Shown: one piece after another, positions 1 through 42,252 of the stretch
How positions within the stretch are numbered: position 1 is the stretch's first letter
How the letters are laid out: the number at the start of each line of letters is the position of its first letter
Assembly: GCA_016191815.1 (NCBI GenBank)
Contig: JACPVI010000054.1
Span: forward strand, 1-42,252
Source of the DNA: Myxococcales bacterium
GTDB taxonomy: Bacteria; Myxococcota; Myxococcia; Myxococcales; Myxococcaceae
Direction of reading: 5' to 3'
DNA: 42,252 bases
The notes under the pieces: model-generated
What the model saw: the letters and a program-made list of their open reading frames with translations, nothing else
Told to the model about the DNA's origin: nothing
Database searches by the model: none
Made by a program: the position numbers and the translations under genes

Positions 1-573
1 CCCGTAGCGGTCGTTGGTCTCCTTGAGCCGGTCGAGGTCAATCGTCACCGCCGAGAGCGGGTGCCCGTACCGCACCGCGCGCTGGTATTCATGCTCGGCG
101 CGGCGGACGAGGCCGCGGAAGTTCGCCAGCCCGGTGAGGGCGTCGGTCTGAGCCAACGCCTCGAGGCAGGCGCGCTCCCGCGCGAGTCGGATGGCGCGCT
201 CCACTCGCGCGACCAGCTCCCGCGGCCCTGCCGGCTTGGCCACGAAGTCGGCCGCCCCCGAGTCGAGGCATTCGGCAGACAGCTCGTCGCTCGGCGCCGA
301 GACGAACACCACCGGGACGCCGCGGGAACGAAGCTCGCGCGACAGCTCCTTCGGGTCGGCCAGGCTGCCTCCATGGGGCAGGCGCGCCTCGCTGAGCACC
401 AGGTCCGGCGGGGCGGATCGCACCCTCTCGATCGCCTCGTCTCCGTCGTTGGCCGTGCGCACCTCGTACCGCGTGGCGAGGAGCTGGCCCAGCGCCGCCG
501 CTTGTCCGGGATCGGCCTCGACCAAAAGGACGACCGCCCGCCGCCGTGGAGAGCCCTCTGCCCACCGCCACAT
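1..573 (-). CDS. Receiver-GGDEF response regulator (probable diguanylate cyclase), C-terminus off the left edge
   Basis: About 191 residues are visible. Residues 12-125 form a CheY-like receiver: VVLLVEADPG at the first strand, a phospho-acceptor Asp in PPDLVLSEARL, VVFVSAPS, and the conserved Lys in FVAKPAG. A linker follows with ALAQTDALTGLANFRG, the typical entry to a GGDEF domain, then DLDRLKETNDRYG, the GGDEF metal/substrate-binding strand. The GGDEF signature itself lies beyond position 1, so catalytic competence cannot be judged. I chose the ATG at 573 because GAGGTGG lies about 5 nt upstream; a GTG at 597 is in frame but has no comparable site. The family makes cyclic di-GMP in the cytoplasm in response to phosphorylation. 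The partner kinase is not adjacent. Confidence 0.85.
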   Translation of the reverse strand, partial: MWRWAEGSPRRRAVVLLVEADPGQAAALGQLLATRYEVRTANDGDEAIERVRSAPPDLVLSEARLPHGGSLADPKELSRELRSRGVPVVFVSAPSDELSAECLDSGAADFVAKPAGPRELVARVERAIRLARERACLEALAQTDALTGLANFRGLVRRAEHEYQRAVRYGHPLSAVTIDLDRLKETNDRYG

Positions 574-843
574 GCGGTCCACCTCGTCTGACTGCACGGG
601 GGGCTCGACAGACCCCAACCGAAATGCCCCATCGCCTGAACGGCTGTCCACTGCCATCCCCACCTGCCGAGCCCCCCGGCCGCCACCCAACCTCGCTGGT
701 GGCGAGCAAGCGACATGCCCCACGGCGAGTGATGATTCTCAGGCGTTGCCGGCTCTTGCGCTGTCGCCTCGGACCGGTTCGACAGGCCCACAGCAGAAAT
801 TGCAACTTCGCACAGCCACCGCCCTCGGCCGGGCGGGGGAGGC

Positions 844-1572
844 TCAGCGCCGAAGGAAACGCACCTGCCGGCCCTGCATCTGGACCGGCGGAGTCTCCAG
901 CCCGAGGCTCCACCACATGGGCTCCCAAGCCCTCATCTTCAGCTTCTTGTCGTTCTGGAGCGCGGTGAGGCCGCTCTTGAGCTTCTCATCCGAAGGATTG
1001 GCTTGGACTGCCCGGCCCATCACCTTGAGCGCCTTTTCCTTCTCCTTGAGCTGCAAAAGGCACCAGGCGTAGCTCGCCCACGCCAGCCCTTCCTTCTTCC
1101 CGGCCTTCACCGCACCCTCAAAGGCCTTCTCCATCTCCTCGTACTGCTTGCGCTGGTAGTGCAAGGCCCCGCGCATCATCAGCGCCATGTAGTCACGCGA
1201 GTGCGCCTTGGCGAAGGCGGCCAGCGCCCCTTCGTGATCCTTGAGGATGTACTTGATCTGCCCGATGCCGCCGTGGATCTGCGAGGCCACCAGGAACTGC
1301 CAGCGCGCGTACCGCAGCCCCGATTCGAGGATCTTCACCGCCTTGGCCGCCCGCTGCTGCTGCTCGCGCGGGTTGGCGGAGGCGGTCAACTCCTTGTGGG
1401 CCTCGCCGGTGAGATCCTGGATCTTCTTGAAGACGCGCCGCGCCAACACCAGGTAGGTCCCCAGGAAGACGACCGTGCCGGGGATGATCCCCGCGTAGAG
1501 TTGAAAGCCGCCGAGTCGGACGGCCAGCGTCACTGCCAGGCCGGCCGCGAAGGCGACGAGCAGGTTGAGCAT
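844..1572 (-). CDS. TPR-containing membrane protein
   Basis: 242 residues. Two hydrophobic helices at about residues 2-20 and 27-47 form an N-terminal hairpin anchor. A charged helical stretch follows, then TPR-like helical pairs from about residue 105 to 205 (for example EGALAAFAKAHSRDYMALMMRGALHYQRK, broken here only as a description of the Ala/Tyr/Gly TPR pattern, and the later KEKALKVMGRAVQANPSDEK). TPRs act as protein-protein scaffolds; no catalytic motif is seen. AAAGGAG lies about 10 nt before the ATG. The 270 bp between this stop and the diguanylate cyclase start holds no gene I can support. The biological role is unknown. Confidence 0.75.
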   Translation of the reverse strand: MLNLLVAFAAGLAVTLAVRLGGFQLYAGIIPGTVVFLGTYLVLARRVFKKIQDLTGEAHKELTASANPREQQQRAAKAVKILESGLRYARWQFLVASQIHGGIGQIKYILKDHEGALAAFAKAHSRDYMALMMRGALHYQRKQYEEMEKAFEGAVKAGKKEGLAWASYAWCLLQLKEKEKALKVMGRAVQANPSDEKLKSGLTALQNDKKLKMRAWEPMWWSLGLETPPVQMQGRQVRFLRR

Positions 1573-1667
1573 GAGTCTGGCACTCCTTTAGCGCTCGAGG
1601 CTGCATTCGGCAATCTCGCTACGACCGTCAGCCGTTGGGGGTATAAGGCTCGGCGCACAGAGTCGAT

Positions 1668-1752
1668 GGCCCTCTGTCGAAATTGGTAGACGAGACGGAC
1701 TCAAAATCCGTTGCCCCTCAAAGGCGTCCCGGTTCGAGTCCGGGGAGGGCCA
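1668..1752 (+). tRNA. tRNA-Leu (anticodon CAA)
   Basis: The acceptor arms GGCCCTC and GAGGGCC pair perfectly over 7 bp, with U8 and discriminator A73. The D arm has TTGGTAGA in its loop. The anticodon stem ACGGA/TCCGT encloses CTCAAAA, so the anticodon is CAA. A long variable arm (TGCC...GGC) marks a class II tRNA, and the T arm is CCGG-TTCGAGT-CCGG. The 3' CCA is not encoded. The next gene starts only 37 bp downstream. Confidence 0.95.
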
Positions 1753-1788
1753 CTGGGAGAGCGGCCAGGCGGCCGCCGGGAGCGCTGC

Positions 1789-2175
1789 ATGGCCGAGGCG
1801 GCGAAGACGAGGTTGAGGATCCTCGTGGTGGAGGACGATGAGGGGATCCGCGACGGGCTCGCCGAGTTCCTCTCCGATCTTGCGGCGGTCCGGGCGGTGG
1901 GTGGCGCCCGCGAGGCGCGAGAGGCGATGCTCGAAGAAGCCTTCGACGTCATCTTCACCGACCTGCGCATCGGAGGCGAGATGGAGGCCGGCCGAGAGGT
2001 GATCGACGCGGCGAGGCGGTTGGGGGCGGCGGTGGTATTGATGAGCGGCGCCTCCGGCCGAGAGATCGACGGGGCGCTGGGTTGCGCCAGGGCCGACGCC
2101 ATCCTCACCAAGCCGTTCGACCTGGACGAGGTGGAGCGCGTCCTCGCCGGCTGCGTGGGGCGGCGCGCAGGTTGA
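1789..2175 (+). CDS. Receiver-only response regulator
   Basis: 128 residues, a complete CheY-like receiver and nothing else. Acidic pocket VVEDDEG near residue 14, phospho-acceptor Asp in VIFTDLRIG, switch Ser in VLMSGASG and Lys in ILTKPFD are all present. With no output domain, it must act through a protein partner or pass phosphate along a relay. The frame is open farther upstream into the tRNA, but the ATG at 1789 is the first start outside the tRNA and begins a normal receiver N-terminus. No kinase lies next to it. Confidence 0.85.
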   Translation: MAEAAKTRLRILVVEDDEGIRDGLAEFLSDLAAVRAVGGAREAREAMLEEAFDVIFTDLRIGGEMEAGREVIDAARRLGAAVVLMSGASGREIDGALGCARADAILTKPFDLDEVERVLAGCVGRRAG

Positions 2176-2222
2176 CAGCCGTTCGGCGGGCGGCTACGCA
2201 AGCTCCTTTGGGAGGCACGGCC

Positions 2223-2630
2223 CTGGCAGAGCAGAAGCAGAACGACGTCGTCCGTCAGATCACCGCCGCCTGGGAGCAGGCGCAAACGCAGCTTGTCGAG
2301 CTGCGCAAGCAGGTGGAGCACACGAGCGCCCTGGCGATGGCCAAGGTGCAGTCCAACTTCCTCGAGTCGGATTTCGACCGGGCGCTCCGCGACTTCGGCG
2401 GAGCGGTCTGGGAGCAGGTGAAGAAGGGCAAGCTCGCGCTCCCTCCGTCGCTCTCGGCTGCGGCTCGGGTGATGCAGGAGGAACAGAAGCGGCTCGACGC
2501 CCATCGGGCGGAGATCTCCGACCTCTTGCGGGAAGGGGCCGAGGTGGCCTCGCGCATCGTGAAGCCGGGCCATCGCGGCTCGAACGTCTCCGGGAAGACG
2601 TTGATGGCGCCGAAGGGGAAGAAGCGGTAG
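2223..2630 (+). CDS. Small coiled-coil protein of unknown function, probable CTG start
   Basis: About 135 residues, rich in Gln, Glu, Lys and Ala, with a predicted helical coiled coil across most of its length (WEQAQTQLVELRKQVEHT and QEEQKRLDAHRAEISDLL) and a basic tail ending APKGKKR. No signal peptide, membrane helix or catalytic motif is seen. No ATG or GTG begins the conserved-looking part. A CTG at 2223 has GGAGG 7 nt upstream and is my best start; CTG starts are rare, so this is tentative. It follows the receiver protein by 47 bp in the same direction and precedes tRNA-Ala. I do not recognise the family. Confidence 0.6.
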   Translation: MAEQKQNDVVRQITAAWEQAQTQLVELRKQVEHTSALAMAKVQSNFLESDFDRALRDFGGAVWEQVKKGKLALPPSLSAAARVMQEEQKRLDAHRAEISDLLREGAEVASRIVKPGHRGSNVSGKTLMAPKGKKR

Positions 2631-2680
2631 AAGCTCGCGCGTTTCCCGGCGTGCCGACCCAGGGACCGCCGCTTCGAGAT

Positions 2681-2753
<73 letters not shown>

Positions 2754-2759
2754 CACGCG

Positions 2760-2786
2760 AAGGCCCGCGCAGTCCCGGCGGGCCTT
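2760..2786 (+). terminator. Hairpin terminator after tRNA-Ala
   Basis: A 9-bp perfect stem (AAGGCCCGC / GCGGGCCTT) with a 9-nt loop begins 7 bp after the tRNA. Only a short T run lies at the end of the 3' arm, so it may act with Rho. It stands just before the ATG of the next regulator at 2794. Confidence 0.6.
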
Positions 2787-2793
2787 TCGAGTC

Positions 2794-3153
2794 ATGTCCG
2801 AAAAGCGCATCCTCGTGGTGGATGACGATCCCGACCTCCGGGACACGCTCTGCGAGCTTTTGGAGGACGAGGGCTACCAGGCGCTCCCTGCCTCCAACGG
2901 CAAGGAGGCGCTGGCGCTGCTCAGGTCCTGCCCCGTCCCGCGGGTGATCCTGCTGGACCTGATGATGCCGGTGATGAACGGCTGGCAGTTCCTGGAGGAG
3001 CTGGCCCGCGATTCGGCGCTCGCCTCGGTTCCGGTGATCGTGATGACTGCCCACTCCAACCCGGGCCGTCTGGCGCTCAGGCCGGTGGAGCTGATGCAGA
3101 AGCCGCTCAAGCTGGACGCACTGCTGGGGGCGATTTTTCGCTGCGCAGGCTGA
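2794..3153 (+). CDS. Receiver-only response regulator
   Basis: 119 residues. A full receiver domain with VVDDDPD at residues 8-14, phospho-acceptor Asp in ILLDLMMPVMNG, switch Thr in VIVMTAHS and Lys in LMQKPLK. No output domain. The LMMPVMNGW segment is the classical receiver signature, more canonical than in the regulator at 1789. It ends 39 bp before the convergent glgB stop. The two single-domain regulators on either side of tRNA-Ala are not close copies. No cognate kinase is adjacent. Confidence 0.9.
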   Translation: MSEKRILVVDDDPDLRDTLCELLEDEGYQALPASNGKEALALLRSCPVPRVILLDLMMPVMNGWQFLEELARDSALASVPVIVMTAHSNPGRLALRPVELMQKPLKLDALLGAIFRCAG

Positions 3154-3191
3154 TTGGTCCCGACCCGGGGCCTTTGAGCCATCTTGCCGAG

Positions 3192-5393
3192 CTACCCGGT
3201 CTCCGGCCGCAGCCAGAGGACGCCGAGCGGCGGCAGCGAGAGCTCCAGCGAGGCGGGCTGCCCGTCCCAGGCGAGGGGCGCTGCGTGGACCGAGCCAAGG
3301 TTTCCCACGCCCGAGCCTCCGTACTCCGAGGCGTCGGTGTTCAGCACCTCTCGGTAGAGGCCGGACGCCGGCGCCCCCACTCGGTAGCGGTGGCGTACCA
3401 AGGGGGAAAGGTTGGCCACGCACAAGAGCTGCCGGCCGCCAAAGCTGCGGAGAAAGGCGTAGACGTTGGCGTCCGCCGAGTCGGCCTGCACCCACTGAAA
3501 ACCGGAGGCCTCCGAGTCCGTCTGATGGAGGGCGGGCTCCGCCCGGTACAGCCGGTTGAGATCCCTCACCAGCGCCTGCACGCCATGGTGAGAGCGCCGC
3601 TCGAGCAGGTGCCAGTCGACGCTGCGGTCGGGGCTCCACTCGTCGAGCTGGCCCAGCTCTCCTCCCATGAAGAGGTGCTTCTTGCCCGGGTGGGCCCACA
3701 TCCAACCGAAGAGCGCGCGCAAGTTGGCCAGCCGCTGCCACTCGTCGCCGGGCATCTTCGAGAGGAGCGAGCGCTTGCCGTGCACCACCTCGTCGTGCGA
3801 GAGCGGCAGCACGAACTCCTCGCTGAAGGCGTACATCAGCCCGAAGGTGAGCTGGTGGTGGAGCCAGCGGCGGAAGAGAGGGTCCTTCCCGAAGTAGGCG
3901 AGGGTGTCGTGCATCCATCCCATGTTCCACTTGAAGGTGAAGCCCAGGCCTCCCTCGGAGGCCGGCCGGCTCACCTTCGGCCAGGCGGTGGACTCTTCGG
4001 CGATCGTCACCACTGCCGGGTGCTTGCGGCGGAGGACCTCGTTGAGCTCGCGGAGGAAGGCGACGGCCTCCTCGTTCTCCCGCCCGCCGTAGCGGTTGGG
4101 CACCCACTCCCCCGGGGCGCGGCTGTAGTCGCGGTAGAGCATCGAGGCCACCGCGTCCACCCTGAGGCCATCGAGGTGGTACTCCTCGATCCAGAAGAGC
4201 GCGTTGGCGATGAGGAAGTTTCTGACCTCGTGCCGGCCGTAGTTGAAGATGAGCGTCCCCCAGTCGGGGTGGGCGCCCTGGCGGGGGTCCTCGTGCTCGT
4301 AGAGCGCGGTGCCGTCGAAGCGCGAGAGGGCGAAGTCGTCGCGCGGGAAGTGGCCCGGGACCCAATCGACGATCACTCCCACTCCCCGCCGGTGGAGCGC
4401 GTCCACCAGGAAGCGGAAGTCGTCGGGGTGGCCGTAGCGGGCCGTCGGCGCGTAGTACGCGCTGACCTGGTAGCCCCACGATCCGCCGAACGGGTGCTCC
4501 GCCACGGGCAAGAGCTCGACGTGGGTGAAGCCCATCCGGAAGGCGTAGTCGCCCAGCGCCTCCGCCGCTTCCCGGTAGGTGAGCGGGCGGTTCCCGTCCT
4601 CCATCACGCGCCGGAAGGATCCCAGGTGCGCCTCGTACACCGACATCGGCCCGCGGCGGAGATCCGCCCGCTCCCGGGCCGCCAGCCAGTCGCCGTCGCC
4701 CCAGCGGTAGCGGCCGAGATCGTGCACCACCGAAGCCGTCTGCGGCGGCACCTCGGTGCGGAAGGCGAACGGATCGGCCTTGAGCAGCCGCGGCCCGCCG
4801 TGGGCGGGGTGCACCTCGAACTTGTACCGCGCGCCCTCGCCCACCTCGGGGACGAACAGCTCCCAGATGCCCGAGGCCCCCATCGCCCTCATCGGGTGCA
4901 GCCGCCCGTCCCAACCGTTGAAGTCGCCCACCACCGAGACCGAGGCCGCGGTGGGCGCCCACACCGCGAAGGACACGCCCATCACTCCCTGGTGGTGGAT
5001 CGGGTGCGCCCCCAGCCGCCGCCAGAGCTGCTCGTGACGGCCTTCGCCGGCGAAGTACAGGTCCAGCTCCCCGAGGGTGGGCGGGAAGGCATAGGGATCG
5101 CGCAGCCCGTAGACCGCTCCGCCTTGGTACTCGACCTCGAGGAGGTAGGGGAACACCTCGCTCCGGCCTTCCGCCCGCGCCTCGAACAGACCGCTCCCGC
5201 GCGGCCGCATCGGGATCCGCCCGCCTCCGTCCGGAAGCAGGTCCACCCGCACCGCCTCGGGCCGATAGGCCCGCACCATCACCGCGTCGCCCGAAGGGTG
5301 GGCGCCGAGCAGGCGATGCGGATCCCTGAGCCTGAGCCCGGTGAGGAGGCGAATGGCCTCCTCGGTCTCGGTCCACTCCGCACTCTGCCTCAC
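3192..5393 (-). CDS. glgB: 1,4-alpha-glucan branching enzyme
   Basis: 733 residues, the normal length of GlgB. It transfers a glucan segment to a 6-hydroxyl, making alpha-1,6 branches in glycogen. N-terminal CBM48-type modules occupy about residues 20-225 (VVGDFNGWDGRLHPM). The GH13 barrel carries the nucleophile Asp in DGLRVDAVASML (about residue 409), the acid Glu in TIAEEST (about 465) and the third Asp in PLSHDEVVHGK (about 530). The frame is open far upstream, but that stretch is antisense-phase noise over the maltokinase gene. The GTG at 5393 overlaps the maltokinase TGA (GTGA), which points to translational coupling. Last gene of treS-mak-glgB. Confidence 0.96.
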   Translation of the reverse strand: MRQSAEWTETEEAIRLLTGLRLRDPHRLLGAHPSGDAVMVRAYRPEAVRVDLLPDGGGRIPMRPRGSGLFEARAEGRSEVFPYLLEVEYQGGAVYGLRDPYAFPPTLGELDLYFAGEGRHEQLWRRLGAHPIHHQGVMGVSFAVWAPTAASVSVVGDFNGWDGRLHPMRAMGASGIWELFVPEVGEGARYKFEVHPAHGGPRLLKADPFAFRTEVPPQTASVVHDLGRYRWGDGDWLAARERADLRRGPMSVYEAHLGSFRRVMEDGNRPLTYREAAEALGDYAFRMGFTHVELLPVAEHPFGGSWGYQVSAYYAPTARYGHPDDFRFLVDALHRRGVGVIVDWVPGHFPRDDFALSRFDGTALYEHEDPRQGAHPDWGTLIFNYGRHEVRNFLIANALFWIEEYHLDGLRVDAVASMLYRDYSRAPGEWVPNRYGGRENEEAVAFLRELNEVLRRKHPAVVTIAEESTAWPKVSRPASEGGLGFTFKWNMGWMHDTLAYFGKDPLFRRWLHHQLTFGLMYAFSEEFVLPLSHDEVVHGKRSLLSKMPGDEWQRLANLRALFGWMWAHPGKKHLFMGGELGQLDEWSPDRSVDWHLLERRSHHGVQALVRDLNRLYRAEPALHQTDSEASGFQWVQADSADANVYAFLRSFGGRQLLCVANLSPLVRHRYRVGAPASGLYREVLNTDASEYGGSGVGNLGSVHAAPLAWDGQPASLELSLPPLGVLWLRPETG

Positions 5394-6715
5394 CCGGCGA
5401 CCTCCATCAGCGACCGCGCCGGGATCCTCACCCAGTCCGGCCGGTGCTGCAGCTCGTACCTCAGCTCGTAGATGTTCTTCTCCAGCTCCAGGGCATCGAG
5501 GAGCCCGCGCCGAGTCTCCCCTTCGGTGGGGAGGAAGCGCGAGGCCTTTGTGGCCTCCCAGTAACCCTCGAGGAACGCCGAGCGGGTGGCCTGGGCGCGC
5601 TTTCCGCTCGGGCACCCCTCGAGGACCGCCGCCGCCTCGGCGTAGTCGAACGAGCGCAAGATCCCCGCCACGTCTTTGAGCGGGGTGTGCTTCTCGCGGC
5701 GCTGGGCGAAGCTGCGGCCCGGCTCTCCCTCGAAGTCGAACACCAGCCAGTCGCTCGCGGCCCAGAGCACCTGGCCCAGGTGAAGGTCTCCGTGGACCCG
5801 TGTCTTGAGCCCGGAGGCCGTAAGGTGCGCCAGAAGGCGCGCCCGCTCGCCGATCTGCGCCCGCTTGGGGACCAGCTCCGGCGCCGCCGCCCCCGCTTCC
5901 GAGAGGGCCACCCCGAGCTGGCCGATGATCGAGGAGCTCCACCGCTGGAGGTCCTCGGTGCCCAAGGGCTCCGGAGAGAAGGCCGGGTCGTCCAGCTCGG
6001 AGGCCAGCGCCGCGTGCAGCTCGCCCACCCGAGTCCCGAGCTGACGGATTCGCCCGAGGAAGTCGGCGGAGAGGTGGGGCGAGGAGCGAAACGCCTCCAG
6101 CGTGAAGGACCAGCCGTCCTGGGCGCCCGCCACGAAGCGGTGCGCCACCGCCACCGTGGAGGCCGCTGGGCCGGTGAAGTCGATCCACCCCATCAGCTCG
6201 GGCGCGCGGGCGAAATGCCTCCGGGCGAGGAAGCGGCCGATCTCCAGCTCCGGGTTCAGCCCGGGTTCGATCTTGCGGAGGAGCTTGAGGATGACCTGCT
6301 CGCCGAAGACGACCGAGGTGTTGCTTTGGTCGGCCTCGGATCGGCGCACCTTCGGCCGCTCGGGCAGCGCGCCCCAGAGGGGCGACGACTCCTCCGTCCG
6401 CCATCCCCGGAGCGAGCCGCCCCCGGTCGGGATCTCGCCTTGGCTGCGGATCAGCTCGACCAAGAAATGCGCCAGGGGCTCCTCCTCGGCCGCCTCGTGC
6501 AGCTCAGCCCGCTCGTCGGCCCACACCGCGAGGGCGTAGCGCTCCGGAGCGCCTACCGTGTAGGCGACCTCCACCACCGCCAGGCCGAACGACCTGCCGC
6601 CCAACTCGAGATCCGCGTGATCGACCAGCGAGATATGCCTGAGCGGCCAGCCCTTCGCCGCGAACCAGCGGCGCTTGTTCAGGAAGTCCGGCAGGCGGCT
6701 CAGTTCGACGCGCAT
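5390..6715 (-). CDS. mak: Maltokinase (Mak/Pep2 type)
   Basis: 441 residues. The family phosphorylates maltose to maltose 1-phosphate with ATP, the donor for GlgE. An N-terminal cap (LSRLPDFLNKRRWFAAKG) is typical of Mak. The kinase core has VILKLLRKIEPG for the ATP lobe, the catalytic loop RVHGDLHLGQVLW at about residue 307, and the metal-binding DFEGEP at about 325. It is a separate gene here, not fused to treS as in many bacteria. It starts 4 bp after the treS stop and overlaps glgB, so the three genes form one operon. Confidence 0.92.
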   Translation of the reverse strand: MRVELSRLPDFLNKRRWFAAKGWPLRHISLVDHADLELGGRSFGLAVVEVAYTVGAPERYALAVWADERAELHEAAEEEPLAHFLVELIRSQGEIPTGGGSLRGWRTEESSPLWGALPERPKVRRSEADQSNTSVVFGEQVILKLLRKIEPGLNPELEIGRFLARRHFARAPELMGWIDFTGPAASTVAVAHRFVAGAQDGWSFTLEAFRSSPHLSADFLGRIRQLGTRVGELHAALASELDDPAFSPEPLGTEDLQRWSSSIIGQLGVALSEAGAAAPELVPKRAQIGERARLLAHLTASGLKTRVHGDLHLGQVLWAASDWLVFDFEGEPGRSFAQRREKHTPLKDVAGILRSFDYAEAAAVLEGCPSGKRAQATRSAFLEGYWEATKASRFLPTEGETRRGLLDALELEKNIYELRYELQHRPDWVRIPARSLMEVAG

Positions 6716-6719
6716 GGAT

Positions 6720-8369
6720 TCACGCCTTTCTGCTCGGCTCGACGAGCTTGAACCACAGGAACATGTACGGTCCCAAGGAGAGCTGGTAGGGCCCCTCGCC
6801 GATCGGGGGAAAGGGCGTCTCGCCGATCAGCTCCACCGGCTGGTGGCCTCGCCACTCGGGGAGCAAGAGCTCCACCGGCTGTGCGGAGCGGGCCAGGTTG
6901 CACACCACCAGCACCGTCTCCTCGGGCGACTGGCGCACGAAGGCGAGCACCTTGGGGTTGTGCGGGTTGTGGAAGGAGAGCTTCCCTTTGGCGAACACCG
7001 GGTGCCGCGCCCTGACGTCGATCATCATCTTCACCCAGGCGAGCAGCGAGGTGTTGGTGCGCTCCTGCGCCTCGACGTTGATCGCCTGGTAACCGTAGAC
7101 CGGGTCGGAGATCACCGGGGCGTGCAGCCGGGCCGAGTCGGCGTCGGAGAAGCCGGCGTTGCGGTCGCCGCTCCACTGCATCGGAGTGCGGACGCCCTTG
7201 CGGTCGCCGAGGTAAATGTTGTCCCCCATGCCGATCTCGTCGCCGTAATAGAGGACCGGCGTTCCCGGCAGGCTGAACAGGAGGCTGTGGAGCAGCTCGA
7301 TGCGGCGCCTGCCGTTGTCCATCAGCGGCGCCAGCCGGCGGCGGATGCCGAGGTTGAGCCGCATCCGCGGGTCCTTGGCGTACTCGCGGTACATGTAGTC
7401 GCGGTCCTCGTCGGTCACCATCTCCAGGGTCAGCTCGTCGTGGTTCCGGAGGAAGATCGCCCACTGGCAGCCCTCGGGGATCTGTGGGGTCTGCTGGAGG
7501 ATCTCCACGATCGGCCTCCGCTCCTCGCGGCGGACGGCCATGAACAGGCGGGGCATCACCGGGAAGTGGAAGCCCATGTGGAATTCGTCCCCCTCGCCGA
7601 AGTACACGCGCACGTCGGCGGGCCACTGGTTGGCCTCGGCGAGGAGCACCCGGCCTCTGTACTCGCGGTCGATCAGCGCCCGGAGCCGCCTTGTGAAGGC
7701 GTGCGTCTCGGGGAGGTTCTCGCAAGAGGTGCCCTCCCGTTCGAAGAGGTAGGGCACCGCGTCGACCCTGAAACCGTCCACCCCGAGGTCCAACCAGAAG
7801 CGCATCACGTTGACCATCTCGGCCTGGACGGCGGGGTTGTCGTAGTTGAGGTCCGGCTGGTGTGAGAAGAAGCGGTGCCAGAAGTACTGCTTGGCCACCG
7901 GATCCCAGGTCCAGTTGGAGCGCTCGGTGTCGAGGAAGATGATGCGGGCGCCCTTGTACTTGTCGTCGGTGTCGCTCCAGACGTACCAGTCGCGCTTGGG
8001 GCTGTGCGGGTTGGAGCGGGACTCCTGGAACCACGGGTGCTGATCCGAGGTGTGGTTGATCACCAGCTCGGTGAGAATGCGGATGCCCCGCCGGTGCGCC
8101 TCCTCGACCAGGTGCTTGAAGTCCTCCAGGTTGCCGTAGTCGGGGTGGATGCCGTAGTAGTCGGCGATGTCGTAGCCGTCGTCCCTAAGAGGCGAGGGGT
8201 ACATCGGCAAGAGCCACAGGCAATTGACGCCGAGCCGCTCGAGGTAGGGGAGCTTCGCGATCAGGCCGTTGATGTCGCCGACGCCGTCCGCGTTCGAGTC
8301 GTAGAAGGCGCGCAGGTGCAGCTCGTAGATGACGGCCGTCTGGTACCAGGGGATGTCCGGAGCGCTCAT
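6720..8369 (-). CDS. treS: Trehalose synthase (maltose alpha-D-glucosyltransferase)
   Basis: 549 residues, GH13 subfamily of TreS, which interconverts trehalose and maltose. Characteristic segments are [18 protein letters not shown] near the start, [19 protein letters not shown], the nucleophile Asp in [17 protein letters not shown] (about residue 202), the acid Glu in [12 protein letters not shown] (about 244), and the third Asp in [11 protein letters not shown] (about 309). A C-terminal beta domain ends the protein. The length matches stand-alone TreS without a fused kinase. First gene of treS-mak-glgB; with those partners it feeds maltose into maltose 1-phosphate and branched glucan. A GlgE gene would complete the route but is not in the window. 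Confidence 0.95.
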
Positions 8370-8379
8370 ACCCGGGAGG

Positions 8380-8399
8380 CCCCAAGGTCCGGCTTGGGG
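8380..8399 (-). promoter_or_regulatory. Small hairpin in the treS leader
   Basis: A perfect 7-bp inverted repeat (CCCCAAG / CTTGGGG, 6-nt spacer) lies 11-30 nt upstream of the treS ATG, where no good ribosome-binding site is visible. It could limit translation initiation or be an operator. The function is inferred only from its position. Confidence 0.25.
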
Positions 8400-8534
8400 T
8401 GGCGGGAGTCAACCGCCGCCTCACGGGTTGTCGGCTGCCCTGCTATCGTCCCCATCAGCGTCCGAGACGGGAGCTTCCCGTGCGCGTCCGAGTGAGGTGG
8501 GGCAGGGTGCTTCTCGGCGACTAGTCCGAGCGGA

Positions 8535-8573
8535 CAAAAAAGAAACCCCTCTCCCGCCGGAGCGGGAGAGGGG
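8535..8573 (-). terminator. Rho-independent terminator of the beta-propeller lipoprotein gene
   Basis: Read on the minus strand, a perfect 12-bp stem (CCCCTCTCCCGC / GCGGGAGAGGGG) with a 4-nt loop is followed directly by a run of Ts interrupted by one C. It sits 21 bp after the stop of the gene at 8594-11008 and ends that transcript before treS. Confidence 0.85.
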
Positions 8574-8593
8574 CTGGGGTGAGGGCACCTCAC

Positions 8594-11008
8594 CTAGTGA
8601 ACGACCAAGCCCTCGGGGACGCTCACGTTGGTGGTGAGGGTATTGGCGATGGTATTGGTCGCCGTGTCGATGCGCACCACCTGGTTGCCGTTCTTCGCGG
8701 TGGCGTAGAGCGACTTGCCGTTCGGAGACAGCTCGAGGCCGTGCGCCGCAGCGCCCACCGTGACCTGCGCCACCTGCGTGGGGGCGCCGCGGTTGGTGGA
8801 GATGTCGTAGACGGTCACCTTATCCGCGAACGCCACGTAGAGCCGGGTGTCGTCGAGGTTGGTGATCACGTCGTTGGGCGTCTCCGTGGCTCCGAGCATC
8901 AGCGCCGCGGTGGCCGCGCCGGTGGCCGCGCCCGGCTTGACGTACCAGACGGTGTTCATCGTCATCGGCGAGCCGGCGTCCGGGTTGGGCATGTGAGTGA
9001 CGCTGCAGTAGCCCTCTTCGGCGGTGCGGAGCCAGCGGCACTCCCACGGGCGGAGGCCCATGTTGGTGCCGTCATCCAAGGTGACGGTCTTCGAGTTCAC
9101 CTTGGACAGCATGCCGGTGGCCGAGTCGACGCTGAAGATCAGCACCTTGCCCTGGGCGGAGGAGAGCGAGCCGACCATCAACTGCTGGGTCTTCGGGTCG
9201 AAGGCCACCTCGTGCGGAGCGAGCAGATCCGGGTTGCCGGTCTGGTCCGCCGCCACCATTGCGGTGTTGTCCGCGGTCTTGATCGAGAAGATCTGGTTGG
9301 TGGCGTTCGAGGAGGCGAAGACCCAGCGGTTGTCGGAGGTGATCGCCACGTCATGGGCGGTGGTGGTGCCGCCGTCGGCGAATTCGATCTCGGCCACCTT
9401 GGCCGGGGTCGCCCCGAGGCTCACCACTCCCAGGCGCGCCGGATTGAAGAAGGTGACATAGGCGCGGCTCTGAATCGAGGTGGTCTGCACGTGGTGTGGC
9501 ACGCCCGGGAGCCCCAGACCGGCGAGGTCGACGGTGGTGACCGCTCCGTCATCGGTGGAGCGCCCGATCGTGGCGCCGGTGGCCGGGGAGTTGACGAAGG
9601 TGACCGTCTCGCCCTTGGCGGCCGGGGTCCTGCTCATCGCCACCAGGCCCTCGGGGACGCCGAGGCCGGTGTAGACCGCCGCGATGGAGTCGGTGGCCAC
9701 GTCGATGCGGCCGACCGAGCCGGCTACCTTGTTGGTGACGTACATCGACCTGTTGCCGGGGCCAAGCGAGAGGCCGTGGGAGCTCGCCCCGGCGCCGAAG
9801 TCCAGCGTGGTGATCAGAGTCGGCGCGATCTTCTTGGTGCCCTGGATGTCGTAGATGTTCACCCCGCTGCCAACGGCCACGTACAGCTTGCTGTCGGTGG
9901 CGTCGGTGGCGACCTCGTTGGGCGGCTTGCTCGCGTCGGCGAGGACGATGGCCCGCGTGGAGCCTCCCGCGGCGATGTGCCAGATCTCGGCCCAACCCCC
10001 ACCGCCGTCGGCGCCCGCAGCTTGGGCGGCTGCGCAGTACGCCTCGTCGACCGAGTTCATCCACACGCACTCCCAGGGACGCTTTCCGGTGACGCCTCCG
10101 TCCATGAGCATCATGGGAAGCGCGGTGGGGTTCAGGATGCCGGTGATGGGGTCGACGGCGTAGGCGTTGACCGTGTCCCGGGCAGCGCTGAGCGAACCGG
10201 CGAGGATGGTGTCGGTGCGGCCGTTGTAGGCCAGCTCGTGCGTGCCGGCGCCGTCGGTCACCGATTGCACGACGGTCAAGGTCTCGGTGTTGACGACCTG
10301 GATCTTCCCCGCGCCAGCGTTCGACACGTACAGGAACTTCCCGCTCTTGTGCAGCGCAGGGTCGTGCACCGCCTCGGAGCCGGTGCCGGTGGCGACCAAA
10401 CCCGCGAGCTTGGTGTTAGAGAAGTTGGCGGGATCGAGGTCGAACGCGCCGGTGAACGGAGCACCCAGATAGGTGACGTAGGCCCGCCGCTGGTTGGCGC
10501 TGACCGCGAGGTGGTGAGGAACGCCACCAGCTCCGAGCGCGGCAAACCCCACCGCCGTGGAGACGCCGCTGTCGGCGTCGATCCTGATGATCCCGCCGTC
10601 GGTCCCGGAGTTCACGACGTAGATGATCGCGTCGTCCTCCGGGCCGGCATCCGGGAGGCCTCCTCCACCTCCGCCGCCAGCCCCTCCGCCAGCTCCGCCA
10701 CCAGCGCCTCCGCCAGCTCCGCCACCAGCGCCTCCTCCGGCTCCACCTCCGGCGCCGCCTCCGGCGCCGCCGCCAGTGCCACCGCCGCCCGCGCCTCCTC
10801 CGGCACCGCCTCCACCGCCGGAGTCCCCTTCAACGCACTTGCCGGCGACGCAGGTGAGGGTCTGCCCCTCCTTCTGCTTGCTCTTGCAATCGAATTTGTC
10901 GATGCATTCCTGCTGGCAAGAGGAAAGCACCAGGGCGACCGGAACGGCCAACGCGATGAGCAGCGCGCCGATCTTCCAGTGGCCACGACCGTTCCCAGCG
11001 ACGTTCAT
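8594..11008 (-). CDS. Lipoprotein with duplicated beta-propeller (YVTN-like) domains
   Basis: 804 residues. The signal peptide ends in a lipobox (ALVLSSC, Cys about residue 31). A short Cys-containing module with TCVAGKCVEG follows, then a Gly/Ala-rich linker (about residues 62-105), then two homologous halves of about 345 residues. Each half has repeats of the YVVNSG/YVTNKVAGSVGRID kind and one RPWECxW segment with a nearby YC (KRPWECVW in the first, LRPWECRW in the second). Such propellers are surface or periplasmic binding scaffolds; no catalytic residue is evident. The ATG at 11008 has GGAGGGG 6 nt upstream. It is divergent from the amylase gene with only 78 bp between, and has its own terminator. 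Confidence 0.85.
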   Translation of the reverse strand: MNVAGNGRGHWKIGALLIALAVPVALVLSSCQQECIDKFDCKSKQKEGQTLTCVAGKCVEGDSGGGGGAGGGAGGGGTGGGAGGGAGGGAGGGAGGGAGGGAGGGAGGGAGGGGGGGLPDAGPEDDAIIYVVNSGTDGGIIRIDADSGVSTAVGFAALGAGGVPHHLAVSANQRRAYVTYLGAPFTGAFDLDPANFSNTKLAGLVATGTGSEAVHDPALHKSGKFLYVSNAGAGKIQVVNTETLTVVQSVTDGAGTHELAYNGRTDTILAGSLSAARDTVNAYAVDPITGILNPTALPMMLMDGGVTGKRPWECVWMNSVDEAYCAAAQAAGADGGGGWAEIWHIAAGGSTRAIVLADASKPPNEVATDATDSKLYVAVGSGVNIYDIQGTKKIAPTLITTLDFGAGASSHGLSLGPGNRSMYVTNKVAGSVGRIDVATDSIAAVYTGLGVPEGLVAMSRTPAAKGETVTFVNSPATGATIGRSTDDGAVTTVDLAGLGLPGVPHHVQTTSIQSRAYVTFFNPARLGVVSLGATPAKVAEIEFADGGTTTAHDVAITSDNRWVFASSNATNQIFSIKTADNTAMVAADQTGNPDLLAPHEVAFDPKTQQLMVGSLSSAQGKVLIFSVDSATGMLSKVNSKTVTLDDGTNMGLRPWECRWLRTAEEGYCSVTHMPNPDAGSPMTMNTVWYVKPGAATGAATAALMLGATETPNDVITNLDDTRLYVAFADKVTVYDISTNRGAPTQVAQVTVGAAAHGLELSPNGKSLYATAKNGNQVVRIDTATNTIANTLTTNVSVPEGLVVH

Positions 11009-11086
11009 TTTTTCCCCTCCATCGGGCCTTGAGGCTGGCCTCATTTAGCGGAAGTAGGCGGGAAATCAAGCGGAAGTTGGAGGCGA

Positions 11087-13231
11087 GTGCGGTACAAGCG
11101 CGGCCCCGTGACGCAATTCCGCATCGTGGCGCTCTTGCTCCTGGCGAGTTGCACGCCCCGGCCGGAGCCCGAATACCCGGTGCGAAGGTGCGCCACCGAC
11201 CTTCAGGTGAGCCCGGCGGGTTCCCCGCGAGCGGTCGCTGTTTCGGGCGAGTGGTCCTCGTTCGCCCTCGAGCCGATGCAGGCGCAAGGCGACGGCCGCT
11301 GGTCGCTGGAGCTTTCGCTGGAGCCGCGCGACTACGCCTATGAGCTGGTGGTGGACGGAGTACACCTGCTGGATCCGGCCAACGCCTTCACGCGGTGGGT
11401 GGGCGGCCAGGAGCGCTCGCGCCTGAGGGTCCCCGACTGCCGGTACCCGCTTCTGGAGCTGGCGAGCTTTGTTGCCACTCCGGACGGCTTGCTGGAGGTC
11501 GAGGCTCGCTACCTGGATGGCTCGGAGCGGGCCGGACCTGACCTCGCATCGGCAGTGATGTCTTTGGACGGCGAGCCTAAAGGAGCGTTCGAAGCAGGCA
11601 GGCGGCGCTTCTCGCTATCGGCGACCGGGCTCGAGCGCGGCAAGCACGCAGTCCGCATCGGCGCCAAGGACGCGCTCGGGCGCCCGGCCGAAGAGCTGTA
11701 CCTGCCGTTCTGGGTGGAGGCCGAGCCGTTCGATTGGCGAGGGGCGATCCTCTACTTCGCCTTCACCGATCGATTCCGGAACGGCGACCCTTCCAACGAC
11801 GCGCCGGTGGCTTTGGTCGACGCCCAGGCCAACTACCGGGGCGGAGACTTCGCCGGCATCCTCCAGGCGATCGAGGAGGGCTACTTCGAGAAGCTGGGCG
11901 TGCGCGCGATCTGGATCTCTCCCCCGGACGTGAACCCGGAAGGCGCCTTTCCCGGCAAGCACGGAAAGCGGTACGCGGGCTACCACGGGTACTGGCCCTC
12001 CGCTCCCAGGAAGGTGCAGCGCCGCTTCGGCACCCTCGAGGACCTGCGCGCGCTCACCCGGGCGGCGCATCGGCGCGGAATCCGGGTGATCTCGGACCTG
12101 GTGCTGAACCACGTCCACGAGGAGCACCCCTACTTCGCGGAGCACAAGGGGGAGGGCTGGTTCAACCTCGCAGGCTCGTGCGTGTGCGGCGCTCCGGGCT
12201 GCGACTGGGACGCGCGCCGGCTGGATTGCTGGTTCACCGGCTACCTGCCAGACCTCAACTGGCGCGTGAGCGCGGCGGCGGACCAGTTGGCGGAGGACGC
12301 GCTGTGGTGGGCGACGGAGGCGGACCTCGACGGCTTCCGCCTCGACGCGATCAAGCACCTGGACCACACCGGAGGCCGCGCCATCGCCGGCACGCTCAAC
12401 TCGATCTCCCGCCGCACCGGGATCGACTACTACCTGGTGGGCGAGACTTTCACCGGCACCGAGGGCAGGCCGCTGCTCTCGGAGTACATCGGGCCCAACG
12501 AGCTGGACGGCCAGTTCGACTTCCCGCTGTACTGGCCGGTGGTGGACGTCTTCGCCAAGGGGCAGAGCTTCAAGCTCCTGGACGAGGCGGTGCGGGCCTC
12601 AGAGGCCGGCTACCCGGCCGGCGCGCTGAGCTCCGCCTTCCTCGGAAACCACGACGTGGCGAGGTTCCACTCGTACGCCGCGGGCCAGGTGGAGGCCGAC
12701 GCAGAGCTGCAGGCCTGGGGCTCCAACCGGCCTCCCGACTCGACGAACGACGACGAGCCGTACCTCCGGGCGAAGTATGCCTTCACCTTCCTCCTCTCGC
12801 TTCAGGGGCCGCCGCTCGTCTACTACGGCGACGAGATCGGCCTCCCCGGCGCGGGAGACCCGGACAACCGCCGGATGATGAAGTGGAGCGGGCTCACCGC
12901 GCGGGAGGCCGACCTCCTCTCTCATGTGCGCAAGGTGGGCTCGGCGCGGGCGAGGAGCCCTGCGCTTTTTGCCGGCGCCCGCCAGACGCTCCTGGTGGAG
13001 GACGACCTCTACGTCTTCCAGCGCGACGATCTGCGAGGGGAGGGGGCCGTCGTGGCGCTAAACCGCAGCGCACAGGAGCGCTCGCTCTCCCTCGCGCTGG
13101 CAGGCGAGCCGGCCAAGGCCGCCCGCACCTATCGGGACGTCGTGAGCGGCCGCTTTGCCCTGCTCGGTGGAGCTTCGCCTGGGACCCTCACCCTGCCGGC
13201 GAGGAGCGCGAGCCTCTACCTGACCGAGTAG
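11087..13231 (+). CDS. Alpha-amylase family (GH13) lipoprotein
   Basis: 714 residues. The N-terminal signal ends in LLLLASC, a lipobox, so the enzyme is probably attached to the envelope. An N-terminal CBM48/E-set-like domain (VSGEWSSFALEPM...YELVVDG) covers about residues 35-115 and a second Ig-like stretch follows to about 210. The GH13 barrel has GFRLDAIKH (Asp, about residue 417), YLVGETFTG (Glu, about 451) and FLGNHDVARFH (Asp, about 521). Two Cys pairs lie in SCVCGAPGCDWDARRLDC. It should cleave alpha-glucans outside the cell. The GTG at 11087 follows GGAGG by only 3 nt; a GTG at 11108 also leaves a workable signal peptide. It may supply maltodextrins linked to treS-mak-glgB, which is inference. 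Confidence 0.88.
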   Translation: MRYKRGPVTQFRIVALLLLASCTPRPEPEYPVRRCATDLQVSPAGSPRAVAVSGEWSSFALEPMQAQGDGRWSLELSLEPRDYAYELVVDGVHLLDPANAFTRWVGGQERSRLRVPDCRYPLLELASFVATPDGLLEVEARYLDGSERAGPDLASAVMSLDGEPKGAFEAGRRRFSLSATGLERGKHAVRIGAKDALGRPAEELYLPFWVEAEPFDWRGAILYFAFTDRFRNGDPSNDAPVALVDAQANYRGGDFAGILQAIEEGYFEKLGVRAIWISPPDVNPEGAFPGKHGKRYAGYHGYWPSAPRKVQRRFGTLEDLRALTRAAHRRGIRVISDLVLNHVHEEHPYFAEHKGEGWFNLAGSCVCGAPGCDWDARRLDCWFTGYLPDLNWRVSAAADQLAEDALWWATEADLDGFRLDAIKHLDHTGGRAIAGTLNSISRRTGIDYYLVGETFTGTEGRPLLSEYIGPNELDGQFDFPLYWPVVDVFAKGQSFKLLDEAVRASEAGYPAGALSSAFLGNHDVARFHSYAAGQVEADAELQAWGSNRPPDSTNDDEPYLRAKYAFTFLLSLQGPPLVYYGDEIGLPGAGDPDNRRMMKWSGLTAREADLLSHVRKVGSARARSPALFAGARQTLLVEDDLYVFQRDDLRGEGAVVALNRSAQERSLSLALAGEPAKAARTYRDVVSGRFALLGGASPGTLTLPARSASLYLTE

Positions 13232-13253
13232 CGCGACCCCGAGGGCCCGCCTG

Positions 13254-13445
13254 CTACGGCTGCTTGCCGTGCTTGTAGAAGAAGGTCATCGAGTAGCAGT
13301 GGAACTCGTTGTCGCTCGACTGGCGGACCACCGTGTCGACGATCTGAAGGTCGGAGTTGCTCTTGAGCCACCGAGTGATCGTCTCTCCGAGCTCCTCCCG
13401 CTCCTTCGCCTTGGTGGCTGAAAACACCTTCACGCCCGTGAACAT
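13254..13445 (-). CDS. Small conserved-looking protein of unknown function
   Basis: 63 residues with one Cys (EFHCYSMTFFY), an alternating hydrophobic pattern and charged helix (KAKEREELGETITRWLKSN). No signal peptide. A strong ribosome-binding site, GGAGGGCGAGG, precedes the ATG, which supports a real gene despite its size. It is convergent with the amylase gene (22 bp between stops). The pattern of a helix then DLQIVDTVVRQSSDNEF suggests a small alpha/beta fold. I do not know its function. Confidence 0.7.
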   Translation of the reverse strand: MFTGVKVFSATKAKEREELGETITRWLKSNSDLQIVDTVVRQSSDNEFHCYSMTFFYKHGKQP

Positions 13446-13608
13446 CCTCGCCCTCCTCTCGATTGAATTTGGCGGCTTTATCGCATGCCCCCGTTTGTGG
13501 TGTCAAAGACGGTGCGGCCCCATCCTCCAGGGGGTTCCCGGTGCCCGCCCTGTGACTACCTTCGTTCACGGCCCCGGCGGCGTGCGGGCCCGGGAAGGGA
13601 GAGCGGGC

Positions 13609-13881
13609 GTGCAGGAGAAGACCAAGAAGGATCTGGCGGTGGAGTTCATCAACGCCATTCGAACCATGGACCCGGCCGAGCTGAACGCGCTGATCGTCCG
13701 GGAGGCGGGGGAGGACCTGGCGCAGTTCTTCCTCAGCTACAGCGCGAACCTGATCTCGAAGGACCCCACCCGGGTGCTGGAGAACACCTCCTCGCTGATG
13801 TTGATGGGCTACCTCATCCGGCAGAACGAGGAGAGGATGCTCGCGCGGGGGTTCGGCCAGCCGGGGCTCGGGCTGGCATAG
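13609..13881 (+). CDS. Small helical protein of unknown function
   Basis: About 90 residues from a GTG at 13609 with GGGAGAG upstream. The sequence is rich in amphipathic helix (VEFINAIRTMDPAELNALI, FFLSYSANLISKDP) with no membrane segment or metal motif. The frame is open upstream to 13357 but that part reads as antisense of the small gene at 13254-13445 and has atypical composition. It ends 45 bp before the PHP gene and could be co-transcribed with it. No family is recognised. Confidence 0.6.
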   Translation: MQEKTKKDLAVEFINAIRTMDPAELNALIVREAGEDLAQFFLSYSANLISKDPTRVLENTSSLMLMGYLIRQNEERMLARGFGQPGLGLA

Positions 13882-13926
13882 CCAGCTGTGGCAACGCCGG
13901 GTTCGCTCTGCTAGGAACCCGCGCTC

Positions 13927-14649
13927 ATGCTGATCGACCTGCACGCGCACTCGCACCTCTCCAAAGGCTGCGAGCTGGATCCCCTCCACGTCCTCGCCCG
14001 AGCCGAAGCGTTCGGGCTCGACGGAGTGGCCTTCACCGAGACCAACACCCAGGACGGCTGCGACGAGCTGTTCGAGCTGCAGGCGAAGACCAAGCTCAAG
14101 ATCTTCGTCGGCCTGGAATTGCTCACCGACAAGGGGCAGTACCTCTGCTTCTTCCCCCGGCCGGACCTGGCACCGGAGCCGGTGCAGATGTGGGGCAGCA
14201 ACCGGGAGAAGCCGTGGAATGCGGCCGAGTGCCTGCCGAAGGTGAAGTCCTTGGGAGCGGCGATCGTGGCGGCCCGGCCCTACGACCGCGACAGCCAGAA
14301 CCCGGCGGGCGACTTCGTGCTCACCCTGAGCTGCCTCTCCGCCATCGAGGGCTTCAATCCCAAGGTGCGGCAGACCGCGAACGAGCTGGCGATGGAGGCC
14401 GCCGAGTCCTTGCGGCTCCCCTGCGTGGGCGGCAGCGACGCGCGGAGCTCCCTGGACGAAGTGGGGCGGGGCGCGACGCTGTTCAAGCGAGAGATCGGAA
14501 GCCAGGCGGAGCTGGTGCAGGCGCTCCAGGAGGGCCAGTTCTGGCCGGTGCAGATGGGCGAGCTTCCCAAGCCGGCGCGGGGGCCCGAGCCGCGCGAGGG
14601 GCGGGGCCCGATGCAAAGGCACCGCACGCGGGGCCGGCGCCGGCACTGA
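13927..14649 (+). CDS. PHP-domain metal-dependent phosphoesterase-like protein
   Basis: 240 residues. The N-terminal MLIDLHAHSHLSKG is the first PHP metal motif. A second site usually TDH appears as FTETNT (about residue 38). A Glu in FVGLELL, a possible ligand, follows, and the C-terminal motif reads CVGGSDARS (about residue 178). The family hydrolyses phosphoesters with two or three metals. The missing His at the second motif is unusual and may change metal occupancy. The last 35 residues are Arg/Gly/Pro-rich and probably disordered. Cytoplasmic; substrate not predictable. Confidence 0.82.
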   Translation: MLIDLHAHSHLSKGCELDPLHVLARAEAFGLDGVAFTETNTQDGCDELFELQAKTKLKIFVGLELLTDKGQYLCFFPRPDLAPEPVQMWGSNREKPWNAAECLPKVKSLGAAIVAARPYDRDSQNPAGDFVLTLSCLSAIEGFNPKVRQTANELAMEAAESLRLPCVGGSDARSSLDEVGRGATLFKREIGSQAELVQALQEGQFWPVQMGELPKPARGPEPREGRGPMQRHRTRGRRRH

Positions 14650-14722
14650 CGGCGGGGCCCACTGTGGCGGACGGAAGCCGGCCCGAGCCGTCTCGAGTGC
14701 CTCACTCCGCCGGCCGGGGCTG

Positions 14723-15430
14723 TCACTCCTGCAGCTTCACCACCCGCCCGTCGGAGAGGTAGGCCACGCGCTTGCCCTCGGCGTAGGTCCACTCCTCCTT
14801 GCGGACCGACTCCTCGTAGTCGATGCGCTTCTTCTGCGGATAGCCCCAGGCCATCTCCAGCGCCTCGGCGGGCATGTCCACCAGTGCCTTCTTGGTTCGG
14901 ACGGCGTCCTTCACCGGTTCGGGCCAGCTCTCAATGCGGGCGGAGGGGTCGTCCGCCGAGAGGTAGCGCTCGATCTCGGCGCGGAATTCCTGCTCGGTCT
15001 TGATCTGCGGGCGAAGCACGATCACCAGCGGCACCTCGCGCGGCTCGTTCTCGGCGGCGAGGTGGATCCACGGCTGCGTCCTCGGGGTGTAGAGCACCCG
15101 CTCGGCCATCACCCAGGCCGAGGGCAGCTCGACCTTCAGGATCCGCACCCGCTTGCCCGGAGGCAACACCTTCTCCGCGGCGCCCGGGTTGACCGGCGTC
15201 CCGTCGGGGTGGTTGAGCAGCCGCAGGTGCTCCGGAGGGACCGGGCTCAACAGCCGCTTGGAGGCGTCGCCGAAGAAGGGCGTGACGAAGAAAGCCAGCT
15301 TGAGGAACCGGTCGCGATCCTTCCCGCCGAAGTCGCGCTCGATGTTCGCCTGCTGGTCGGGGGGGATGAGGACGTGCGAGGCGCAGCCGGTGAAGGCTAC
15401 CGCCGCGCAGAGGAGGGCCGTCTTCCGCAT
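14723..15430 (-). CDS. Lipoprotein with BamE/SmpA-like C-terminus
   Basis: 235 residues. Signal peptide with lipobox VAFTGC (Cys about residue 15). A central region of mixed beta and helix includes VTPFFGDASKRLL and PPGKRVRILKVELPSAW. The last 45 residues (MAWGYPQKKRIDYEESVRKE followed by WTYAEGKRVAYL) have the small alpha/beta pattern of BamE/SmpA-type lipoproteins: a short helix and WGxP followed by strands. That makes an outer-membrane inner-leaflet location likely. No enzyme motif is present. Exact role unknown. Confidence 0.72.
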   Translation of the reverse strand: MRKTALLCAAVAFTGCASHVLIPPDQQANIERDFGGKDRDRFLKLAFFVTPFFGDASKRLLSPVPPEHLRLLNHPDGTPVNPGAAEKVLPPGKRVRILKVELPSAWVMAERVLYTPRTQPWIHLAAENEPREVPLVIVLRPQIKTEQEFRAEIERYLSADDPSARIESWPEPVKDAVRTKKALVDMPAEALEMAWGYPQKKRIDYEESVRKEEWTYAEGKRVAYLSDGRVVKLQE

Positions 15431-15555
15431 GGCGCGGGTGCTAGCACTCCCGCCACCGCTGTCAACGCGCTCTCGCGGGGAGGTGCCGGCCGCGGTGGAA
15501 CACGAGCTGCGCCCCGGGCTGACAGGGGCGGCGGCGCTCAGACCGGGGCTTCGCC

Positions 15556-16125
15556 TCAGAAGGAAAAGCCGAACGCGCGGGTGGTCACCACCGGCTCTTC
15601 CCGGCCCGGGAGGCCGGCGAGCCTCACCGCCTTCTCGCGGTTCAGCTCGATCAGCCGAGCTCCCCCCGCCGCGCCGTAGGCATCGATGCCCTGGAAGATG
15701 TGCACCACAAGCCAGACCACTCCGCCCACGAACTTGAATGGATCCCAGAAGCCGAGGCCTACCACTCCCCAGGCCACGTAGAGGACGATGTCGATCACCA
15801 GGAAGAGAATGAACCCATCCCGGTCGCGGGCGATCAGGTGTCCGAGCCCAAAGCCGGGGATGATTCCCAGGATGAGCGCCAGGATCTGCCGGGCGTCGGA
15901 GCTGAGCCCTCCGCCTCGGTCCAACGCTTCGGGCGCCGACGCGAGGCCAAACCGCGCCGCATCGGAGAGCCGAAGCGGCGGGGTGAGGGAGGGCTTGTAG
16001 CTGGCCTCCAGCGACGCTTCGCCCAGAAGCGTCGCCGATCGCCCGGCGGAGCCTCCTCCGAGCGTCACCGCCGGCTGGGCGGCCACGGGCAGCGAGAGAA
16101 CAGTGAGCAGCGCGGCGAGTCTCAT
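15556..16125 (-). CDS. Exported membrane protein with TM2-like helical pair
   Basis: About 189 residues from the ATG at 16125, chosen because GGAGGTG lies 3 nt before it; an ATG at 16152 lacks such a site. There is an N-terminal signal peptide (LAALLTVLSLPVAAQ). Two or three hydrophobic helices lie at about residues 82-97 (ILALILGIIPGFGLGHL), 103-122 and 130-145. The helix-GFGLGH-DRDGF pattern recalls small TM2/UPF membrane proteins. A soluble tail ends the protein. Function not known. It is 125 bp downstream from, and reads toward, the lipoprotein at 14723-15430. Confidence 0.72.
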   Translation of the reverse strand: MRLAALLTVLSLPVAAQPAVTLGGGSAGRSATLLGEASLEASYKPSLTPPLRLSDAARFGLASAPEALDRGGGLSSDARQILALILGIIPGFGLGHLIARDRDGFILFLVIDIVLYVAWGVVGLGFWDPFKFVGGVVWLVVHIFQGIDAYGAAGGARLIELNREKAVRLAGLPGREEPVVTTRAFGFSF

Positions 16126-16166
16126 CCCCACCTCCCTGGAGAGCGATTGCATCCTCGCACAGCTTC

Positions 16167-16355
16167 TCAGCCTTCAGTCAGGAGCGGAAGCTGGCGTTGC
16201 CGGTCGATGCACCCTTTCCCCGGCGGGCAAACCGGCCCGCGCCCGTCGCGATCGGGTATCAGCAGAAAGCGCCCAAAACCCGAGACGTCGGAAAGCTCGA
16301 GCGCACCACACAGCGCGCAGCGGCGGCGCCGGCCCTTGGACGGAGGGAAGGGCAT
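16167..16355 (-). CDS. Possible small zinc-ribbon-like protein
   Basis: 62 residues with RRCALCGAL near residue 12 and VCPPGKGC near residue 42, two Cys pairs spaced as in a small metal-binding ribbon, with a basic N-terminus (PSKGRRRR). Third codon positions are G/C-rich like real genes here. AGGA lies immediately before the ATG, which is close for a ribosome-binding site, so the call is tentative. It would be the first gene of a minus-strand pair with the membrane protein at 15556-16125. Confidence 0.5.
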   Translation of the reverse strand: MPFPPSKGRRRRCALCGALELSDVSGFGRFLLIPDRDGRGPVCPPGKGCIDRQRQLPLLTEG

Positions 16356-16528
16356 TCCTGAAGTCTGTCCCAGTCCTGGCGCGACCGCGAGTTTTCGTCA
16401 TCGCGGACGCCCACGCAGGGTTTGCGCCGTGCGCAGGGGGTGCGCATTGGCTGCGCTCGGCCCAACAGTCGGCTCCTCAACGTTTCAGGCTGCTGGCGCC
16501 TGGCCTGCTCCCTGCACTCGGGCGCTGC

Positions 16529-17497
16529 GTGGCGGGGTCTGCGCAAAGGCGGCAGGGGCGCCCAGGTCCGGTCAAGTGGAGGTATGTCGCCTGGGGCGCG
16601 GCTCTAGCGCTCGGGGCGCCCGGGGGGTTGCTCTTGGTTCGGCTGCTCGGAGCGGGCGCGGGCGCGACCGCGCCCACGGGAGCCCTGGGGCACCTGACCT
16701 CCGATCCGCTGGGCTTCGGCTACGTGTGGGTGAGCACGACCGCGGTCCTGGCGCTGCTCGGCTACATCGTGGGCACGCAGCGCGACGCGCTCCAGAGGGT
16801 CCAGCAGCGGAAGGACGAGCTGGCGGAGTACGTGGTGCACGACCTGAGGAACCCGCTCACGGTAGTGAAAGCGGAGGCCGACCTGATGGCCGCGGGGCTC
16901 GGGCCGCCGGAGGACCTGCGCGAGTGTGGCCGGAGCATTCAACGGGCGGCCAACGCCCTGATGCGGATGGTGGCGAACCTGCTCGACATCCACCGGAGCG
17001 AGGAGCGCACCCTGGTGGCCTCACGCAGCGAGGTGAGAGTCCTGGGCATGCTCCAGGAGGTCTGCGAGCTGGCCCGCCCCGAGCAGCAGTTGCGCAAGCT
17101 ACAACTGAACGTGGTCGCCCCTCCAGACATCGACTGCGTGCGCGCCGATCCCGATCTGCTCGGGCGGATCATGGAGAACCTCCTCGACAACTCGCTTCGC
17201 TACTCACCGGAGGGCGGCGAGATCCGCCTCGAGCTGAAGGCGGTGCCGGGGGCGATCCAGGTGTGGGTAAAGGACCAGGGTCCGGGAATCCCGCCCGAGC
17301 ATCGCCAGCGGATCTTCGAGAAGTACGTGCAGCTCGATGGCCCCTCGCGGACCGGCCGGGGACTGGGGCTCGCCTTCTGCCGGGCGGCGGCTGAGGCGCA
17401 CGGCGGGCGGATCTGGGTGGAGGACAACGCGCCTCGGGGGAGCGCCTTCTGCGTGGAGATCCCGTCCGAGGCTAGAGCGCTGGCGCGCGTTTCTTGA
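16529..17497 (+). CDS. Membrane sensor histidine kinase
   Basis: About 322 residues if translation starts at GTG 16529; the exact start is uncertain because no strong ribosome-binding site is visible. Two hydrophobic helices (YVAWGAALALGAPGGLLLV and VWVSTTAVLALLGYIVG) enclose a short external loop. Then a HisKA domain with H-box VVHDLRNPLTV, and a HATPase with N-box ENLLDNSLRYS, G1 VKDQGPGIP, F-box IFEKYVQL and G2 GRGLGLAF. It autophosphorylates on the H-box His. No response regulator is adjacent; the stand-alone receivers at 1789 and 2794 are possible partners but nothing shows it. The region from 16126 to 16528 holds otherwise only the small gene at 16167-16355. Confidence 0.88.
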   Translation: MAGSAQRRQGRPGPVKWRYVAWGAALALGAPGGLLLVRLLGAGAGATAPTGALGHLTSDPLGFGYVWVSTTAVLALLGYIVGTQRDALQRVQQRKDELAEYVVHDLRNPLTVVKAEADLMAAGLGPPEDLRECGRSIQRAANALMRMVANLLDIHRSEERTLVASRSEVRVLGMLQEVCELARPEQQLRKLQLNVVAPPDIDCVRADPDLLGRIMENLLDNSLRYSPEGGEIRLELKAVPGAIQVWVKDQGPGIPPEHRQRIFEKYVQLDGPSRTGRGLGLAFCRAAAEAHGGRIWVEDNAPRGSAFCVEIPSEARALARVS

Positions 17498-17556
17498 CGG
17501 GCGCCCGCGCTCCGCTCGGGCGCCGCTTGACCCGCTTCCGCCGCCCTCCTAGGCTT

Positions 17557-17577
17557 GAGTAGTGAAATCCACTACTC
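17557..17577 (+). promoter_or_regulatory. Palindrome over the antitoxin start codon (putative operator)
   Basis: A perfect 8-bp inverted repeat, GAGTAGTG / CACTACTC, with a 5-bp spacer. The GTG start of the antitoxin (17562-17564) lies inside the left arm. Toxin-antitoxin operons are normally repressed by their own antitoxin bound to palindromes at the promoter, so this is a good operator candidate. In mRNA it would also form a hairpin hiding the start codon. Confidence 0.5.
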
Positions 17578-17900
17578 GGAAGAGGGCCGCTGGCGCCCGC
17601 AGGCTAGAGCCCGGACCGTTGAGTGTCCCGCTCACCTCCGAGCTTCGCAGGCGCCTTGCCGCCCAGGCCAGCAAGCGAAAGCTGAAGACGGCCACCGCCG
17701 CCCGCGTCTTCCTCGATGAGCACCTCGGCGAGCTGGAGGACGCGATCGAGCTCAGCCGCTCCGAGGAGTGGCAACGCGCCCAGGCCTGGGCGACCTGGGA
17801 GAAGATTGATGCCGGCGACCGCCGGGAGGTGCCGCTCGACCGGATCCGAGCGCGCTTCAAGCGGGCGAAGGCGCGCTTGAACCCTCAAGCCAAGCGATGA
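17562..17900 (+). CDS. Antitoxin of a ParD/ParE-type toxin-antitoxin pair
   Basis: 112 residues. A basic N-terminus leads to VPLTSELRRRLAAQASKRK, resembling a ribbon-helix-helix DNA-binding segment (about residues 22-60). A helical C-terminus (FLDEHLGELEDAIELSRSEE) would wrap the toxin. The stop overlaps the toxin start in ATGA, the usual order and coupling for antitoxin before toxin. The addiction-module role is inferred from order, size and the partner. The protein is longer than many ParD antitoxins, with about 20 extra residues at each end. Confidence 0.72.
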   Translation: MKSTTRKRAAGARRLEPGPLSVPLTSELRRRLAAQASKRKLKTATAARVFLDEHLGELEDAIELSRSEEWQRAQAWATWEKIDAGDRREVPLDRIRARFKRAKARLNPQAKR

Positions 17901-18223
17901 GCAGCCGCCGGGTTCGCCTCCACCCCGACTTCGAGGCGGATGTGCGCGCCCAGATCGACTGGCTGGTCACCCATCGACAAGCACGCTGGCTCGACAATCT
18001 GGACCAGGGTCTGCAGGGCGTTGTCGAGCTGCTGTCCGCGTTCCCGGGAGCCGGCGCAGTCGTGGGTCGACGAGAAGGCCGGCAGCTCCGGCGGCTGCTT
18101 TTCCGGAAGGGCCCCTACCTCGTTTGGTACGTGGTAGACGGAAACGACGTATGGCTCCTGCGGCTCTTCCACGCGCGGCAGCGGCGGCCGGCTCCGAATC
18201 CGGCCAGATGGTTCAGGCGGTAA
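17897..18223 (+). CDS. RelE/ParE-superfamily toxin
   Basis: 108 residues. RVRLHPDFEADVRAQIDWL is the ParE-type N-terminal strand-helix, followed by two helices and the C-terminal beta strands with RQLRRLLFRKGPYLVWYVV and DDVWLLRLFHARQ-like pattern (here GNDVWLLRLFHARQ). The R/K-rich RRLLFRKGPY and terminal HARQRR are the usual surface of the toxin. ParE members poison gyrase and RelE members cut mRNA; the HARQ ending favours the ParE-like group but the target cannot be assigned. Translationally coupled to the antitoxin. Confidence 0.8.
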   Translation: MSSRRVRLHPDFEADVRAQIDWLVTHRQARWLDNLDQGLQGVVELLSAFPGAGAVVGRREGRQLRRLLFRKGPYLVWYVVDGNDVWLLRLFHARQRRPAPNPARWFRR

Positions 18224-18345
18224 TGCTCGGCCCCGGAGTTGCCGGACGCGGGCCGCCGTGTTGGCGGCGACCCCGCTGGTGGTCTTCCTCAGTCGCCTGG
18301 CCGACTGCGGGTCTGACGCTCCGACGCTGGCCGGCGAACAGCCGG

Positions 18346-19365
18346 TCACCTCGGCTGAGCCACACTCACACGCGGATCGAGCGGAGGAGGGGCAAGCGCG
18401 GCGATGAACTCCGCTCCGGAGCGGAGCCTGTCCCGCTGGAGCACCAGCTCGGTGGAGCCACGAGTGCTCGTCCAGCAGTCCCGGCAGGCGGATCCCTGCG
18501 CCTGCTCCCGCAGCCGCCGCCCGATTTCCTGAGCGGGGACCGTGAACAGGTTTCCCACCGCCGGGTCGCGCTGCTCCAGGCAGCGGTACACATCGCCGCC
18601 GGAGTCGATGAACAGGAACAGCTCGCCCGCCCGGCAGTCGCCGATTCCACCCGAGAGCGCCTTGTCGAATCCGTCGAGGTAGCCGCTCAGCGAGGCGAAG
18701 TGAGGGTAGCGGCGCTTCAAATCCAAGAGCTTCTCGGCCACGCCGGGAGCCGGTGGGGACATCGAGCCCCGATGGCGGCTGTAGAGCGTTAGCCGGAACG
18801 GCACCCGCAGCTCCGCCGACAGCTTCAGGAGCGGTTCCAGGTCCGCGAAGTTGTCTTCCAGGAGCACCGCGTTCATGTACGCCCGCGCGCGGTGGCGCGG
18901 AGCCTCTTCCCTCAGGTGCCGGAGCGCGGCGATCGCCCTCGCCCAGCTCCCCCGGATTCCCCTGCGCGAGTCGTGGCGATTCGGATCGGCGTAGTCCAAA
19001 GAGACGCTGATCTCCTGCATCCCCGCCTCGAAGAGCGAGCGGGCCCGCTCGGCGGTCATGAACCAGCCGTTGGTGATCAGCGTGGGGAAGTGCTGGCGGG
19101 CGATCAGCCGAGTCATCGCGGGCAGGTCGGCCCGGATGGTCGGCTCGCCACCCGAGACGCACACGATGCAGGTGCCCAGCTCGCCCAACCTCTTCGAAAG
19201 CTCGCCCACGCGCTCGGCCGACAGCTCCTCGGCCGGCCGAGTCGGCTCACGGTAGAAGTCGCAGAACGAACACCGGAGGTTGCACCTCCGAGTGAGCTGC
19301 AACACCACGTACGCCGGCCGGGCCTTCGCCGCCGCCGACACCAGCTTGAGCGCCTTGCCGATCAT
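18346..19365 (-). CDS. Radical SAM protein with SPASM/twitch-like C-terminus
   Basis: 339 residues from the ATG at 19365, with GGGGGAA upstream. TRRCNLRCSFCDF at residues 25-37 holds the CX3CX2C motif that binds the radical [4Fe-4S] cluster. VSGGEPTIR is the SAM-binding GGE motif. The C-terminus has further cysteines (GDCRAGE, GDVYRCLEQ, ACRDCW), as in SPASM or twitch domains that carry extra clusters. VGNL between them also fits. Such proteins modify peptides or coenzymes; no precursor peptide gene is evident nearby. It is divergent from the cytochrome operon and sits where the front of the truncated cytochrome at 19494 should be. Confidence 0.88.
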   Translation of the reverse strand: MIGKALKLVSAAAKARPAYVVLQLTRRCNLRCSFCDFYREPTRPAEELSAERVGELSKRLGELGTCIVCVSGGEPTIRADLPAMTRLIARQHFPTLITNGWFMTAERARSLFEAGMQEISVSLDYADPNRHDSRRGIRGSWARAIAALRHLREEAPRHRARAYMNAVLLEDNFADLEPLLKLSAELRVPFRLTLYSRHRGSMSPPAPGVAEKLLDLKRRYPHFASLSGYLDGFDKALSGGIGDCRAGELFLFIDSGGDVYRCLEQRDPAVGNLFTVPAQEIGRRLREQAQGSACRDCWTSTRGSTELVLQRDRLRSGAEFIAALAPPPLDPRVSVAQPR

Positions 19366-19493
19366 CGTTCCCCCTGGGTCGCCGGTGTTCCAAAGTCGCG
19401 ACCGCAGTCGAAATCGACTCCTCCCGGCCTTCCCTGTCAACGCGAATCGCGTGCACGAGCAGGACCGCGAGGCCGGAGGGAAGGGTAAGGCCT

Positions 19494-19828
19494 GTGCTCT
19501 TCTGGCAGGACGTGCGCAGCTGCGTGAAGTGCCACCCCGACACCAAGGCGGCCTGCGGGGGGGCCAACCCTCCCTGCGGCTTGGGCCAGGTGTGCAGTGC
19601 TGGAAAGTGCGTGAACGAGGCGTGGAAGAAGCGTCGACGGAAGTGTGCCTGTCGTGCCACAACACCGAGCCGGCCGCTGGCCACGCCGCGATCAACACCT
19701 TTCAAGCCTCGGGGACGGCGAACGAGACCTGCCAGGTGTGCCACGGCGAGAAGGCGGAGTTCTCAGTGGAGAAGGCGCACGACATCAGCTCACCGTACGT
19801 CCCGCCGTACCCGCGTACGGAGCTGTAG
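19494..19828 (+). pseudogene. Truncated, frameshifted multihaem c-type cytochrome remnant (OmcA/MtrC-like C-terminus)
   Basis: From a GTG at 19494, one frame reads RSCVKCHPDTKAACGG, then PCGLGQVCSAGKCVNEAW. Near 19620-19640 the cytochrome-like sequence jumps to another frame: STEVCLSCHNTEPAAGHAAIN, ETCQVCHGEKAEF and finally YVPPYPRTEL. Three CXXCH sites are seen in total, but no signal peptide. The order of the motifs and the final xHxxxxPYVPPYPRE-like tail resemble the C-terminus of OmcA/MtrC-family decahaem surface cytochromes as I know them. The front two-thirds is missing and is replaced by the divergent radical SAM gene. A sequencing error could explain the shift but not the truncation. 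Confidence 0.6.
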
Positions 19829-19848
19829 TGCTTGGGAGGAGCACTTCG

Positions 19849-20238
19849 ATGAACCACACTCACCATCCAAGGATCGTCATCTGGCTGTCCGCTCTGGCCC
19901 TGGCGTTCGCGGGGGTCCTCTTCGCCGGCGGGGCTGCCCACGCCCAGCCGAAGGACAAGAAGCTCGATCGGCTGTGGAAGGCGAAGTGCTCCTCTTGCCA
20001 CGGGATGGACGGCAAGGGCGACACCGAGAAGGGCAAGAAGATGGCCATCGAGGACATGACCTCGCCGGAGTTCCAGAAGAAGTACACGGACGAGCAGATG
20101 AAGAAGGCCATCCTCGAGGGCGTGAAGGAGGTCCGCGACGGGGTCAAGAAGGAGATGGACCCCTTGAAGGACGAGCTGAAGCCCGATCAGGTGGACGCGT
20201 TGGTGGGGTACGTACGCTCCCTCGGCGCACAGAAATGA
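19849..20238 (+). CDS. Periplasmic monohaem cytochrome c
   Basis: 129 residues. Signal peptide cleaved after about AAHAQ (residue 28). One haem site, CSSCHGMDGKG, then KGKKMAIEDMTS with a Met that could be the distal ligand, and a C-terminal helix with VDALVGYVRSLG, typical of class I (cytochrome cbb3-subunit-like) folds. The ATG at 19849 has GGGAGGAG about 8 nt upstream. Its stop overlaps the next start (ATGA). It probably shuttles electrons in the periplasm to or from the neighbouring complexes. Confidence 0.88.
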   Translation: MNHTHHPRIVIWLSALALAFAGVLFAGGAAHAQPKDKKLDRLWKAKCSSCHGMDGKGDTEKGKKMAIEDMTSPEFQKKYTDEQMKKAILEGVKEVRDGVKKEMDPLKDELKPDQVDALVGYVRSLGAQK

Positions 20239-21512
20239 GCCGCCCGGCCCCGCGAATCAGCAGGCGGGGCGGGGCGGTGGCGACGGCCTTCTTCGCTTCT
20301 TCCTTGGCGCTTCCCGCCAGGGCGGACGTGGAGGCCACCTCCACCACCGTCCTCACCGCGCGTCCCGAAATCCGCGCCGGCCAGGCCTACGGCGCGCTCC
20401 CGCTCATCGAGCTCTTGGGGCTCTCCGCCTCCGGGTTCGACAACCCGTGGGTGACGGATGCGCGAGTGCGGGTTTCGGCCTGGGGCGAGCTTCGCCCCTC
20501 GGAGCTGCCCGCCCGCGGCTCAGCCTCCGGCGATGTGGATCTCGCTTTCGCCGAGGGGAAGTTGTTCGAAAAGCGCCTGCGCCTCACCCTGGGCCGGCAG
20601 TTCGTCTTCGGAGGCGGGGCCCGCTCGGCTCATCTCGATGGCGCCTCCGGCGAGGTGCGCCTTTCCAGCGGGCTCGGGCTCCTGGCCTACGGAGGGGCCA
20701 CGGTGGTGCCGAGGTTTGCCGTCCGGCGGGGCGACGCCCTGGCCGGCGCCCGGGCTTTCTGGTCGCCCAGCTTCGATACCGAGTTGGGGGTCTCCTTCAT
20801 CCAGGTGCTGGAGCGCGGGCTCTCGGCGCGGCAGGACCTCGGCGTCGACGGCCGCTGGGAGCCGAGCCGAGATCTGACCGTCGCCGGTCACGCGCTCTAT
20901 AGCCTGGCCGAGCGGCGCCTGGCCGAGCTGGACCTCGGCCCGCGCTGGCAGATCGGAGAGGGCGTCGAAGTCTCCGCCCTCTACCGGCGCACCTCGCCGG
21001 ATCTCTTCCTGCCGCGTAGCTCGATCTTCTCGGTCTTCGCCGAGCAGAGCCGCGACGAAGCGGGGGCGGGAATCCTGTGGCACCCCAGGCCGAGGCTCGG
21101 CCTCTATGCCGACTGGCGCGCGGTGTGGGTGGGCGAGGGCCTGGGGACCGACGCCGGCGGGCAGCTCACCTTGGGGCTGGGACCTCTGTCGAGGACGCGC
21201 CTCTCCGCGCAGGCGCGCGTGCTCCAGATTCCGGGCTCGGGCTACGTCCGCGCCCGCGCCACCGCGAGCCACCGGCTCCCCTCGGACCTTTCCCTCGCCC
21301 TGGACGCCGATTGGTTCCTGCTCGACCGGCCGGTGAACGGCGAGCGGATGTCGATCGCCGCGGCCGCCGTGGCCAGCTGGCCCTTCGCCCCCGAGTGGCT
21401 GGCCGCCCTGAGCGTGGGGGCCGGCAGCACTCCCACTTTCCAGAGCCGCTTCGAGGTCCTCGCCAAGGTGGGGTACCGCTTCTCTACCCGGGCAAAGGAG
21501 ACCGCCAGATGA
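20235..21512 (+). CDS. Outer-membrane beta-barrel protein (porin of a putative porin-cytochrome conduit)
   Basis: 425 residues. Signal peptide (AVATAFFASSLALPARA). The rest is alternating beta strands with aromatic girdles (VRVSAWGELR, LRLTLGRQFVFGG, LGLYADWRAVWVG, LTLGLGPL) and a terminal strand VLAKVGYRFSTRA. No haem site and no repeats. The pattern is that of a barrel of perhaps 18-22 strands. Coupled by ATGA to both the cytochrome upstream and the 13-haem cytochrome downstream, as barrels are in Mtr/Pcc-type conduits. A conduit function is inferred from context; sequence similarity to MtrB or OmbB cannot be judged by eye. Confidence 0.72.
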   Translation: MSRPAPRISRRGGAVATAFFASSLALPARADVEATSTTVLTARPEIRAGQAYGALPLIELLGLSASGFDNPWVTDARVRVSAWGELRPSELPARGSASGDVDLAFAEGKLFEKRLRLTLGRQFVFGGGARSAHLDGASGEVRLSSGLGLLAYGGATVVPRFAVRRGDALAGARAFWSPSFDTELGVSFIQVLERGLSARQDLGVDGRWEPSRDLTVAGHALYSLAERRLAELDLGPRWQIGEGVEVSALYRRTSPDLFLPRSSIFSVFAEQSRDEAGAGILWHPRPRLGLYADWRAVWVGEGLGTDAGGQLTLGLGPLSRTRLSAQARVLQIPGSGYVRARATASHRLPSDLSLALDADWFLLDRPVNGERMSIAAAAVASWPFAPEWLAALSVGAGSTPTFQSRFEVLAKVGYRFSTRAKETAR

Positions 21513-22603
21513 GCCCGGCTCCCATCCGGCGCCGGCGGTTCCTCGGGCGCTCCCGGTTTGTGGTGATCTCGGCGGCGTTCCTCTCGGTGGCCTGCGCCTC
21601 GCTGTGGGCCAAGCTCACCTCCTCGCGCGACCGCATCAAGTCGCCGCACGCGCGCCACATCGAGGCCAAGGTGGACTGCCTCACCTGCCATGAGGAGATC
21701 TTCGAGGCGGCGGCGCTCACCGAGCGGCACCTCCCCAAGGAGAAGAAGTGTCTGGAGTGCCACCGCGAGGAGAAGGAGAAGGGAAACTGCGGCTACTGCC
21801 ACACCCGGCCGGCCGAGCCGGAGAGCTACGCCCCCCGCGGGCGCACCTTGGTGATGTCGCACCAGAAGCACCTCGAGCTGGAGGAGGTCCAGGAAGACTG
21901 CCGCAAGTGCCACCTGGAGCTGCCCGAGCCCGACCGGGCCATTCTTCCGCCGCCGATGGACCGCTGCCGGGGCTGCCACCGGCACCAGGAGGAATACGCC
22001 GGCGGGGAGTGCGCCGCTTGCCACCTGGACCTCGGCCGCTTCCCGCTCCGCCCGGTGTCGGTGTACTCGCACCGGCTGGACTACGGGCGAAACCACCGGC
22101 AGGACGCGCGCTCGCGCACCGCCGCCTGCGCCACCTGCCACGAGCAGGCCTTCTGCAAAGACTGCCATTCCCAGACGGTGGCGGCGCGGGTGGAGGAGCT
22201 GCTCCCGGGGCGGGTGGACCGCGCCTTCATCCACCGCGGCGACTACGAGGGGCGCCACTCGGTGGAGGCCCGCGCCGACGGCGCCCTCTGCCAGAGGTGC
22301 CACGGGCTCAGCTTCTGCCATGGCTGCCACACCGCCAGGGGACTCACCCCCGAGGGAGCGCGGCCGCTCAATCCGCACCCCTCGGGATTCGGAGATCCCG
22401 CCTCGGCCTCCTTCCACGGGCCGGCGGCGCGGAGGGACATCGTGCGGTGCGCCTCCTGCCACGAGCAGGGAGCCGCTTCGAACTGCGTCGACTGCCACCG
22501 GGTCGGCGGGATCGGCGGGAACCCGCACCCGGCCTCGTGGCTGTTGCGGCACGACAAAGAGGAGATCCAGCGGAATGCGATGTGCCTTTCTTGCCACCCG
22601 TGA
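21509..22603 (+). CDS. 13-haem c-type cytochrome with N-terminal anchor
   Basis: 364 residues with thirteen CXXCH sites: CLTCH (residue 57), CLECH, CGYCH, CRKCH, CRGCH, CAACH, CATCH, CKDCH, CQRCH, CHGCH, CASCH, CVDCH and the terminal CLSCH. A basic N-terminus and one hydrophobic segment (about residues 17-33) give a signal anchor or uncleaved signal. One haem per about 24 residues after the anchor matches wire-like cytochromes such as MtrA. Right after the barrel gene (ATGA overlap), it is the best candidate for the haem wire threaded through, or docked to, that barrel. It lies in the periplasm. Confidence 0.88.
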   Translation: MSPAPIRRRRFLGRSRFVVISAAFLSVACASLWAKLTSSRDRIKSPHARHIEAKVDCLTCHEEIFEAAALTERHLPKEKKCLECHREEKEKGNCGYCHTRPAEPESYAPRGRTLVMSHQKHLELEEVQEDCRKCHLELPEPDRAILPPPMDRCRGCHRHQEEYAGGECAACHLDLGRFPLRPVSVYSHRLDYGRNHRQDARSRTAACATCHEQAFCKDCHSQTVAARVEELLPGRVDRAFIHRGDYEGRHSVEARADGALCQRCHGLSFCHGCHTARGLTPEGARPLNPHPSGFGDPASASFHGPAARRDIVRCASCHEQGAASNCVDCHRVGGIGGNPHPASWLLRHDKEEIQRNAMCLSCHP

Positions 22604-22711
22604 TCGCGGTGCGCGCTTGCATCGATTCTGGCTCCGAGCCCGCTCAGCCCGAGCGCAGTCGAGGGCCGACCTCAGCGCGGGAGATCACCGCCGTATGAGG
22701 AGCTCCGCCCG

Positions 22712-23242
22712 ATGACCTTCCCGCGCACGCGCCGCATCGCTCCCTACGCAGCCTTCGCGGCGGCGGCGGTGCTCGCAGCCGTGGTCGGCGACGCCGCCCG
22801 GTCGCGCACTGCGCAGCCGTTCCCGCACAACCACGCGGTGCACGTGCAGGGCAAGGTGGACTGCCTGCAGTGCCACGCCGGGGTGCTGGATGCGGCGGAG
22901 GACCGCTTCCCCACGTTGGCCACTTGTCTCAAGTGCCACAAGGACCCGCCGGGCGACAACCCGGGGAAGAAGCTCCTCGCCGAGCTGGCGGAGAAGAAGG
23001 CGAAGCTCGAGTGGATCTCGCACGTCCGCGAGCCGGACCACGTCTTCTTCTCCCACGAGCGGCACGTGGACGTGGCGGAGCTGGAGTGCACCATCTGCCA
23101 CGGCCCGATCGCCAAGGCGAAGGCTCCTCTGGGTGGGCTCGAGCCGATGGAGATGGACCGGTGCATGGGCTGCCACGGCGAGCACCGGGACAGACCGGCC
23201 GCGGCGCGGGCCGAGCTGGACTGCGCTTCCTGTCACAGGTGA
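22712..23242 (+). CDS. Pentahaem c-type cytochrome (electron-transfer subunit of the NrfD complex)
   Basis: 176 residues with five CXXCH sites: CLQCH (about residue 51), CLKCH, CTICH, CMGCH and the terminal CASCH. FPHNHAVHVQGKVDC and FFSHERHVDVAELEC are the His-containing stretches before haems seen in cytochrome c3/c7-type folds. An N-terminal hydrophobic segment (AAFAAAAVLAAVVGDAA) exports or anchors it. GAGGAG lies about 9 nt before the ATG. Placement just before a Mo-family, Fe-S and NrfD set matches the cytochrome subunit of ActA (five haems) or QrcA (six). A 108-bp gap separates it from the 13-haem gene, the only real gap in the operon. Confidence 0.88.
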   Translation: MTFPRTRRIAPYAAFAAAAVLAAVVGDAARSRTAQPFPHNHAVHVQGKVDCLQCHAGVLDAAEDRFPTLATCLKCHKDPPGDNPGKKLLAELAEKKAKLEWISHVREPDHVFFSHERHVDVAELECTICHGPIAKAKAPLGGLEPMEMDRCMGCHGEHRDRPAAARAELDCASCHR

Positions 23243-23249
23243 CGGAGAG

Positions 23250-25301
23250 ATGAGCGACGCGAGCCGCAGAGACTTCCTCAAGCTCACCGTGGTCGCCGGC
23301 GCGGCCGCGGGCCAGGCGGCCTGCTCGGAGCTGGTGCCCCAGGAGCGGATTCGCCCGAGGCCGGGGCCGGAGGAGCGGATCAAGACCGCCTGTGGCGCCT
23401 GCTCCGCGGGATGCGGGCTCACGGTGCGGAAGGTGGGGGAGAACGCGGTCCAGCTCGAAGGGTTGCCGGGCCACCCGCTCAACGGCGGGGGCCTCTGCCC
23501 GCGCGGGGTGGCCGAGATCCAGAACCTCTATCACCCGGAGCGGCTTAGGGGCCCGATGCGGGCGGCGGGACAGCGGGGCTCCGGCCGCTTCCAGCCGATC
23601 GACTGGGACACGGCGCTCGGCACGGTGGCCGAGAAGGCCAAGGGAGGCGGAGTGCTCCTCGGGCTGGGAGACGTCTCGGCGGTGGAGCGGATCCTCCTCG
23701 CCCGCATCGCCTCGGCCTCGGGCTGGAAGCTCGTCCAGGCGGCGACGCCGCTCGGCCAGCCGCCTCTGGAGGCGCTCCGGGGGGCGCTGGGGAGCGACGA
23801 GTACTCCTTCGACGTGGCGCATTCCGACTGCGTCCTCGCGCTGGGCCACGACTTCCTGCAGGCCTCGCCGTCGCTCGCCGAGGCCCAGCGGGCCGCCCTG
23901 GCGGTCCGCACCGCCCGGCCCGTGCGCGGAAGGATGATCTACGCCGGGCCCCGGCTCTCGGTGACCGCCATGTACGCCGATCGGTGGATCCCGGTCGCTC
24001 CCGGGGGCCTTGCCCACCTCGCCCTGTCGGTGGCTCACGCCATCCTGGCCGACCAGGCGCGGGCGGCGCTGGAACGCTTCGAGGCGGTCTCCGCCCGCGC
24101 CACCGACTTCCTCGCCTTCCGCGAGCTGGTCACCCAGCCGGCGCTCTCGCCTTCCAAGGTGGGCCCCGAGCTGGGGATCCCCGAGCGCGTCATCCTCGAG
24201 CTGGCCTCGGAGCTCTTGGCCTGGCCGCGGCCGCTGGTGATGGTGGACCGCGCGGACCATGACCTCCAGCTCGCCGGGATGGCGCTCAACGTCCTCCTCG
24301 GCGCGGTGGACAGGGAGGGAGGGGTGGTGAGCCGCGCCCCGCTCAACCTGCCCGCCGAGCTGCGCGCTCCCCAAGTCGAGACCTCGGACCTCCCGAAGAG
24401 CGACCAGGCGCAAGCGGTGCTGCTCTACGGGGCCAACCCACTGTACCTGTGGCCCAGCGGCGAGTGGTCTGCCGCCCTCGAGCGGGCCGCCTTCGTGGCG
24501 AGCTTTGGCCCGTTCGCCGACGAGAGCGCCGCGGAGGCCGAGATCCTCTTGCCCACCTCCACCGCGCTCGAGTCCCGGCAGCTCTCGCTGGGCCATGCGA
24601 TGGACGGGGCGGCCCTTTTGACCGCCGGGCCCGCGGCGGTGGAGAAGCTCTACGACACCCTCGAGGGGCCGGAGGCGCTGATCCGCCTTGCCCAGAAGCT
24701 CGGCGTGGAGCTGCCCTGGAAGGACGCAGGGGAGTACCTCTCGGCTTTCGCCGACGCGGTCGGCGCCTCAGAGCTCTTGGAAGAGGGCGGCTTCAAGGTG
24801 CTGGCCACCTCGCGCGTCCACCCGGCCGAAGCGGAGACCCCTCCCACCGGCGCCCCGGTCCGCCTGGGGGCAGAGGAGCTGCGAGGGGTGAAGGCGGCCG
24901 GAGGCGAAGGGCTCTCGCTCGAGATCTACGTGCCCAGCGCCTTCAACGGCGGGCTCGGGGCGCACCTGCCGTACCTGCACGGCATCGCGGGCACCGAAGG
25001 GCGCGAGGCGTTCAGGACCCTGGTGGTGTTGCACCCGAAGGCCGCGGCGGAGGCGGAGGTGAAGGAGGCGGCGCCGGTCTACGTGCAGTCTCCGCGAGGC
25101 CGGATCGCGGGCATCGCGCGCCTCTCCGACGCCATCCGGCCCGATGCGGTCGCCATCGCGCTCGGGCTCGGCAGGCGGGCGCTCGGCCATTGGGCGGAGG
25201 GGCACGGGGCCAACCCGCTCACCTTGCTCTCGGAGGACTCCCGGGGCTACGGCGGGGTGGGGTGGAGATGCTGCCGGGTGAAGGTGGGGAGGTTGGCATG
25301 A
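23250..25301 (+). CDS. Tat-exported molybdopterin-oxidoreductase-family subunit
   Basis: 683 residues. SRRDFLK (residues 5-11) followed by a hydrophobic stretch is a Tat signal, so it folds before export. C48, C51, C55 and C83 (CGACSAGCG...GLCPRG) bind an N-terminal [4Fe-4S] cluster. GRMIYAGPRLSVTAMYADRW and LLYGANPLY are family segments of Mo-bisPGD enzymes. The protein is short for the family, and the part between the cluster and GRMIYAG looks reduced, with no clear Mo-ligand loop. It resembles the QrcB and ActB subunits, which keep the fold but lack the cofactor; this is inference. Overlaps the next gene by ATGA. Confidence 0.85.
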   Translation: MSDASRRDFLKLTVVAGAAAGQAACSELVPQERIRPRPGPEERIKTACGACSAGCGLTVRKVGENAVQLEGLPGHPLNGGGLCPRGVAEIQNLYHPERLRGPMRAAGQRGSGRFQPIDWDTALGTVAEKAKGGGVLLGLGDVSAVERILLARIASASGWKLVQAATPLGQPPLEALRGALGSDEYSFDVAHSDCVLALGHDFLQASPSLAEAQRAALAVRTARPVRGRMIYAGPRLSVTAMYADRWIPVAPGGLAHLALSVAHAILADQARAALERFEAVSARATDFLAFRELVTQPALSPSKVGPELGIPERVILELASELLAWPRPLVMVDRADHDLQLAGMALNVLLGAVDREGGVVSRAPLNLPAELRAPQVETSDLPKSDQAQAVLLYGANPLYLWPSGEWSAALERAAFVASFGPFADESAAEAEILLPTSTALESRQLSLGHAMDGAALLTAGPAAVEKLYDTLEGPEALIRLAQKLGVELPWKDAGEYLSAFADAVGASELLEEGGFKVLATSRVHPAEAETPPTGAPVRLGAEELRGVKAAGGEGLSLEIYVPSAFNGGLGAHLPYLHGIAGTEGREAFRTLVVLHPKAAAEAEVKEAAPVYVQSPRGRIAGIARLSDAIRPDAVAIALGLGRRALGHWAEGHGANPLTLLSEDSRGYGGVGWRCCRVKVGRLA

Positions 25302-25981
25302 GCCGCTGGGGCATGAGGATCGATCTCGACCGGTGCACCGCCTGCGGCGCCTGCGCGGTGGCCTGCGCCCAGGAGAACAACGTTCCTCTCGGGCAACCGG
25401 CGAAGGCCTTCCAGCACCTGGTGCGCTGGCTGGAGCTCTTGCCGGTCAAGCGCGGCGAGTACCCGCGCGCCGACGTGCGAGTGTTCCCGATGCCCTGCCA
25501 GCACTGCGACAAGCCGCCCTGCACCAAGGTGTGTCCGGTCTACGCCACCTACCGGAGCCCCGAGGGGCTGGTGCCGCAGATCTATCCTCAGTGCATCGGC
25601 TGCCGGTACTGCGTCAACGCCTGCCCCTACACCTGCAAGTACTACAACTGGGAAGATCCCCAGTGGCCCGAGCCGATGGAGCGAGGCCTCAACCCGGACG
25701 TGTCGATCCGGACCAGGGGCGTCACCGAGAAGTGCAACTTCTGCCTGCACCGGCTGCAGAAGGCGCGCGACGCGGCCGCCATCGACGGCAAGGAGCTGGA
25801 CCCCAAGGACTACCGGCCGGCCTGCCAGGTGATCTGCCCCACCGAGGCGATCTTCCTCGGGGACATCGATGACCCGAGCGGCGACGTGGCCTCGGCCCGG
25901 GAGGACCCCAGGGCGATGCGCTTGCTCGAAGAGCTGGGGACGGAGCCGAAGATCACCTACCTCAAGGAGCGAGGGCCGTGA
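25298..25981 (+). CDS. Four-cluster ferredoxin-like Fe-S subunit
   Basis: 227 residues. The cysteines group as for four [4Fe-4S] clusters: CTACGACAVAC (from residue 13), CQHCDKPPCTKVC, CIGCRYCVNACPYTC, and CNFCLH with a later PACQVIC. This is the electron-transfer subunit of complexes built on NrfD membrane proteins. No Tat signal, so it would be exported with the Tat-dependent catalytic subunit or face the same compartment. ATGA overlap upstream, GTGA downstream. It would link the NrfD subunit to the Mo-family subunit and the pentahaem cytochrome. Confidence 0.95.
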   Translation: MSRWGMRIDLDRCTACGACAVACAQENNVPLGQPAKAFQHLVRWLELLPVKRGEYPRADVRVFPMPCQHCDKPPCTKVCPVYATYRSPEGLVPQIYPQCIGCRYCVNACPYTCKYYNWEDPQWPEPMERGLNPDVSIRTRGVTEKCNFCLHRLQKARDAAAIDGKELDPKDYRPACQVICPTEAIFLGDIDDPSGDVASAREDPRAMRLLEELGTEPKITYLKERGP

Positions 25982-27582
25982 GGCTGCGCGGGAGAGACTG
26001 GGCGTTCTACGTCCAGGCCGCCGGGCTGGTCGGCCTGTGGGGGCTGACCGGCATCGTGGTGTGGTGGTTCGTCTGGCGGGCGTATGACCTCCACCGTTTC
26101 GCCGACCAGTGGACGCCGGCGGTCGTGGTGGGCGCCGGCGTCTGTGCCTGCCTGGCGCTGTTCGCCTCGGTGATGACCTACGTCTTCCTCGCGGTGGGGG
26201 GGAGATCCGAAGGCAAGCCCCCGGATCTGCCGATCGACGAGGTGGAGCGGAAGTTGACCCACGGGGTCTTGCGTCCCTGGAGCTGGAAGGGCCGGGCGGT
26301 GGCGGCGGCGCTGTCGGTGGTGGTGGCCTGGGCGCTCTACTGTTGGTGGTACCAGCTCTCCAACGGCCTGGTGGTGACGGGACTGTCGAGGCCGGTGTTC
26401 TGGGCGCTCTACATCACCAACTTCGTCTTCTTCATCGGGATCTCCTACGGCGGCACCTTGGTCTCGGCCATCCTGCGCATCGCCAAGGGAGAGTGGCGCC
26501 GCCCCGTCACCCGCGCCGCCGAGGCGGTGGCGGTGCTGGTGCTGATGATGGGCGGCTGGAACATCTTCCTCGACCTGGGGCGCCCGGACCGGGTGGAGAA
26601 GCTGTTCGACCGGGGCCGACTGGAATCGCCGCTGGAGTGGGACGTGGTGGCGATCTCCACCTACGTGATCGGCTGCGTGCTCTATCTCTACCTGCCGCTC
26701 ATCCCCGACCTGGGGATGCTCCGGAACCGGGTGAAGGGCTGGCGGAAGCCCATCTACCACCTGTTCTCCTTCGGGTGGACCGGGGCCGAGGCCCAGAAGC
26801 AAGCGCTCGAGCGGGCCATCTCGGTGACCGCGGTGATGATCGTCCCGATCGCCGTCTCGGTGCACAGCGTGGTGGGCTGGGTGTTCGCCCTCACCGTGCA
26901 GCCGATGTGGCACTCCACCATCCTCGGGCCATACTTCGTCCTGGGAGCGATGTTCTCCGGAGTGGCGGCGCTGATCCTCGTCCTCGCGGTGCTGCGCCGG
27001 GCGATGCGGCTTCAAGACTTCATCCGCCCGGTGCAGTTCGACTACCTGGGCATGCTCCTGTTGGTCCTCGCCTGCCTGTGGCTGTACTTCACCATCTCCG
27101 AGAACTTGACCGTCTACTGGGGCGCCGAGCACGCGGAGCTGGCGGTGCTGGTGGAGAAGCTCTCCGGCCGCTTCGCCCCGCTCTACTGGGTGATGCTGAT
27201 CGGCTGCTTCTTCCTCCCGCTGCTCCTCCTCTCGCGCAAGCGCACCCGGACCGTCGCCGGGACGGTGATCGCCTCCGCCGGGGTGGTGATCGGGATGTGG
27301 ATCGAGCGGTACACCATCGTGGTGCCCACCATGGAGGCGCCGCGCCTGCCGGTGGACGCTCCCCACTACTCCCCAAGCTGGGTCGAGCTGTCGCTGATGG
27401 CCGGCTGCTTCGCGATGTTCGGGCTGATGTACATGCTCTTCACCCGGCTGTTTCCGGTGGTCTCCCTCTGGGAGATGCGCGAGGGACGGGAAGTCTCCGC
27501 CGGCGAGGCCGCGGAGCGCATCCGCGCCTACTTCCCCTTTGGGGCCCCACAAGGCCCGGCGACTGATGGAGGCCGCCAATGA
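25978..27582 (+). CDS. NrfD/PsrC-family membrane subunit (quinone-interacting)
   Basis: 534 residues with about ten hydrophobic helices, for example FYVQAAGLVGLWGLTGIVVW, VVVGAGVCACLALFASVMTY, and MLLLVLACLWLYFTI. NIFLDLGRPDR matches the LGRP(E/D)R segment of the family. Members oxidise or reduce quinones at the membrane without haem. It is longer than classical NrfD (about 320-400) and nearer the length of ActC-like subunits. GTG start overlaps the preceding TGA. The pairing with the Fe-S subunit makes a quinone-linked module the likely function; direction of electron flow cannot be told. Confidence 0.92.
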   Translation: MRLRGRDWAFYVQAAGLVGLWGLTGIVVWWFVWRAYDLHRFADQWTPAVVVGAGVCACLALFASVMTYVFLAVGGRSEGKPPDLPIDEVERKLTHGVLRPWSWKGRAVAAALSVVVAWALYCWWYQLSNGLVVTGLSRPVFWALYITNFVFFIGISYGGTLVSAILRIAKGEWRRPVTRAAEAVAVLVLMMGGWNIFLDLGRPDRVEKLFDRGRLESPLEWDVVAISTYVIGCVLYLYLPLIPDLGMLRNRVKGWRKPIYHLFSFGWTGAEAQKQALERAISVTAVMIVPIAVSVHSVVGWVFALTVQPMWHSTILGPYFVLGAMFSGVAALILVLAVLRRAMRLQDFIRPVQFDYLGMLLLVLACLWLYFTISENLTVYWGAEHAELAVLVEKLSGRFAPLYWVMLIGCFFLPLLLLSRKRTRTVAGTVIASAGVVIGMWIERYTIVVPTMEAPRLPVDAPHYSPSWVELSLMAGCFAMFGLMYMLFTRLFPVVSLWEMREGREVSAGEAAERIRAYFPFGAPQGPATDGGRQ

Positions 27583-27809
27583 GGCGAGAAGGACCCTCGT
27601 TCCTCACCTGGCTGTGGGGGCTGTGCGCGCACCCGCCTTCACGGGCCCGCTGCTCCTCTTGCGGAGCCCAAGCCGCCGGTGGGGAAGCGGTGCGCCGGCT
27701 CGAGGCCGAAGGGCTTTCGGCGCTGGCCGAGCGCAGCCGGCTGTGTGCCGACTGCCGGAGGCTCGCACTGGCGGTGGCCGCGGCACAAAGGCTGGAGGGC
27801 GGGTCATGA
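27579..27809 (+). CDS. Small double-CxxC protein of the cytochrome operon
   Basis: 76 residues with RCSSCGAQ (about residue 24) and LCADCRRL (about residue 58), two CxxC pairs without the His needed for haem. No signal peptide is evident. It overlaps the NrfD gene by ATGA and the next cytochrome by ATGA, so it is translated with both. This fixed position argues for a role in complex assembly, metal or cluster handling, or redox sensing, none of it shown by the sequence. I recognise no family. Confidence 0.75.
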   Translation: MRREGPSFLTWLWGLCAHPPSRARCSSCGAQAAGGEAVRRLEAEGLSALAERSRLCADCRRLALAVAAAQRLEGGS

Positions 27810-29440
27810 AGCGCTCGGCATGCTGGGCGGCATCGGCGATCGCCTTGGTCGCCTGCGGGGTGGTGCGCGAGGAGCGCTTCGGCGAGCCGAGGTGTCCGGA
27901 GTTCTCCACCGCAATCCAGCCTATCCTCGGCGAGCGCTGCGCCTCCTGCCACTCTGGGCCGGCCCCGGCGGCGGGCTACTCGGTGGAGGGCCACCTCTCG
28001 GTGCTCTCCCGGCGAGACGACGGGAGCGCGCGGTTGGTTCCAGGGGATGCTCAGTCCGCCTTCCCGCGGGCGGTGCGCGGCGAGCTTCCCGATCACTCCG
28101 CGGTGCCGGAGCCGCAGTCGTCAGAGCTTCGCCGGTGGGCCGTCTCCTGTCGGGCGGCGCCTTCGGATTTCAAGGTCCACTTGAACGGGTGGATGAGCCC
28201 TCCGGACCCGGAGGAGTTCCACGGCCGGGTGCTCCGCCGGCAGGGCTACGCGCTTTTGGGGTGCCGCGATTGCCACGGGGCGGATCTCAAGGGCGGCCAG
28301 GTGCACATCGGCTGCGACCGCTGCCACCCCGGCGGCCCGTTGGACTGCGGCGTCTGCCACGGAGACTCCACCTCGGCGGCGCCGCCGAGGGATCTCTCCG
28401 GTGCGAGAGCGACCACCTCGATCGGGGTCGGCGCGCACCGGCGACACGTGACCGACGGTCCCAATCACCGGGCCTTCGACTGCACCACCTGCCACGAGAA
28501 GCCGCAGGCCGCCGAGGACGAGGGCCACACTCTCCGCGGCGGTCAGGTCGATCCGGCGCCCGCGGAGGTCAAGCTCCAGGCGACCGCCGGCGCCGAGGCG
28601 AGGTGGGATCGCGCGTCGGCGACCTGCTCGGGGACGTACTGCCACTCTCCGAGGCCGGCAGATGGCCGCGCCACCAACCCTTCGCCCAGGTGGACCTCGG
28701 TGGGCGAAGGCCAGGCGGCGTGCGGGGCCTGCCACGGGAATCCTCCGGAGGGACACACCGACGCCGCCTGCGAGCGCTGCCACCGGAGGGCGTTCGCCGC
28801 AGGCCGCCCGATCTTGGGAATGCACCTCAACGGGACGGTGGAGGCCGGCGATGCCCAGGGCACTTGCTCCGGTTGCCATGGAGACGCTTCGAGCCCGGCC
28901 CCGCCGCCGGACGTGCGAGGGGAAACCTCGGAGAGCTTCGCCACCGTGGGAGCCCACCGCTCGCACCTCGAGGCGAGGCATTCGCTGCGCGGCCCGATCG
29001 AGTGCGGGGAGTGCCACCTCGTGCCTTTGGAGCTGAAGTCCCCGGGACACATCGACTCTGCTGCCCCGGCGGAGGTCTTCCCTCCCGGCGCCGGCTCTCT
29101 CGCCCGGGCGGACAGCGCGAGCCCCAGCTACGACTCGGCGACCGCGAGCTGCTCTTCGGTGTACTGCCACGGCGGCGGAACCCGCCACGGGAAGGACACC
29201 GCGCCGACCAAGCTCCCCTCGCCGGTGTGGACCGCCGGCGTCTCCCAGGCGGTGTGCGGCGCCTGCCACGGAATCCCGCCGGAGGACGGGTCCACCTTCC
29301 ACCCGGGGAAGAGGCTCGGCGACTGCGTCAACTGCCACTCCTCCAGCGTCACCGCGGGCGGTTCGATCAAGGTCGCGCGCGACGCGAACGGAAACCTCAC
29401 CTCCACTCACCTCGACGGCCAGGTCCAGACCAACCCTTGA
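27806..29440 (+). CDS. 13-haem lipoprotein cytochrome with CX2CH and CX4CH sites
   Basis: 544 residues. The signal ends in ALVAC (lipobox). Eleven CXXCH sites (CASCH, CRDCH, CDRCH, CGVCH, CTTCH, CGACH, CERCH, CSGCH, CGECH, CGACH, CVNCH) and two CX4CH sites (CSGTYCH, CSSVYCH). Each CX4CH starts a similar block: a W, then ACGACHG(N/I)PPE, then another haem, so a module of about 200 residues is duplicated. This CX4CH/CX2CH arrangement is known in Geobacter and Anaeromyxobacter surface cytochromes. A lipid anchor and final position in the operon make it the likely outer-surface partner of the conduit. It ends 1 bp before the first 60-bp repeat. Confidence 0.9.
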   Translation: MKRSACWAASAIALVACGVVREERFGEPRCPEFSTAIQPILGERCASCHSGPAPAAGYSVEGHLSVLSRRDDGSARLVPGDAQSAFPRAVRGELPDHSAVPEPQSSELRRWAVSCRAAPSDFKVHLNGWMSPPDPEEFHGRVLRRQGYALLGCRDCHGADLKGGQVHIGCDRCHPGGPLDCGVCHGDSTSAAPPRDLSGARATTSIGVGAHRRHVTDGPNHRAFDCTTCHEKPQAAEDEGHTLRGGQVDPAPAEVKLQATAGAEARWDRASATCSGTYCHSPRPADGRATNPSPRWTSVGEGQAACGACHGNPPEGHTDAACERCHRRAFAAGRPILGMHLNGTVEAGDAQGTCSGCHGDASSPAPPPDVRGETSESFATVGAHRSHLEARHSLRGPIECGECHLVPLELKSPGHIDSAAPAEVFPPGAGSLARADSASPSYDSATASCSSVYCHGGGTRHGKDTAPTKLPSPVWTAGVSQAVCGACHGIPPEDGSTFHPGKRLGDCVNCHSSSVTAGGSIKVARDANGNLTSTHLDGQVQTNP

Positions 29441-29441
29441 A

Positions 29442-29501
29442 GAGCCCGCAGTCCTAAAGGCGACGCGGGCTTCGACCTTGGCCCAATGGCGGGGGGTGAC
29501 G
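29442..29501 (+). repeat. 60-bp direct repeat, left copy
   Basis: Identical over 60 bp to 38422-38481, in the same orientation; identity stops at mismatches on both sides. It starts 1 bp after the stop of the 13-haem lipoprotein gene. Inside is an inverted repeat AGCCCGC / GCGGGCT (15-nt loop), which could be a recombinase site arm or the cytochrome operon terminator. Confidence 0.85.
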
Positions 29502-29668
29502 CCGGGAGCTCCGCCTCGGAGAGCACCCGCTCGGGCAGCGGCTCGCCGAGCAATCCGATCTTCCATATCGCGACACGGTCCTGTCCTGCGGTCAACGTGG
29601 GCGCGACCGCGGGCGCGACAACCCACGGCCGGCGCGGCGACCGGCCGCCGGGCTATGCTCGGCCGCGC

Positions 29669-31747
29669 ATGTTGCGGGCGTTCGGCCTCGTCTTCCTCGC
29701 CGGCTGCTCGGCCGGTCCAGCCACCTCGTTCGAGGCCTACCGCGGCCCCGAGGGTCCCGGCTACTACTGCCCGCCCCGCTTCGAGGTGGACGCCGAGCGG
29801 CGCGGCTGCCTGCCGGTGTTGCCCGCCTCGCCCTGCCCCGCCGGCACGATGCCGGTGCTCGGCGAGGCGACCTGCGCGCCGGTGGGCGTGCGCGCCTGCC
29901 CCGCGTGGGCCGAGACGGATCCGTCCGGCTGGGGTTGCCGCGAGAAGCTCCCGGTGTCCGACTGCGCGGGCGCCACCATGGAGAAGCTGGGCAGCACCGC
30001 GTGCGTCCCGATCGGCGACTGCAACCAGCCCTTCCCACCGGCGGGCGCCACGCTGTTCGTCGACGACAGCTACCCGGCCGGCCAGCTCGACGCCACGCAC
30101 TTCGCCACCATCGCCGCCGCGCTCGCCGCCGCCACCGCGGGAGCCGTCATCGCCGTCGAGGCCGGCACCTACCCGGAGTCGCTCTTCCCCCGAGTGCCCC
30201 TGCGCATCGCGGGCCGCTGCGCTGAGCGGGTGAGCCTGACCGGCCGCGGCGGGCCCGAGCCGGGCATCCAGCCGTTCCGGAACGTCGGCGTGGTGGAGAT
30301 CTCCGGCATGACCATCTCCGGCCAGCGCGGCGGAGTGGTCGCGCTCGAGGGCAACGACGTCCGGGTGGCCGACTGCCTGCTCACGCAGAACCGCGACTCG
30401 GGGCTGGTGGTGGTCGGCGGGAAGGCCACGGTGCGGAGCAGCCGCATCTCCGACAGCCTCCCGGCGGCGAACGGAGATCTCGGCTTCGGCGTGTGGGCCT
30501 CGCTGGGCGGCCGCGCGGAGCTCGACGGGGTCGCGGTGACCGGCAACGTGAAGAACGGCGTGGTGATCAAAGACGCCAACAGCACCGGCCGCGTCTCGGG
30601 CTCGGTCGTGCGCAACACCCGGCTGGATCCGACCGGCCACGCCGGCAAGGGAGTGGAGGCCGGGTTCGGCGGCAGCGTCGAGGTGGCCGGCTCGGCGCTG
30701 GTGTCGAACCACTCGGCGAACTTCGCGGTGATGAGCGCCTCGCGCGGCACGGTGGCCGACTCGGTGCTGCGCGACGGCCGCGCCGACCAACTCGGCCGCT
30801 TCGGCCACGGCGTGGAGGTCGACAGCGGCTCCACGGTGACCATCGAGCGCTCCACCCTCTCCGAGAACCGCGAGTGGGCGCTGGTGGCGCTGCAGCAGAG
30901 CACCTCGGCCAAGCTGATCGACACCACCGTGCGCGGCCCGGCGGCGAGCACCGGGTTGGCGGGCGGGCTGACCGCGCAATACGGCGCCGCGCTCGAGCTG
31001 ACCGGCTCGGCGGTGGTGGAGGCCGGGACGGTCGGGCTGCGACTGGAGGAGTCGCGCGGATCGATGACGCGGTCTTTGGTGCGCGGCACGCGGTACCAGA
31101 CCGCCGTCAACGCCGGCCTGGGCCAGGGCGTGATCGCCGGCTTCGCCTCGTCGTTCTCGGCGACCGAGGCGGCGCTGCTCGACAACCAGAGCGCCGGGCT
31201 GGTGGCGGGCGGCCCGGGCGCCGCTCCGAGCGAGGCGTTGCTGCAATACGTCGTCGCCGCCGGCACGCGCGCCGACTCGAACGGCGACTTCGGCTACGGC
31301 GTCGAGGCCTCCGACGGAGCGCTGCTCGAGCTTCACTACTCGGTGGCGCTGGCCAACGCCGGCGCGGGCGTGGTGATCGGGCTGACCGGCACGCGGGCGA
31401 CGATTCGCGAGGTGGTGTCGCTGGGCCATGGGGGCGCGCGCAGCGGCCACGGCCTGGTCTGCGCCGACGGCGCCACCGCGCGGGTGCTCGGCGGAACGTT
31501 CCGCGACAACTCGGGAATCGGGCTGGCGTTCGGCCGGTGCAGCGGGACCGTCGAGCGCGGCTTCGTCGCGGCGAACGGGGTCGGCATCCACGCGCAGGGC
31601 GGCACGGTGATCGAAGAGGTCGAGGCCGTCGGCGACCCGCTGCCGAACGTGGTGCGCGTCTCCAGCGCCACCAGGTTCCTCGACAACCAATCGCGCACCG
31701 GCACCGGAACGGTGACCTTGCCGAGCACCCACGGCCTGCAGCGCTGA
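29669..31747 (+). CDS. Lipoprotein with parallel beta-helix (pectate-lyase-like) repeats
   Basis: 692 residues from the ATG at 29669, chosen because LVFLAGC then gives a proper lipobox (Cys about residue 13). Residues 30-125 are Cys-rich with several CPAG/CVPIG type loops. From about residue 130 (LFVDDSYPAG...FATIAAALAAA...AGTYPESL) to the end there are short strand-turn repeats such as VRVADCLLTQNRDSGLVVV, the pattern of right-handed parallel beta-helices. These serve as polysaccharide lyases or adhesins; no catalytic cluster can be identified. Isolated gene, first in the repeat-bounded segment. Confidence 0.8.
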   Translation: MLRAFGLVFLAGCSAGPATSFEAYRGPEGPGYYCPPRFEVDAERRGCLPVLPASPCPAGTMPVLGEATCAPVGVRACPAWAETDPSGWGCREKLPVSDCAGATMEKLGSTACVPIGDCNQPFPPAGATLFVDDSYPAGQLDATHFATIAAALAAATAGAVIAVEAGTYPESLFPRVPLRIAGRCAERVSLTGRGGPEPGIQPFRNVGVVEISGMTISGQRGGVVALEGNDVRVADCLLTQNRDSGLVVVGGKATVRSSRISDSLPAANGDLGFGVWASLGGRAELDGVAVTGNVKNGVVIKDANSTGRVSGSVVRNTRLDPTGHAGKGVEAGFGGSVEVAGSALVSNHSANFAVMSASRGTVADSVLRDGRADQLGRFGHGVEVDSGSTVTIERSTLSENREWALVALQQSTSAKLIDTTVRGPAASTGLAGGLTAQYGAALELTGSAVVEAGTVGLRLEESRGSMTRSLVRGTRYQTAVNAGLGQGVIAGFASSFSATEAALLDNQSAGLVAGGPGAAPSEALLQYVVAAGTRADSNGDFGYGVEASDGALLELHYSVALANAGAGVVIGLTGTRATIREVVSLGHGGARSGHGLVCADGATARVLGGTFRDNSGIGLAFGRCSGTVERGFVAANGVGIHAQGGTVIEEVEAVGDPLPNVVRVSSATRFLDNQSRTGTGTVTLPSTHGLQR

Positions 31748-31979
31748 GCTGGGCGGCGGCGTGCGCAATCGCGCGCCTCGCTGCCCGACCGGCGCTCCAG
31801 AGTCCGAATCAGCACGCGCTCTTACGCTCGGATCGCCGATTGCCGTGGAGCCTGGGCACCGGCGCAGACAAAAGTCTCATGGCTTGCGCCGCGACCGCCG
31901 CTCCCGCTGGTGTCGGGGCGGCGGCTCCTTTTCCGTCCGGCCTCGCTGGATCAGCGCTTCCGCCGCGCGCGCCCCCTCC

Positions 31980-32234
31980 GAGGGTGGCCACCAGCTTCTT
32001 CGGCGCCTGGGCGCGGTAGCTCTCGTCGATCCACGCCTTGAGCATCTCCACCGGCGGCAACCGGCCCCCGGGGAACTGCGCGGTCACCCAGCCGTTCTTG
32101 CCGAGCCCGTAGCCGGTCGGCTCGGTGAAGGGCAGCGTCAGGGCGATGCCGCTCGACTGCGGGAGCTTGCACGAGATGCTGAACGGCTGCCCCTCGATGC
32201 TGAGGTACGCGAACGTCTTGTCGTCTGCCGCGAC
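31980..32234 (-). pseudogene. YjbR/MmcQ-family fragment
   Basis: On the minus strand one frame reads [35 protein letters not shown] and then [15 protein letters not shown], matching the C-terminal half of small YjbR/MmcQ (DUF419) proteins. There is no start codon in frame ahead of the matching part, the usual N-terminal 30-40 residues are absent, and the end runs on into low-complexity sequence. The front would lie where the marR promoter now is. The rest of the 575 bp between 31747 and 32323 holds no gene I can support. Confidence 0.55.
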
Positions 32235-32322
32235 CTGACGGTGGAGGACAGAACGCCGGCGCCGGCCTGGGGGTGGGAGGTTTGACCGATCCGCCGAAAG
32301 CCTGTTATCGAGCTATTCCGTA

Positions 32323-32814
32323 ATGCAGAATATCAGCCCAAAAGATGATTTGATCCGCGACGTGCGGCGTTTCAAGGAGCTGATGATCGGCTTCGGGCGC
32401 CGGCGCTCGCTGCGCGACCCGGTCGCCGCCGCGGTCGAGGAGCTCGAGCTGAGCCCGCCGCAGATCCACACGCTCCTGTGGGTCGGCCACGAGGGCCAGC
32501 TCACCATGGGCGAGGTCGCCCAGCGCCTCGGCGTCAGCGAGAAGACGGTCACCGGCATCATCGACCGCCTCGAACGGCGCCACCTGGTCAGCCGCGAGCG
32601 CGGCGATGCCGACCGCCGCGTGGTGCGCTGCAAACTCACCAAGACCGGTGAGAAGGTCTACCACCACCTCGACGAGCTCACTTCGCGCGCCATGGGCCAG
32701 TTCCTCGGCCTGCTCGACCGCGAGGATCGTCAGCTGCTGTTCCGGCTCCTCGAGAAGGTGCAGCGGAAGATCGAAAGCGCCACCGCCGCGGCACGAAAGG
32801 CGGCCCAGCAATGA
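32323..32814 (+). CDS. MarR-family transcriptional regulator
   Basis: 163 residues. The winged helix runs about residues 45-110: LSPPQIHTLLWVGHEGQLTM, then VAQRLGVSEKTVTGIIDRLE as the helix-turn-helix and recognition helix, then RRHLVSRERGDADRRVVRC as the wing with the conserved DxR. Helical ends form the dimer interface. The TGA overlaps the start of the outer-membrane efflux gene (ATGA), so it is the first gene of the efflux operon and most likely its autoregulated repressor. TTGACC at 32282-32287 with 17 bp to a weak TTATCG box could be the promoter. Confidence 0.9.
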   Translation: MQNISPKDDLIRDVRRFKELMIGFGRRRSLRDPVAAAVEELELSPPQIHTLLWVGHEGQLTMGEVAQRLGVSEKTVTGIIDRLERRHLVSRERGDADRRVVRCKLTKTGEKVYHHLDELTSRAMGQFLGLLDREDRQLLFRLLEKVQRKIESATAAARKAAQQ

Positions 32815-34202
32815 TCCCGATGATGGTGGTGGCCGCGGCGCTCGCGGCGCCGGGCGTGCTCACGCTCGAGCAGGCGCAGCGTGAGGCGAACCAGCGCAAC
32901 GCCGACCTCGGCGCCGCCCGGGCGCGGCTCGATCAAGCCCGCGAGCTGTCCAGCAAGGCTTGGGCGGGCTACCTGCCGCAGCTCACCGCCGGCGGCGCGT
33001 ATACCTACAACTCGGTCGAGGCGAAGATCGCGCTGCCCACCGGCTACTACATCCGCAACGTCTACGTGCCCCAGGGGCCCGAGTTCGACCCGTCGCGCGA
33101 GCCGGGCATCGACAACCCGCCCGGCGCGCCCACTCCGTACCTCATGGTGCCGTCCGGCCTCATGGAGGCGGTGATCCAGAAGCAGCACCAGTTCGCCGGC
33201 CAGGTGCAGCTCGGCCAGGCGGTGGTGGCGCCCGCTTTGTGGTTCGCCATCGCCAATGCCGGCCGCGCCGAGGACCTCTCCGAGCTGTCCATCGAGGCCG
33301 CGCGCCGCGAGGTGCTCTTCGGCGCCACCCGGCTCTACTACGGCGCCGTCGGGCTCGAGGAGGCCACCGCGCTGCAGGAGCGGTTGCTCCAGGCCAACGC
33401 CGAGCACGAGAAGGACGCCAAGGTGCGCTTCGAGGCCGGCGCGGCGCCGAAGATCGCCTGGCTGCGCGCGCAGATCGAACGCGCCCGCTCGGAGCAGGAC
33501 GTCAAGCGCACCCGCATCGCCTTCGAGTCGGCCAAGAGCGCGCTGGCCGCCCTGCTCGACCGCGACCCCGACTTCGAGGTCGAGCGGCCCGAGCCTCCCG
33601 AGCTGTCCGCGCCCGTCGAGCGCGCTCCGCTCGACGAGCGCCCCGACGTGCTCGCCGCGCGCCAGGCGGTGGAGCTGGCCGAGGGCAACCGCAGGATGGC
33701 CTGGGCCAAGTACGCGCCCAACCTCGGGCTGTTCGCGCGCTACCAGGCGGCCAACGCCAAGGGCTTCACCGGCGAGTACGGCGCGTACGTCGCCGGGCTC
33801 AGCCTCAACTGGACGTTGTGGGACGGCGGACTGCGCGAGGCCGAGCTGCGCGAAGCCGACGCCAAGGTGGCCGAGGCCCGGGAGTCGTTGCGCGCGGTGG
33901 AGGCGAGGGCGAAGGACGAGGTGCGCCGCGCCCTGCTCGATCTGGAAAGCGCCCGCGCCAACCGCGTCAAGGCCGAGGAGCAGGCCAAGCTGGCGCGCGA
34001 GAACGCCGCGCTGGTGAAGGCCAACTTCGAGGCGGGCGCGGCCACCTACCTCGAGGTCACCGACGCCAACTCGGCGCTGCTCGGCGCGGAGCTGGCGGGC
34101 ATCTCCGAATCGCTCGGCACGGAATTGGCCGCCCTCCAGTTGCTCAAGGCCGCCGGCCGGTTCGACCCGCTGCGGGAATCGCCCCGAGGAGCACGACCAT
34201 GA
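32811..34202 (+). CDS. TolC-family outer-membrane efflux protein
   Basis: 463 residues. Short signal peptide (MIPMMVVAAALAAPG). Two repeats of the family: LTLEQAQREANQRNADLGAA near the start and ERPDVLAARQAVELAEGNRR midway, each leading to long helices. Between them are strand-forming segments with PQLTAGGAYTYNS and APNLGLFARYQ, the barrel strands. C-terminal EAGAATYLEVTDANSALL is typical. It forms a trimeric exit duct for the tripartite pump encoded with it. It starts inside the marR stop codon and its own stop overlaps the next gene. Confidence 0.92.
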   Translation: MIPMMVVAAALAAPGVLTLEQAQREANQRNADLGAARARLDQARELSSKAWAGYLPQLTAGGAYTYNSVEAKIALPTGYYIRNVYVPQGPEFDPSREPGIDNPPGAPTPYLMVPSGLMEAVIQKQHQFAGQVQLGQAVVAPALWFAIANAGRAEDLSELSIEAARREVLFGATRLYYGAVGLEEATALQERLLQANAEHEKDAKVRFEAGAAPKIAWLRAQIERARSEQDVKRTRIAFESAKSALAALLDRDPDFEVERPEPPELSAPVERAPLDERPDVLAARQAVELAEGNRRMAWAKYAPNLGLFARYQAANAKGFTGEYGAYVAGLSLNWTLWDGGLREAELREADAKVAEARESLRAVEARAKDEVRRALLDLESARANRVKAEEQAKLARENAALVKANFEAGAATYLEVTDANSALLGAELAGISESLGTELAALQLLKAAGRFDPLRESPRGARP

Positions 34203-35302
34203 AGACGACGACGGCGCTGTGGTGGCTCGTGCCTCTTTCCGCGCTGGCCGCGGGCGAGGTGAAGGAGCCGCCGAAGGCCGGCGAGCTGGCCGAGCGGAAG
34301 GTGAAGGTCGCCCCCGTGGAGACCGGCGAGGTGGTCGAGGCGGTCTCGCTGACCGGCGAGCTCCAGGGCATGCGCGAGGTTCGGGTGATGGCGCTGTTGC
34401 CCGAGCGCATCCGCTCGCTGCCGGTGCAGGAGGGCCAAAAGGTCAAGCAGGGCGACATCTTGTGCGTCCTGTGGGGCGATCTGCAGACGCAGGGCGTCGA
34501 CCAGGCGCAGGCGGGGCTGGAGGCGGCCATCTCGGCGCGCGACGCCGCCCGCGACAGCCTGGCCCGCATGCGCGCCCTGTCGCAGGCCGGGTCGATCCCC
34601 AAGTCGCAGCTCGAGGCCATCGAGGCGCAATCGCGCACCGCCGAGGCGCAGGTGCGGCAGGCGACCGCCGCGGTCGGAGCGGCGTCGGCGCAGAAGCAGC
34701 GCACCGTGATCCGCAGCCCGATCGACGGCGTGGCCACGCAGATCGCCCTGCGCGAGGGCGACCTCGCCTCGCCGGGCGTTCCCATCATGACGGTGGTGAA
34801 CCCGCGGCACCTCAAGGCGGTGCTGCGCGTGCCCGAGCGGCACTTCCTCAAGCTGGTCGAGGGCCTGCCGGTGGAGCTCTCTCCTTTGGCGCGGCCGGAC
34901 CAGAAGGTCGAAGCCAAGGTGTCGCTGAAGAGCCAGGTGATCGACCGCATGACGCGCACCGGGATGGTCGAGGTGCACCTCGACAACCCCGACGGGGCGC
35001 TGGTCGCCGGCAGCGCGGTGCGCGCCAAGGTGGTGCTCAACCGCCGGCCGGGCGTGGTGCTGGTGCCGGCCGAGGCGGTGCTGCTCACGCCGCAGACCGA
35101 CCGCACCGGCGAGGCGGTGGCGTTCGTGGCGGACGGAACGAAGGCGCTGCGCCGCGAGGTCAAGGTGGGCGCGCGGCAGGGCGGCTGGCTGGAGATCGTC
35201 TCGGGGCTGAGGCCCGGCGAGTCGCTGGTGGTGCACGGCGCCCACTTCCTGCGCGACGGCAACCCGATTCAAGTCGTCGCGGCGGCGGGAGCGAAGCCGT
35301 GA
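34199..35302 (+). CDS. RND efflux periplasmic adaptor (membrane fusion protein)
   Basis: 367 residues. Signal peptide ending near LAAG; no lipobox. Order of parts: a beta-barrel/lipoyl half (VVEAVSLTGELQGMREVRV and IRSLPVQEGQKVKQGDIL), a helical hairpin (about residues 95-165), the second lipoyl half (RTVIRSPIDGVATQIALREG), and the barrel and membrane-proximal domains with VLVPAEAVLL. It bridges the RND pump and the TolC-type duct. Stop overlaps the RND GTG by 3 bp, so all four genes of the operon are coupled. Confidence 0.93.
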   Translation: MKTTTALWWLVPLSALAAGEVKEPPKAGELAERKVKVAPVETGEVVEAVSLTGELQGMREVRVMALLPERIRSLPVQEGQKVKQGDILCVLWGDLQTQGVDQAQAGLEAAISARDAARDSLARMRALSQAGSIPKSQLEAIEAQSRTAEAQVRQATAAVGAASAQKQRTVIRSPIDGVATQIALREGDLASPGVPIMTVVNPRHLKAVLRVPERHFLKLVEGLPVELSPLARPDQKVEAKVSLKSQVIDRMTRTGMVEVHLDNPDGALVAGSAVRAKVVLNRRPGVVLVPAEAVLLTPQTDRTGEAVAFVADGTKALRREVKVGARQGGWLEIVSGLRPGESLVVHGAHFLRDGNPIQVVAAAGAKP

Positions 35303-38300
35303 AGATCACCGAGCTGTCGGTTCGATTGCCGGTCACCGGCGTGATGGTGTTCCTCGGCCTGACGGTGCTCGGGGTGTTCACCTTCACCCGGCTCAAGCTG
35401 GACATGCTGCCCGACATCGAGTTCCCGATCGTCGCGGTGATTACCCAGTACCCGGGCGCCGGCCCCGCGGCGATGGAGCAGGCGGTGACGCGGCCCATCG
35501 AGGCGGCGATGGCCTCGGTGCAGAACGTGGAGGACGTCACCTCGACCAGCTCGCAGAACCTCTCGGCGGTGATGATCAAGTTCGCCTGGGGCACCGACAT
35601 GCAGCAGGCCGAGCAGAACGTGCGCAAGAACCTGGAGATCTTCGCGCTCGACAACCTGCCCGACGACGCCCAGCGCCCGTTGACGTTCGCCTTCGACCCG
35701 TCGATGCAGCCGGTGGTGTTCCTCACCGTGAACGCGCCCGGCAACGCTCAGGCGGTGCGCCAGCTGGCGGAGGAGGAGGTCGATCCGTTCCTGCTGCGCC
35801 TTCCCGGCGTGGCCGCCGCCGAGGTGCTGGGCGGCGTCAAGCGCGAGATCCAGGTCGAGCTGCAACCCGAGTGGCTCGAGGCCTACCGCGTCTCGCCGCA
35901 ACAGGTCATCGGCGCCTTGCGCATGGCGAACCTGATGCTGCCCGGCGGGCGGCTCGACCAGGGGCGGCAGGAGCTGTCGATCTCCACCTCGTCGGAGTTC
36001 ACCTCGGTCGCGCAGATCGAGGAGGTGGTGGTGGGCCAGGCGCAGGGCGTGCCGGTGCACTTGTCGGACGTGGCGGTGGTGAAGGACGGCTTCGAGGAGC
36101 AGCTCGCCGTGGTGCGCGCCAACGGCAGAGAGTCGGTGATGTTGGCGGTGCGCAAGCAGTCGGACGCCAACACCGTGCAGGTGGCGCGGCGGGTGGTGGC
36201 CGAGCTGAAGGAGCTGGAGAAGCGGCTGCCCGAGGGAGCGACGCTGACCCCGGTGTTCGACCAGGGCGAGCCGATTACCCGCGCCATCTCGAACCTGACC
36301 AACAACGCCTGGCTGGCGGTGCTGTTCACCGCGCTGGTGCTGCTGGCGTTCCTGCGCAGTTGGCGCACCAGCTCGATCGTGCTGGTGAGCATTCCGCTGT
36401 CGCTCCTGGTGACGTTCGCGGTGATGGACTTCCAGGGGGTGACGCTGAACGTAATCTCGATGGCCGGCCTGGCGCTGGCCGTGGGCATGCTGGTCGACAA
36501 CTCGATCGTGGTGCTGGAGAACATCTTCAACCACCTGAGCCGCGGCAAGGACCCCGGGCACGCGGCGATCGACGGCACCACCGAGATGGCGATGCCGATC
36601 ATCGCCTCCACCCTGACCACGGTGGTGGTGTTCGCGCCGGTGCTGTTCGTGCCCGGGCTGGCCGGCCAGCTCTTCAAGGACATGAGCCTCACCATCTGCA
36701 TCTCGCTGTTGTCGTCGCTCTTGGTGGCGCTGACCCTGGTGCCATTGATGGCGAGCCTGATGGTGCGCGACGTGACCAGGCGCAACGCGCTGGAGCGGCT
36801 GCTGGCGCGGGTGACCTCCTGGATCGACCCGCTGTCGGCACGGTACGGCCGGGCGCTGCGGCGCATCCTGGGCCACCGCAAGAAGGTGTTCGCGCTGTCG
36901 GCGCTGGTCTTCTTCGGGTCGATGGCGCTGTTCGGCGTGGTCGGCGTCGACTTCCTGGCGAAGGCCGACGAGGGCCGGGTGATGTTCGCGGTGAAGGCGG
37001 CGCCGGGCACCGCGCTGTGGCAGACCGACGGCATCTTCAAGGAGATCGAGGAGATCGTCCGCGACGAGGTGCCCGAGGCCAAGGTGATCGTCTCGCAGTT
37101 CGGCGGCGGCGGCACGCCGTTCGCGGCGCTCACCGGGCAGACGTCGTACTCCGGCAACGTGCAGATCCGGTTGCCGCCGCGCAAGCTGCGAAAGCGCTCG
37201 CAGCTCGACGTGCAGAACGACCTGTTGGAGCGGTTCGAGAAGCTGGCGGGCATCGAGATCCAGCCGACCGACCAGGGCGCGGCGATGCTGGGCAGCGGCG
37301 GCGACGTGGCGGTGAAGGTGTACTCCGACGATCTCGACAAGCTGCGCGACTTCGGCGCCCGGCTGAAGAACCGGATCGAGCAGGTGCCGGGAGCGTCGAA
37401 CGTCACCTTCAACATGGAGCAGGGCGCCCCCGAGCTCTCGGTCGACCTCGACCGCGAGCAGATCAAGGTGCTCGGGCTCGTGCCGGGCGACGTGGCGTCG
37501 ACCATCTCGACCTACTTCCTCGGCACCACCGCGACCATCTACCGGGAGGGGGGCGAGGAGCACCGCGTGTTCGTGCGCGCTCCGCCCGACGTGCGCCGCG
37601 ACATCGAGCAACTGCGCGCCCTGCCGCTTCTGACGCCCCGCGGGGTGACGGTGCCCCTGGAGACGGTGGCCGAGCTGCGGGCCTCCTTGGGGCCGACGAA
37701 GGTCACCCGCGAGAACCAGCGGCGGATGGGGACGATCTCGGTGAGCGCCAACAAGGTGCCGCTGGGCACGCTGACCGCCCGGGTGGAGGAGCAGATCCGC
37801 GCCCAGGGCGACGAGCCGGGCATCGTGGTGCAAGTGGAGGGCACCGCGCAGGACCTGAAGGACTCGTTCGCGGCGCTGGGGCTCGCCTTCCTGGTGGCGG
37901 TGCTGCTGGTCTACATGGTGATGGCCAGCCAGTTCGAGTCGCTGCTCGAGCCGTTCGTGATCCTCTTCGCCGTGCCCATGTCGCTGTGCGGGGTGGCGGT
38001 GGGGCTGGCGGTCACCAACACGACGCTGCAGGTCACCGCGCTGATCGGCGTCATCCTGCTGGCGGGCGTGGTGGTGAACAACGGCATCGTGTTGATCGAC
38101 GTGCTCAAGCACCGGCGGCTCGAGGGCAAGGACCTGGTCGAGGCGGCGGTCGAGGCGGGCACGCTGCGGCTGCGGCCCATTCTGATGACCACGCTGACCA
38201 CGGCGCTGGGCATGCTGCCTCTGGCGACCGGGCTCGGAGACGGCGCCGAGCTGTGGGCCCCGATGGCCCGCGCGGTGATCGGCGGCATGACGCTGTCGAC

Positions 38301-38484
38301 GCTGCTCACCCTAGTGCTGGTGCCGGCGATGTACGTCTCGGTGGCCGGCTGGGTCGACCGGCGCAAGGCGCGCAGGGCCGCGAAGATGGCGGCGGTGGTC
38401 GAGCCCGAGCCGGCCGACGAGGAGCCCGCAGTCCTAAAGGCGACGCGGGCTTCGACCTTGGCCCAATGGCGGGGGGTGACGTGA
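35299..38484 (+). CDS. RND efflux permease
   Basis: 1061 residues. Starts KITELSVRLPVTGVMVFLGL, then LDMLPDIEFPIVAVITQYPG, standard for the family. The twelve-helix plan is visible: first helix, porter domain, helices 2-6 (AVGMLVDNSIVVLENI in helix 4 with the proton-relay Asp), second half starting near HRKKVFALSALVFFG, and the last helices (LVYMVMASQFESLLEPFVI, TALGMLPLATGLGDGAE). VDN rather than VDD in helix 4 fits HAE-type pumps outside the AcrB group. The last 20 or so residues are encoded by the right 60-bp repeat and look foreign to the family. Substrates cannot be predicted. Confidence 0.94.
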   Translation: MKITELSVRLPVTGVMVFLGLTVLGVFTFTRLKLDMLPDIEFPIVAVITQYPGAGPAAMEQAVTRPIEAAMASVQNVEDVTSTSSQNLSAVMIKFAWGTDMQQAEQNVRKNLEIFALDNLPDDAQRPLTFAFDPSMQPVVFLTVNAPGNAQAVRQLAEEEVDPFLLRLPGVAAAEVLGGVKREIQVELQPEWLEAYRVSPQQVIGALRMANLMLPGGRLDQGRQELSISTSSEFTSVAQIEEVVVGQAQGVPVHLSDVAVVKDGFEEQLAVVRANGRESVMLAVRKQSDANTVQVARRVVAELKELEKRLPEGATLTPVFDQGEPITRAISNLTNNAWLAVLFTALVLLAFLRSWRTSSIVLVSIPLSLLVTFAVMDFQGVTLNVISMAGLALAVGMLVDNSIVVLENIFNHLSRGKDPGHAAIDGTTEMAMPIIASTLTTVVVFAPVLFVPGLAGQLFKDMSLTICISLLSSLLVALTLVPLMASLMVRDVTRRNALERLLARVTSWIDPLSARYGRALRRILGHRKKVFALSALVFFGSMALFGVVGVDFLAKADEGRVMFAVKAAPGTALWQTDGIFKEIEEIVRDEVPEAKVIVSQFGGGGTPFAALTGQTSYSGNVQIRLPPRKLRKRSQLDVQNDLLERFEKLAGIEIQPTDQGAAMLGSGGDVAVKVYSDDLDKLRDFGARLKNRIEQVPGASNVTFNMEQGAPELSVDLDREQIKVLGLVPGDVASTISTYFLGTTATIYREGGEEHRVFVRAPPDVRRDIEQLRALPLLTPRGVTVPLETVAELRASLGPTKVTRENQRRMGTISVSANKVPLGTLTARVEEQIRAQGDEPGIVVQVEGTAQDLKDSFAALGLAFLVAVLLVYMVMASQFESLLEPFVILFAVPMSLCGVAVGLAVTNTTLQVTALIGVILLAGVVVNNGIVLIDVLKHRRLEGKDLVEAAVEAGTLRLRPILMTTLTTALGMLPLATGLGDGAELWAPMARAVIGGMTLSTLLTLVLVPAMYVSVAGWVDRRKARRAAKMAAVVEPEPADEEPAVLKATRASTLAQWRGVT
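38422..38481 (+). repeat. 60-bp direct repeat, right copy
   Basis: Identical to 29442-29501. It covers the last codons of the RND gene, whose TGA lies at 38482-38484, straddling the end of the repeat, and is followed by 34 bp before the Hsp20 GTG. Whatever joined the cassette here therefore replaced the pump's original C-terminus. Confidence 0.85.
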
Positions 38485-38518
38485 GGGCGTAGATCCCCGC
38501 GCCCTCAAGGAGCCCACC

Positions 38519-39037
38519 GTGATCAACGTCGAACAAGAGATTAGCCGTGTCGAGCAGCTCTACCGACAAGTCGCCGGCAGCGAGCCCAAGCGCCCGGAGC
38601 AGCCCTTGGCCCCCATTCCCCCGGAGGCCAATGCCGAGCAGTACGTGCAGGAGAACCTGCAGCGCCTCTTTGGCGCGCTCCAGGCGGGGCTGGCCCCCCT
38701 GGCGGAGCTCACCCCCCAGGTCGCGCTCTTCGAGTCGGACCGCGACTGGCGTTGCCTCGTCGAGCTTCCCGGCGTGGCGCGGGAGGATCTGACCGTGCAG
38801 GTCACCCAGGGAGTGCTGCGCGTCGCCGCCCTCAGGCCGCTTCCCGCCGTGGACGGCGAGGCGCGTTCCCCCAGCTATTCGGAGATCGCTCCGTGCCGGT
38901 TCGTGCGCGCGATCCCCATGCCGGCCTTCGCCCGGTTCGAGTCCGCCGAGGCGAGGCTGGAGAACGGAATCCTCACGGTGAGGTGCGCGAAGGACCAGGC
39001 GGCGGTCCGACGCGATGTGCGGATCGAGGTGGTCTAG
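38519..39037 (+). CDS. Hsp20/alpha-crystallin small heat-shock protein
   Basis: 172 residues. An N-terminal helical stretch (INVEQEISRVEQLYRQVAG) and a Pro-rich linker precede the alpha-crystallin domain at about residues 70-170: VALFESDRDWRCLVELPGV, REDLTVQVTQGVLRV, and ARLENGILTVRC, the A-x-NGxL signature. Conserved strand pattern but no C-terminal IXI motif. Small heat-shock proteins hold unfolded proteins in solution. GTG start with AAGGAG 6 nt upstream. Coupled in direction with the repeat protein at 39107, 69 bp away. Confidence 0.88.
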   Translation: MINVEQEISRVEQLYRQVAGSEPKRPEQPLAPIPPEANAEQYVQENLQRLFGALQAGLAPLAELTPQVALFESDRDWRCLVELPGVAREDLTVQVTQGVLRVAALRPLPAVDGEARSPSYSEIAPCRFVRAIPMPAFARFESAEARLENGILTVRCAKDQAAVRRDVRIEVV

Positions 39038-39106
39038 CCACCTCCGGCGCCCGCCCGGGCGCATGGCAGCCGTCAGTTCAACCACGAAGTATGGGAGGAG
39101 TGTGTC

Positions 39107-39667
39107 ATGACACCCGAAATCCAGAGGCTGCAGGTACTCAACGATCTCGTCGCGCAGACCATCGACGTGATCAACCAGCGCGCAGTGCTTGGCCAGCTTG
39201 CCGGCCAGGTCCCCTACGCCCAGCCGTTCGGCGTTCCCCAGATTGGCCTGCAGCACACCCCCTACCAGGCCATCGCGCAGCTCCCCTACGTGCAGCAGGC
39301 GCTGCAGTCGCGGCTCGGCGCGTGGGGACAGACCCCCTTCACCGGCGTCGGCTTCGGCCAGATCCCCTTCGCCGGCGCGGGCATCGGGCTGCAGCACACG
39401 CCCTTCACCCAGGCGTCGCTGCTGGGCCAGCTCCCCTACGGCCAGGCGGTTCAGGCCGGCATCGGCCAGGTGCCCCTCGCCGGAGTGGGGATGATGGGCG
39501 GCCAGCTCCCGTACGGCGTTCCCGGGATGGTCGGCGGGCTGCAGCACACTCCGTTCCAGGTTGCGCAGACCTGGGGCATTCCGCAGCTGCCGGTGACCCA
39601 GCTCGGCTACGGCATCGACCCCCGCCTGCTCGGCATCTCCCCCTGGGCGGTCGGCCAGCGCTTCTAG
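39107..39667 (+). CDS. GLQHTP-repeat low-complexity protein
   Basis: 186 residues. After a helical start (about residues 1-28) the chain is Gly/Gln/Pro/Leu with aromatics. GLQHTP(Y/F) occurs three times, at residues 47, 94 and 144 (the third preceded by Gly), about 48 residues apart. Between them are QLPYxQ, QTPFTG, QIPFAG and QVPLAG elements. No Cys and almost no charge follow the start. The sequence is probably disordered or stacked in a regular fold. Placed right after hsp20, it may be a client or a structural (for example spore or envelope) protein; this is inference. GGGAGGAG lies upstream of the ATG. I do not recognise a family. Confidence 0.72.
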   Translation: MTPEIQRLQVLNDLVAQTIDVINQRAVLGQLAGQVPYAQPFGVPQIGLQHTPYQAIAQLPYVQQALQSRLGAWGQTPFTGVGFGQIPFAGAGIGLQHTPFTQASLLGQLPYGQAVQAGIGQVPLAGVGMMGGQLPYGVPGMVGGLQHTPFQVAQTWGIPQLPVTQLGYGIDPRLLGISPWAVGQRF

Positions 39668-39682
39668 GAAGACCAGCGCAAG

Positions 39683-39714
39683 AGGCCCTCTCCTCTTTGC
39701 AGGGGAGAGGGCCT
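39683..39714. terminator. Strong hairpin after the GLQHTP-repeat gene
   Basis: An 11-bp perfect stem (AGGCCCTCTCC / GGAGAGGGCCT) with a 10-nt loop starts 15 bp after the stop codon. It lacks a T run on the plus strand. It probably ends the hsp20 transcript with help from Rho, or is a dispersed hairpin repeat. Confidence 0.5.
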
Positions 39715-39734
39715 ACCAATCCCAGGCCTCGGGC

Positions 39735-39944
39735 CCCTAGATCGAGCCCCGCGTGATAGGCGCCCTTGAGCTTGTGTGCGGCGTCGCCGATGCGGCGGAG
39801 CTGCACCTGCCGCTGGGAGTCGCATACCAAGGCGCCGCTGAACGCGATCCTCGCGCCGACCTCCCGGCAGGTGAGGAGCGAGAGGAAGGCGACCGCGATC
39901 GGCAGGCCGGCCCCGGAGCAAACGCCCGTGGATGGCGAGCCGGC
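39735..39944 (-). pseudogene. Remnant of a Lon-type S16 protease domain
   Basis: One minus-strand frame reads SGAGLPIAVAFLSLLT, then VGARIAFSGALV and later IGDAAHKLKGAYHAGL. This aligns by eye to the Lon C-terminal domain around the catalytic Ser (normally PSAG) and the Lys (in KEKLLAA). A stop codon directly precedes it, no start codon with a ribosome-binding site is present, and the end runs on without the usual ILP segment. Hence a fragment, not a gene. The remainder of the 424 bp from 39668 to 40091 shows only the hairpin at 39683. Confidence 0.45.
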
Positions 39945-40091
39945 TCAGTGCGCGCGATGTGGGGCAAGGGAGTCGGCTGAGGGATAAGAGGCTTCGGTGC
40001 GATTCCAAGAAACCCGGCGGAGCACCGGATTCCAGGGGGTTGGCGCCTCCGCTCGTCGCTCTCGGCCGAGAACGGCGGTAGCGTCCCGGCA

Positions 40092-41351
40092 GTGACTCCC
40101 TCCGCGGTCAGACTCGCGAGACTCGCGGCGCTCCTCCTGGCGCTGGCGCCGTCCGCAGCGTCGGCCTCGGTGACGAGCGCGCCCAAGGCCCGCGTCTGGA
40201 TGGAGCCGAAGCGCATCCTCGTCGTCGTCCGCGAGCCGGCGCCCGCCACTGGCCCGAGCCGCGGTTTGCCGAAACCTCACGTCGGGGGTGTCGACTTCGG
40301 CGACGGCTTCTGCATCTGGGCCCGAGAGGGCGCAAGCCCAGGAGGACGCCGGGCTTTTCGCCGCTGCTACGACTGGGAGGCACTGGAGTCAGGACTTTGG
40401 TACTCGCCGGAGCTGGGTGAATTCCTCTCTCAGGACCCGCTCGGCTACCACGACTCCTTCAACCTCTACGCCTACACCGCCTTCGACCCCATCAACGGCT
40501 GGGACCCGTTTGGGCTATGTGACCCTGTCACCGCTTCGGCCTGCGTTAGCCCTGGCGGAGCAATTCCTGGCGTCAACTACACGCCGGGGGTGCCTTACAC
40601 ACCCGGGCCGGGCATGCGGACGCCCGTACCGCTGCAGGGCTATTCGGCGACTCCGATAAAATCAGCGCCCACCGCGCGACCCAGTCCCTCCCCCAGGGCC
40701 GGAGTGCGGCCAGGCTCCGGTCCGGGAATGGGGCTCGCTTATGGCTTCTTGTTTGGACTGCTAAGCGATGAACCTCCACCAGGCTTCTTCGAGCCCGAAC
40801 CGCCTGAGCCCCCGGACCCGCTCCGATTCCCACCCCCAGGACCGTCAGGTGCCGAGGGTGGACCGGGACATGATGAACCGCCGGGGCTCAGCGGACCGCC
40901 AGCACAGGCGGGTGGTGACAAGCCCAAGACGCCGGTGCCGGAGCTTGACCCGAGTGGCACGGTCCACACTCCACCTGGCGAAGACCTTCCAACGCACGTG
41001 CCCCCTGACTGGACGCGTGAGGATCTGGAGCAGATCCGCGACGACCTGGAACAGAGCATCAAGCGTCGAAAGGAAACTCAGCGACAAAAAGGAGAGAAAG
41101 GTCCCAAAGGTCCTGGTCATCGCAATCGCATTCGCGAGGAAGAGAGGCTCAAGAGGCAGATAGAGAAGAAACTCAACCTACAGCCACGCGGTACCGAACC
41201 GGACATCCCCAAGAAGCCGTCGCCTCCAGCCGGCGGTCCTCAACTCGGAACACGCGCTCTTCCCAATCCGCTCGCCCCCTTGTCTGGAGGGTCCCCGCAA
41301 CCATCCAGAGGCGAATGCAGGAAATCGATGGCGTGTGCTGGGACCAGGTGA
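40092..41351 (+). CDS. Secreted RHS-core tip protein with variable C-terminus (putative polymorphic toxin)
   Basis: 419 residues from GTG 40092. It has its own signal peptide (LAALLLALAPSAASA), then an undefined stretch, then the RHS-associated core ending: GLWYSPELGEFLSQDPLGY followed by FNLYAYTAFDPINGWDPFGL (about residues 100-145). The family would normally have hundreds of residues of YD repeats before this; they are missing. After a Pro/Gly linker (about 150-300) comes a charged helical region (DWTREDLEQIRDDLEQSIKR and RIREEERLKRQIEKKLNL), the likely effector tip, which I cannot assign to a known toxin fold. The stop lies 5 bp before the immunity candidate. Confidence 0.75.
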   Translation: MTPSAVRLARLAALLLALAPSAASASVTSAPKARVWMEPKRILVVVREPAPATGPSRGLPKPHVGGVDFGDGFCIWAREGASPGGRRAFRRCYDWEALESGLWYSPELGEFLSQDPLGYHDSFNLYAYTAFDPINGWDPFGLCDPVTASACVSPGGAIPGVNYTPGVPYTPGPGMRTPVPLQGYSATPIKSAPTARPSPSPRAGVRPGSGPGMGLAYGFLFGLLSDEPPPGFFEPEPPEPPDPLRFPPPGPSGAEGGPGHDEPPGLSGPPAQAGGDKPKTPVPELDPSGTVHTPPGEDLPTHVPPDWTREDLEQIRDDLEQSIKRRKETQRQKGEKGPKGPGHRNRIREEERLKRQIEKKLNLQPRGTEPDIPKKPSPPAGGPQLGTRALPNPLAPLSGGSPQPSRGECRKSMACAGTR

Positions 41352-41356
41352 CGGGC

Positions 41357-42046
41357 ATGAAGAACCGAGCGGACAAGCTGTTCGAGAAAGCGCTGGCGAC
41401 CGGAGACCCTCACGGGGCCAACAGGTTGCTCCAGGAATTTGTTCGTGGGTATCCCCTCGAACGCTTGCGCCTGCTTCTCCGCAGCAACAACCCCGAGGTC
41501 GTGAAGACCGGCGTATTCATCGCTTCGGAACTTGGCCGCGGTGCCTGCGCTCTGGTGGACGAGTTTGCGCCGTTGTTGCGGCACAAGACACATGGGGTCC
41601 GTTTCGATGTGCTCGACTGCGTCTTGCTCTGCGCGACGGCGCTCCATGGCGAGATGATCGCCCGCGCGATTGACCTCATCAACGACCGAGATGCCTCCGT
41701 TCGGTGGAAGGCCCTCGGGTTCATCAGTCGTACGACCAAGGCTCAGCTGCGCGCGTCACTGCCTTTCCTGGGGCGGGAAATGCGGCCACATATTGCCTGG
41801 CTAGCCAGCGTCAAGGTTCGTACGTGGCCAACCGAAGTCTGGAGTGCCCGCACGAGGGTGCAGGAGCGAATTCTGCGGGGGCTGCGGGATCCGGATCCAC
41901 TGCGTCGACGCGTCGCTGCGGCCGCCGCAGCGCGGGTCGCTCGGATTCACACCGCTGCTCTTTCACGAGCCGCATCGTCAGGCGATTCGGATGTTGCTTC
42001 GTTCGCGCAAAGCGAGCTGAGAATCATGGGCGCCCGGCAGCTGTAG
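41357..42046 (+). CDS. HEAT-repeat-like protein, putative immunity protein
   Basis: 229 residues from ATG 41357 (AGGTGA 7 nt upstream); an ATG at 41315 is also in frame but lies within the toxin gene. All-helical with HEAT-like pairs: LEQFV-type start (LLQEFVRGYPLERLRLLLRS), NPEVVKTGVFIASELGRGAC, DRDASVRWKALGFISR, RDPDPLRRRVAAAAAARVAR. HEAT-fold immunity proteins often follow RHS tips and bind the toxin. Small, without signal peptide, directly downstream of the RHS gene. Role as immunity is inferred from position and fold. Confidence 0.75.
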   Translation: MKNRADKLFEKALATGDPHGANRLLQEFVRGYPLERLRLLLRSNNPEVVKTGVFIASELGRGACALVDEFAPLLRHKTHGVRFDVLDCVLLCATALHGEMIARAIDLINDRDASVRWKALGFISRTTKAQLRASLPFLGREMRPHIAWLASVKVRTWPTEVWSARTRVQERILRGLRDPDPLRRRVAAAAAARVARIHTAALSRAASSGDSDVASFAQSELRIMGARQL

Positions 42047-42058
42047 TGCCCACGCGAC
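42042..42058 (+). repeat. 17-bp direct repeat, first copy
   Basis: TGTAGTGCCCACGCGAC, overlapping the stop codon of the HEAT gene; an identical copy lies 72 bp further on. Possibly ends of a small element or an insertion sequence terminal motif. Confidence 0.6.
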
Positions 42059-42113
42059 GGGTCTGGAACGTAACCCGTTCACGGACGGGTGCAGCGCGGC
42101 CCCTGCCGCAGAG

Positions 42114-42130
42114 TGTAGTGCCCACGCGAC
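42114..42130 (+). repeat. 17-bp direct repeat, second copy
   Basis: Identical to 42042-42058, same orientation, 72-bp offset. Between the copies is an imperfect hairpin (ACCCGT / ACGGGT near 42073-42090) that could end transcription of the HEAT gene. Confidence 0.6.
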
Positions 42131-42158
42131 TTGCCACGCCGCGACGGCGGTCCGGAGA

Positions 42159-42175
42159 TCGGCGATGATCGCCGA
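42159..42175. promoter_or_regulatory. Perfect palindrome near the right edge
   Basis: TCGGCGAT-G-ATCGCCGA, an 8-bp inverted repeat with a single central base, directly upstream of a purine-rich GAGGAGGA (42178-42185). It could be the operator of a gene that begins at the right edge. Confidence 0.35.
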
Positions 42176-42198
42176 CCGAGGAGGACTCCATAGCACAC

Positions 42199-42252
42199 GT
42201 GGACCGCAGCGCGCCCGCGGCAAGAGAGGTGGAGTTGCCAAAGAGCAGCGCG
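42199..42252 (+). other. Possible start of a gene cut by the right edge
   Basis: GAGGAGGA at 42178-42185 precedes an open frame through GTG 42199 (VDRSAPAAREVELPKSSA) to the window end. The spacing is 13 nt, long for a start; an ATA at 42190 is in frame and nearer. Too short to identify. Confidence 0.25.

Follow-up and report, generated by a model that had tools for sequence, protein, structure and literature searches.

The operon at 19849-29440 of the window (the whole stretch of 42,252 nucleotides analysed here) probably encodes a system in which menaquinol oxidation feeds a Pcc-type outer-membrane conduit for extracellular respiration, to judge from its gene content and homologies. Both halves are of known kinds; their pairing recurs in several related bacteria and appears to be undescribed. 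A literature search, in which subscription papers were thinly covered, found no description of a Qrc/NrfD-type module in a Myxococcota Pcc cluster, in agreement with an earlier sequence-only reading that knew of no system with exactly this gene set.

ORF and motif reading of the window confirmed the coordinates of nine genes in one direction (Table 1). As that reading had noted, most junctions are ATGA/GTGA overlaps: six of the eight overlap by 4 bp. Of the other two, mhc13 and mhc5 are 108 bp apart, and mhc5 and the Mo-fold gene 7 bp. The overlaps suggest that the nine genes are co-transcribed. A promoter scan returned none, and the seven terminator-like sites (mean of 3.2 and sd of 1.9 in shuffled sequence) all lie outside the 108-bp gap. 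The CxxCH and CxxxxCH motifs add up to the 32 haem-c sites counted earlier (1+13+5+13), and the cysteines of the Fe-S protein, together with the four-Cys motif of the Mo-fold subunit, make the five Fe-S clusters announced by the same reading a fair prediction. Homologues are numerous for all genes except that of the small two-CxxC protein, for which one homologue (40%, both CxxC kept) stands directly after NrfD in genome G029 (locus L053, from 4685). The gene set is therefore not a chance one.

Table 1. Features of the operon and of the segment immediately upstream
Feature	Position	Strand	Size and motifs
Decahaem surface cytochrome (OmcA/MtrC family), remnant	19494..19828	+	C-terminal ~105 residues, two frames (blastp)
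c1, monohaem cytochrome c, candidate periplasmic shuttle	19849..20238	+	129 aa, signal peptide, 1 CxxCH, PF00034 5e-10, PF13442 1e-8
Outer-membrane beta-barrel, putative porin-like conduit subunit	20235..21512	+	425 aa
mhc13, 13-haem c7-type multihaem cytochrome, putative wire paired with the barrel	21509..22603	+	364 aa, 13 CxxCH, PF14522
mhc5, pentahaem QrcA/ActA-like cytochrome, putative electron exit	22712..23242	+	176 aa, 5 haem sites
Mo-fold QrcB-like subunit	23250..25301	+	683 aa, TAT signal, one 4Fe-4S motif (4 Cys)
QrcC-like Fe-S protein	25298..25981	+	227 aa, 17 Cys, four predicted 4Fe-4S clusters
NrfD-family membrane subunit	25978..27582	+	534 aa, about 11 TM, PF03916 1e-35
Small two-CxxC protein, role unassigned	27579..27809	+	76 aa
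13-haem lipoprotein, candidate surface-side cytochrome	27806..29440	+	544 aa, 11 CxxCH + 2 CxxxxCH, TIGR01904 3e-27

By homology, the quinone set is intermediate between Qrc (QrcABCD, the menaquinone reductase of sulfate reducers) and alternative complex III (ACIII, ActABCDEF). It shares with Qrc the four kinds of subunits and the separate Mo-fold and Fe-S proteins, for which QrcB (NF041783, 4e-78) and QrcC (NF041782, 3e-83) are the best family matches. However, all four subunits score below the curated NCBIfam cut-offs: 75 bits against 180 for mhc5 (NF041781 QrcA, 5e-21), 263 against 440 for the Mo-fold protein, 279 against 400 for the Fe-S protein, and 31 against 570 for NrfD compared with QrcD. 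Besides, QrcA carries six haems instead of five, and the NrfD subunit is ActC-like rather than QrcD-like, its closest solved relative being ActC of ACIII (6btm_C, 3e-61; 6lod_C, 1e-60). The pentahaem A subunit is another trait in common with ACIII, mhc5 matching ActA in the PDB (6f0k_A, 3e-14). In contrast, ActB is a fusion in ACIII and corresponds to two separate proteins here, and no ActD, ActE, or ActF was recognised between 19849 and 29440. The same genome has three true ACIII operons with a fused ActB of 930-994 amino acids; in the trees, the NrfD of the window belongs to a clade separate from the genome's own ActC proteins, and its Fe-S protein groups with those of G029, G107, and G195. 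In the Mo-fold proteins of some relatives, the Mo-ligand column or one next to it holds an Asp, Ser, or Cys.

The barrel matched no Pfam or NCBIfam family, MtrB included, and for mhc13 no MtrA/DmsE model was hit, the c7 families scoring best. The AlphaFold model of the barrel (pLDDT 88) predicts 22 long strands and no plug domain, so a conduit role would be compatible with its size. It aligns with MtrB (6r2q_B) over 334 residues with a VIA-align Z of 16.3, a value close to those of many other large barrels. Since ushers, OprD-type and TonB-type barrels, and MtrB score at similar levels in Foldseek and VIA-align, fold comparison does not separate a conduit from another large barrel; the absence of MtrB from the Foldseek top 50 was not counted as evidence. 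The AlphaFold model of mhc13 is unusable (pLDDT 63, pTM 0.38); the Cys and His columns of its haem sites are mostly invariant among relatives.

Of 195 Myxococcota genomes, 56 carry a homologue of the barrel gene. In the window this gene overlaps that of mhc13; at 70 of the 72 testable loci, those of Anaeromyxobacter soli and A. terrae among them, the barrel gene immediately precedes that of the mhc13 homologue. The collection was scanned with a profile built from a close alignment. Because the gene caller is tuned to high GC and missed genes in lower-GC loci, these were gone over again with open frames and tblastn. The Anaeromyxobacter Pcc clusters constitute the “group IV” of Shi et al. 2014, which comprises two genes only, a porin-like gene followed by the gene of a cytochrome of 338-344 amino acids with 12-14 haems (PMC4245776). 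In A. soli SG29 (L132) the homologues of the barrel and the cytochrome display 33% and 45% identity, respectively, and A. terrae SG22 (L139) also has the pair. Matched through these homologues and the published description, the barrel and mhc13 are a Pcc group IV-type pair, to which the operon adds a 13-haem lipoprotein, a monohaem cytochrome, and the quinone module. At 59 of the 72 testable loci, the barrel/13-haem pair has a lipoprotein homologue nearby (upstream at 35, downstream at 24), and monohaem cytochrome homologues accompany the conduits of L047, L048, L053, L058, and L059.

The combination recurs in relatives. G106 has the same gene order, joined over three contigs across their ends; in G195 and G010 the conduit and a Qrc-like set are collinear in other orders, while in G029 the conduit and the quinone module are adjacent on opposite strands. 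Barrel and NrfD homologues thus do not always occur apart, and their co-occurrence spans two distinct NrfD clades. In a partly hand-picked set of 32 genomes, 7 have NrfD genes within 10 kb of a conduit, where 0.44 would be expected (~16x). Gene content, overlaps, and recurrence together bear out the earlier proposal of one coupled unit joining an outer-membrane conduit to a quinone-reactive NrfD complex. G107 and G165 harbor Qrc-like sets with no adjacent conduit, and other myxobacterial conduits adjoin DsrOP-, NrfD-, NapC/NrfH-like, or Rieske/cytochrome b modules. When two neighbours of the G140 conduit were searched in the genome of the window, the NapC/NrfH-domain (ImcH-like) protein gave one weak partial match and the multihaem membrane (CbcL-like) protein none.

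Clusters that span the whole envelope have been described elsewhere: R. ferrireducens carries mtrABC, cymA, and mtrH in one cluster (PMC6295460), mtoABCD and PCC3/PCC4 pair a conduit with a quinol enzyme of the inner membrane (PMC5566968), and the Geobacter extHIJKLMNOPQS cluster associates a conduit with Rieske and cytochrome b proteins (PMC5877670). The view that known families split the quinone and outer-membrane tasks was thus too strong. In gene content these clusters resemble the operon, with a porin and multihaem cytochromes next to a quinone enzyme of the inner membrane, but this enzyme is NapC/CymA, CbcL/MtrH, a b-type inner-membrane protein, or Rieske/cytochrome b, as opposed to a Mo-fold/Fe-S/NrfD complex.

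From these homologies we infer the following electron path, with its direction, topology, and acceptor. The inner-membrane module (mhc5, the Mo-fold, Fe-S, and NrfD subunits, and the small CxxC protein) would be a Qrc/ACIII-like quinol:cytochrome oxidoreductase. Menaquinol would be oxidized at the NrfD subunit, and the QrcC- and QrcB-like subunits would relay the electrons along their Fe-S clusters to the pentahaem subunit. The monohaem cytochrome is the most likely shuttle across the periplasm. In the outer-membrane module (barrel, mhc13, and lipoprotein), the 13-haem protein would thread the 22-strand barrel and hand electrons to the 13-haem lipoprotein, from which they may reach a mineral, a humic substance, or another surface cytochrome.

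Qrc itself runs from cytochrome to menaquinone, the opposite way to the proposed route, so homology does not fix the direction. Electrons might flow inward, the conduit taking them from Fe(II), a partner cell, or a mineral and the Qrc-like complex reducing menaquinone, as is the case for Qrc in sulfate reducers and in their partners in syntrophy. The Mo-fold and Fe-S subunits, which score best against those of a menaquinone reductase, point that way, as does the pairing of Qrc with electron-accepting conduits in the partner bacteria of ANME (PMC10553843); the genome's ACIII operons, one of which lies beside apparent oxidase genes, would make O2 respiration possible. Sequence alone does not give the direction, however, the membrane subunit is of the quinol-oxidizing ActC kind with a weak match to QrcD, and Anaeromyxobacter, known to reduce Fe(III) (PMC4245776), has the same conduit; inward flow is considered unlikely. 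A Mo-dependent extracellular or periplasmic reductase of the DmsEFAB kind, rather than a quinol oxidase, is extremely improbable: the Mo-fold domain does match molybdopterin families, but QrcB, which scores best, is a molybdopterin-binding-like subunit. In an approximate alignment to PsrA and relatives, an Ala/Gly appears to occupy the Mo-ligand position instead of a Cys, Ser, or Asp; a Mo enzyme was provisionally rejected on this basis for the protein of the window, a verdict not extended to all relatives.

That two unrelated respiratory units became neighbours by chance, or through a general clustering of cytochrome genes, would agree with the gap between mhc13 and mhc5, with the rearrangement just upstream that left a decahaem remnant, and with G107, where the quinone set and the conduit are on different contigs. 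Yet this is very unlikely, as both in the window and in G106 the quinone set interrupts the conduit cluster, with mhc13 on one side and the lipoprotein on the other, and the combination recurs in further genomes in different orders, with a proximity far above expectation. The sequence-only reading proposed that the two modules physically form a single supercomplex reaching from the quinone pool to the cell surface. In its favour, the genes are translationally coupled and the conduit and quinone set are repeatedly collinear, but a 5-haem plus a 13-haem protein is small against the width of the periplasm, and the soluble monohaem cytochrome suggests a shuttle instead. Moreover, since the neighbours of this conduit in relatives include different quinone modules of unrelated kinds, exchangeable partners fit better than a fixed complex, and the supercomplex is judged highly improbable. 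A related proposal, that in some Myxococcota the Qrc-like complex and the Pcc conduit co-assemble into one envelope-spanning machine of a new respiratory type, the inner complex docking on the 13-haem wire, is quite doubtful. Menaquinol oxidation feeding the conduit is thus the preferred reading.

Inner-membrane enzymes and outer-membrane conduits are often encoded apart, and their pairing usually has to be guessed; here the genome gives it. Quinone modules that have been exchanged repeatedly, next to a single conserved conduit in Myxococcota, offer a natural series in which to look for matching rules, and extracellular respiration is suggested in Myxococcaceae-related bacteria beyond Anaeromyxobacter.

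A decahaem surface cytochrome is usual at this site, and its remnant upstream of c1 had been missed in the sequence-only reading. Homology runs over 19494-19643 in one frame and 19625-19816 in the other, a split that may reflect true gene decay or an error of assembly, the best blastp matches (51-62% identity) being full-length decahaem proteins of 790-900 amino acids beside relatives' conduits. The remnant is also retrieved with the L052 decahaem protein, which matches TIGR03507 with 198 bits, just below the 209.3 cut-off, as well as PF22113. An intact ten-haem OmcA/MtrC-family protein is absent from the cluster, this frameshifted C-terminal fragment being all that is left, which makes it doubtful that the conduit is “complete”, as had been claimed. 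Longer relatives are encoded elsewhere in the genome, on contigs C29 and C35; the operon may be decaying or may rely on these cytochromes.

The window lies on contig C55; its genome, 6.77 Mb in size, is assigned here to Myxococcota, since relatives within the same family and order include loci labelled Archangium, Myxococcaceae, and Anaeromyxobacter. The sequence-only reading described the nine-gene operon correctly as to gene set, 32 haem sites and junction overlaps. The cytochromes, from the monohaem c1 through mhc13 and mhc5 to the lipoprotein, harbor 1, 13, 5, and 13 haem motifs, the last comprising 11 CxxCH and 2 CxxxxCH. Six of the eight junctions display a 4-bp overlap, while 108 bp separate mhc13 from mhc5 and 7 bp separate mhc5 from the Mo-fold gene. 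That inventory overlooked, however, a remnant 5' of c1: the C-terminal ~105 residues of a decahaem cytochrome, frameshifted and split across two frames. An intact counterpart of 790-900 aa adjoins the conduit in relatives (e.g., loci L052, L117, and L051); the one in L052 scores 198 bits against TIGR03507 of the OmcA/MtrC family, narrowly missing the cut-off of 209, and also matches PF22113. Homology starts sharply at 19494, beside a radical-SAM gene of opposite orientation. Only this remnant and its sharp edge being found, the surface decahaem cytochrome of the site has been lost or rearranged, barring an assembly error. The genome has two further genes of decahaem type, on contigs C29 and C35 and remote from any conduit.

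Features of the window and of related loci
Sequence	Positions	Strand	Feature
Window	17562-18223		small ORF pair, the last a ParE-type toxin (PF05016); followed by the radical-SAM gene, immediately 5' of the remnant and on the opposite strand
Window	19494-19828		decahaem cytochrome remnant
Window	19849-29440	+	nine-gene operon
Window	29486-31747		gene for a large protein with a right-handed beta-helix, immediately 3' of the operon
Window	32350-38484		MarR regulator and RND efflux system, beyond the beta-helix gene
L165	5326-8484		conduit-linked lipoprotein homologue, 1052 aa, 35 haem motifs (33+2); similar giants in L135 and L164
L093 (genome G010)	1752-7751		three close-set NrfD genes, with the conduit and a 30-haem cytochrome alongside; so many copies of the membrane subunit are unusual
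L130 (genome G029)	11337-14547		Rieske protein, cytochrome b, and hexahaem cytochrome after the Qrc-like set; possibly a second quinol enzyme of the region
L092 (genome G165)	5178-10619		Qrc-like set whose Mo-fold subunit carries a Cys close to the Mo-ligand site and may be a genuine Mo enzyme

The barrel has no family match in Pfam or NCBIfam. Its AlphaFold model (pLDDT 88) exhibits 22 long strands and no plug, and arithmetic from the strand number, without docking, gives a backbone radius of ~20 Å as compared to ~23 Å for the 26-stranded MtrB. A haem wire inside the modeled barrel is thus compatible with its size. Of 195 Myxococcota genomes, 56 have a homologue of the barrel and 82 one of mhc13, though some of the latter matches are weak and partial. 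Among the 80 loci of named genomes, 72 lie on contigs permitting the adjacency test, and in 70 of these the barrel is immediately 5' of mhc13 on the same strand. The pair is present in Anaeromyxobacter soli (L132) and A. terrae (L139). For this genus, porin-cytochrome (Pcc) clusters of two genes have been published as phylogenetic group IV, encoding a porin and a cytochrome with 12 haems and 338-344 aa (Shi et al. 2014, PMC4245776). From this match to the published description, we conclude that barrel and mhc13 represent a putative conduit of that type. In many Myxococcota the surrounding cluster comprises a decahaem cytochrome, c1, the lipoprotein, the barrel, and mhc13, their order varying.

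The inner-membrane half resembles two known complexes. The best matches of mhc5, the Mo-fold, and the Fe-S protein are QrcA (75 bits, curated cut-off 180), QrcB (263, cut-off 440), and QrcC (279, cut-off 400). NrfD reaches only 31 bits against QrcD (cut-off 570) but ~1e-61 against ActC of alternative complex III (ACIII). The genome holds three ACIII-type operons (contigs C28, C25, and C88), characterized by a fused ActB of 930-994 aa, and in the NrfD tree the window protein clusters with those of genomes G029, G107, and G195 (99/99), separate from its own genome's ActC proteins. With the Qrc cut-offs missed and the tree separating it from ActC, the predicted module is related to Qrc and ACIII, yet is neither one by the tests applied. 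The Mo-fold keeps its 4Fe-4S motif, while the aligned Mo-ligand position lacks Cys, Ser, or Asp, which would fit an electron-transfer subunit rather than a catalyst. In G029, a 40% homologue of the small two-CxxC protein likewise comes directly after NrfD.

With Qrc reducing menaquinone and ACIII oxidising quinol, electrons might flow either way, outward being the best reading. Menaquinol would be oxidised at NrfD, and electrons would pass via Fe-S clusters to mhc5, then to mhc13 inside the barrel, with the monohaem cytochrome as the probable carrier, and leave via the 13-haem lipoprotein. Searches of the genome with the conduit-side ImcH-like (NapC/NrfH-domain) and CbcL-like (multihaem membrane) proteins of genome G140, run without a positive control, returned no full relative of either, leaving room for a Qrc/ACIII-related complex as the feeder.

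The sequence-only reading called for a search of other Myxococcota, where conduit and Qrc-like set were indeed found together in four genomes. G106 carries c1-barrel, barrel-mhc13-mhc5-Mo-FeS-NrfD, and NrfD end-lipoprotein on three contigs, in the window's order provided that the contig ends are joined; its NrfD belongs to another clade. G195 reads mhc5-Mo-FeS-NrfD-tetrahaem-c1-decahaem-lipoprotein-barrel-mhc13 in one direction, as does G010 with a lipoprotein-like ORF, barrel, mhc13, 30-haem protein, mhc5-like ORF, Mo, FeS, and three NrfD genes. In G029 the two halves are on opposite strands within 8 kb, Rieske and cytochrome b genes following the quinone set. The set is on a separate contig in G107 and occurs without this conduit in G165. 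Among 32 genomes, partly selected after neighbourhoods were known, 7 (G000, G069, G106, G029, G163, G010, and G192) have NrfD and mhc13 genes no more than 10 kb apart, as compared to 0.44 expected from random placement; by our own arithmetic, setting these 7 against all genomes with strong mhc13 matches (just under 60) would raise the expectation to only ~0.8.

Conduit and Qrc-like module in one cluster are well supported as a genomic pattern, their working as an electron-transfer machine being putative. Single-cluster routes from quinone to surface are already described, mtrABC with cymA and mtrH in R. ferrireducens (PMC6295460), mtoABCD and PCC3/PCC4 (PMC5566968), and extHIJKLMNOPQS with Rieske and cytochrome b in Geobacter (PMC5877670), but with quinone enzymes of other kinds; in MBNT15, a role in iron reduction has been proposed for ACIII-like and Fe-S/NrfD complexes (PMC9386147). 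Our literature search found no description of a Qrc/NrfD-type module within a Pcc cluster, which would be the new element here. Other conduit neighbours in relatives are DsrOP-like, NrfD-like, or NapC/NrfH-like membrane modules, and a DsrO/DsrP-like module is apparently a second common quinone partner. Modules of a tri/tetrahaem cytochrome with DsrO-like and DsrP/NrfD-like proteins are found in conduit-bearing Myxococcota at L072, L119, L148, L165, L184, L186, L190, and L191, mostly adjoining the conduit and in some cases transcribed divergently.
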